A DNA stretch of 38,313 nt, from positions 1 to 38,313 of the forward strand of contig JAIEPD010000089.1 in NCBI GenBank assembly GCA_019749935.1, in the 5' to 3' direction. Numbering within the stretch: the first letter of the stretch is position 1; each line of letters starts with the position of its first letter. The position numbers and the translations under genes were made by a program. Positions 1 to 38,313 of this stretch are shown one piece after another. The notes beneath the pieces are model-generated. The model was given only the letters and a program-made list of their open reading frames with translations. It had not been told where the DNA came from and searched no databases. The DNA comes from Alphaproteobacteria bacterium (GTDB lineage: Bacteria > Pseudomonadota > Alphaproteobacteria > Paracaedibacterales > CAIULA01).

Positions 1-693
1 CCTGGATTATTAATATCATTCATCCTTCTGTCGATACTTGTGGTATTACTTCTCTTGCAACCAGATCTTGGAATGACACTTGTGGTGGCATCAACGTGGA
101 TTGGACAGCTTTTTATTGCGGGGATGCCTATTATTTGGATGGTTATACTTGCAACGATGGGAGTTATTGGGTTATGCGGAGCTTATTCATTATTTCCTCA
201 TGTGGCGAAACGTATTGATCAGTTTCTAGATCCAACATCAGGGAATCCTCAGCATGATCTGTATCAGGTGCATCAGTCCTTAGAGGCCTTTATGAATGGG
301 GGATTATTTGGTAAGGGTCCTGGAGAAGGTGTTATCAAAAAGAATGTGCCAGACGCGCATGCTGACTTTGTTTTCTCGGTCGCTGGTGAAGAGTTTGGGC
401 TTATTCTCTGCCTTGCTCTTGTTGGGCTTTTTGCATTTGTTGTTATCAGATCTTTGTTAAGAGGAATGCAAGAATCAAGTTTATTTACAATTATGGGAAC
501 AGCTGGAATTGCTATGCAATTTGGATTACAAGCATTTATTAATATGGCCTCAGCCTTACACCTTATTCCAACAAAAGGGATGACTATGCCTTTTATAAGT
601 TACGGAGGCTCCTCTTTGGTGGCTTTGGGAATCGCTATGGGAATGCTTTTAGCATTAACCAGACGTCGGCATGGCGTAACGGAGGTGCTCTAA
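1..693 (+). CDS. ftsW: FtsW, SEDS-family septal peptidoglycan polymerase (3' part)
   Basis: The reading frame is open from base 1, so the true start lies upstream of the window; 230 codons are visible. It is a multi-pass inner-membrane protein. Conserved SEDS-family motifs are visible: QPDLG near the start, GEEFG in the middle, and a C-terminal PTKGMTMPFISYGGSS stretch followed by a last membrane helix and a basic tail (TRRRHG). SEDS proteins polymerise glycan strands from lipid II together with a class B PBP; FtsW does so at the septum. The stop codon abuts the murG ATG with no gap, indicating translational coupling. FtsW rather than RodA is chosen because it sits directly upstream of murG in the dcw cluster. 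Confidence 0.95.
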   Translation, partial: PGLLISFILLSILVVLLLLQPDLGMTLVVASTWIGQLFIAGMPIIWMVILATMGVIGLCGAYSLFPHVAKRIDQFLDPTSGNPQHDLYQVHQSLEAFMNGGLFGKGPGEGVIKKNVPDAHADFVFSVAGEEFGLILCLALVGLFAFVVIRSLLRGMQESSLFTIMGTAGIAMQFGLQAFINMASALHLIPTKGMTMPFISYGGSSLVALGIAMGMLLALTRRRHGVTEVL

Positions 694-1788
694 ATGAGAC
701 GGCCCGTTTATTTATTAGCTAGTGGGGGGACAGGAGGTCATTTATTCCCAGCCCTTTCGCTGGGTGAAGAACTTAAATCTCAAGGGAGAAAAGTTTACCT
801 CGTTACAGATAACAGAGCGAATAGTTTAAATCAAACCAATTGCTTTGAAGAAGTTTTTGTTCGCCCTATAAAACGGCGTGCTCCCTTGATTGGAAAAATC
901 AGACTTTATTTCAGCTTATTTTGCCAAACAATCTATTGCTATTGGCTTTATCGTCGTCTTCGCCCAACTATCGTTATTGGTTTTGGAGGATACCCTTCTG
1001 TTCCCCCTCTTTTAGCAGCCCAACTTTCAGGCATCCCAACAGTTATTCATGAGCAAAATGCTGTTCTAGGACGGGCCAATCGACTTTTAGCAAAAAGAGC
1101 CTTTCGTATTGCAACCTCTTTTCCCGTCACCAAGGGAGTCCTAACGAAAAACACGACATTTACTGGAAATCCTGTCAGACGCGATATTTTAGCTCTAAAA
1201 GACCATCCCTACTCCCCCCCATCTCCGACGGACCCTTTTCATATTCTGATAATTGGCGGGAGTCAAGGTGCTAAGATTTTTTCAGAGATTGTTCCGCAGA
1301 CCTTAATTCATCTGCCTCTTGATTTACAGCGAAGACTTGTTGTCCATCAGCAAGCTCGCCCTGAGTATTTGGAAAAAACAAAATCCATTTATCGTCAGTC
1401 TCTTCTTGATGTTGAAATACAACCATTTTTTAAAAACATGAATGAACTTTATAGTAACGCACATTTGGTGATTGCACGCTCTGGCGCCTCAACAGTTGCC
1501 GAGCTTGCGATTACGGGATGTCCTGCCATTTTGGTTCCCTACGCTGCCTCAATTGAAGGTGATCAATGGCATAATGCTCAGTTTTTCTCGCAACACGGGG
1601 CTGCTTGGGTTTTTCGAGAACAGGAATTTACACCTGAATCTCTATCAAAAATGCTTGTTGATCTGATGAATAATCCGCAAAGCCTATTAGTTGCATCAAG
1701 AGCAATGCGTCAATATGCGCAGGAGAATGCTAGTAAAAATCTTGCAAATACTGTTGCGCAAGTTATCGGAGATTTGGTAACTGTATAA
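694..1788 (+). CDS. murG: MurG, UDP-GlcNAc:lipid I N-acetylglucosaminyltransferase
   Basis: Peripheral inner-membrane GT28 glycosyltransferase that converts lipid I to lipid II. The N-terminal domain has the glycine loop ASGGTGGHLFPALSL (residues ~8-22), a second Gly-rich loop GFGGYPSVPPL (~95) and HEQNAVLGRANRLLA (~127). The C-terminal domain has GGSQGAK (~188) and the UDP-GlcNAc-binding ARSGASTVAEL (~262). At 364 residues the length is normal. The ATG follows the ftsW TAA directly. The downstream 186 bp before murC contains a separate promoter candidate, so murG probably ends the ftsW-murG transcriptional segment or is read through into murC. Confidence 0.97.
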   Translation: MRRPVYLLASGGTGGHLFPALSLGEELKSQGRKVYLVTDNRANSLNQTNCFEEVFVRPIKRRAPLIGKIRLYFSLFCQTIYCYWLYRRLRPTIVIGFGGYPSVPPLLAAQLSGIPTVIHEQNAVLGRANRLLAKRAFRIATSFPVTKGVLTKNTTFTGNPVRRDILALKDHPYSPPSPTDPFHILIIGGSQGAKIFSEIVPQTLIHLPLDLQRRLVVHQQARPEYLEKTKSIYRQSLLDVEIQPFFKNMNELYSNAHLVIARSGASTVAELAITGCPAILVPYAASIEGDQWHNAQFFSQHGAAWVFREQEFTPESLSKMLVDLMNNPQSLLVASRAMRQYAQENASKNLANTVAQVIGDLVTV

Positions 1789-1917
1789 ATAAAGATTAGT
1801 GAATAATAAGATTTTTTAAAAGAATTTCATAAAAACAGTATTCGTTCTGTAGAATATAGAAAAATATTTAAGAACAAAAACAAGTTTGAACGAAAAATTC
1901 CTTGAAAAAAAATATTA

Positions 1918-1926
1918 TGCTATAAT
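1918..1926 (+). promoter_or_regulatory. Extended -10 promoter element upstream of murC
   Basis: TGCTATAAT at 1918-1926 is a perfect extended -10 element (TGnTATAAT) in an A/T-rich 186-bp gap, about 50 bp upstream of the murC ATG. A TTGAAA at 1902-1907 is only 13 bp from the -10, too close for a normal -35, so recognition would rest on the extended -10. This suggests murC-murB-ddl-ftsQ has its own promoter. Confidence 0.5.
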
Positions 1927-1974
1927 CTTAAGTAAAGTAATTAGTGTTTTTCTCTATTGTTGTTAAGGCTTATC

Positions 1975-3459
1975 ATGCGTATTCCCCCTCAAACGGTTCA
2001 CCACCTTCATTTTATTGGTATCGGTGGAATTGGAATGAGTGGTATCGCCGAGGTTTTATATAATTTGGGATACCAAGTTAAAGGCAGCGATATCGCCGAA
2101 AACAATAACACAAATCGTCTTCAAAAGATTGGCATCCCTGTTTCTATAGGTCACAAAGCCGAGAATGTTCATGATGCTCAAGTTGTCATTGTTTCCTCTG
2201 CTGTAAAAAATGATAACCCAGAAGTTGTTGCTGCCAGAAGTTATGGCATTCCCGTCATTCAGCGCGCTGAAATGCTAGCTGAACTCATGCGCCTTAAGTT
2301 TTCAATTGCTATCTCTGGAACCCACGGAAAAACGACAACAACGTCATTAGCTGCATCTTTACTAGATGCAGCATCCATGGATCCTACAGTCATCAATGGT
2401 GGCATTATTAATGCCTATAATACCAATGCGCGCCTTGGCACTGGTGATTGGACCGTTGTTGAAGCAGATGAATCAGACGGAAGCTTTGTTAAGCTGCCAG
2501 CAACAATTGCTATTGTGACTAATATCGACCCAGAACACATGGAATTTTATGGTGATATCGAATCCTTAAAAAAAGCTTTTCTTAAGTTTGTCGCAAATAT
2601 CCCATTTTATGGTCTCGCTGTTTTATGTGCTGATCATCCAACTGTCATGGAGATCTCATCTCAAATTACAGATCGCCGGATTATAACCTATGGCTTTGAT
2701 CAAAATGCTATGATTCGTGCTGTTAACATGCGTATGAGTGCTGAAGGAACAACTTTTGATGTTGATATCAACAGACCTCTTTCTCATCAAACTCTTATGC
2801 TCTCTGAGATTTCTAAAATAAAGGCTCTTCCCACACGAATAAAAGATTTGTTTTTACCAATGGTTGGCAAACACAATGTCCAAAATGCTTTGTCCGCGAT
2901 TGCAATCGCGCAAGAATTGGGCCTTGGTGAAGATATTATTCGGAAAGCCTTTATGGGTTTTAAGGGAGTTAAACGTCGCTTTACAAAGGTTGGTGTTTCT
3001 GAAGGCGTTACGATCATTGATGATTACGCTCATCATCCTGTAGAGATTAAAACAGTACTAGAAGCAGCGAGACAAGCAACAACGGGGAAAATTATTGCCG
3101 TTATACAGCCTCATCGTTATTCGCGTTTAAGCTATCTTTTTGATGAATTTTCCGCTTGCTTTAAAGGATGCGACCAATTGATTATAGCGCCAGTCTATGG
3201 GGCCGGAGAAGCCCCTATCGAAGGGGCAACATCAGAGAATCTTGCAAAAGCTGTTCGCTTAAGTGGTGATGTTCAAAATGTTTATGAAATTGAAGATGCA
3301 AAAGAAATCCCTTACCTTTTAAGGCGCCTTGCAAAGCCTGGAGACATCGTTTTGTGTCTTGGTGCTGGAAGCATTACTTATTGGGCAGCTTCTCTGCCTG
3401 CTCTTCTTGATCCGTTATGGCAAGAAGAAGTTACACAAACACAAGAAATTGCTGGCTAA
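1975..3459 (+). CDS. murC: MurC, UDP-N-acetylmuramate--L-alanine ligase
   Basis: Cytoplasmic Mur ligase that adds L-Ala to UDP-MurNAc using ATP. The N-terminal Rossmann loop GIGGIGMSG is at residues ~14-22, the P-loop GTHGKTTTTSL at ~112, the EADESDGSF motif at ~158, NIDPEHMEFY at ~177, and a C-terminal HPHRYSR-type segment (IQPHRYSRL) at ~373. I choose the ATG at 1975 because TAAGG at 1964-1968 is correctly spaced from it; an in-frame TTG at 1957 would add six residues with no ribosome site. The product is 494 residues, slightly long for MurC. murB follows after 9 bp. Confidence 0.97.
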   Translation: MRIPPQTVHHLHFIGIGGIGMSGIAEVLYNLGYQVKGSDIAENNNTNRLQKIGIPVSIGHKAENVHDAQVVIVSSAVKNDNPEVVAARSYGIPVIQRAEMLAELMRLKFSIAISGTHGKTTTTSLAASLLDAASMDPTVINGGIINAYNTNARLGTGDWTVVEADESDGSFVKLPATIAIVTNIDPEHMEFYGDIESLKKAFLKFVANIPFYGLAVLCADHPTVMEISSQITDRRIITYGFDQNAMIRAVNMRMSAEGTTFDVDINRPLSHQTLMLSEISKIKALPTRIKDLFLPMVGKHNVQNALSAIAIAQELGLGEDIIRKAFMGFKGVKRRFTKVGVSEGVTIIDDYAHHPVEIKTVLEAARQATTGKIIAVIQPHRYSRLSYLFDEFSACFKGCDQLIIAPVYGAGEAPIEGATSENLAKAVRLSGDVQNVYEIEDAKEIPYLLRRLAKPGDIVLCLGAGSITYWAASLPALLDPLWQEEVTQTQEIAG

Positions 3460-3468
3460 TTTGGTTAA

Positions 3469-4377
3469 ATGACATTTGAATGTGAAAAACAGATTATTGA
3501 TTCACTGCCCCTTGTAGAAGGACGCTATAGTTTTAACCAAAAAATGTCCCAAACAACTTGGTTTAAAGTTGGCGGCCCTGCGGAAGTTTTTTTTAAACCT
3601 GCTCACGCTCAAGATCTAAGTCATTTTTTGAAAAACAAACCGTCTGATATGGACATCCTTTGTATGGGGGCAGGTTCAAATGTCCTTGTAAGAGATCATG
3701 GAATCAAAGGTTGTGTCGTTCGTTTAGGATCGGGTTTTTCAGGAATCGAAATTGATGGGCCTGACATCATTGTGGGTGCTGGTTGCTTGGATAGAACTGT
3801 TGTCATGAAATGTCTTGAAGAAGGAATTTCAGGTCTTGAGTTTTTGGTAGGCGTTCCAGGCACAATTGGTGGCGCTATTGCCATGAATGCAGGCGCCTAT
3901 GGATCTGAGGTCAAAGATTTCTTAAGATGGGTTGAATTAATGGATGAAAAAGGCGAAATTTATCGTCTTTCCTCTTCTGAACTTTCGATGAATTATCGAG
4001 ACGGAAATCTTCCAGAGGGGTCTATTGCCCTACGTGCTGCCTTTGGATGTTACAAAGAAACTCAACAAGTTATTAAAAACAAAATTGATGACTTTTTAAA
4101 AAAAAGAGAAGATAGCCAACCCATAAAAGGCCGCACAGGAGGCAGTACCTTCAAAAATCCGGAAGGCTATAAAGCCTGGGAGCTAATAGACAAAGCGGGA
4201 TGCAGAGGGCTTCGCATTGGAGATGCCGCAGTTTCTGAAAAGCACTGCAATTTCTTACTCAATCTTGATTCAGCAACAGCGAGGGATTTAGAAGATTTAG
4301 GAGAAACAGTACGCAGAAAAGTTAAAGAAACATCTAACATCCATTTAGAATGGGAAATCCTCCGTTTGGGAATGTAA
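3469..4377 (+). CDS. murB: MurB, UDP-N-acetylenolpyruvoylglucosamine reductase
   Basis: FAD-dependent reductase making UDP-MurNAc from UDP-GlcNAc-enolpyruvate. Motifs seen: WFKVGGPAEVFF (~30-41), FAD loop GAGSNVLVRD (~67), GVPGTIGGAIAMNAGAYGSE (~127-146), NYRDG, GGSTFKNP (~220) with the proton-donor Ser region, and a GLRIGDAAVSEKHCNF C-terminal segment with the conserved Glu. The 302-residue length and the short type of C-terminal domain fit a type II MurB, common in Alphaproteobacteria. It lies 9 bp after murC and 33 bp before ddl, in one operon. Confidence 0.96.
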   Translation: MTFECEKQIIDSLPLVEGRYSFNQKMSQTTWFKVGGPAEVFFKPAHAQDLSHFLKNKPSDMDILCMGAGSNVLVRDHGIKGCVVRLGSGFSGIEIDGPDIIVGAGCLDRTVVMKCLEEGISGLEFLVGVPGTIGGAIAMNAGAYGSEVKDFLRWVELMDEKGEIYRLSSSELSMNYRDGNLPEGSIALRAAFGCYKETQQVIKNKIDDFLKKREDSQPIKGRTGGSTFKNPEGYKAWELIDKAGCRGLRIGDAAVSEKHCNFLLNLDSATARDLEDLGETVRRKVKETSNIHLEWEILRLGM

Positions 4378-4410
4378 ATACAAGATTAGGTTAAGGAAGT
4401 AACAGATAGA

Positions 4411-5331
4411 ATGAAATCAAAGAAAATTGCCGTTTTGATGGGTGGATGGTCATCAGAGAGAGAAGTTTCTTTATCTACAGGAGCTGAGGTCATAAAAGCC
4501 CTGACAGAAATTGGTTATGATGTAAAACCTATCGATGTAGAAAGAAATTTGCCCAAGCTTTTAAAAGAATTAGAAGAAGTAAAACCTGAGGTCATTTTTA
4601 ATGCTCTGCATGGCGTCGGCGGAGAAGATGGTGTTATTCAAGGTGTATTGGAAATGCTTCAGATTCCATACACTCATTGCAGTGTAACCTCTTCTGCGAT
4701 TGCCATGGATAAGATTTTATCAAGAAAAATCTTTCAGTATATAGGCATCGCAACTCCGCCATGGAAAGTGATATCTTTTGAACAATTAAAAAAAGAACAT
4801 CCTATGGAATTTCCTTACGTTGTGAAGCCAATTGGAGAAGGATCGAGCCGGGGCGTTACGCTTGTTTTTAACAAGCAAGATTACCAAAGAAGCATTCAAG
4901 AATGGACCTTTGGTGAAAAAGTATTAATTGAAAAATTTATTCCTGGACGTGAAATCCAAGTGGCTGTTTTAGATGATGAAGCGATCGGGGCTATTGAAAT
5001 AAAACCTTATGAAGGCTTTTATGACTATACAGCCAAGTACACCCCCGGAAAGGCTAAACATTTAATGCCAGCCCCGATTTCTCCTGAGGCCTATCAAGAA
5101 GTCCTTGAATTAGCTTTAAAAGCGCATAAAGTCCTTGGTTGTCATGGGGCAACGCGTTCTGATTTTAGGTATGACGACACGAATGAGAGTCCCACGTTTT
5201 ATCTTTTAGAACTCAATACCCAGCCCGGCATGACTTCACTGTCATTAGTGCCTGAGATTGCGGCTCATGCGGGAATATCTTTCAAGGATCTTTTAGAAAA
5301 GAAGATTAAAGCCGCAAGATGCCACCAATAA
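4411..5331 (+). CDS. ddlB: D-alanine--D-alanine ligase
   Basis: ATP-grasp ligase producing D-Ala-D-Ala for the peptidoglycan stem. Seen: N-terminal GGWSSEREVSLSTG (~11-24), LHGVGGEDGVIQG (~66) with the substrate-binding Glu, the ATP-grasp segment PYVVKPIGEGSSRGV (~134-148), and the C-terminal ELNTQPGMTSLSLVPEIA (~269-286) that contains the metal-binding Glu/Asn. At 306 residues it is a standard Ddl. Its last 13 bases overlap the start of ftsQ, indicating coupled translation. The position between murB and ftsQ is the classic alphaproteobacterial arrangement. Confidence 0.96.
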   Translation: MKSKKIAVLMGGWSSEREVSLSTGAEVIKALTEIGYDVKPIDVERNLPKLLKELEEVKPEVIFNALHGVGGEDGVIQGVLEMLQIPYTHCSVTSSAIAMDKILSRKIFQYIGIATPPWKVISFEQLKKEHPMEFPYVVKPIGEGSSRGVTLVFNKQDYQRSIQEWTFGEKVLIEKFIPGREIQVAVLDDEAIGAIEIKPYEGFYDYTAKYTPGKAKHLMPAPISPEAYQEVLELALKAHKVLGCHGATRSDFRYDDTNESPTFYLLELNTQPGMTSLSLVPEIAAHAGISFKDLLEKKIKAARCHQ

Positions 5332-6170
5332 TTCCACCAAGGCCCAAAAGAACGAGCCGGACAAATATACGCCCCAACCGCAATCGTTGGCAACGAAAAA
5401 GCTTTAAAGGTATTTTTCTAAGCACTTTTGTTGGTTTTTTTCTGATAGGAAGTATTGTTGGTTACTTCTTAGAATATCCTCAAAAAATGTATTCTTATCT
5501 TTCCCAGAAAATGGTGATTTTTTCTGGTGTCATGGGCCTCAAAATTGACGAAGTTTTTGTTGAAGGACGCCAGCATTCCCCCCAAGAAGCCATTCTAAAT
5601 GCCGTTCAAGCAAAAAGGAACCATCCCATTTTGGCTTACGATCTTGAGATTATTCAAAAAAATCTTGAGAAAATTGATTGGGTAAAATCGGCCACGGTTC
5701 AAAGACGCCTTCCCAATTTGCTCTATATTCACATGGTTGAAAGAAAGCCTATTGCACTTTGGCATCATCAACAAAACTTTTTCTTAGTTGATCAGGAAGG
5801 AATTGTGATAACGACTCCTGTTGTTTCTTATTTTAAGGAATTGCCTGTTGTTGTTGGCGCAGATGCTCCGGTTCAAGCGCCCCAAATTTTAGCAACCCTG
5901 GAAAACTTTCCAAAGGTACGAGAAAAATTAAGTTCTCTTGTTAGAATTCGCCAACGCCGTTGGGACTTGACCTTAGACAATACAATTCAAGTCAAACTTC
6001 CCGAGGAAAAGGTAGAAGATGCCTTGGCAAGATTGTCTCTTTTAATTGAACAAAAAAGAATTAGTAAGGAAGAAACCTCGATGGTTGATCTTCGGATTCC
6101 AAAACAAATTATCCTAAGGCTTTCCAAAGCAGCAGCCGTTCGATTAAAAGTAAAAGGAAAAGAGACCTAA
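5319..6170 (+). CDS. ftsQ: FtsQ, divisome POTRA protein
   Basis: Bitopic division protein that bridges cytoplasmic and periplasmic divisome parts with FtsB/FtsL. A basic N-terminal cytoplasmic tail (RPKRTSRTNIRPNRNRWQR) is followed by one membrane helix at ~31-52. A POTRA-like domain follows at ~74-145, recognisable by the hallmark pattern 'V.G....P.EAI', 'DWVKSATVQRRLPN' and 'VERKPIALW', and then a beta-rich FtsQ/DivIB domain with WDLTLDNTIQVKLP. It starts inside the ddl 3' end in another frame. ftsA and ftsZ, the usual next genes, do not follow in this window. Confidence 0.93.
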   Translation: MPPIIPPRPKRTSRTNIRPNRNRWQRKSFKGIFLSTFVGFFLIGSIVGYFLEYPQKMYSYLSQKMVIFSGVMGLKIDEVFVEGRQHSPQEAILNAVQAKRNHPILAYDLEIIQKNLEKIDWVKSATVQRRLPNLLYIHMVERKPIALWHHQQNFFLVDQEGIVITTPVVSYFKELPVVVGADAPVQAPQILATLENFPKVREKLSSLVRIRQRRWDLTLDNTIQVKLPEEKVEDALARLSLLIEQKRISKEETSMVDLRIPKQIILRLSKAAAVRLKVKGKET

Positions 6171-6200
6171 ACTTGTTTGCATTACTAAAAAAAATAAGTT

Positions 6201-6229
6201 TTGACTTAACAAAAATTAAGCTACTCTAT
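6201..6229 (+). promoter_or_regulatory. Weak promoter candidate before the MotA/ExbB-like gene
   Basis: A good -35 TTGACT at 6201-6206 is followed after 15-17 bp by poor -10 matches (TACTCT or CTCTAT, 6222-6229). It lies in the 93-bp gap after ftsQ. A strong ribosome site AAGGA at 6251-6255 precedes the ATG at 6264. Only the -35 and ribosome site are convincing. Confidence 0.3.
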
Positions 6230-6263
6230 GTGTGAGTTATGAGAATTTAAAAGGAAAAGTTAT

Positions 6264-7403
6264 ATGAGTTATATTCACCGCTATTTCCTACGCATGGGGA
6301 TTTTCTTAAGTTTAGTGCTAGTGACTGTTGGTGTCCTGTTTATTCCTTTGAGCAGAATCTTCTTTCATAACTTTGCTCTAAACATTGTCATTCTTTCTTG
6401 CGTTGGACTTGGGGTTTTCTTAAGTTTTTACAAACTCCATCGTCTGCAACAAGAACAAAACTGGCTAGACAGCTACGAACTTGGAAAAGAACGTTTTCCT
6501 AATTCTCCAAAGGCTAAGATCTTAGCGCCTTTGTCTATTCTCTTGAGCGACCCAAGTTTTAACGGAACGCTTTCCCCCATCACGGCCCGTTCTGTTTTAT
6601 CAAGCGTTGAAAATCGCTTGGATGAAACACGCGATCTAAGCCGATACTTAGTTGGGCTATTAATTTTCTTAGGCCTTTTAGGAACATTCTGGGGTTTGTC
6701 TGAAACAATTGGTGCCATCACTGGCGTCATTAACGGTATCGATATGGGTAGCGGCGATGTTCAAAATGCTTTTAGCCATTTAAAAGAAGGTCTTCAATCT
6801 CCTCTTTCTGGGATGGGGATGGCCTTTAGCTCATCGATGTTTGGCTTAGCAAGCTCATTGATTATTGGCTTTTTAGACCTTCAAAACACAAAAGCCAGCA
6901 GTGAATTTTTTCATAATTTAGAGGATCGCCTAGCAATCAATACAAAGATTGGCGGCGCGTCTGAGGCAGTTGCAGCCGGCAGCGGCCCTGCTTATTCAAT
7001 GGGTCTTTTGGAACAAACTGTTGAATCCATGGCGAACCTTCAAAATCAAATGCGCAGATCCGAAGACAACCGTCTCAGTGTGATTAAATCTATGCAAACC
7101 TTGAATGAAAAGCTGGCATTATTGGCAGATCAAATCACAGCCCATCAAACAGTGATTAAGAAAATTGCTCAAAACCAAGTTGACCTTCAAGAGAACATCA
7201 TTCAAATGGCTAAAAATCCAGCTGGTGGCGCGCACGATGAAGCCATTAAACACCTTCTTCGAAATTTGGATGCAACATCTTCTAAGATGCTGGAAGAATT
7301 GGTCGAAGGTCGCAATCGTTCAACGCAAGAATTACGTACAGAAATCAGAGTTATTGCCAGAACTTTGTCTGCAATTGCGAATGGGCAAGAAGTAGCGGCG
7401 TAA
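6264..7403 (+). CDS. MotA/TolQ/ExbB-like inner-membrane protein
   Basis: 379 residues. Two membrane helices lie near the N-terminus (~12-32 and ~38-57), then a cytoplasmic loop, and two more helices (~131-152 and ~180-200). The third helix region carries GLLIFLGLLGTFWGLSETIGAI and the fourth SPLSGMGMAFSSSMFGLASSLIIGFLDLQ, the pattern of the proton-channel domain of the MotA/TolQ/ExbB superfamily. The C-terminal third (~240-379) is an extended, probably coiled-coil region. In many Alphaproteobacteria this family is paired with an OmpA/MotB-like gene; here the next gene is MazG-like, so the partner is missing from the window. Role in envelope energisation is inferred only from the family. Confidence 0.75.
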   Translation: MSYIHRYFLRMGIFLSLVLVTVGVLFIPLSRIFFHNFALNIVILSCVGLGVFLSFYKLHRLQQEQNWLDSYELGKERFPNSPKAKILAPLSILLSDPSFNGTLSPITARSVLSSVENRLDETRDLSRYLVGLLIFLGLLGTFWGLSETIGAITGVINGIDMGSGDVQNAFSHLKEGLQSPLSGMGMAFSSSMFGLASSLIIGFLDLQNTKASSEFFHNLEDRLAINTKIGGASEAVAAGSGPAYSMGLLEQTVESMANLQNQMRRSEDNRLSVIKSMQTLNEKLALLADQITAHQTVIKKIAQNQVDLQENIIQMAKNPAGGAHDEAIKHLLRNLDATSSKMLEELVEGRNRSTQELRTEIRVIARTLSAIANGQEVAA

Positions 7404-7419
7404 GATAGAAACTACCATT

Positions 7420-8157
7420 GTGAATTCAACCAATGCCAAAATCCCTTCAAAACACGAGGTATTGGAAAAACTTCTTTTGTTGGAAAAAGAAAAACGTAAA
7501 CTTGGCCTTATATGGAAAGATCATTATCAGCTAATTGAGAAAATATCTAATATTTGCCAATCAATTTCTGAGGTTATTGACCTTTCTGGTCAGCGCCACC
7601 TTTTAGAAGAAAGACTAGGGGAATTGATTCTTACATCCTTCTCTTTTTGTATTTTTTGTCAGTTTTGTCCAATAGAAACCACAGAAAAAACCCTTCTTAA
7701 ATTTCACAAAAGATTGGAGGGAGTCATGCAATTAGCAACAAAAGACGGATACTTAAATTTAAACAATAGGCCCATTGAAGTGATATTGTCATATTGGCGA
7801 GAAGCAAAGAAATTAGATAGCAGCTCTATAGCTCTACAATCTAAGCAGCCAGAAGTTAAGGCTGTTATTTTTGAAAAAGCTGTCTTCGTTGAAAAACAAG
7901 CAAGAGCTTTTGGGTTCAAATGGGATAATTATCAAAGATTAATTGAAAAAATACATGATGAATGCCAAGAAATTTCTGAAGCGATTGAACGTTCCTATAT
8001 GCCCGAAAGTTTACAGGAAGAATTAGGGGATTTAATTCTTGCATCCCTCTCATTTTGTATGTATTGCGATTTTGATCCCAGAGAAACCATTGAAAAATCG
8101 CTAAATGATTTAGAAAAAACCAGGCACACATCCTCACTTTTTCAAAACGTCATCTGA
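7420..8157 (+). CDS. Tandem MazG-like nucleotide pyrophosphohydrolase-type protein
   Basis: 245 residues made of two repeats of one alpha-helical MazG-like domain. The second (~165-235) has GFKWDNYQRLIEKIHDECQE followed by ISEAIE, then LQEELGDLILASLSFC and DPRETIEKSLNDLEK. This matches the MazG pattern of a Glu-rich helix plus EELGDL, whose acidic residues bind Mg2+ for NTP to NMP hydrolysis. The first repeat (~28-95) keeps LEERLGELI but reads NICQSISEVI where the acidic helix should be, so it looks catalytically degenerate. A short WREAKK motif follows repeat 1. MazG proteins sanitise nucleotides or modulate (p)ppGpp; the exact substrate cannot be read here. Start is GTG at 7420, 16 bp after the preceding stop. 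Confidence 0.65.
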   Translation: MNSTNAKIPSKHEVLEKLLLLEKEKRKLGLIWKDHYQLIEKISNICQSISEVIDLSGQRHLLEERLGELILTSFSFCIFCQFCPIETTEKTLLKFHKRLEGVMQLATKDGYLNLNNRPIEVILSYWREAKKLDSSSIALQSKQPEVKAVIFEKAVFVEKQARAFGFKWDNYQRLIEKIHDECQEISEAIERSYMPESLQEELGDLILASLSFCMYCDFDPRETIEKSLNDLEKTRHTSSLFQNVI

Positions 8158-8304
8158 TAACGTATCCCCGCTCCTTGCCCATATCGGTGAATCAAACGAT
8201 ATTCAAGCAATTGGTTTAAACCATAACGATTGTTCTCTTAGAAAGGTCAGTCTCTTCTGCAGTTTTTTGACTCTGCTCCATAAAGCAAACTCAAAATAAT
8301 CGCG

Positions 8305-8352
8305 CAGTATTGTGCAATTTATTTTCATTATTATTGCACAATATTGTACAAT
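8305..8352. repeat. Inverted and direct repeat cluster between mazG-like gene and uvrB
   Basis: CAGTATTGTGCAAT (8305-8318) pairs with ATTGCACAATATTG (8333-8346) around a 14-nt loop, 14 pairs with one G-U. The second arm overlaps a perfect 10-nt palindrome ATTGTACAAT at 8343-8352, and TATTGTGCAATTT / TATTGTACAATTT are near-identical direct copies. It sits in the 204-bp gap between two convergent genes. It could be a bidirectional terminator (T-run after the + arm) or protein-binding sites. Confidence 0.5.
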
Positions 8353-8361
8353 TTTTAATTG

Positions 8362-10386
8362 TTATAGTTCCAATTCCATCTTATCCAATTTACGGATCTC
8401 ATCTCTGAGTCTAGCAGCCTCCTCAAATTCTAAATTACCAGCAGCATCTTTCATTTGTTTTTCAAGTTGGACCTTTCGTTTGGTGATTTCTTTTGCACTT
8501 AAAACAGGAGCATCTATTTCAACATCTGCATAATCAGCGTCAGAGATAGATTGCAAAGCTCCGCTAATGCCCTTTTTCACAGACGCAGGCGTTATGTTGT
8601 TCGCTTTATTATATTCGGCTTGCTTTTCACGACGGCGGTTTGTTTCGCTTAAAGCGCCATCCATAGACTTTGTCATTTTATCAGCGTATAAAATAACTTT
8701 TCCTTCAACGTTACGGGCTGCCCTTCCAATCGTTTGTAATAATGATGTTTTTGAACGTAAATACCCTTCCTTGTCGGCATCCAAAATCGCAACCAATCCA
8801 CATTCTGGAATATCAAGCCCTTCTCTTAAAAGGTTAATTCCAACCAGAACCTCAAATTCTCCTAAACGTAAACCTCGAATAATTTCAATACGTTCCAAAG
8901 TTTCAATATCGGAATGAAGATAACGAACTTTCAAGCCGGCTTCATTCAAATAATCGGTCAAAGCCTCAGCCATTTTTTTGGTTAAGGTTGTAACAAGCGC
9001 CCTAAAGCCTTTTGCAACAGTTAATTTACATTCATGAATCAAATCATCCACTTGATGTTCACAAGGGTGAATTTCACAAACGGGATCAATAAGCCCTGTT
9101 GGGCGAATCACTTGCTCCACAAAAGAACCTTGCGTTTTTTCAAGCTCCCATGGACCTGGCGTTGCTGACACAAAAACCGTTTGGGGGCGCATCTCCTCCC
9201 ATTCTTCAAACTTAAGGGGCCTGTTATCAGCGCAAGATGGCAACCTGAATCCATGCTCATAAAGCGTTGTTTTTCTAGCCCTATCGCCCTTATACATTGC
9301 TCCCAGCTGAGGAACGGCTACGTGGCTTTCATCAACAATTAAAATTGCATCTTTTGGTAAATATTCAAACAAAGTTGGTGGCGCTTGTCCGGGCGCGCGG
9401 CCTGTTAAGTATCTGGAATAGTTTTCAATCCCTGCGCAGCTTCCCGTTGCCGCCATCATCTCAAGATCAAATTTAGTCCGTTGCTCAAGGCGTTGATACT
9501 CAAGAAGCTTGCCTTGCTCTTCAAATTCTTGAAGACGAATTTTAAGATCAGCTTGAATTTTTTTAATAGCCTGCTGGATCGTTGGGCCTGGCGTTACGTA
9601 GTGACTATTGGCAAAAACAGTGACTTGCTCAAGCTCAGCGAATTTTTCGCCGGTCAAAGCATCCATTTCAATAATTTTTTCGATCTCATCGCCAAAAAAG
9701 CTGAGTCGCCAAGCCCTATCTTCGTAGTGAGCCGGGAAGACTTCAAGAATATCGCCACGAACCCTAAAAGTTCCACGACCAAAAGCGATATCATTGCGTT
9801 TATACTGCAATTCAATAAGGCGCCTAATGATGTCCTGCTGCGAGACAATTTGCCCAGCTTTTAAAGGCACAATCATTTCACTATAGGTTGTAACGCCGCC
9901 AATGCCATAAATACAGGAAACGCTGGCAACAACAATAACATCTTTTCTTTCCAAAAGAGAACGTGTTGCCGAGTGGCGCATACGATCAATCTGTTCATTG
10001 ATCGAAGCCGTTTTTTCAATATACGTATCTGTTCTGGCTACATAAGCCTCTGGTTGATAATAATCATAATAGGAAACAAAATACTCAACCGCATTATGGG
10101 GGAAAAAATCTTTCATTTCCCCATACAACTGAGCTGCCAAAATTTTATTAGGCGCCAGAATCAAAGCTGGACGCTGCAAGCTTTTAATGACATGCGCCAT
10201 TGTAAATGTTTTTCCAGATCCAGTAACCCCCAATAAAACCTGGTCTCTCTCTCCTTTTTTTAATCCCTCAACCAGCTCAGAAATGGCTGCAGGTTGGTCA
10301 CCTGCAGGCTCAAAAGGAGATTCAATTTTCAAAGAAAGTGATTCCTTGGTGTTTGAATTGTAAACTAAAGGCAAAATTGCAGTCAT
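8362..10386 (-). CDS. uvrB: UvrB, excinuclease ABC subunit B
   Basis: Damage-verification helicase of nucleotide excision repair, acting with UvrA and UvrC. The N-terminus has [14 protein letters not shown], Walker [15 protein letters not shown] (~53-66), the beta-hairpin [20 protein letters not shown] (~106-125) that inserts between DNA strands, a Walker B-like [14 protein letters not shown] (~350), helicase motif [16 protein letters not shown] (~520), and QTIGRAARN (~556). The C-terminal UVR motif, [22 protein letters not shown], lies at ~640-661 and binds UvrC. Full length at 674 residues. Transcribed toward the mazG-like gene; upstream it is divergent from the DUF2914-type gene. Confidence 0.98.
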
Positions 10387-10460
10387 ACAGTACCATTAAA
10401 TTTTATAAAAATTTGAGACGAGTTCGATGTTATTTTAAAGAAAAATTCAAAATTGTATTC

Positions 10461-10466
10461 TATAAT
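10461..10466 (+). promoter_or_regulatory. -10 element for the secreted DUF2914-type gene
   Basis: A perfect TATAAT at 10461-10466 lies 35 bp before the ATG at 10501, and an AGGGG ribosome site lies just upstream of the start. No convincing -35 is present 16-18 bp upstream. Confidence 0.4.
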
Positions 10467-10500
10467 AAGATTATTCATTTAATATCACTTAGGGGTTTTT

Positions 10501-11169
10501 ATGCGCTTTCATCTTTTTTTAAGTTCCGCTCTTGTTTTAGCATCCGCAGGAATTAATTTTGCCCAAGCAACAGTCGTTGCTCCTGATCCCTCAAAACAAC
10601 AGGCTCCTGCAGCAGAAGCTGTGGCACCTGCCCCGCAAAGCGCCAACACGAATTTGCCTCAATCAGCTGTTCCTGTAACTCCAAAAAGTTCAACCGCTCC
10701 AGCACCCGCAATGGCAGATCATAACCTTACAGCAAATCGATTTGTTTTAGCAACGGGTGTTGTTAACCATGAACCACAAGGTGCAAAAGATCAGTTCTCT
10801 GCTCATGATGGACATATTTTTGCCTTTGCAGATCTAAGCAGCAAAGGGAATGATCATGTAACTTTCCATTGGAAGAAAAACGGAAAAACATATCACGAAA
10901 CTAAGGTCAGCATTAAAGACTCTCCTCGTTGGCGTACTTATAGTAAAGTGATAGCTCATCCTGGCGATTGGAGCGTTGCGCTAGTTGATAGCCATGGAGC
11001 CGTTGTAAAAGAAGTTAACTTTAAAGTTGCCGCTGATGAATCTCATGGTACAGCAAAAAAACCTCAGGCAGCTCCACCAGCTGATGGCCAAAAACAACCA
11101 GAGAGCGTAAAAGAAGTTTTACAATCTCTTGAACCCGCAAAAGATCCGAAAACAGCAAAAGCGAACTAA
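10501..11169 (+). CDS. Secreted DUF2914-like domain protein
   Basis: 222 residues. A typical signal peptide occupies ~1-23 (hydrophobic LFLSSALVLASAG, AQA cleavage region). An Ala/Pro-rich linker follows to ~75, then a compact domain at ~75-180 with HVTFHWKKNGKTYHE, RWRTYSKVIAHPGDWSVALVD and VVKEVNFKV. This matches the DUF2914 pattern, in which an H-W-x-x-x-G-K strand pair and an RWRTWS motif precede PG-W-V-D. The tail is Lys/Pro-rich. The protein is predicted periplasmic or surface-exposed; no function is known to me for the family. A strong terminator follows. Confidence 0.6.
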   Translation: MRFHLFLSSALVLASAGINFAQATVVAPDPSKQQAPAAEAVAPAPQSANTNLPQSAVPVTPKSSTAPAPAMADHNLTANRFVLATGVVNHEPQGAKDQFSAHDGHIFAFADLSSKGNDHVTFHWKKNGKTYHETKVSIKDSPRWRTYSKVIAHPGDWSVALVDSHGAVVKEVNFKVAADESHGTAKKPQAAPPADGQKQPESVKEVLQSLEPAKDPKTAKAN

Positions 11170-11191
11170 TAACCACGAAGCGGCCCTAATC

Positions 11192-11224
11192 ATCCTCTCT
11201 TCTTCAAGAAGAGGGGATTTTTTT
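11192..11224 (+). terminator. Rho-independent terminator after the DUF2914-type gene
   Basis: A 12-bp stem (ATCCTCTCTTCT / AGAAGAGGGGAT, one G-U) with a 3-nt loop spans 11192-11218 and runs into a T tract at 11218-11224. It begins 22 bp after the stop. The hairpin also lies just beyond the hflX stop on the other strand, but there is no T tract in that direction. Confidence 0.88.
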
Positions 11225-12581
11225 ATGATTTCTTAATCCTAAACTGTTCAAATTTTTTGATCTCACCCGGATCAAGGCGGAGCGTTAGATAGATAATTTC
11301 TCCTTTATCATAACGGCTTAAAATGACGCCTTTACGATAACACCAGGCTAAAATCTCACCCTCATGGGTTGGAAGCTCTATATGGATGATTTTTCCATCC
11401 TCTATAAGGCGCCTTTGAATTAACGCCAACAAATCAACCAAACCTTCACCTGTCACAGCTGAAATCAAAACCTTATTCGATTTTCGGCTTAGCTTATTGG
11501 AAAAAACTTCTTTTTCTGAATTTGTTAATAAATCAGCTTTATTAAGGACTTCGATAATCATGGGGCCATCTTTGCCCTCTTCTTCTACCCCAAGTTCAGT
11601 TAAAACTTTTTTGACATCATAGGCTTGCGCTTCATGATCGATATGGGCCGTATCATGAACATGCAAAATCACATCAGCTGTACAAACCTCTTCCAATGTT
11701 GCCCTAAAGGCAGCAATTAATTGCGTTGGAAGGTTAGAGATAAATCCAACTGTATCTGAAAAAATGACTTCTCTGCCGCCTGGCAGCTTACACATCCGCA
11801 TGGTTGGATCGAGCGTTGCAAACAATAAATCTTTTGCAAATACATTTGATTCCGTCAGTTTATTAAACAACGTTGATTTTCCAGCATTGGTATAACCAAC
11901 CAGAGCCACCACAGGCGTTGCATTTCGCTGGCGCGCTTTACGGTGAAGGCTACGCATTTTAATTGTATGGTTCAGCTCTTTTTCAATCTTTAAAATCCGG
12001 TTATCAATCATACGGCGATCAAGCTCAATCTGCCGTTCACCAGGACCGCCCGTAAAACCAAAACCGCCGCGTTGCCGTTCAAGGTGAGTCCAAGAGCGCA
12101 CAAGCCGGCTTCGTTGATGTTTAAGGGCAGCAAGCTCCACCTGTAAACTACCTTCAGCAGTTCTTGCCCTTTCACCAAAGATCTCAAGTATAAGGCCGGT
12201 TCGATCAATGACTTTACATTTCCAAACCTTTTCCAGGTTGCGTTGTTGAATCGGGGACAAAGCTGAATCGACAATCATCAATTTGATACCAAATGCCTGA
12301 ATTGCGCAGCCTATTGCATCCACATTTCCCTTACCCATCAAAGTTGATGGCGACATCTTATTTAATCTAACGATTTGTTTATGCACCACATTAAGACTAA
12401 TGGCCTCAGCAAGACCGAATGCTTCTTCTAAAGCGGCATCAAGGCTACGTTCCGGCTGATTTAGGTCAACATTAGGCTTTCGCACATGAACGTGCACAAT
12501 GCCGGCAATAACGCTGTCTTTAGCAGACTGATTTGATTGCTCAGCAGCCACTTGATTTACTATCTGGTGATTTTGTGCCAT
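11223..12581 (-). CDS. hflX: HflX, ribosome-associated GTPase
   Basis: 452-residue HflX-family GTPase; in other bacteria it splits stalled or heat-damaged 70S ribosomes. The N-terminal HflX domain includes SPSTLMGKGNVDAI (~75) and the RTGLILEIFGERARTAEG segment. The family hallmark RSWTHLERQRGGFGFTGGPGE, with QIELDRR, sits at ~160-185. The G domain follows: G1 GYTNAGKSTLFN (~226-237), G3 DTVGFISNLP (~273), G4 NKAD (~345) and a SAVTGEG G5. The HflX C-terminal domain is present. It is divergently transcribed from ruvX with only 34 bp between start codons. hfq, its frequent neighbour, is not in the window. Confidence 0.96.
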   Translation of the reverse strand: MAQNHQIVNQVAAEQSNQSAKDSVIAGIVHVHVRKPNVDLNQPERSLDAALEEAFGLAEAISLNVVHKQIVRLNKMSPSTLMGKGNVDAIGCAIQAFGIKLMIVDSALSPIQQRNLEKVWKCKVIDRTGLILEIFGERARTAEGSLQVELAALKHQRSRLVRSWTHLERQRGGFGFTGGPGERQIELDRRMIDNRILKIEKELNHTIKMRSLHRKARQRNATPVVALVGYTNAGKSTLFNKLTESNVFAKDLLFATLDPTMRMCKLPGGREVIFSDTVGFISNLPTQLIAAFRATLEEVCTADVILHVHDTAHIDHEAQAYDVKKVLTELGVEEEGKDGPMIIEVLNKADLLTNSEKEVFSNKLSRKSNKVLISAVTGEGLVDLLALIQRRLIEDGKIIHIELPTHEGEILAWCYRKGVILSRYDKGEIIYLTLRLDPGEIKKFEQFRIKKS

Positions 12582-12615
12582 ACATAAAAAATCATAATTT
12601 TAAAAACACTGTTTT

Positions 12616-13080
12616 ATGTTCTGTACCATAGCCGATTTGACCCTTTATAAAAATACCAAAAAACGTCTTATGGGGATTGATTTAGGCGATAAAACCATCG
12701 GGCTTAGTTTATCAGATCTAAGCTTAACAATCGCAACCCCTTATAAAACCCTAAGTCGCCAAGGCCAAGAGAAAAGCTTTAACGAATTAAAAGGAATTAT
12801 CGAAGAGCATAAAGTCGCCGCCCTTGTTTTCGGCTATCCCTTAAATATGAATGGATCTGAGGGTACCCAAAGTCAAAAGGTCAAAGCCTTTGCTTCCAAA
12901 TTCTATGAATTTTATCCTATTCCAATTTTTTTATGGGACGAACGTCTTTCAACAGCAGCTGTCACCCGCACCATGATTACAGCTGATCTATCTCGCAAGC
13001 GCCAAAAAGAAGTGGTAGATAAAATGGCCGCTAGCTTTATCTTGCAAGGCGTCCTTGATACGCTGAAAAGGATGGAGTAA
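12616..13080 (+). CDS. ruvX: RuvX/YqgF, pre-16S rRNA nuclease (putative Holliday-junction resolvase family)
   Basis: 154-residue RNase H-fold protein. The first strand carries MGIDLGDKTIGLSLSD with the catalytic Asp, followed by VFGYPLNMNGSEG with QSQKV, then WDERLSTAAVTR with the second acidic pair, and a final VVDKMAASFILQ helix with the third Asp. The family processes the 5' end of 16S rRNA in E. coli and was first named a putative resolvase. The start at 12616 gives a ~19-residue extension before MGIDLGD, seen in several Alphaproteobacteria; a start at the internal ATG (MGIDLGD) is possible. Confidence 0.93.
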   Translation: MFCTIADLTLYKNTKKRLMGIDLGDKTIGLSLSDLSLTIATPYKTLSRQGQEKSFNELKGIIEEHKVAALVFGYPLNMNGSEGTQSQKVKAFASKFYEFYPIPIFLWDERLSTAAVTRTMITADLSRKRQKEVVDKMAASFILQGVLDTLKRME

Positions 13081-13102
13081 ATCTAAAAACAACTAACTTC
13101 AT

Positions 13103-13471
13103 GTGCATGCCAAAATGAAAATAAAAGCAATTTCAGCCATTATGATCCATGTTCCTGATTGGAAAGAAGGTCTTGCATGGTATGAAAAAGCTTTTCCAGA
13201 GGCAAAGCGCATTAGTTATCCAGAGTTTAGTTTTGAATGCCTTGAAATAAATGGCATACAAATAGAAATCGTTAATGCTGATGAAAAAGTTGGAATCGGT
13301 TCGTTCGGAGTAGCGGTTGATTGGGAAGTAGAATGCTTCGATAACGCGCTAAAACATTTGGTTGAGTTAGGAGCCACTCTTTATAGAGAGCCCATGAAAA
13401 TAGAATATGGAAAAAAAATGTGTAAATTAAAAGACCCTTTTGGAAACTTAATCGGTTTGCGAGGGAAATAA
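13103..13471 (+). CDS. VOC (glyoxalase/bleomycin-resistance fold) family protein
   Basis: About 120 residues forming one pair of beta-alpha-beta-beta-beta modules. Seen: SAIMIHVPDWKEGLAWYEKAFPEA at the N-terminus, the pattern of the first VOC module; FECLEINGIQIEIV; and the C-terminal KDPFGNLIGLRGK that matches the DPxGN signature ending VOC proteins. The substrate cannot be deduced. The start may be GTG at 13103 or ATG at 13115; neither has a good ribosome site, and the ATG start (MKIKAIS) better fits the fold. It is the last intact gene before the tRNA-scar region. Confidence 0.75.
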   Translation: MHAKMKIKAISAIMIHVPDWKEGLAWYEKAFPEAKRISYPEFSFECLEINGIQIEIVNADEKVGIGSFGVAVDWEVECFDNALKHLVELGATLYREPMKIEYGKKMCKLKDPFGNLIGLRGK

Positions 13472-13550
13472 AAATACTGCCGATAGTATATTTGGAAAAA
13501 AAGTTTAATACCTAAAATTGAAAACAGAAAAAAATTCGCAAAGATTATAA

Positions 13551-13594
13551 TGGTGCCAGAGTCGGAATCGAACCAACGACACAGGGATTTTCAG
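13551..13594 (-). other. Degenerate tRNA-Phe 3' half (integration scar)
   Basis: Read on the minus strand, 44 nt run from the anticodon loop CTGAAAA (GAA anticodon) through TCCCTGTGTCGTTGG, the T-loop TTCGATT, CCGAC and TCTGGCACCA. This is the 3' half of tRNA-Phe including CCA. The acceptor arm is one base short and the 5' half is absent: the sequence beyond C32 does not pair with the anticodon stem. A tRNA half cut at the anticodon loop is the usual footprint of a tyrosine-integrase element. It is not a functional tRNA. Confidence 0.7.
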
Positions 13595-13722
13595 TATTTA
13601 GAATATAGTTTCTGTCTTTTTCTAACAAATTCTAAAATGATATATGAATCAACAAGTTACAGACAAAAATATAAGACATCAATTCTTCTTAATTCTCTAA
13701 TTTTCTACTAATTTCTGAGCCT

Positions 13723-13743
13723 AATTACACAGGAATTACACAG
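13723..13743. repeat. Tandem 10-bp direct repeat between the two tRNA remnants
   Basis: AATTACACAG occurs at 13723-13732 and 13734-13743, separated by a single G. It lies in the A/T-rich, gene-free stretch 13595-13852. Such iterated sites may bind integrase or excisionase, but that is inference. Confidence 0.4.
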
Positions 13744-13852
13744 ACTTTTTACAAAGAAATTTTTGTAGAAATAGTAGCAATCTTCTTTCTTTTTTGATTT
13801 TTTAAATAAATATTAACTACCGCCTAAAAATACTCGTGTATTATATCTAAAA

Positions 13853-13897
13853 TTTGTAATCAGTAGGTCGAGAATTCGAGTCCCTCAACCGGTACCA
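13853..13897 (+). other. Degenerate tRNA-Thr(UGU) 3' half (integration scar)
   Basis: From the anticodon loop TTTGTAA (TGT) the sequence continues TCAGTAGGTC, a T-arm with loop TTCGAGT (13875-13881), CCCTC, AACCGGT and ACCA ending at 13897. This is the 3' half of a tRNA-Thr. Two of five T-stem pairs are lost and the 5' half does not precede it; the bases before the loop cannot pair with TCAGT. As in the Phe remnant, the break is at the anticodon loop. Confidence 0.65.
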
Positions 13898-13947
13898 GGT
13901 AAATCAAGGACTCGTGGTTGACTTTGAAAAACAGAAAACTTTAAAAG

Positions 13948-14097
13948 TCACCAATAGGTGGAACTCCGATCAATTAAAATTTCCTCATCTGTATCGATGT
14001 CAAGAGTCCCTTTCTCAATTGCACCCAACCCTTTCCAATCTTCTTCTCCATTGGGCAGTATGTGAAGATGATCAAGACTAAATACATATTCTAACAT
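13948..14097 (-). CDS. Short paralogue of the DUF7336-like immunity protein
   Basis: A 49-codon frame starts MLEYVFSLDHLHILPNGEED, closely matching the first 18 or so residues of the neighbouring immunity candidate (MEYVFSLYHIHELPDGEED). After that point the two diverge, and this frame ends after 49 residues instead of 78. It lies 48 bp downstream of the intact gene in the same orientation, directly next to the tRNA-Thr remnant. It may be a truncated or recombinant immunity gene, or a pseudogene left at the edge of the array. Confidence 0.5.
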   Translation of the reverse strand: MLEYVFSLDHLHILPNGEEDWKGLGAIEKGTLDIDTDEEILIDRSSTYW

Positions 14098-14145
14098 GAC
14101 TATTCTCATGGGTTATGTTTATTGTTAAACTTTGGAGGTTCTTAC

Positions 14146-14382
14146 TTAATCAGCTTTATCCATCTCATCCCAGGAAATAAAACCTTCTACCCAACTGTCT
14201 CTATTCAACTTTTGAGGCTCAATAGAAAAATCTTCTGGATAATCTTTAAATCCAGGCTTATCTTTAACTCTATTTTTCGCAGCCTCAGCTTCTTCATAAC
14301 TTGTATAAATGCCTATCAATTTTACATCTTCCTCCCCATCAGGAAGTTCGTGGATGTGATAAAGAGAAAAAACATATTCCAT
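14146..14382 (-). CDS. Candidate immunity protein, DUF7336-like (cognate to orphan toxin cassette 1)
   Basis: 78 residues, acidic. It begins MEYVFSLYHIHELPDGEEDV and continues with KLIGIYTSYEEAEAAKNRV, KPGFKDYPEDFSIE and DSWVEGFISW. This is the pattern of a small domain (DUF7336 as I recall it) found beside polymorphic toxins and elsewhere. Its ATG lies 12 bp after the stop of the orphan CdiA C-terminal cassette, with a GAGGAG ribosome site overlapping that stop. The toxin-then-immunity order and tight spacing are the basis for the immunity call. Confidence 0.6.
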   Translation of the reverse strand: MEYVFSLYHIHELPDGEEDVKLIGIYTSYEEAEAAKNRVKDKPGFKDYPEDFSIEPQKLNRDSWVEGFISWDEMDKAD

Positions 14383-14394
14383 AATTAATGCTCC

Positions 14395-15708
14395 TCATTT
14401 TCCTGGATTTTCACAGCCTCTATCGCAAAATTTTTTGAGTTTATTATAATCTGAAGCAGGACCTTTATCATAGTTTCCTTTTCCATAGATAGAATCACAG
14501 AGCCTTTCTGCGTATTTTGTACCTTTTTCGTTAACATATGGCATTTGTCCTTTAGCCCAGCTGGGAATATTTTTTGCGCTTTCTTTTCCACTAAAACCCT
14601 CTTTTCGTATTTTGAATTCAGGTATTTTTCCATCTTTATGAAGCACACTTGTATCAGGTCCTTCGTAAGCATCAAAGCCTTCTACATGTCCTCTGGTTAG
14701 ATCTTCAGGCACTGCATCATATCCTGGTGTTCTTGGTAAATGATCAGCTGCAGGCGTTGCATGAACAGTTGGTTTTGCTTCTTCAGTATCAACGCCCGTA
14801 TCTTCCCATTCAGCATTCTCAGGCGCTGCATCCATTCTACGCTTAAGAATATCTTCTGTTTGCTTCTTGGCAAGAAAACCTCCTGCCATGGTTGTCGCTA
14901 ACAGTCCGCCAACAGCTTTAAAAACCTCTTTTGTTAAAGTTTGCGCACAGTTATTGATAACGGCGGTTGTTGCCGTTTCAATACCCACACCCACGTCATG
15001 ACCGGTAAATAGATTAGAAACCGCACCGCTAAATCGTGCCAAATCAACGGTACTTTTTATCTCCGCCTGGACCAAAGGTTGCAAAGATTCTTCTGTCAAG
15101 GGCCTGCCCTCTGCCTTTGCTTTAGCAACAACTCTTTGTGCGATTGTTTCCGGATCTTCCTTAATAAAATTGGCAACCGTGGTTGCGACCATGGAGGAAA
15201 GACCGCCTGAGATGGCTCCTTCTTCGGCATTTTCAGATAACATGGCCCCAGTACCTGCCCCAGAAATGCCATGTAGGGCTGCCTTAGTAAAGGGATCAAA
15301 CCCGCCAGCACCAATATGTTTTGCAACCGATGCCTGCAGAGTACTGGCAACAGCAACTCTCGCTGCACTTAACGCGGCTTCATCAATTTTCTTACCGGTT
15401 GCTACGTCAACTGTAAACCCTGCTGCTGCTCTTCCAAGGCCAGTTTCTGTTAGCCCAGCCGTCGCGACAGAAGTTGCAAGCGATTTAAACGTATCCGTTG
15501 TGGTTAGATGTTTTGCTGCTTTACCAAAGTTACCGTCGTTATTAGCCAAGGAAAGGGCTGCTTGGGAACAAAGGGATGCAAAGGCAGCGTTTGTTATGGC
15601 AGAGGATAAAACCCCTGTCGTTCCCATCAAACTGGCCCCAGCACTCTGTGTGGCGATGGTGACAGCAAGGGCAATGACAGCGCCAAAGGCTGCAGTGGGG
15701 CCACGCAC
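14395..15708 (-). CDS. Orphan CdiA C-terminal cassette 1 (DUF637 region + toxin domain)
   Basis: 437 codons from a GTG at 15708; a TAA stands just upstream in frame (15721-15723). Residues 1-230 reproduce the DUF637/pre-toxin region of the full CdiA (RGPTAAFGAVIALAVTIATQ onward). After VINNCAQTLTKEVFKAVGG the linker is unlike the other copies. The last ~75 residues are a toxin-like domain with GFSGKESAKNIPSWAKGQ, then YAERLCDSIYGKGNYDKGP and YNKLKKFCDRG. This resembles a domain recurrent at the tips of CdiA/RHS proteins (possibly the Ntox33 type; low confidence). No signal peptide or stalk is present, so it is probably silent unless recombined onto CdiA or translated internally. Confidence 0.75.
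   Translation of the reverse strand: MRGPTAAFGAVIALAVTIATQSAGASLMGTTGVLSSAITNAAFASLCSQAALSLANNDGNFGKAAKHLTTTDTFKSLATSVATAGLTETGLGRAAAGFTVDVATGKKIDEAALSAARVAVASTLQASVAKHIGAGGFDPFTKAALHGISGAGTGAMLSENAEEGAISGGLSSMVATTVANFIKEDPETIAQRVVAKAKAEGRPLTEESLQPLVQAEIKSTVDLARFSGAVSNLFTGHDVGVGIETATTAVINNCAQTLTKEVFKAVGGLLATTMAGGFLAKKQTEDILKRRMDAAPENAEWEDTGVDTEEAKPTVHATPAADHLPRTPGYDAVPEDLTRGHVEGFDAYEGPDTSVLHKDGKIPEFKIRKEGFSGKESAKNIPSWAKGQMPYVNEKGTKYAERLCDSIYGKGNYDKGPASDYNKLKKFCDRGCENPGK
15171..15357 (-). repeat. DUF637 187-bp identical block, copy in orphan cassette 1
   Basis: This 187-bp stretch is identical base for base to 18583-18769 and 21761-21947. It encodes the DUF637 segment from about STLQASVAKHIGAGGF to MVATTVA. 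It is flanked by regions that differ at many synonymous positions, so identity beyond coding constraint implies recent recombination. Confidence 0.9.
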
Positions 15709-15823
15709 GCTATGGAGAATTTAGCAGAGGCTATATGCCTTTAGCTTTGGTCAATTTAATCAGATATTATAAAACTCAGGCAATAGCTCCAACTCCCAAC
15801 TTACGTGGTAAGATTTATTGTGG

Positions 15824-16465
15824 TTATAGTTTTTTTCTAAATTGCTCAAGAATTCTTTCCTCACCATCTTTTTCTAATTCAAAAACAAAGGGGGTGCCAC
15901 CAGTTTGAACAACAATCTCTATTTTATCAGCGCTTGCTATTTTTGCAAAGGTGGATATTGGCATCTCAAAAACGTATGCTTGTGCGCCAGACGTTAATGA
16001 ATACCGACTAGGGGATAATCCCCATATATCTTCAGCCTGGAGAGGGGATGCCATCTTATATAAAGATAGGTCAGTATGTTTGAACCTGTTAGGGTTTTCC
16101 TTTGCTATTTTATTTACCAATACATCAATTGGGTTAAATACATAACCAGGAACTATTTTTTCCTCACTAATACCATTTTTAGTTGTTTTAATCATTATTT
16201 GAGGTTTTTCATAAGGAGCTTTAAATCCACCAAGATATCCATTATCAAACCTGACATGCATATAAGCTGCCAACCGATTGTCAGGTATTTTTCTAAAAGA
16301 AATACTTGTTGCACTTATAGACGAAGATGTCCGTGCAATTGGATAATTGCTAAGTTCAATATATTTTTGATTACTTGAGCTAGAATCTCTTTCAATAATT
16401 TGAACAGAATTGCAGCCGCTCAATAATATTGTGATTAATATTATGCTAAAATATGTAATTCGCAT
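15824..16465 (-). CDS. Lipoprotein of unknown function (second of a pair)
   Basis: 213 residues. A short signal peptide ends in the lipobox LLSGC (Cys 18), so it should be lipidated and held in an envelope membrane. The body is beta-rich with an Arg/Ser-rich early segment, an EEKIVPGYVF stretch and a C-terminal FVFELEKDGEERILEQFRKKL. The start lies 2 bp after the stop of the preceding lipoprotein gene, so translation is coupled. Both proteins end with a similar helix (E..LLEFIRKK / E.RILEQFRKK), suggesting distant paralogy. They lie between the SUKH immunity gene and orphan cassette 1; a protective or cargo role is possible but unproven. Confidence 0.65.
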   Translation of the reverse strand: MRITYFSIILITILLSGCNSVQIIERDSSSSNQKYIELSNYPIARTSSSISATSISFRKIPDNRLAAYMHVRFDNGYLGGFKAPYEKPQIMIKTTKNGISEEKIVPGYVFNPIDVLVNKIAKENPNRFKHTDLSLYKMASPLQAEDIWGLSPSRYSLTSGAQAYVFEMPISTFAKIASADKIEIVVQTGGTPFVFELEKDGEERILEQFRKKL

Positions 16466-16467
16466 GA

Positions 16468-17025
16468 TTATTTCTTTCTTATAAATTCTAAAAGTGATTC
16501 TCTCTGTTCTACTGAGAACTCATCTTTAATAGGTTCATATCCGGTGGGAATGGAGAAATGTAATTTTTGGGCTATTACTATTTTCTTAAGATCATCAAGT
16601 TTTAAACCAAAATCACCTTTGTAGATTTGGATTATGGAACCACTGGATTCGGTAAATGAATCATAATCTTGGTTTGTAACAATAAAGTTTAAAATAACTG
16701 GTGGTTGGCCAGCATTTTCAACTGTAAATGTTATATTGTCTCCTTTTTTGATACCATGATTTTTTCCTGCAAACAGAGAACCCAATAAAGATCTTATGTA
16801 CTTAAGCTCAACAGATCCCCATACCTCGTCTTTGTTTGATTTTTTAAAATTTAAAGTTGCCAAAGAAACATCTGTTCCTCGCGTTGATAAACCAAGAGCT
16901 AAATGCTTATATGCAATATTAGTGAAAGGATCATACGATTCAGATTGTTGTACGGTTTTTAAACTACAACCTGTTAAAAAGATTAATAAAAATGCACATG
17001 ATATTTTTATCATATATTTTTCCAT
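16468..17025 (-). CDS. Lipoprotein of unknown function (first of a pair)
   Basis: 185 residues with a signal peptide and lipobox FLTGC (Cys ~20). The mature part contains YKHLALGLSTRGTDVSLATL, GKNHGIKKGDNITFTVENAG with PVILNF, and a final ESLLEFIRKK helix. The ATG at 17013 (MIKISCAF) has a GGAAA just upstream and may be preferred to 17025. It has no recognised family. It begins 120 bp after the SUKH immunity gene, in the same direction, and is followed 2 bp later by its probable paralogue. Confidence 0.65.
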   Translation of the reverse strand: MEKYMIKISCAFLLIFLTGCSLKTVQQSESYDPFTNIAYKHLALGLSTRGTDVSLATLNFKKSNKDEVWGSVELKYIRSLLGSLFAGKNHGIKKGDNITFTVENAGQPPVILNFIVTNQDYDSFTESSGSIIQIYKGDFGLKLDDLKKIVIAQKLHFSIPTGYEPIKDEFSVEQRESLLEFIRKK

Positions 17026-17145
17026 TTACTATACAATTAATAAAGCAGCTCCAAACTTGCATATTCAAATTTGAAATGCAACTGTTTTGAAAATTATTTT
17101 TCAGTTAGAAGGTGTTTCTTTATAATTTCAAAGAACAAAAAAAGG

Positions 17146-17589
17146 TTATTGATACAAAGTATCTGTTAAAAGTTTATGAAGGAATTCCTCAAAATTGTCT
17201 GCTAATTTAATCTGTTCAAAACCAGCATCATGATCCGAAAGCCAGACCGAACCATCAGGTTTGCATCCTATAGGGTTGCCATCAAAATCATCCGAGATTA
17301 CATACCAATCCTCAATATCAGGCCAAGATTGGCTGCGATAAAAATTAGTAACGTTAATAACTGTTGATAATTTCTCGTCCATATCTTTTTGCTTTTCCAT
17401 ACCATATAAAAGTTTTGAGCCAATGCAAGCACCTCCATATTTTTTCAGAAACGTTTTATATGATTCCTGAAAGTTAACACCTAAACTGTCTTCTGCCTTA
17501 CCAATACTTTCAGTTATTGCAGGTTGAGCCATATCTTGGGGATAAGTTTGAAAATACTCTTCTAATTTAGTCCAAATGCTATTACTCAT
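17146..17589 (-). CDS. SUKH (SMI1/KNR4)-family immunity protein
   Basis: 147 residues. SUKH features seen: an N-terminal helix pair, AITESIGKAEDSLGVNFQES then YKTFLKKYGGA (the E..LG..LP..Y..FL..G.GG pattern), a central IEDWYVISDDFDGNPIGCKP, the strand GSVWLSDHDAGF, and a C-terminal NFEEFLHKLL helix. SUKH proteins are the most widespread immunity proteins for nuclease-type polymorphic toxins. The ATG lies within the last codons of the HNH-type orphan cassette (8-bp overlap), so toxin and immunity are translationally coupled and almost certainly cognate. Confidence 0.85.
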   Translation of the reverse strand: MSNSIWTKLEEYFQTYPQDMAQPAITESIGKAEDSLGVNFQESYKTFLKKYGGACIGSKLLYGMEKQKDMDEKLSTVINVTNFYRSQSWPDIEDWYVISDDFDGNPIGCKPDGSVWLSDHDAGFEQIKLADNFEEFLHKLLTDTLYQ

Positions 17590-19009
17590 TAAATTCTCCC
17601 CTTCTACTTAATTCTGCTTTTGCTCGTTCCTTATGAAAAGATTCTCTTAACTTATTCCAATTAGATCTTTGTTCTGGTTTTAATCCCATTCCTTTTATAT
17701 TACCATAAGGGTGCTGCAATGGATTGCTAACATTATGGTTAGAAGCAGGCATTTCAACAATGAATGCTCCGGAATCTCTATGATATTGTTGCCTATGATG
17801 ATGTCCTCGTAATTGTTCTCCTGATATGCTTCTTGGTGCACGCCCCGAACGATAAATATCCCATAGAGTTGAGCTTTCAACATGCTCCAAATCTCTTACC
17901 GCCCTAAATTCCACGCCATCGAACTTTACCTTGCCAGGGCCTAAATATTCAAGTTTAGATCCAGCTGGAATTGCCTCTCCCCGAATGGCTTTGCCTTTTG
18001 TAATCTGGGCAGATTGTGCAGAAGGAACTTTATTCCCCCTCATCTTCTCCGCCGCAGACCTCAATTCTCTCGCTATGTATTTTGGAGCAGTAATATACCC
18101 TTTAGCTAAGACCTTATCAGCTTTGGCTTGACCTTTGCTTCTGATCTTGGGAGTTTTGGTTCCTTTATCGTCTGCCATAACGCCACCCATGCCCATCAAT
18201 ACATGAGCACCTGCCTCTACAACCTCTGGGTGTTCGTCGATATAATCCGCCGTTTTGTCCATAGCATCAGCAGCCGCAACTTTGCCGGCATCAACGGCTT
18301 CTTGCAGCGCTTCCTTCAGGGCAGAGCTTTCAAACACCTGTCGTTCCATGGTCGCTGCACAGTTATTGATAACGGCTGTTGTTGCCGTTTCAATACCAAC
18401 ATTCACATCATACCCTGCGAATAACGTGGCAACTGCAGCACTTAACCGTGATATATCAATTGTTGCCCTTAGTTCAGCTTGAACGTAGGGTTGTAAGGAT
18501 GCTTTATCGAGGGAGCTTCCGTCTGCTTTGGCCTTTGCAACCGCTCTCTCTCCAATGATATTGGGATCTTCCTTAATAAAGTTGGCAACCGTGGTTGCGA
18601 CCATGGAGGAAAGACCGCCTGAGATGGCTCCTTCTTCGGCATTTTCAGATAACATGGCCCCAGTACCTGCCCCAGAAATGCCATGTAGGGCTGCCTTAGT
18701 AAAGGGATCAAACCCGCCAGCACCAATATGTTTTGCAACCGATGCCTGCAGAGTACTGGCAACAGCAACTCTTGCTGCACTTAACGCTGCCTCATCGATT
18801 TTCTTACCGGTTGCTACGTCCACTGTAAACCCTGCTACTACCCTTCCAAGGCCAGTTTCTGATAACCCCGCCGTTGCGACGGCAATTCCTAAGGATTTAA
18901 ACGCATCTGTTGTGGTTAGATGTTTTGCTGCTTTTCCGAAGTTACCGTCGTTATTAACCAGGGCAAGGGCTGCCTGCGAACAAAGGGATGAAAACGCTGC
19001 ATTGGCCAT
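17582..19009 (-). CDS. Orphan CdiA C-terminal cassette 2 with HNH/EndoVII-type nuclease toxin
   Basis: 475 codons from ATG 19009; the frame is open to a TGA at 19055-19057. It aligns with the CdiA DUF637 region from MANAAFSSLCSQAAL through SKGQAKADKVLAKG, but the hydrophobic segment following HSV is replaced by a short unrelated stretch. The last ~150 residues are the toxin. The nuclease-like core is ~390-460, with LRGHHHRQQYHRD (~399), GAFIVEMPASNHNVSNPLQH and then PYGNIKGMGL. These His/Asn clusters fit an HNH/Endonuclease VII-type fold with an LHH-like signature. Cognate immunity is the overlapping SUKH gene. No export signal is present, so it behaves as a stored tip module. Confidence 0.8.
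   Translation of the reverse strand: MANAAFSSLCSQAALALVNNDGNFGKAAKHLTTTDAFKSLGIAVATAGLSETGLGRVVAGFTVDVATGKKIDEAALSAARVAVASTLQASVAKHIGAGGFDPFTKAALHGISGAGTGAMLSENAEEGAISGGLSSMVATTVANFIKEDPNIIGERAVAKAKADGSSLDKASLQPYVQAELRATIDISRLSAAVATLFAGYDVNVGIETATTAVINNCAATMERQVFESSALKEALQEAVDAGKVAAADAMDKTADYIDEHPEVVEAGAHVLMGMGGVMADDKGTKTPKIRSKGQAKADKVLAKGYITAPKYIARELRSAAEKMRGNKVPSAQSAQITKGKAIRGEAIPAGSKLEYLGPGKVKFDGVEFRAVRDLEHVESSTLWDIYRSGRAPRSISGEQLRGHHHRQQYHRDSGAFIVEMPASNHNVSNPLQHPYGNIKGMGLKPEQRSNWNKLRESFHKERAKAELSRRGEFNE
18583..18769 (-). repeat. DUF637 187-bp identical block, copy in orphan cassette 2
   Basis: Identical to 15171-15357 and 21761-21947. With the CdiA copy the near-identity extends on the low-coordinate side to about 18397 (21573 in cdiA), so cassette 2 and cdiA share the longest recombination tract. 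Confidence 0.9.
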
Positions 19010-19050
19010 GGCAGAGGATAGAGCACTTGCAGTGTTGAACGCGCTATGTT

Positions 19051-19299
19051 TTAATCACATGCTCGCAAGGCTTTATTAAGTTCCGCATGTAGTTGTCGAG
19101 CATGCTTTCTTGTTTCTTTTGAAAGATAATCCAATTTTAAAATATTTTTGATATTCCACTTTAAATCCATAAAAATTTCCGTGCCTATAATGCTTCCAGA
19201 CATAGCATCTAGCAATCCATCTGCATATTCTTCAGCCCCATCTTGAGTTAAAAGTGCTATAAGTTTTTTTGTTTCTTTATAATAATCATAATTTGACAT
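19051..19299 (-). CDS. Candidate immunity protein for orphan cassette 3
   Basis: 82 residues, helical and acidic: YYKETKKLIALLTQDGAEEY, LLDAMSGSIIGTEIFMDLKW, then NIKNILK and SKETRKHARQLHAELNKAL. I recognise the G-T-E-I...L.W.L..I pattern as common in small proteins beside toxins, but do not assign a family. It starts 2 bp after the cassette 3 stop with AGGAAAA as ribosome site. Its TAA is immediately followed by the CATAGC junction of cassette 2, so the cassette unit is toxin plus immunity. Confidence 0.65.
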   Translation of the reverse strand: MSNYDYYKETKKLIALLTQDGAEEYADGLLDAMSGSIIGTEIFMDLKWNIKNILKLDYLSKETRKHARQLHAELNKALRACD

Positions 19300-19301
19300 G
19301 T

Positions 19302-20078
19302 TTATTTTCCTAAATGATGAAAACTTTTCATTTGCACTCCATTCACAGGAACCACCACTTCAATGGCTCCACCTCTGTTTGATTTTACACCAGGAGCTGG
19401 GCGTGTGACAAATGGTGTTCCTGGCTTAAGTTGCGCTGTCTCGACAAAGTTTAAATCCTTAAAATTCTCAGCTGGGATACCATATTTTTTGGCGTAACCT
19501 GGATTTAATGGATTTTCTAGAGACCAATATTGAGCTTCAGCTGCATGGCTTTTACCAGTCGTACCTCCTCTATAAAGTGTTGCGCCTTCTTTAACTTTCT
19601 TACGCGCCTCTAAAGCTTCAGGAATCCTGTCTTGAGATGCTAATCCCCTTGGAGTTTTAATTCTCTTATATCTAACTTGAGGGATTGAATCGCTCTTCAG
19701 TTTACCATCCCGTATCTTATCCGCTGCTGTTCTAAGGCCTTTAACAAGGGGTTTTGCAGCTGAGGCCATTCCTTTAGCTAGAATCTTATCAGCTTTTGCT
19801 TGACCTTTGCTTCTAATCTTGGGGGCTTTGGTGCCTCTATCTCCAGCCATAACGCCACCAACAGCCATAAGCATGTGTGTGCCTGTTTCAACAACATCAG
19901 GGTGTTCGTCTATAAACTTAGCGGCATCATCCATCGCATCTGCAGTAACTGTCTTACCAGCATCAAAAGCATCCTGCAGCGCTTCCTTCAGGGCGGAACT
20001 TTCAAACACTTGCCGTTCCATGGTGGCTGCGCAGTTGTTGATAACAGCTGTTGTTGCCGTTTCAATACCAACATTCAC
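19302..20078 (-). CDS. Orphan CdiA C-terminal cassette 3, possible ADP-ribosyltransferase-like toxin
   Basis: The open frame extends back to 20309 without an ATG, GTG or TTG before the GTG at 20078, so this start is nominal and the cassette looks startless. Upstream codons from ~20300 still match CdiA (ATTVANFIKEDPNIIGER). The shared part ends after SKGQAKADKILAKG with KPLVKGLRTAADKIRDGK. The toxin part carries ATLYRGGTTGKSHAAEAQYW (~166), SLENPLNPGYAKKYGIP, FVTRPAPGV and GGAIEVVVPV (~235). The spaced R, S and E fit an ART-type R-S-E arrangement, but this is my inference. Immunity candidate follows after 2 bp. Confidence 0.7.
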   Translation of the reverse strand: MNVGIETATTAVINNCAATMERQVFESSALKEALQDAFDAGKTVTADAMDDAAKFIDEHPDVVETGTHMLMAVGGVMAGDRGTKAPKIRSKGQAKADKILAKGMASAAKPLVKGLRTAADKIRDGKLKSDSIPQVRYKRIKTPRGLASQDRIPEALEARKKVKEGATLYRGGTTGKSHAAEAQYWSLENPLNPGYAKKYGIPAENFKDLNFVETAQLKPGTPFVTRPAPGVKSNRGGAIEVVVPVNGVQMKSFHHLGK

Positions 20079-20305
20079 ATCATACCCTGCGAATAACGTG
20101 GCAACGGCGGCACTTAACCGTGATATATCAATTGTTGCTCTTAGTTCAGCTTGAACATAGGGTTGTAAGGATGCTTTATCGAGGGAGCTTCCGTCTGCTT
20201 TGGCCTTTGCAACCGCTCTCTCTCCAATGATATTGGGATCTTCTTTGATAAAATTGGCAACCGTAGTGGCCGCAACCGATGCTATGGCACCTGAGGTAGC
20301 ACTAG

Positions 20306-20770
20306 TTATTTAGGAGCTTTAGAGTTTTCTAGCTCTTTTCTTAATTGCGTAATTAACTCCTTATGATGAGGTGATTCTTTTTCCATTAGATCAAAGAGCC
20401 TTAATAAAAATAGTTTGTCTGCACGATGAATATGTTTACGAAAAATTTCATAGTCTTCTTTTGAATTAAATAAAATAGAAACTATTTCCTCGCAAAGGCT
20501 TGGGCAATGTTCAAAAAACTCTCCGATATAAGGCAAAAAACTCCTTATACCTTCTTCATCTAGAAAATAGAGAATAATATCAGGTAAACTCTCATTTATA
20601 ATGTCGTATTCATAATCCTCTTTACAATGTTTTAAAATCTCTTTTAAAGAGGTTGAATCCTTTTTCAACAGTATTTCATTTAGTGTATCTAAATATTTTT
20701 CCACATCACTTTCATCTGCTACTTTGCTGTATTTCTCTAAATTCTTATAAAGCTCTGGTAATGTAGTCAT
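20306..20770 (-). CDS. Candidate immunity protein for the full-length CdiA toxin
   Basis: 154 residues, mostly alpha-helical and acidic, with repeats of helix pairs (LYKNLEKYSKVADESDVEKY, LKEILKHCKEDYEYD, IRSFLPYIGEFFEHC). No catalytic motif or signal peptide is seen. It begins 13 bp after the cdiA stop with GAGGGAA as ribosome site and reads the same way, the position expected of a cdiI gene. It vaguely resembles helical immunity families such as Imm30; I do not assert that. Its stop codon coincides with the truncated beginning of orphan cassette 3. Confidence 0.65.
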   Translation of the reverse strand: MTTLPELYKNLEKYSKVADESDVEKYLDTLNEILLKKDSTSLKEILKHCKEDYEYDIINESLPDIILYFLDEEGIRSFLPYIGEFFEHCPSLCEEIVSILFNSKEDYEIFRKHIHRADKLFLLRLFDLMEKESPHHKELITQLRKELENSKAPK

Positions 20771-20783
20771 AATTCCCTCTTAA

Positions 20784-23700
20784 TCATTTCTTAAATAGGT
20801 TAGGATAAAGATCTTTGTTTTGTTCTACTACTTTTTGCAAACCCTTTCGAATTTCAGGAGTGTATGCACCATCATGCTTATAGACATGTCTTGCTCTGAG
20901 AGTTGCTTGCGCTAATGCACTTCTTGGAGTTTTAGATAAATCCTGCCTCTGTAGCTGTTTATGTATCTCTCTGTGACGCCCGCCTGTGCCTGGAATAGGG
21001 TGTTCTACCATCATGGAAACTCCTTTATCTCTTTGAACGCCAAGATAATTCATATACTGGTCATTGGGGATATGGTGACGAGCTAAATTATCATTTCTTG
21101 TTTTATATTTCTTTAACTCTTCATATGTCCCAACTTTTCCTTCTCCAGGCAATAATGGTCTTTGTTCTGTCTTACCTTTTCTAGAAGATACTGATGCAGA
21201 AGCAGCTTTATTTCCCCTCATCTTCTGCGCTGCCGCCCTTAATCCCTTTGCCAGAGGTTTTGCAGCAGAAGCATACCCTTTAGCTAAGACTCTATCAGCT
21301 TTTGCTTGACCTTTGCTTCTAATCTTGGGGGCTTTGGTGCCTCTATCTCCAGCCATAACGCCACCCATGCCCATCAATACATGAGCGCCTGCCTCTATAA
21401 CCTCTGGGTGTTCTTCAATATAATCCGCCGTTTTGTCCATAGCATCAGCAGCCGCAACTTTGCCGGCATCAACGGCCTCTTGCAGCGCTTCCTTCAGGGC
21501 AGAGGTTTCAAAAACCTGTCGTTCCATGGTCGCTGCACAGTTGTTGATAACGGCTGTTGTTGCCGTTTCAATACCAACATTCACATCATACCCTGCGAAT
21601 AACGTGGCAACTGCAGCACTTAACCGTGATATATCAATTGTTGCCCTTAGTTCAGCTTGAACGTAGGGTTGTAAGGATGCTTTATCGAGGGAGCTTCCGT
21701 CTGCTTTGGCCTTTGCAACCGCTCTCTCTCCAATGATATTGGGATCTTCCTTAATAAAGTTGGCAACCGTGGTTGCGACCATGGAGGAAAGACCGCCTGA
21801 GATGGCTCCTTCTTCGGCATTTTCAGATAACATGGCCCCAGTACCTGCCCCAGAAATGCCATGTAGGGCTGCCTTAGTAAAGGGATCAAACCCGCCAGCA
21901 CCAATATGTTTTGCAACCGATGCCTGCAGAGTACTGGCAACAGCAACCCTTGCTGCACTTAACGCTGCCTCATCGATTCTCTTACCGGTTGCTACGTCAA
22001 CAGCAAACCCGGCAGCTGCCCTCCCAAGGCCAGTTTCTGATAACCCAGCTGTCGCCACTGAGGTTGCAAGCGATTTAAACGCATCCGTTGTGGTTAGGTA
22101 CTTTGCGGCTTTTCCAAAATCACCACCATTATTAGCCAAGGAAAGGGCAGCCTGCGAACAAAGGGATGAAAATGCTGCATTGGCCATAGCTGAGGAGAGC
22201 ACACCTGTTGTTCCTAAAAGACTTGCCCCAGCACTCTGTGTAGCGATGGTGACAGCAAGGGCAATGACCGCACCAAAGGCTGCGGTGGGACCCCGCACAC
22301 TATGGGATTCAACGTGGTGCAGTTCATCTAAAAGGATATGGTTAATGGCAGCTGCCCCATGCAACTGAATCCGATTAATCCACTCGAGGGTCTGTCCCCG
22401 AACCGATTCAACACTCACGGTCCCAGCATGAATCTCTATTACATCACTGAACTTTGAGGCTGGATGGGTGCGGTGAAACTCTTGAAGAATGCTTCTGCTT
22501 TGAAATAAAAGACCTGATCCTTGGGATGTGCGCACATAAGACGCATAATCTGTTCCTGAATGAATCGCAACTTCACCCAGAATCGATGCTAAAATCACCT
22601 TTGGCGCCACACACGTGATATGGGTTAGATCAATATTCCCCATCGAGGCCATAGATACAACATCGCTTATATAAGTTGGGCCTTTGGATTTTGCTTCTGA
22701 ATAAAGGGTTTCGGTTTTGCTTGAAGAACTGCCCCCAAGAAAACCTCTACTGCCTTTGTTTGAAACATTCTGGTATTCATAACTATCGTGAACCTCGTGC
22801 CCACGGACACCTTGTTTGCCAACCACTGTTACCTTGGGTGCCTCTACTCTATGGGCATAAATATCTTGAACCCCTTCTGCTGTTGATAAAAACTCACCAC
22901 TTGAGGTATGGGTGGATACATGTTGATGAACACGTCTTTCACGGGTATAGCCACCGCCGCCAGGATGATAATGGAAATTACCACTTGCTAAGGCTAAGGC
23001 TTCATCCAACGTGTTCCGTCCAGCATTCAACCAAGTCTTAACACCAGAGCTGGTTCTTGCCGCTTTAAGTAGGTTATCACGCTCAGAATCAATAGTAACC
23101 ACATGACCCGCTTCAACAGAGGCTTCATCGATTTCATCGGCATAATTATATGCGTTTCCTTCACGACGCGCTAAAGATTGAAGGCGAGTGTCCTGGGCTG
23201 ATATTAGAGTGGCATCATGGCCTGCTTTAATTTGCGTTGCTAGCAGATTAAGATCGCTTTGCGTTGTGGTCACATTTACGTCATGTTGGTTTTTAAGACG
23301 AGCGCGCACCATTTCGATGTGGCCAAACGTTAAGCTGGTATCAATGGCTTTCAAAGTCGCAGAACGCCCCGCATCAGGCTCAATTTCTGATTCAGGAAAA
23401 TACACTTCCAAAACCATTAAGGGAATATTTTGATAAGTCATTTCTCTAAAGAACATCACAACTTCTGGAATCTTGCGGATGGATTCAGGGCTTTCTAACA
23501 TTCCAAGGCCTCCGTAATGCCTGCCAGAATCTAACAAGAAATCAATCATTTCCTGACTCGTAAGGCCTTTATGATAAACACGTCCTAAATGCTTTAGCAT
23601 CAAGTCATATACAGCCGAATCCGATAAATTAGGATGAGCATACAAAAGGGCATTGCTTTTAAAACCAAGGTTTTTTTGACCAACAACAGGTGCCAGACTA

Positions 23701-26700
23701 GAATCGCCATAAGATCTGCCTTTCCTTGAAACCGTATATCCAATAGTCCCGTCAGGCTTTTGGACAATAAGGCCATGTTCTGTAACCTTTCCTTGAATTG
23801 CATAAGCCGTAGAATGAACGCCAGCGGTTGGCCTATCACTGGTCATAGAGGCAATAAATATGACCGCTAATGTATCGCCGCGAAGGATAATGGTTTGCGC
23901 CGAAAGATAGGATGATTGCCGTGATTTCCTTGGCGACATCTGGATGTGTTTTCCGGACACCATTTGAGGCGTATCTATACAGTAAAGACCGTCGTCCCGG
24001 AAGCTACATCCTACACGATAGGCTGCATCATCACTCCTTAGAATCTCCAAAGGACGGCCTTCTGCATGACTGTTAGAAGAGCCATCAAAAATCCCGCCAA
24101 TGCCTTTAATGATGCCAGCATAATTGTAAATTTCGTGAACATTAAAATGAATTTGCCCTAGAGACGCTATCTCAGCACGGTCAGATTGTGGATATTCTTG
24201 CCAAAAATGCCAAACTCCATCAGCCTCATCTTTACTCGCGCGATAGGGAGGAAGTTGCGTGTGAACATAACGATGACCATTAATCAATAAATGGCTCTGC
24301 GTCTCAATTTTAGAGGATAGATTTTGAATGTCAGCTGTTGGGGATTTTGACTCTAGCTCTATCCAACTCTCAGCAGAGATATGAGTGTGATTTAAAGAGA
24401 CGCCATCTCGTCCCCAGATATATAATGCATCATTCGAAGAGACAAAGGTCCCGTTTCGCCGACTATAGAGCGATGTATAATCCCTGCCATACGCATCATG
24501 ATTCTGGCATAAAGGTGGGGCTTTACAAAATTCCTCAATCGACAGCCAAGCATGTGTTTTCCACTCTTGGATACCCTCCCCAACGCTAACTCTTCCTTTT
24601 TGTGCCCAAAGCCGCGTCAATCCTTCCCCCGCAATGTGCGCATAAGGGAGATTTAAATCACCATTACGCATAACAATGATCAGATCATTGTCTTGCTTGG
24701 TCGTTATCTTGGGATCAGGCAGAGTTTCAATCGTTCCATAGACAGAGCTACTTTCGCCAAGTTCAAACAACTCTTCCACCCGAAGAACAAGGCTGTTCGC
24801 TTGTAATTTATAGCGGGGGTTTTTATATTTTTTAACTTCCAATCTCAGTTTACCAGCATGGGTGATATCGCTCTCTTGGTAAAACTTATCGCCATAAATC
24901 CAAAGAGCTCCCGCGTGTTGCCACCTATCACCAAATCGATGAAGATTATAGGCTATATCCATAAAGGAAGCCAATTCTAAAACCAAATCACCTTTTGTCT
25001 TTAAAGTGCCAAAGCTTGATTGGTTGGTTAATTTTCTAGTCGAACCAGGAGTTTTAATTCCTCCATTTTTAAAATTGGCGATCCTAATTTTAGGGCCGCT
25101 TAAAGGATTTTTTGGCGTCATACTAGGCTTTAAAGCAATGAAATGTAGATTTCCAGAAGACTCGATAACCCCGGAATTTTTTAAAACGTCAGTTGTTAAC
25201 TCCATCCCATCTAAAGTAACAAGTGTCCCTAAGTTTTTAACCCCTTCAAAACGATGTTCTCCTCTTCCCAAAGAAAAAACGCCTTGCTTTGCAATAGAAA
25301 GGGATTTAACTTTAAGGTCTCCCACTAAAATTTTTACGATTCCATAGATATTTAGTTCATCAAGCGGCAAATAATCTGAGTATAAATTTGCCTGTATTAC
25401 ACCGCTTAGATTTTGATGACGACCATATTTTTCTTTGCCAGCTCCTCTGCTATGACTCCAAAAACTAAGACTATCCAAGCTTAGGTATCCATCCGCATTA
25501 TCGAAGATACTCACCTCAAGCCTTCCATTCTTCATTTCAAAACGGGAATGATTGATAAAGAGTTCGGGTTTAAGCTCACCTGACCCAATTTGGATGTAGG
25601 ATGTTTGTTTTTGTGCCTCTATTGATTTTTCTGACTCTTTGGGCAGATTTTCGATCCACTTGATACCTGGCCCTATAGAATCAATTTCTATTTGGCCCCC
25701 TTTATTCGTTATTCTTTCTGTCCCTTCAGTTTGAAGGCGAGTCACTTTAAATAAAGAGGTATTTGTAAAATCTCCATAGTCAGAAAGATTAAGGATTGTT
25801 GTCCCACGCGTCACACCAAACTGACTTTCATTCACAATATGGTACGCTGATAAATAAGCCCCCATCTCACTCTCAATCGTTCCTCTTAAGGTCAAGGTGT
25901 CGTAGAAAGAGGGCAAAACCAAACGAAGGGGCCCTTTTGTTTTCAGCTCCATGCCTGAAGAACTATAAAAGCCAGCTCCTTCATAGCTAAACCCCTGCTC
26001 ACTTGTGAAGTTACCAAGAAGATTTAGATACTTTCCGTTTATGACCGTTTTTCCATTAACGTTAATGGTCCCTCTATCATTAAAAACGCCACCCTCGCTG
26101 ATTAAATCTTCTTTTACAAAAATCGTTCCATAATTATCAAAAGTTTCGGATCGCGTTTGTAAATGCTGCAATTCCAAAGCACCTTTGTTGAGCCAATAAA
26201 GAAAATCCCATTCATAAGGTGTATCGACTCTTGGCTTATAGGGTACAGTTGTTTTGATAGTTCCTCTGTTCTCAAACATCCCTTTTCTAAATGTTGAGCT
26301 TTGATCTTTTGCTATCTCAAAATGAGGGATTGGTGCTTCAAATTGATCTGTTCTTTCCAAGTACCCTAAATTCAAAAGATATAAAGCTCTAAGATTGTTA
26401 TGGGTCCACCGGATTAGGCAGCGATTAATAATTTGATTAGCATAAGCCTGATTGTCGAACAGCATCATCTGTCCAGAGTTATCAATCACCTCTCCTTTCC
26501 AATCAAAAAGCTTTAAGGCTTTAAAGGATCCTTCATTTAAAAGTTTCACGCCTCTTAAGGTTGCTGAGTTTTCTAAAGTAATCTTTCCTTTGTTATGAAT
26601 CTGATCAATCCGTCCTTTGATAACACCAGCTAAAGTGATTTCTCCTTCTGTTTCAAAATGATCCATGTCAAAGTCAGTTAAATCCGTAACTTGAAGAGAA

Positions 26701-28922
26701 CCTTCTTTTTGATTTATGAAACCGCTTCCTTGCTGCTGCCAATGTGTTAGGGTCATGGTGCCATTATTTCTAAAAGACTGATGGCGGTTGCAAAAATGAG
26801 GAGTGATGAGCTTTCCTTCATTAATTCTAACCGATTCCGGCAATAAACTTTTTTCAAAGGTTAACGTTTTAACAACTATTGCCGCTCTTTTATTACCTTT
26901 AGATAAGTCTCCATTGCGCCAAGTTTTTACATGAGAACCAATCCTGACTTCCATTTTGTCTTGGATCCATTCACTGAAATTTTCAAACTCATTATTGTTA
27001 ACGAAAACTTTAAGACCAATAATTTCACCACCAACAACAAACTTACTTGCGCCTGATACAGTTAAAGAATCAGCTATTGCCAATAAACCTTGCTCATGAG
27101 AAAACTCACCAATTAAATCTAAAACGAGAGAATCAGCAGACCACCGCCCCCTGTTAATCCCTTTCAGACGAACCTTCCCCTCTCCAATCACAGATCCAGT
27201 TGTGTCTGTAAAGAATTCAGCAATTGTTAAATTTTCGAATCCCTTATCAGCTTGAAAAACGCCACTATTTCGAAGTTTTCTAAGAACGCCCTTCATACCT
27301 GCAGCGCTCTTAAAAATGCCCTTATTAATAAGCTCTCCTTGATAGTCTTTAAACCACACACCACCTTGAAGACTTATGCCTTCATTTACCCCAGAAACCC
27401 CACCATTTTCGATGTCAGCATGCCCTTCTATAATGGTTAATCCTTTAGCAGTAACGCTTCCTGTGTTTTTATTAGTAAACTTTTCTCTTAGAGCTAAAGT
27501 CAGAGCTCCGTTTGCTTCGATAAGGTTATGGTTTATAACGGATCTGTTTCCAAGAGTCATGAGTTCTGTACTCGATATTACACCAATGTTCTCAAAGCTT
27601 CCTTCTCCTAAAGTTTCAAGGATTCTCTCACCAAAGAAAATTGCTTCTAGAGCATTGATAAAATGCGCCCCTAAAGTAAGCTTGTGTTTACCCTTAGCTC
27701 CAAATTTTTTCTGATTTAAAAAAGGTCCTCTGATGATTGTTTTTGCTCTTCCTTCTGAGAAAATGTCGCCTTCATTCAAACCACCATTTAAATCAAGGCT
27801 TAATGAGCTCTTTCCGTTGATTACTCCTTTATTTTTTGTGATGCCTAAGACTTTTACACGCTCGATCAAAGCCGCGATCGTGTTTGTATTTAGAAAGTTT
27901 CCTTGAAAAATTAGGGTTTGTTTCCTATCCGAGATCATTGTCCCGGTATTTTCAAAATCCTTTAAGCCAATCACTTCTGTTAAACGAGAACTATGTATTA
28001 TTCCTGTATTTGTATAATCTTGGCTTGCCCATAAACGAATAACATCCCCTTTAATTGTTTGAGCGTTCTGAAAAAATTGAGACCTTATTGAATAGGAACT
28101 CCCATTTATGGAGCTTAGATTGCAAAATAAACGAGCATTTATAAGCCTAGAACCTGAAGCAAAATTTACATCACCATAGTTAATAAAATCGTGGCCTTTT
28201 AAATCCATAAGGCCATCTTTGGTAACAAACAGAGTCCCTCGATTTTCTGCCTGACCTTGGTGAAGACAAAAGTCTTTTATACTAAGTGAAGCTTCTTTTA
28301 GATTGATAACCCTTCCCGTCACGCCTTTGGAGCTTTCTGCCCAAACATCTAGACGATTTATGGAGCTATGACCGTGATGAAGAACGTTTGCTGCTTTTAC
28401 CAAAAGGTGATCTAAAGCCAGATTCTCACCTAAGACAACAGAACCATAAGGGTTATAAAGCCTTAAGACAGAAGATCTAGAAGCTTTATCTCCTTTTCCT
28501 GAAACGAGCAAGTTTCCAGACGCATGAAAGAAAAAAGAATATCCAAGCTGTTCCCAAGCAAGACCATCTGTTTGGATTTTTAAACCTGGATAAAGGGATT
28601 GCAGCGATAAAGAGGTATCAATGAGTTTTTGCGTTTCTTCTAAAGATCTTACTAAAGGTATGAAAGGCAAAGATGTTCTTGATTTTACAGAGAAATCCTC
28701 ATTTTTATCATCAATCTGAATTTCAAAAGCAACGCCTCTCTCTTTTTCGATTATTTCTTCAGCAGAAAAAACTGAACCAAAAAACGCACTCGGAGAGTCA
28801 GGACGTATCACCTCCATATCGGCAGCAAAAATCACGCTCGGCCAAAGAGTTTGAAAATAAAAACAAACCAAAACCAGCCAGGAAACAAAACGTTTGAACT
28901 TTGAGGCACAATTGGATGTCAT
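20784..28922 (-). CDS. CdiA-like filamentous haemagglutinin with nuclease-type C-terminal toxin
   Basis: 2712 residues from ATG 28922 (a TTG two codons earlier is less likely). A signal peptide covers ~8-35 (FKRFVSWLVLVCFYFQTLWP, cleavage near FAA-D). Residues ~150-1750 are repetitive beta-helix stalk (N-x-G, F-x-N-x-G-x-I repeats). A haemagglutinin-repeat region with AGHDATLISAQ is near 1890. DUF637 begins at HSVRGPTAAFGAV (~2207) and the shared pre-toxin linker KIRSKGQAKADRVLAKG lies near 2540. The tip (~2575-2712) has LARHHIPNDQYMNYLG (~2612) and MVEHPIPGTGGRHREIH (~2636), suggesting an HNH-type metal nuclease. No VENN motif is seen. A TPS domain with a canonical NPNG motif is not evident; LYNPYGSVVLGENL (~157) may be its equivalent. 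Immunity gene follows. Confidence 0.85.
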   Translation of the reverse strand: MTSNCASKFKRFVSWLVLVCFYFQTLWPSVIFAADMEVIRPDSPSAFFGSVFSAEEIIEKERGVAFEIQIDDKNEDFSVKSRTSLPFIPLVRSLEETQKLIDTSLSLQSLYPGLKIQTDGLAWEQLGYSFFFHASGNLLVSGKGDKASRSSVLRLYNPYGSVVLGENLALDHLLVKAANVLHHGHSSINRLDVWAESSKGVTGRVINLKEASLSIKDFCLHQGQAENRGTLFVTKDGLMDLKGHDFINYGDVNFASGSRLINARLFCNLSSINGSSYSIRSQFFQNAQTIKGDVIRLWASQDYTNTGIIHSSRLTEVIGLKDFENTGTMISDRKQTLIFQGNFLNTNTIAALIERVKVLGITKNKGVINGKSSLSLDLNGGLNEGDIFSEGRAKTIIRGPFLNQKKFGAKGKHKLTLGAHFINALEAIFFGERILETLGEGSFENIGVISSTELMTLGNRSVINHNLIEANGALTLALREKFTNKNTGSVTAKGLTIIEGHADIENGGVSGVNEGISLQGGVWFKDYQGELINKGIFKSAAGMKGVLRKLRNSGVFQADKGFENLTIAEFFTDTTGSVIGEGKVRLKGINRGRWSADSLVLDLIGEFSHEQGLLAIADSLTVSGASKFVVGGEIIGLKVFVNNNEFENFSEWIQDKMEVRIGSHVKTWRNGDLSKGNKRAAIVVKTLTFEKSLLPESVRINEGKLITPHFCNRHQSFRNNGTMTLTHWQQQGSGFINQKEGSLQVTDLTDFDMDHFETEGEITLAGVIKGRIDQIHNKGKITLENSATLRGVKLLNEGSFKALKLFDWKGEVIDNSGQMMLFDNQAYANQIINRCLIRWTHNNLRALYLLNLGYLERTDQFEAPIPHFEIAKDQSSTFRKGMFENRGTIKTTVPYKPRVDTPYEWDFLYWLNKGALELQHLQTRSETFDNYGTIFVKEDLISEGGVFNDRGTINVNGKTVINGKYLNLLGNFTSEQGFSYEGAGFYSSSGMELKTKGPLRLVLPSFYDTLTLRGTIESEMGAYLSAYHIVNESQFGVTRGTTILNLSDYGDFTNTSLFKVTRLQTEGTERITNKGGQIEIDSIGPGIKWIENLPKESEKSIEAQKQTSYIQIGSGELKPELFINHSRFEMKNGRLEVSIFDNADGYLSLDSLSFWSHSRGAGKEKYGRHQNLSGVIQANLYSDYLPLDELNIYGIVKILVGDLKVKSLSIAKQGVFSLGRGEHRFEGVKNLGTLVTLDGMELTTDVLKNSGVIESSGNLHFIALKPSMTPKNPLSGPKIRIANFKNGGIKTPGSTRKLTNQSSFGTLKTKGDLVLELASFMDIAYNLHRFGDRWQHAGALWIYGDKFYQESDITHAGKLRLEVKKYKNPRYKLQANSLVLRVEELFELGESSSVYGTIETLPDPKITTKQDNDLIIVMRNGDLNLPYAHIAGEGLTRLWAQKGRVSVGEGIQEWKTHAWLSIEEFCKAPPLCQNHDAYGRDYTSLYSRRNGTFVSSNDALYIWGRDGVSLNHTHISAESWIELESKSPTADIQNLSSKIETQSHLLINGHRYVHTQLPPYRASKDEADGVWHFWQEYPQSDRAEIASLGQIHFNVHEIYNYAGIIKGIGGIFDGSSNSHAEGRPLEILRSDDAAYRVGCSFRDDGLYCIDTPQMVSGKHIQMSPRKSRQSSYLSAQTIILRGDTLAVIFIASMTSDRPTAGVHSTAYAIQGKVTEHGLIVQKPDGTIGYTVSRKGRSYGDSSLAPVVGQKNLGFKSNALLYAHPNLSDSAVYDLMLKHLGRVYHKGLTSQEMIDFLLDSGRHYGGLGMLESPESIRKIPEVVMFFREMTYQNIPLMVLEVYFPESEIEPDAGRSATLKAIDTSLTFGHIEMVRARLKNQHDVNVTTTQSDLNLLATQIKAGHDATLISAQDTRLQSLARREGNAYNYADEIDEASVEAGHVVTIDSERDNLLKAARTSSGVKTWLNAGRNTLDEALALASGNFHYHPGGGGYTRERRVHQHVSTHTSSGEFLSTAEGVQDIYAHRVEAPKVTVVGKQGVRGHEVHDSYEYQNVSNKGSRGFLGGSSSSKTETLYSEAKSKGPTYISDVVSMASMGNIDLTHITCVAPKVILASILGEVAIHSGTDYASYVRTSQGSGLLFQSRSILQEFHRTHPASKFSDVIEIHAGTVSVESVRGQTLEWINRIQLHGAAAINHILLDELHHVESHSVRGPTAAFGAVIALAVTIATQSAGASLLGTTGVLSSAMANAAFSSLCSQAALSLANNGGDFGKAAKYLTTTDAFKSLATSVATAGLSETGLGRAAAGFAVDVATGKRIDEAALSAARVAVASTLQASVAKHIGAGGFDPFTKAALHGISGAGTGAMLSENAEEGAISGGLSSMVATTVANFIKEDPNIIGERAVAKAKADGSSLDKASLQPYVQAELRATIDISRLSAAVATLFAGYDVNVGIETATTAVINNCAATMERQVFETSALKEALQEAVDAGKVAAADAMDKTADYIEEHPEVIEAGAHVLMGMGGVMAGDRGTKAPKIRSKGQAKADRVLAKGYASAAKPLAKGLRAAAQKMRGNKAASASVSSRKGKTEQRPLLPGEGKVGTYEELKKYKTRNDNLARHHIPNDQYMNYLGVQRDKGVSMMVEHPIPGTGGRHREIHKQLQRQDLSKTPRSALAQATLRARHVYKHDGAYTPEIRKGLQKVVEQNKDLYPNLFKK
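21761..21947 (-). repeat. DUF637 187-bp identical block, copy in cdiA
   Basis: Identical to the blocks in orphan cassettes 1 and 2. It lies upstream (in coding direction) of the variable toxin tip, where a crossover would replace the tip and its immunity gene together. Confidence 0.9.
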
Positions 28923-29431
28923 GTGCAATCATGTCTTGGTAAATTTAATAAATGAATAAAAACTAAACTTAAACAGACAATTAAACTAGCTATCTAATTA
29001 TATAGGTTATTTATTTTTTATTTATACAATAATAAAATTTAAATAAATGTTTTAATAAACAAGCATTGGGCTCATAAAACTAAATTACTCAGAAATTGAT
29101 CTTTTATATAAAATATCAATATGGTTCAGTTCATGAAGTAGATAAACCTACCTGATTTTTTTTGAGCTAATCCTTAACGTCAGGGATTCAGTTTGTCATT
29201 AAATTACCTTTCCATAGGTTATAATAGCTTGTCAGTGTTTATAAATAATTTAAAGTTTTAAAATATCCCTTTTCTAGGGGAATCATTTGGAATTGACTTT
29301 ATTTATCCCATCAATTAACTAAAGATATATTTTTGAAAATCCATTCTTAAGAGATTTTTTAAATCATTTGAAACTATCTAAAATTTTTTAGATCTTTTAT
29401 AAAAAATAAAAACTTACAAGGGAAATTTTTT
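28923..29431. promoter_or_regulatory. Gene-free A/T-rich region with candidate cdiA -10
   Basis: 509 bp without a supported gene. On the minus strand a TATAAT at 29002-28997 lies about 75 bp before the cdiA start and could be its -10; no good -35 is placed correctly. A small imperfect inverted repeat AATCC...GGATT surrounds 29170-29190. No cdiB-like frame is present. Confidence 0.35.
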
Positions 29432-29554
29432 ATGTTTTCTGCTTCTCAAGTTAAGTATTGGCAAAAATTAGTCGAAGAAGGCAGATCTTCAGTATACGGC
29501 TATGATGCACCAATTTATAAATCTTTTTTATTAAGCTTCTATCTTGCTTCTTAA
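29432..29554 (+). CDS. 40-codon ORF with good ribosome site, unknown
   Basis: It encodes 40 residues (MFSASQVKYWQKLVEEGRSS, then VYGYDAPIYKSFLLSFYLAS). A strong ribosome site AAGGGA at 29418-29423 is spaced properly from the ATG, which is the main reason to report it. It has a helical amphipathic first half and a hydrophobic C-terminus. It may be a small peptide or the 5' stump of a broken gene. The methyltransferase gene follows 76 bp downstream. Confidence 0.35.
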   Translation: MFSASQVKYWQKLVEEGRSSVYGYDAPIYKSFLLSFYLAS

Positions 29555-29630
29555 GTGCCTTCCAAGCAGTCATTTAGAAAAAAGTCATATTTGATTACTT
29601 TCACAAAACAAAGTTCATGGAGAAAATAAA

Positions 29631-30395
29631 ATGTCCTTAAGTATGCCAAAAACCGATGAGAATGGCTGGATTTCAACCCTTAATGATAGAGGATACATGA
29701 GTTTGAGTTTTGACACCTATACACAAGCCTTTTTAGCTTTTTGTGAGAAGTACCCAGGAATAAGCGTTTTTGAAGCAGGAGCATCTTACGGTAATGCAAG
29801 CCTTGCTGCATTAGCAAGAGGGGCTAAAGTGACCGCTAATGATCTAGATAAACGACATCTTGATATCTTAGCAGCCAGAACTCCTTTATCTTCTCGATCT
29901 AAGCTTGCTTTAAAACCAGGTCAATTTCCCCATGATGTTGAGTTTGCGGAAAAGAGTTTTGATGCCATTTTAAGCTCTAGAATGATTCATTTTTTAACAG
30001 GTGATGAAATTAGTTTGGGAATGAGAAAGTTTTACAACTGGCTAAAAGAGGGAGGAAAACTTTTTCTTATTGCCGAAACACCTTATCTTCGCTGTTATTC
30101 TGATTTTATATCAATCTATGAAGAAAGAAAAAAGAAAGGCGATAAATGGCCTGGATTAATTGAGGACACTTCATCGTTTCAAACTATACGTTATAACAAC
30201 ATTCCAAAACTTCTCCATTTTTTAGATCCCGAAGTTTTAAAAAGAGAAGCCGAAGAGGCAGGGTTTAGGATTGAATCGGCAGGGATGATTGAACGGGGTG
30301 ATTTTCCTCCTGAACTGAGGTTAGATGGTCGGGAAAGTGTGGGGTTGATTGCCATAAAACAGGCCGAGACTCTACCTTTAAACTTGTGGCGATAA
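29631..30395 (+). CDS. Class I SAM-dependent methyltransferase
   Basis: 254 residues. Motif I is VFEAGASYGNASLAALARGA (~47-66), a variant of the E/DxGxGxG SAM loop; motif II gives VTANDLD (~68-74); the post-motif strand is FDAILSSRMIHFLTGDEI (~107-124), like methyltransferases acting on small molecules; then LKEGGKLFLIAETP, the motif VI region. The substrate is unknown. A ribosome site GGAG precedes the ATG. Its last 131 bases overlap the 3' end of the transporter gene read from the opposite strand, so the C-terminal ~43 residues are encoded antisense to another protein. Confidence 0.8.
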   Translation: MSLSMPKTDENGWISTLNDRGYMSLSFDTYTQAFLAFCEKYPGISVFEAGASYGNASLAALARGAKVTANDLDKRHLDILAARTPLSSRSKLALKPGQFPHDVEFAEKSFDAILSSRMIHFLTGDEISLGMRKFYNWLKEGGKLFLIAETPYLRCYSDFISIYEERKKKGDKWPGLIEDTSSFQTIRYNNIPKLLHFLDPEVLKREAEEAGFRIESAGMIERGDFPPELRLDGRESVGLIAIKQAETLPLNLWR

Positions 30396-31593
30396 GGCCG
30401 GCAATTCCGCTCAAAATAAAATATAAAGCCGGTGCTTCTGAAAAATGAAATGTTTGAATTAGCATCGTTGAAATAAGAGGAGCCGTTCCGCCTAAAAAAC
30501 CAACCCCTAAAGCAAAAGAAGTTGAAATACCCCGGCAGCGAAATTGAGCTGGAAAAACTTCTAACATATAAGCATGCATAGGGCCTAAAAACATTGCGGC
30601 TAAAAGAGCTAATCCGATTTCTCCACTGAGAATAAAAGGAACATACCCTGAAGTCATCAGACAAAATAAAGGATAAGCTAGTAAAGTAGTCAAAAAACAA
30701 GCGATTTGCATCATGACATTATGTCCTGTTTTATCGGATAATGCTCCCATAATGGGTAAGCCCAGCATATAAAAGAGTAACCCTAAGTTACTAATGAAAG
30801 ACGCTTGAGAAGATGATAAGTGGACAATGGACGTTAAATAAGAAACCATGTATCCCACCAGTGATAAAGAAAGAGTTCCTGCCACCCATCCAATGCCTAA
30901 TGTCGCTATAATCCCTTTTGAACTCATTTTTAATAATTGAGATATTTTTAAGGGAGAGTTATTTTCGACCATTTCTTTAAAAACGGGGCTTTCTAAAATT
31001 GTTCCCTTTCTAAGATAAAATCCAACCAAACCTATAAAAGCACCCCATAAAAATGGGAGTCTCCAGGACCATGAGTTTTCCAAAGGAAAAAAAGAAACAA
31101 AGACTGCCATAGAAGAGGCAAGGAAAAAACCGAAAATTGCAGAGGCTGTCACCATACCGCTAAAGAATCCCCGTTTTTTAGGATCTTGATGTTCTAAAAG
31201 AAAAATAGCTGCATTATTATATTCACCCCCTGTGCAAATTCCCTGAACTAATCTGCAAAACATCAAAATTATAGGGGCTAAGATGCCGATAGAAGCATAT
31301 GTTGGCAAAATGCTAATAATGAAAGTCGGGCACGCCATAAGCAAAATGGTATGACTGAGACTAATTTTTCTTCCCCTACGATCTCCTATATACCCAAACA
31401 AGAGAGCTCCCAGGGGACGAGAGATAAACCCGGCCGCAAAAACACTCATGCTTGCAATTAATAAAGCAAGAGGATCTTCAGTCGGGAAAAACAATGGAGA
31501 TATTACCGGGGCAAAAAAACCAAATAATCCGAGATCATAGAATTCAAGGAGATTACCTAAAAGAGTCACCCCTACAACTTTTATCTTTGCCAT
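30265..31593 (-). CDS. MFS transporter, MHS (ProP-like) family
   Basis: 442 residues with about 12 membrane helices. The signature of the metabolite:H+ symporter family is clear: GYIGDRRGRKISLSHTILLM between helices 2 and 3, CRLVQGICTGGEYNNAAIF near helix 4, and DPKKRGFFSGMVTASAIFGF. In this family substrates include proline/betaine, citrate or alpha-ketoglutarate; the exact solute cannot be read. For an intracellular bacterium import of a host metabolite is plausible. The soluble tail (~405-442) is the part overlapping the methyltransferase gene and is unusual for the family, so the stop may be a late extension. Confidence 0.88.
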   Translation of the reverse strand: MAKIKVVGVTLLGNLLEFYDLGLFGFFAPVISPLFFPTEDPLALLIASMSVFAAGFISRPLGALLFGYIGDRRGRKISLSHTILLMACPTFIISILPTYASIGILAPIILMFCRLVQGICTGGEYNNAAIFLLEHQDPKKRGFFSGMVTASAIFGFFLASSMAVFVSFFPLENSWSWRLPFLWGAFIGLVGFYLRKGTILESPVFKEMVENNSPLKISQLLKMSSKGIIATLGIGWVAGTLSLSLVGYMVSYLTSIVHLSSSQASFISNLGLLFYMLGLPIMGALSDKTGHNVMMQIACFLTTLLAYPLFCLMTSGYVPFILSGEIGLALLAAMFLGPMHAYMLEVFPAQFRCRGISTSFALGVGFLGGTAPLISTMLIQTFHFSEAPALYFILSGIAGLIATSLKVESRPVLWQSTPHFPDHLTSVQEENHPVQSSLPIQS

Positions 31594-31689
31594 GAGAATG
31601 CTTTTATTTCTTTAAGATAGAATCTGCTTGCAATATATATCAGAAATCTTTTATTTTGCAAAAAATAAACAAAAGGAGATATTCTCTTC

Positions 31690-32187
31690 ATGGAGCGTAA
31701 AATAATTACCTCTTTACCTTTTGGTCTGGAACAAAAGCTAGATTTATTGACCGAAAAATTGAGGCCATATGGAATAAGTCATATTGGGCATGGAATGATT
31801 ATCCCTGATAAAATTCCAACTGTTTATTTCTCCTCAAAAGAATGGGCAAAAAGATACAGTGAGGAAAATCTCGTTGGCCGAGATCCTGTACGAGAATGTG
31901 CTCTAAAGACTGATTATCGTATGATTCCTTGGGACGCTTTGTTACTAGATAATCCCAAACGTATGATTTTAGAAGAAAGAAAAAAGGCCTTTGAAGCCAA
32001 TACGGGTATTTTAATTTCATTAAAAACCAAGCAATTTCATGAAACATTTGTCTTAGGAAATGCCTCTAAAAAGATGGATATATCGCATCTAATTTTTGAT
32101 AATAAGGCAACTGTATTCAAATATCTCCTTAAATTCAGAGAACATCATCTTTCTTTTTACAAAGAAAATAATATTTTTCTTCAGTAA
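31690..32187 (+). CDS. LuxR-type autoinducer-binding domain protein lacking HTH
   Basis: 165 residues. The pattern matches the N-terminal sensing domain of LuxR regulators: LRPYGISHIGHGMIIPD, then VYFSSKEWAKRYSEENLVGRDP (the 'W...Y...n....DPv' pattern), PWDAL, and EERKKAFEANTGILISL in place of 'f..A...Gl..G.s.p'. There is no C-terminal GerE-type DNA-binding domain and the gene stops at 165 residues. AGGAG at 31674 is its ribosome site. It may sense an acyl-homoserine lactone-like ligand or be an anti-regulator by dimerisation; both are inference. The last 7 bp overlap the 3' end of the convergent S24 repressor. Confidence 0.7.
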   Translation: MERKIITSLPFGLEQKLDLLTEKLRPYGISHIGHGMIIPDKIPTVYFSSKEWAKRYSEENLVGRDPVRECALKTDYRMIPWDALLLDNPKRMILEERKKAFEANTGILISLKTKQFHETFVLGNASKKMDISHLIFDNKATVFKYLLKFREHHLSFYKENNIFLQ

Positions 32188-32885
32188 TCTTTTCGTCGAT
32201 GCCAGATGATTGGAGCAATTTTTTCTATCTTCTGGTTGTATAAGATTGGATTCTCAACCTTTGTATGGGGATTGGTACTGGATAAAGTAAAAAACTCTTC
32301 CTTATTTCCTTTGAGTAAGCGCTTTATGATTTGCTCACCTGAGGTAAGTTGAATAATGCAATTTACTCCCATACAAGTCTCAACTTCTTCTTTTTTCTTA
32401 AAAATTCCAGCAACATAGTCTCCCAAGGAGTAGAAAGGCTCCATGGAGTCATCAAACACGCCAACAACAATGCAATCAGAGTGTAAGTCCCTAAAAAAAG
32501 CAATTTCTCTTATTACTTTAAGCTCTGGTGTCAATAAAGAAGTAACGGCTTTTAAGTCCAGATTATGCTCTGAATCTTCCCTCTTTTTTAATTCTTCAAA
32601 AGTACAAGGTGAAATACCTTCTCCGGCTAAAAGCCAATTCGTCGAACAAAAATACCCTTCCTGTTGCATAGCTAAAACGATTCTTTTGGCTATGCCCTGG
32701 CTCAAAGAATGCTTACCTTTCTCAATTGCATATAGATAAGATAAGGATATTTTGTGTTTCTGGCAAAATGCAGGAAATTTCATCCCACATAAAGTAATAG
32801 CAATTCGGATTCTCTTACCGTACTCATTTGATGGATTTGCGGAGGGTAAAATCTGCTTCATTAAAAATGTATAATTCTTTCTCAC
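32181..32885 (-). CDS. XRE-HTH / S24 (LexA-CI-like) repressor
   Basis: 234 residues from GTG 32885; an ATG at 32861 (MKQILPS) is an alternative. The N-terminal helix-turn-helix (~20-75) includes FPAFCQKHKISLSYLYAIEKGKHSLSQ. The C-terminal peptidase S24 fold (~130-234) has VVGVFDDSMEPFYSLGDYV with the Ser-Met-x-Pro nucleophile motif and EQIIKRLLKG with the likely catalytic Lys. No obvious Ala-Gly cleavage site lies between, so self-cleavage is uncertain; C2-like and environment-sensing repressors also look like this. It is divergent from the HigBA cluster across a 199-bp region that contains a perfect inverted repeat, so it may regulate those genes. Confidence 0.85.
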   Translation of the reverse strand: MRKNYTFLMKQILPSANPSNEYGKRIRIAITLCGMKFPAFCQKHKISLSYLYAIEKGKHSLSQGIAKRIVLAMQQEGYFCSTNWLLAGEGISPCTFEELKKREDSEHNLDLKAVTSLLTPELKVIREIAFFRDLHSDCIVVGVFDDSMEPFYSLGDYVAGIFKKKEEVETCMGVNCIIQLTSGEQIIKRLLKGNKEEFFTLSSTNPHTKVENPILYNQKIEKIAPIIWHRRKDY

Positions 32886-32993
32886 AGATGGAATTATCTG
32901 GATTTAGAAATGATAATAGCTATCTCTGTTTAAAATTCCTAGAAAAAAGTAGTTTTTTGTTGAAAATAAGTTTATAAGAATATATTACTATAT

Positions 32994-33014
32994 TAATATA
33001 ATAGCATTATATTA
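32994..33014. promoter_or_regulatory. Candidate operator (9-bp inverted repeat)
   Basis: TAATATAAT AGC ATTATATTA is a perfect 9-bp inverted repeat with a 3-bp centre. It lies between the divergent S24 repressor and the HigB-HigA cluster, 70 bp before the HigB-like ATG, where both HigA and an S24 repressor could bind. It overlaps TATAAT, so occupancy would block a promoter. A second palindrome TATATTAATATA (32989-33000) overlaps it. Confidence 0.5.
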
Positions 33015-33084
33015 TTATATCTATGATGGAAGTGATCAGCGCTTTTAGATATTTAACTCAGCAGACCAAAGGAAATTTTATTCA

Positions 33085-33345
33085 ATGAAAATTGTTAATA
33101 AGCCTCTTCTTCATAAATTTATCGAAGAAAACCCAAGCAAAAGTGAATGGTTGAAAGCCTGGCTTCTAAAAGTTAAGCAAGAATCATGGGATACTAAGGA
33201 TAATCTTTTAGGGTGTTTTCCAAAAGCAAAACTAAAGGATTGTGATAAAGCAACATTCTACAACATTGAACACGCATATCTGTTAGATGTATCCATTCAT
33301 TACGCTTCAAAAATTGTTGTGATTGAAGCCATTAGCAATTTGTAA
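33085..33345 (+). CDS. HigB-like toxin, probably degenerate
   Basis: 86 residues. The N-terminal two thirds follow the HigB_toxin family: MKIVNKPLLHKFIEENPSKS, then WLKAWLLKVKQESWDTKDNL, F..A.L.DCDKATFYNIEHAYLL. In active HigB-type mRNA interferases a Y-R-L strand and a final R-F-V-G-T-H-x-x-Y-D segment follow. Here the strand reads YLLDVSIHY and the protein ends VVIEAISNL, so the basic and His/Tyr residues of the active C-terminus are missing. It may be inactive or use other residues. A ribosome site AAAGGA precedes it. The HigA-like gene follows 34 bp later. Confidence 0.65.
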   Translation: MKIVNKPLLHKFIEENPSKSEWLKAWLLKVKQESWDTKDNLLGCFPKAKLKDCDKATFYNIEHAYLLDVSIHYASKIVVIEAISNL

Positions 33346-33379
33346 AGAAAAGAATAATCATTTCTAGGAGATATTTTTT

Positions 33380-33754
33380 ATGTGCCACAACATTAGACCC
33401 ATACGTAATATTCATGATTATAAATCGGCTGTTTATGCAATCACCTCTTTATGGGAAGAAGGAAAAGAAAACTCTTATGAGAAAGACCAACTCGATGTTT
33501 TAAGTTCTTTAGTTGAACATCATGAACAATTAGAGCATCCCACTCAGTTTCCAGACCCCGTCGAAGCTCTTAAGTTTCACATCGATCAACAAGAGATTTC
33601 TATGAATTCTTTAATTGAGATTTTTGGGTCCTTAGAAAAAGTGGATGAAGTCATAGCAAGAAAAAGGCAATTGAACTTGAATGAAATATGGCACCTATGC
33701 ATGCTTTATAAAATCCCAGCCGAATCTCTTATAAAACCCTACCAGTTAACTTAA
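33380..33754 (+). CDS. HigA-like antitoxin 1
   Basis: 124 residues matching the HigA/YgjM-type antitoxins (COG5499-like): IRPIRNIHDYKSAVYAITSL, then DQLDVLSSLVEHHEQLEHP, PDPVEALKFHIDQQEISMNS, and a C-terminal XRE-type half with LIEIFGSLEKVDEVIARKRQ plus LNLNEIWHL and IPAESLI. Such proteins neutralise HigB and bind the operon promoter. A strong AGGAG ribosome site precedes the ATG. It begins with Cys at residue 2, as does its neighbour. Confidence 0.8.
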   Translation: MCHNIRPIRNIHDYKSAVYAITSLWEEGKENSYEKDQLDVLSSLVEHHEQLEHPTQFPDPVEALKFHIDQQEISMNSLIEIFGSLEKVDEVIARKRQLNLNEIWHLCMLYKIPAESLIKPYQLT

Positions 33755-33801
33755 AAGACACCCTTCTTTATGGGGCAATTTTTTAAAAAGAGGATATATA
33801 A

Positions 33802-34242
33802 ATGTGCATTAAGCCTATAAAAACCATTCAAGATTTTCATCAAGCAACTCAACGCGCTATTTTACTACTCGAAGAACTTTGGCCTTTGTTTCCTTTAAAA
33901 AAGAAAAATAATGATGATTGTTATAAAGGAGATGAGTTTGAAATTCTTACTATCCTTATGGAGTTATATAAAAAAGACCATTATTTGCACTGTAATAAAA
34001 AATTCTCAGATCCTATTGAGGCTATCAACAATTATATGCATGAGTATGGACTAAAATTTTCTGATTTTGCTCGTCTTATAGGCTCAGAAATTTTAGCTCA
34101 TGATATATTAAAAAAGGATCAACTTCTTTCATTGGATCATATCTACACTATCGTCAGAAACTGGCAAATTCCGGCCATAATATTATTACAACCCTACAAA
34201 ATTACTGCTTCTAAAGATAATAAAGTTAAAGTGTATCATTGA
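33802..34242 (+). CDS. HigA-like antitoxin 2 (diverged paralogue)
   Basis: 146 residues, same layout as the preceding gene: MCIKPIKTIQDFHQATQRAI, an extended acidic middle with DEFEILTILMELYKKDH, FSDPIEAINNYMHEYGLKFS, then LIGSEILAHDILKKDQLLSL and IPAIILLQPYKI. The HTH recognition region is more diverged and a ~20-residue insertion (LFPLKKKNNDDCYK) is present. No toxin gene lies next to it. It reads as a tandem duplication of the antitoxin, spaced 47 bp from the first, with AGAGGA as ribosome site. Confidence 0.7.
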   Translation: MCIKPIKTIQDFHQATQRAILLLEELWPLFPLKKKNNDDCYKGDEFEILTILMELYKKDHYLHCNKKFSDPIEAINNYMHEYGLKFSDFARLIGSEILAHDILKKDQLLSLDHIYTIVRNWQIPAIILLQPYKITASKDNKVKVYH

Positions 34243-34350
34243 TAGTCATTTCTTTTGCTGAAAAGAAAACTTAATTAGATCATTCTTAATGATATGCAAA
34301 AAGCTAAAATAATTTCTTAAAAAGCTTTTTCTTTTTAAAATTTAATATCA

Positions 34351-34376
34351 AAAAATCTGCTTGAGAGATTTTTTTT
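34351..34376 (+). terminator. Probable terminator after the HigA cluster
   Basis: AAAAATCT (34351-34358) pairs with AGATTTTT (34366-34373) around a 7-nt loop, followed by more T. The stem is A/T-rich and weak; position about 110 bp after the last antitoxin and before the 879-codon gene supports it. Confidence 0.45.
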
Positions 34377-34447
34377 ATTAATTCATCTTGAAATATGAAA
34401 ATAAGTGCTTACCTTTAAAGAAATAATTTTTTCCGCAGGGGTTATAA

Positions 34448-37087
34448 ATGCACGAAAAAGAAGATGTTATTTACGTAAATAATAATAGTTATTTCCAAAA
34501 AATTGTATCTTCAATTGTCTTAATTTCTTTTCTTTCCATGACAGTTACGCAAACCTACGCGTCAACTGAAGAATTAGTGCCCATAAATTCACATTCCAGG
34601 CCTGGTAGCGCTTCTGGTAAAGTAGTTCAAGACCCCGATCAGGGTGGCGTTGAACTTAGAGAAATGCTTACTCAACCACCAAGACCTAATATTGACCGAA
34701 TTACTTACAACACTCGAAAAGTTGTACCCTTAGAAATAGAAGTCAATCCAAATCACGATGATTCTTCCCCACAAAAACACCCCCAAGAAGAGGCTAAAGC
34801 TACAAAAGATGATGATGATAGTGACGATGACGAAGAGAGTGAGAAGTCCAAAAGCTCAAAAGTCGATCCAAAAACCAGAGCTGCCGCAGCTGAAGCAATG
34901 CGAAGTGGTATAAACGCGGAAGACATTAAGAGAATAAAAGCAGCTGCACTTCTCACAGTAATATTAGGAACTGGTTTATGGGGACTTATGGAATTATGGA
35001 TTAATTCCGTTATTAATGCTGTTGATTCAACGGAACCTGGGTATAAATTTACTTATGAAACTCGTGAAGGTGCTGAGGCTATAGATGAAATTATACTCGC
35101 CCAGAGAGTCAATATTGCGATTGCGTTTTCTTCGTTTTTCTTTTACCGGTCTTTAAAGCTTGCTGATCGATTGCTTCCATCAAAAGCAATAGATGAGGTA
35201 ACAAGAAAATTTAGCTATTGTGCAGAAGTTCCCGGGGAATTGGCTGCTATTGGATTTGCCTTATTCACAGCCGCCTCTTCAGGATTTGAATTATACACGA
35301 GCCTCATTAACTACTCTAGGACTGTTGCAGGTGTTACAACGGGTTTTTTTGTTCCCCTTACAATGATGGATTTTTATTTACGATATGCAGAATTAAAAGA
35401 TTCTACATATGATTATTTATTTGTTGATAATGCTGAGCATTTGGCAAGCTTAACGATTCCAAAGGATAAGCAACCGCAAGTTATCAAAGAAATTCATGAC
35501 GACGCACAAAATAGAGAAGAGTTAGAAAGGTTTTTCGCTGGCAGAAAAGAGGCAATATACAAAGAACCAGCAGAACAAATGCTTAAGCGATGGAGAGAAG
35601 TCAAAGATCTTGAGGCAAAAGGCAGCACAGTAAAGCAAGCCAAAAGACTTTTAAAAAAGGAAAATGATGAGTTCTTGTCCCCTGAAGAGCAAGCAATAGT
35701 AGTCAAAGAATTAAAATTAATAGAAGAAGAAAGAGAATCTTTAAAAACAACAAAAAGAGACACTCTAGCTCTCGATAAACAAGCAATATTAGCTGCAGAA
35801 GAGAATAAAAAAAACAAAGCTTTAGAATTTAGACGGACTCGCAACAAGGGCCTTTCTCTCTTTATTAGTTCCTTAATAATGGCTGGAGCGATATATTACG
35901 GCTTTAAAGGTTCACAAGGAAATAGTAAATCAGCGTTCAAACTGACTGTACCAGGGGGGACAAAAAACGCCGCAAATGAAGCCGAACTAGCCATTGATAT
36001 AACGAGATATAAGATTTTTAGAGATGCTACCGCTGCTACTAGAAGTGCAGGTTTAAGAGGGAGTTTAACAGATGTCTATATTCCCGATTTTAACATAACT
36101 AAGCCCTACAACGTTGAAGAATTACTGAAATGGTGCAAGCCCTGTTTAGAGGGGGTTATATGGAAATCATATAATGTGAATGCAACAACAGGAGTTGGAG
36201 TAGGAACCGGTAGCATGGGCTATGATTGCGATGGTGTTTCGTTTCAAGAAAACGACTGGGGGTTTTCTCTTCCCCAAGATAAACAAGTAAATCCGGGAAC
36301 TTGTGCGGCATGGGAGTATTGGATTGATCGTGACTATGCTGAGTATGCGAAAATAAAGGATGAAAATACTGACGATTATTATAGCGATGATGGTGATGAT
36401 TCTGTGAGTATACCCATTGCTGCTGAAGGAGCGTCAAATTTTATCGGAGGTGTTGAGGCAGTTGCAGGGGGTCTTTTAACAATAAAAACATCCAGTAAGA
36501 CTGTCGTGGACATTCTTAACTCCTTTACTAAAAATCCAGACGAAATCCTACCTGGAAAGCATAATCTTTTAATGAATACAGCTGTCTCTCTTACAGCATT
36601 AACTGAAGCCTTAATTTATGCAACACCGGCTGCTATTGCCGCCTGGTTATCAACGCAAGGTTCAAAAACACCCGCAGGGGTAAATTGGTGGTTTACTGCT
36701 TCAAAATACGCATCCAGCACACTAAACGTATTTCCAGATTTTAGTGAAATTTATACCAGAATCCCTCTTGATTTAATGAGTGTATATTACAACACGCACA
36801 TTCCAAGCGGAGTACAAAACATGTTTAACGGCATGCATGCGCACACCCCTAATAGCATAAAGATTCCTTTTGATTATGTCTCCTCTTTGAGTGTTTCTGG
36901 TGTAAGCAAGTTGTTTAACTATTTTGGCCTTTCAGAACAAGATTACATCCGAAATCAAATGCTTAAAATGGTTAATAACATGGCTTATACTGCCGCACAC
37001 GGAACACCAGGATATAGGGTTTCTCTTATTGAAATGTTTGGAGTTAGAGATAAGGCTAAGATAAGAAGAAAAGCTGTTATGGCATAA
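34448..37087 (+). CDS. Large exported/membrane protein, unknown function
   Basis: 879 residues with no family I recognise. A signal-like hydrophobic segment at ~20-38 (IVSSIVLISFLSMTV, then YAS) is followed by a Pro/Asp-rich segment and an acidic run at ~119-135 (DDDDSDDDEESE). Hydrophobic, probably membrane, segments lie near 163-187, 221-235, 263-283, 291-311, 468-486 and 711-735. A charged coiled-coil-like region covers ~340-465. A Cys pair WCKPCLEG sits near 562. The C-terminus is basic. An AGGGG ribosome site supports the start, and a strong terminator follows. The secretory start, acidic stretch and multiple membrane passes suggest a surface or envelope component, possibly host-directed; this is inference. 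Confidence 0.75.
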   Translation: MHEKEDVIYVNNNSYFQKIVSSIVLISFLSMTVTQTYASTEELVPINSHSRPGSASGKVVQDPDQGGVELREMLTQPPRPNIDRITYNTRKVVPLEIEVNPNHDDSSPQKHPQEEAKATKDDDDSDDDEESEKSKSSKVDPKTRAAAAEAMRSGINAEDIKRIKAAALLTVILGTGLWGLMELWINSVINAVDSTEPGYKFTYETREGAEAIDEIILAQRVNIAIAFSSFFFYRSLKLADRLLPSKAIDEVTRKFSYCAEVPGELAAIGFALFTAASSGFELYTSLINYSRTVAGVTTGFFVPLTMMDFYLRYAELKDSTYDYLFVDNAEHLASLTIPKDKQPQVIKEIHDDAQNREELERFFAGRKEAIYKEPAEQMLKRWREVKDLEAKGSTVKQAKRLLKKENDEFLSPEEQAIVVKELKLIEEERESLKTTKRDTLALDKQAILAAEENKKNKALEFRRTRNKGLSLFISSLIMAGAIYYGFKGSQGNSKSAFKLTVPGGTKNAANEAELAIDITRYKIFRDATAATRSAGLRGSLTDVYIPDFNITKPYNVEELLKWCKPCLEGVIWKSYNVNATTGVGVGTGSMGYDCDGVSFQENDWGFSLPQDKQVNPGTCAAWEYWIDRDYAEYAKIKDENTDDYYSDDGDDSVSIPIAAEGASNFIGGVEAVAGGLLTIKTSSKTVVDILNSFTKNPDEILPGKHNLLMNTAVSLTALTEALIYATPAAIAAWLSTQGSKTPAGVNWWFTASKYASSTLNVFPDFSEIYTRIPLDLMSVYYNTHIPSGVQNMFNGMHAHTPNSIKIPFDYVSSLSVSGVSKLFNYFGLSEQDYIRNQMLKMVNNMAYTAAHGTPGYRVSLIEMFGVRDKAKIRRKAVMA

Positions 37088-37120
37088 AAAAAAGAGGGGT
37101 CTAAAAGGCCCCTCTTTTTT
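37086..37120. terminator. Strong bidirectional terminator
   Basis: AAAAAAGAGGGGTCT (37086-37100) pairs with AGGCCCCTCTTTTTT (37106-37120), a 15-bp stem with one G-U and a short A-rich loop. The A run on one arm and the T run on the other make it effective on both strands. It separates the 879-codon gene (+) from the convergent small peptide gene (-). Confidence 0.92.
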
Positions 37121-37142
37121 GCTATGCTAATGTAATAATAAG

Positions 37143-37262
37143 CTAGTGTTTTACTGTCTTACCACCACTACCAGTAACAGCATAAGCATCGGTAATTACT
37201 CCAGGTGCTGCCATTGCTGCAATAGCCATTACGACAAAAGCGATTTTAAACATTTTGGACAT
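37143..37262 (-). CDS. 39-residue secreted peptide, unknown
   Basis: The frame is open further upstream, but the ATG at 37262 has a near-perfect ribosome site (GGAGG seven bases away), so it is the start. The product starts MSKMFKIAFVVMAIAAMAAP, a classical signal peptide with cleavage expected after AYA (~28), leaving a mature tail of about 11 residues, VTGSGGKTVKH. It lies convergent to the 879-codon gene and shares the bidirectional terminator. Its 5' leader holds two hairpins. No family is recognised; a small envelope or signalling peptide is possible. Confidence 0.6.
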   Translation of the reverse strand: MSKMFKIAFVVMAIAAMAAPGVITDAYAVTGSGGKTVKH

Positions 37263-37294
37263 GATATCCTCCATTAATTTAAGTAAACACCGGA

Positions 37295-37351
37295 CGAAGA
37301 TTTGAGGAGTTTTGCTCCTTTGTCTTCGAGATCTCCCTTTGAAGGAAGATC
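37295..37351 (-). promoter_or_regulatory. Structured 5' leader of the small peptide gene
   Basis: In the minus-strand direction two hairpins lie before the gene. The first, 37351-37330, is a 10-bp stem GATCTTCCTT / AAGGGAGATC with one G-U and a 2-nt loop. The second, 37328-37295, has an outer CGAAGA/TCTTCG stem and an inner AGGAG/CTCCT stem. The AGGAG of the second resembles a ribosome site, so mRNA structure could control translation or stability. Function is inferred from position only. Confidence 0.4.
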
Positions 37352-37521
37352 GTGAAATAAAACATAGAACTCGAAAATGAAAAAGCAAGCCCCCCGACAA
37401 AAAAATATCTGTAATAAGTCTTCTTTTAATTTTGGAAAAACTTAAATTCTATTAAAACGATATACCTTATTAAGATCAAAATTTATTTATAATATAAAAT
37501 TTATATTAATAAATTAATTTA
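37352..37521. other. A/T-rich spacer with no supported gene
   Basis: This stretch presumably includes the promoter of the small secreted peptide on the minus strand, but no clear -35/-10 pair can be assigned. No codon structure is evident. Confidence 0.4.
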
Positions 37522-37954
37522 GGGCTGTCGTAGATAATTTTAAAATAAATAATTAAAAGTGTTTAAATATCTTGATTTCTTGTCCTTTCAAAAAAGAGAA
37601 GAATTTTCAGTTATTTATTGTTAGCTTTTAGATTTTTTTTATCCATTTTTTAAAGTTCTTAACTGTTCTTTCGAGCTTCCATAATTAAAGCTAAACTCGC
37701 ATTCTTTCAAAAATAAAGGAAAGTGTTTTTTAGGAATTCTTTTAGGTTATGCAAGAGATCTAATGATTAAGAGAAGTTTATAATACAGCAAAGCCGCGCT
37801 ATTTACTTTAATACCCAACATGTCTGCAGCTGAACGAGCTGTTACCACCTGCAAAATAAAATACTCTAGCAACTGAGTTTATATTAATTTATTTAGTCGG
37901 CACTTTTTCATCACCTAACCATCGTAGCTAACTTTCGTTATCTACGATAGTCCC
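37522..37954 (-). mobile_element. Truncated IS1595/IS1016-like element with terminal inverted repeats
   Basis: GGGCTGTCGTAGATAA (37522-37537) is the inverse of TTATCTACGATAGTCCC (37938-37954) apart from one mismatch and one extra base. The 433-bp interior holds only the first part of an IS1595-like transposase with a nonsense codon. A 28-nt hairpin ATCGTAG...CTACGAT lies just inside the right end (37921-37948). No certain target duplication is visible; both flanks are A/T-rich (AATTTA). It is a non-autonomous or decayed copy. Confidence 0.65.
37747..37911 (-). pseudogene. IS1595-like transposase N-terminal fragment
   Basis: From ATG 37911 the frame gives MKKCRLNKLI, a TAA, then TQLLEYFILQVVTARSAADM and LGIKVNSAALLYYKLLLII, ending at a TAA at 37747. 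The segment 'FIL.V.ARSAADMLGI..N.AALLYYKLR.II' is the characteristic helix-turn-helix start of IS1595/IS1016 transposases. The catalytic domain is absent. The internal stop and truncation make this a pseudogene. Confidence 0.7.
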
Positions 37955-37955
37955 A

Positions 37956-38204
37956 AATTTAATTATCGAGGTTAATGGAACCTCACATTTTATTGATGGG
38001 CATCAAAATGCTCTAACACATGTTAAAGCGTTTATGCTTGAAAAAGCGGGGTATACAGTTAGACGATTTACAATAGATCTCCAAAAAGCAGATATCCTTA
38101 CTTTTTTAAAAACAGAATTAGCAGAATTCCTGCCTTCTCTTACGGAGCCCAAACCAGACAAAGAGCACTATTTTTCAAATGGCTATTATAAAGTTAAATC
38201 GTAA
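37956..38204 (+). pseudogene. RAP-domain-like ORF fragment adjoining the IS
   Basis: The frame directly beyond the IS end reads NLIIEVNGTSHFIDGHQNAL, THVKAFMLEKAGYTVRRFTI, and LTFLKTELAEFLP, stopping at 38202. The 'IEV(D/N)G.SHF...' followed by '..K...LE..GY.V.R' pattern is that of the RAP domain, a predicted RNA-binding/endonuclease-like fold. There is no start codon before the IS boundary and no matching 5' half on the other side, so it appears to be the 3' remnant of a gene cut by the insertion or by a deletion. Confidence 0.45.
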
Positions 38205-38313
38205 GTTTACTGATTAAACTTATATGTGAGATTCACAGAGATGGTTTCAACTTTCTGATGGCCATTTCAGTATGATAATTTTGCTCTTGAATATGTTCTT
38301 TTTGTGAATCATA

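What the first reader, a model, noticed from the sequence alone, without database searches (positions are those of the whole stretch)
13551..13897. Two opposed tRNA 3' halves (Phe and Thr) as nested integration scars
Both remnants stop exactly in the anticodon loop, keep the T-loop and CCA, and are degenerate. They point outward from a 258-bp gene-free segment that also carries a tandem AATTACACAG repeat. In each, the tRNA 3' side faces the flank and the broken 5' side faces the segment, as if its two ends came from elements using different tRNA targets. It marks the border between core genes and the toxin array.
Basis: partly seen in the sequence, partly recalled or inferred. Interest (0 to 1): 0.6.

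Follow-up and report, generated by a model that had tools for sequence, protein, structure and literature searches.

The report
Fused scars of two tRNA-targeting elements
A 347-base stretch between core genes and a toxin-gene array holds two broken tRNA-gene ends, left by mobile elements that insert into tRNA genes; the kind is well known, but the back-to-back joining of two such scars (seen twice in this genome) is unusual.

Summary
A tRNA-Phe 3' half (13551-13595, -) and a tRNA-Thr(UGU) 3' half (13852-13897, +) diverge from a 256-bp segment. Both begin at nucleotide 31/32, the edge of the anticodon loop. They are attachment-site scars of elements with tyrosine integrases. Scars starting at the same base occur elsewhere in this genome and in five relatives. 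The Phe half sits at its native locus: ruvX and tRNA-Phe are convergent neighbours in four relatives. The Thr half belongs with the His-Thr locus on another contig, which is occupied and also followed by toxin genes. Its right flank keeps one unit of an arm site, so it looks like a tandem-array junction like one found complete in the same genus. The window is therefore a fusion of two integrase-dependent sites. Best inference: an inversion or recombination between a Phe-integrated and a Thr-integrated element, with later loss of both integrases; this step is not shown. A second opposed pair (Lys-like/Thr) exists in the same genome. Known kind, unusual fused arrangement.

The parts
13551..13595 (-). 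tRNA-Phe(GAA) 3' half, nt 31-76 with one G deleted; distal attachment scar (attR) at the native tRNA-Phe locus
   Evidence: 98% to intact tRNA-Phe of G001, G002, G003, G006, G007; ruvX|tRNA-Phe convergent neighbours in G001, G002, G003, G005
13596..13851 (.). 256-bp gene-free segment between the two crossover points; read as fused ends of two elements
   Evidence: no ORF or integrase relic; no homologous stretch elsewhere in the genome or in 27 relatives
13723..13743 (.). AATTACACAG x2, period 11; arm-type integrase-site-like direct repeat, first unit 129 bp from the Thr crossover and 148 bp from the Phe crossover counted in the other direction
   Evidence: unique in the genome; comparable 11-bp repeats lie at 137-141 bp in three other scars (C84, G003 C12, G004 C30)
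13852..13897 (+). tRNA-Thr(UGU) 3' half, nt 31-76, two substitutions; attachment scar / tandem-array junction
   Evidence: E 5e-33 to own intact tRNA-Thr on C18; identical start point in scars of G003, G004, G006, G007
13898..13959 (+). flank homologous to the 62 bp downstream of the intact tRNA-Thr on C18
13945..13956 (+). AAGTCACCAATA at +48 past CCA: first unit of the arm-type repeat that is complete (AAGTCACCAATAAGTCACCA) beside C18 tRNA-Thr; second unit lost here
12616..13080 (+). ruvX, native neighbour of tRNA-Phe
   Evidence: PF03652, E 4e-42; synteny
14395..28928 (-). polymorphic-toxin array: 2714-aa large secreted protein with DUF637 domain plus orphan C-terminal modules and SUKH-family immunity-like gene; flank on the 3' side of the Thr half
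   Evidence: related degenerate genes lie beyond intact tRNA-Thr on C18 in the same orientation

Best explanation
Both halves are displaced tRNA 3' fragments made when elements carrying an Arm-DNA-bind_3-type tyrosine integrase recombined within the anticodon loop of a host tRNA gene. The element supplies a new 3' half at its other end, so the intact gene is rebuilt there and the old 3' half is left as a scar. One element entered the native tRNA-Phe beside ruvX. Another series entered tRNA-Thr of the His-Thr locus and formed a tandem array carrying toxin genes. The window joins the distal end of the Phe element to a Thr-half junction of the Thr array. The most likely cause is an inversion or recombination between the two oppositely oriented islands, possibly through their similar integrase regions, followed by deletion of both integrases. 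The predicted counterpart elsewhere is a pair of intact, converging tRNA-Phe and tRNA-Thr genes bracketing the rest of the composite island. Shown: identity and start point of the halves, native Phe locus, occupied Thr locus, sister scars with integrases. Inferred: that the repeats are integrase arm sites, tandem origin of the Thr half, the fusion event (about 0.4 on its own), loss of the integrases.
For: Halves start at nt 31/32, as in scars of G003 C12, G004 C30, G006 C238, G007 C63 (Thr), G007 C80 (Phe) and own C84 (Arg). An integrase with PF13356+PF00589 lies on the broken side in G003 C12, G004 C30 and G007 C80, and its truncated PF13356 N-terminus in own C84. Own genome also has a Ser pair: intact tRNA-Ser with integrase on C92, 3' fragment on C64. 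Native ruvX|tRNA-Phe order in four relatives. All five intact tRNA-Thr genes in genomes with Thr scars, own C18 included, carry an 11-bp-period repeat at +46..+48 past CCA, while the scar-free G001 does not. In G004 the same repeat motif stands at both ends of its Thr island. Same-genus G002 C160 shows a complete tandem junction: integrase, repeat, Lys 3' half, AGTCACC repeat at +48. Toxin genes lie beyond both the window Thr half and C18 tRNA-Thr, same orientation. Precedents: tRNA fragments marking islands, anticodon-centred sites (PMC4383910); integrase-driven inversions between tRNA genes (PMC5495485); contact-inhibition genes in an ICE at tRNA-Phe and tandem ICEs there (PMC11278526).
Against: No integrase or conjugation gene remains in the window. 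The intact tRNA-Phe and the other island ends are not in the assembly or lie on separate contigs, so the inversion cannot be seen. The AATTACACAG repeat matches neither the AGTCACC motif at C18 nor any other known motif closely, and cannot be assigned to one of the two crossovers. Individual repeat p-values are weak for several sister scars (up to 0.41); the strength is in their common period and position.
Confidence: 0.66

Rival explanations
1. Nested cargo: the Thr half and toxin array were carried inside the element that integrated into tRNA-Phe, so the segment is simply that element's distal end, and the Thr half is an old junction inside its cargo.
For: Needs no inversion; the repeat can be read as the Phe element's arm site (148 bp from the Phe crossover); P. 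mirabilis has contact-inhibition genes in an ICE at tRNA-Phe (PMC11278526).
Against: The Thr half keeps host-type tRNA-Thr flank shared with C18 (62 bp) and toxin genes in the C18 order, which points to the host's own Thr locus. No integrative or conjugative genes are seen to the right in the window.
Confidence: 0.22
2. A single integrase produced the junction directly by joining two att sites in inverted orientation, helped by the symmetrical anticodon stem.
For: The C93 pair (Lys-like/Thr) is joined exactly at one shared anticodon loop with palindromic stem CTGAT/ATCAG; integrase-mediated inversions between tRNA genes are demonstrated in Thermococcus (PMC5495485).
Against: In the window the two loops are 256 bp apart and share no overlap sequence, so a direct core-to-core join cannot make it.
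Confidence: 0.06
3. Assembly or amplification chimera joining two unrelated contigs.
For: The genome is a 96-contig draft; several contigs end within tRNA genes or repeated sequence ends, consistent with repeat-limited assembly.
Against: The join is not at a shared repeat: the 256-bp segment is unique in the genome and both flanks have decayed (indel, substitutions), as expected of an old real junction.
Confidence: 0.05
4. tRNA halves were copied back from RNA (for example halves cut by an anticodon nuclease toxin and reverse-transcribed).
For: Both ends lie in the anticodon loop and a toxin array is adjacent.
Against: The Phe half is in its native gene position, and the Thr half continues 62 bp into genomic flank beyond CCA.
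Confidence: 0.01

Closest known systems
Islander-type genomic islands in tRNA genes with anticodon-centred attachment sites (PMC4383910)
   Same: 3' tRNA fragment as displaced end mark; crossover at the anticodon loop; tyrosine integrase; tandem arrays
   Different: Two fragments of different tRNAs diverge from 256 bp; no integrase between; whole islands cannot be delimited here
ICEPm1/2/3 of Proteus mirabilis at tRNA-Phe, with contact-inhibition genes and tandem ICEs (PMC11278526)
   Same: tRNA-Phe target, direct repeats within the tRNA gene, contact-inhibition toxin cargo, tandem integration into an attR
   Different: No conjugation genes seen here; opposed Phe and Thr ends
Integrase-mediated chromosomal inversions between tRNA genes in Thermococcus (PMC5495485)
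   Same: Breakpoints at oppositely oriented tRNA genes; rearrangement attributed to a mobile element's integrase
   Different: There the exchange is within sequence shared by the two genes; here the join lies in element-end DNA between two half genes
Polymorphic toxin islands of the Paracaedibacter-like endosymbiont of Bodo saltans (PMC8163844)
   Same: Related bacteria; large toxin gene with orphan C-terminal modules
   Different: No tRNA scars described in the passages read

Membership tests
Genomic island integrated in a tRNA gene (Islander principle) | Displaced fragment of the tRNA 3' side at one end | tested here: met
   Phe nt 31-76 and Thr nt 31-76
Genomic island integrated in a tRNA gene (Islander principle) | Regenerated intact tRNA at the other end | tested here: inconclusive
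   Thr: intact on C18 with arm-like repeat, separate contig. Phe: intact gene not found in the draft
Genomic island integrated in a tRNA gene (Islander principle) | Integrase gene within the island | tested here: not met
   None in the window; own-genome integrases lie on C25, C72, C90, C91, C92; present in sister scars. Hence called a scar/remnant, not an island
Anticodon-loop attachment site | Crossover at the 5' edge of the anticodon loop | tested here: met
   Same start in at least seven scars of the family
Tyrosine-integrase att site with arm-type repeats | Tandem 10-11-bp arm sites flanking the core, same motif on both arms | tested here: inconclusive
   Repeat present left of the Thr half and decayed single unit at +48 right of it, but different motifs
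Tandem island array | Each member with its own tRNA fragment and integrase | tested here: inconclusive
   Complete example in same-genus G002 C160; in the window the integrase is missing
Contact-dependent-inhibition-type toxin locus (adjacent array) | Large secreted protein with DUF637-type module and orphan C-terminal toxin/immunity cassettes | tested here: met
   DUF637 in three proteins, SUKH immunity-like gene; partner transporter not looked for

The most novel reading that the evidence does not exclude
Opposed tRNA 3' halves are a recurrent product in this lineage: integrases that cut in the symmetrical anticodon stem-loop repeatedly misjoin att sites of different tRNA genes head to head, shuffling the chromosome and moving toxin arrays between tRNA loci (two cases in one genome: Phe/Thr on C86, Lys-like/Thr on C93).
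Probability: 0.12. Interest if true: 0.55.

Novelty: new member of a known kind. Interest (0 to 1): 0.33.

Why it matters
It shows how toxin arrays in Paracaedibacteraceae may be gained and relocated: through tandem islands at tRNA-Thr, tRNA-Phe and other tRNA genes. It also gives a concrete, checkable signature (opposed tRNA 3' halves; arm repeats at +46..+48 past CCA) for finding fused or inverted islands in draft genomes where the integrase is gone.

Tried and rejected
A mobile repeat carrying both halves: rejected, the segment is unique. Retro-copied tRNA halves: rejected by the native Phe position and the genomic flank of the Thr half. The 62-bp Thr flank as purely native host flank: doubtful, since C18, G006 and G002 show an arm-like repeat at the same position and same-genus G001 has a different flank. 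Assigning the AATTACACAG repeat to the Phe or Thr crossover by orientation or motif: not decidable. A first order-wide pattern search for opposed halves was too strict and missed the known C93 case; repeated with a looser pattern. Plasmid and phage searches gave only generic tRNA matches. The concatenated-protein search for genes flanking tRNA-Phe and tRNA-Thr in G001 did not locate the other island ends. Rfam gave nothing significant. An early guess that a TTGTAAAG motif marks the element end was dropped when the C93 copy proved to lie in a repeated, probably insertion-sequence, end.

Full report
Observation. The Phe half (13551-13595, -) and the Thr half (13852-13897, +) are real and begin at nucleotide 31/32 of their tRNAs. 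The Phe half equals the genus tRNA-Phe except for one deleted G. The Thr half has two substitutions against the genome's own tRNA-Thr(UGU), and the match runs 62 bp past CCA (88% over 108 bp). ARAGORN sees no tRNA in the window. The segment between them, 13596-13851, is unique in the genome.

Where the halves belong. In G001, G002, G003 and G005 tRNA-Phe lies beyond ruvX in convergent orientation (RuvX confirmed by PF03652); in G002 about 2.8 kb of other genes lie between the two. The window has ruvX, then a glyoxalase-family gene, then the Phe half, so the Phe half is the native gene's 3' part. The intact tRNA-Phe was not found in this 96-contig, 96.1%-complete assembly; it must exist elsewhere, since the Phe half cannot function (inference). 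The intact tRNA-Thr is on contig C18 next to tRNA-His, as in G001, and is followed by an IS1595-type transposase and degenerate toxin genes related to the window array, in the same orientation.

What makes such halves. The same genome and its relatives hold sister scars that start at the same base. Thr: G003 C12, G004 C30, G006 C238, G007 C63. Phe: G007 C80. Arg: own C84. Lys: G002 C160. In G003 C12, G004 C30, G007 C80 and G002 C160 an integrase with an Arm-DNA-bind_3 domain lies a few hundred bases away on the broken side, and in own C84 its truncated N-terminus does. Own genome also has the classical pair for Ser: intact tRNA-Ser with integrase on C92 and a 3' fragment on C64. G007 C63 has a MobA/MobL relaxase gene on the broken side.

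Arm sites. Comparable repeats with period 11 lie 137-141 bp from the crossover in C84, G003 C12 and G004 C30. On the other side, all five intact tRNA-Thr genes from genomes that also hold Thr scars carry a period-11 repeat at +46 to +48 past CCA: own C18 and G006 AAGTCACC-type, G003 and G004 AGGTAGC-type, G007 GGGTATAC-type. The tRNA-Thr of G001, in which no Thr scar was found, lacks it. G004 has the same motif at both ends of its island. Single p-values are modest; the recurring position and period carry the weight. That these are integrase arm sites is inference from this and from general knowledge of tyrosine integrases.

The Thr half as a tandem junction. The window's Thr flank has AAGTCACCAATA at +48 (13945-13956), identical to the first unit at C18; the second unit is lost. 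In G002 C160 a complete version is seen: integrase, GGTAGCA repeat, Lys 3' half, AGTCACC repeat at +48, next element. So the Thr half most likely marks the join of two successive Thr islands, and the toxin array belongs to the older one. This is inference.

How the two came together. The Phe half's element side and the Thr half's element side face each other with 256 bp left. If the islands lay in opposite orientation, an inversion between them gives exactly this junction here and converging intact tRNA genes at the other junction. Nested cargo within a Phe element is the main rival. Neither can be decided from the draft. No integrase remains in the window.

A second opposed pair. At C93:85363-85430 a Thr 3' half and a Lys(CTT)-like 3' half share one anticodon loop back to back. 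Of 42 genomes in the order, only this one shows a true pair by the pattern used; the other hits do not look like tRNA. This recurrence is the least ordinary aspect.

Known context. Islander documents thousands of such tRNA fragments, about half with anticodon-centred sites (PMC4383910). Proteus mirabilis has contact-inhibition genes in an ICE at tRNA-Phe and tandem ICEs there (PMC11278526). Integrase-driven inversions between tRNA genes are shown in Thermococcus (PMC5495485). Polymorphic toxin islands occur in a Paracaedibacter-like endosymbiont (PMC8163844). One related genome in the matching set is named Candidatus Paracaedibacteraceae; the window's organism is of that family by kinship.

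Verdict. A real and well-explained feature of a known kind, in an unusual fused form. The scar reading is strong (about 0.95); the inversion reading is a best guess (about 0.4).

Noticed in passing
L053:10364-10440 (own contig C93:85363-85440): Thr 3' half back to back with a Lys(CTT)-like 3' half sharing one anticodon loop; the Lys-like side has a GGGTTAC repeat at +52 past CCA and is then cut by a sequence repeated at several contig ends (probably an insertion sequence).
   Followed up: partly
L158 (own C84:19077-19600): tRNA-Arg(CCU) 3' half with the truncated N-terminus of an Arm-DNA-bind_3 integrase beside it, interrupted by an IS3-type element.
   Followed up: partly
L156 717-740 and L152 7994-9535 (own C64 and C92): Classical island ends at tRNA-Ser(UGA): intact gene with integrase on C92, 3' fragment on C64.
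   Followed up: no
L186 (G002 C160): Complete tandem island junction at a tRNA-Lys(CUU) 3' half: integrase, arm repeat, 3' half, second arm repeat.
   Followed up: partly
L113 8469-9909 (G003 C48): Integrase 85% identical to the G007 Phe-scar integrase lies on the other side of ruvX from tRNA-Phe, with no tRNA recognised next to it.
   Followed up: no
L136 7070-7145 (G003 C18): G003 has a second intact tRNA-Phe with upstream sequence nearly identical to the one beside ruvX.
   Followed up: no
window 34448-37087: 879-aa protein with a signal-like N-terminus and no Pfam match, preceded by small genes that look paralogous (33380-34242).
   Followed up: no
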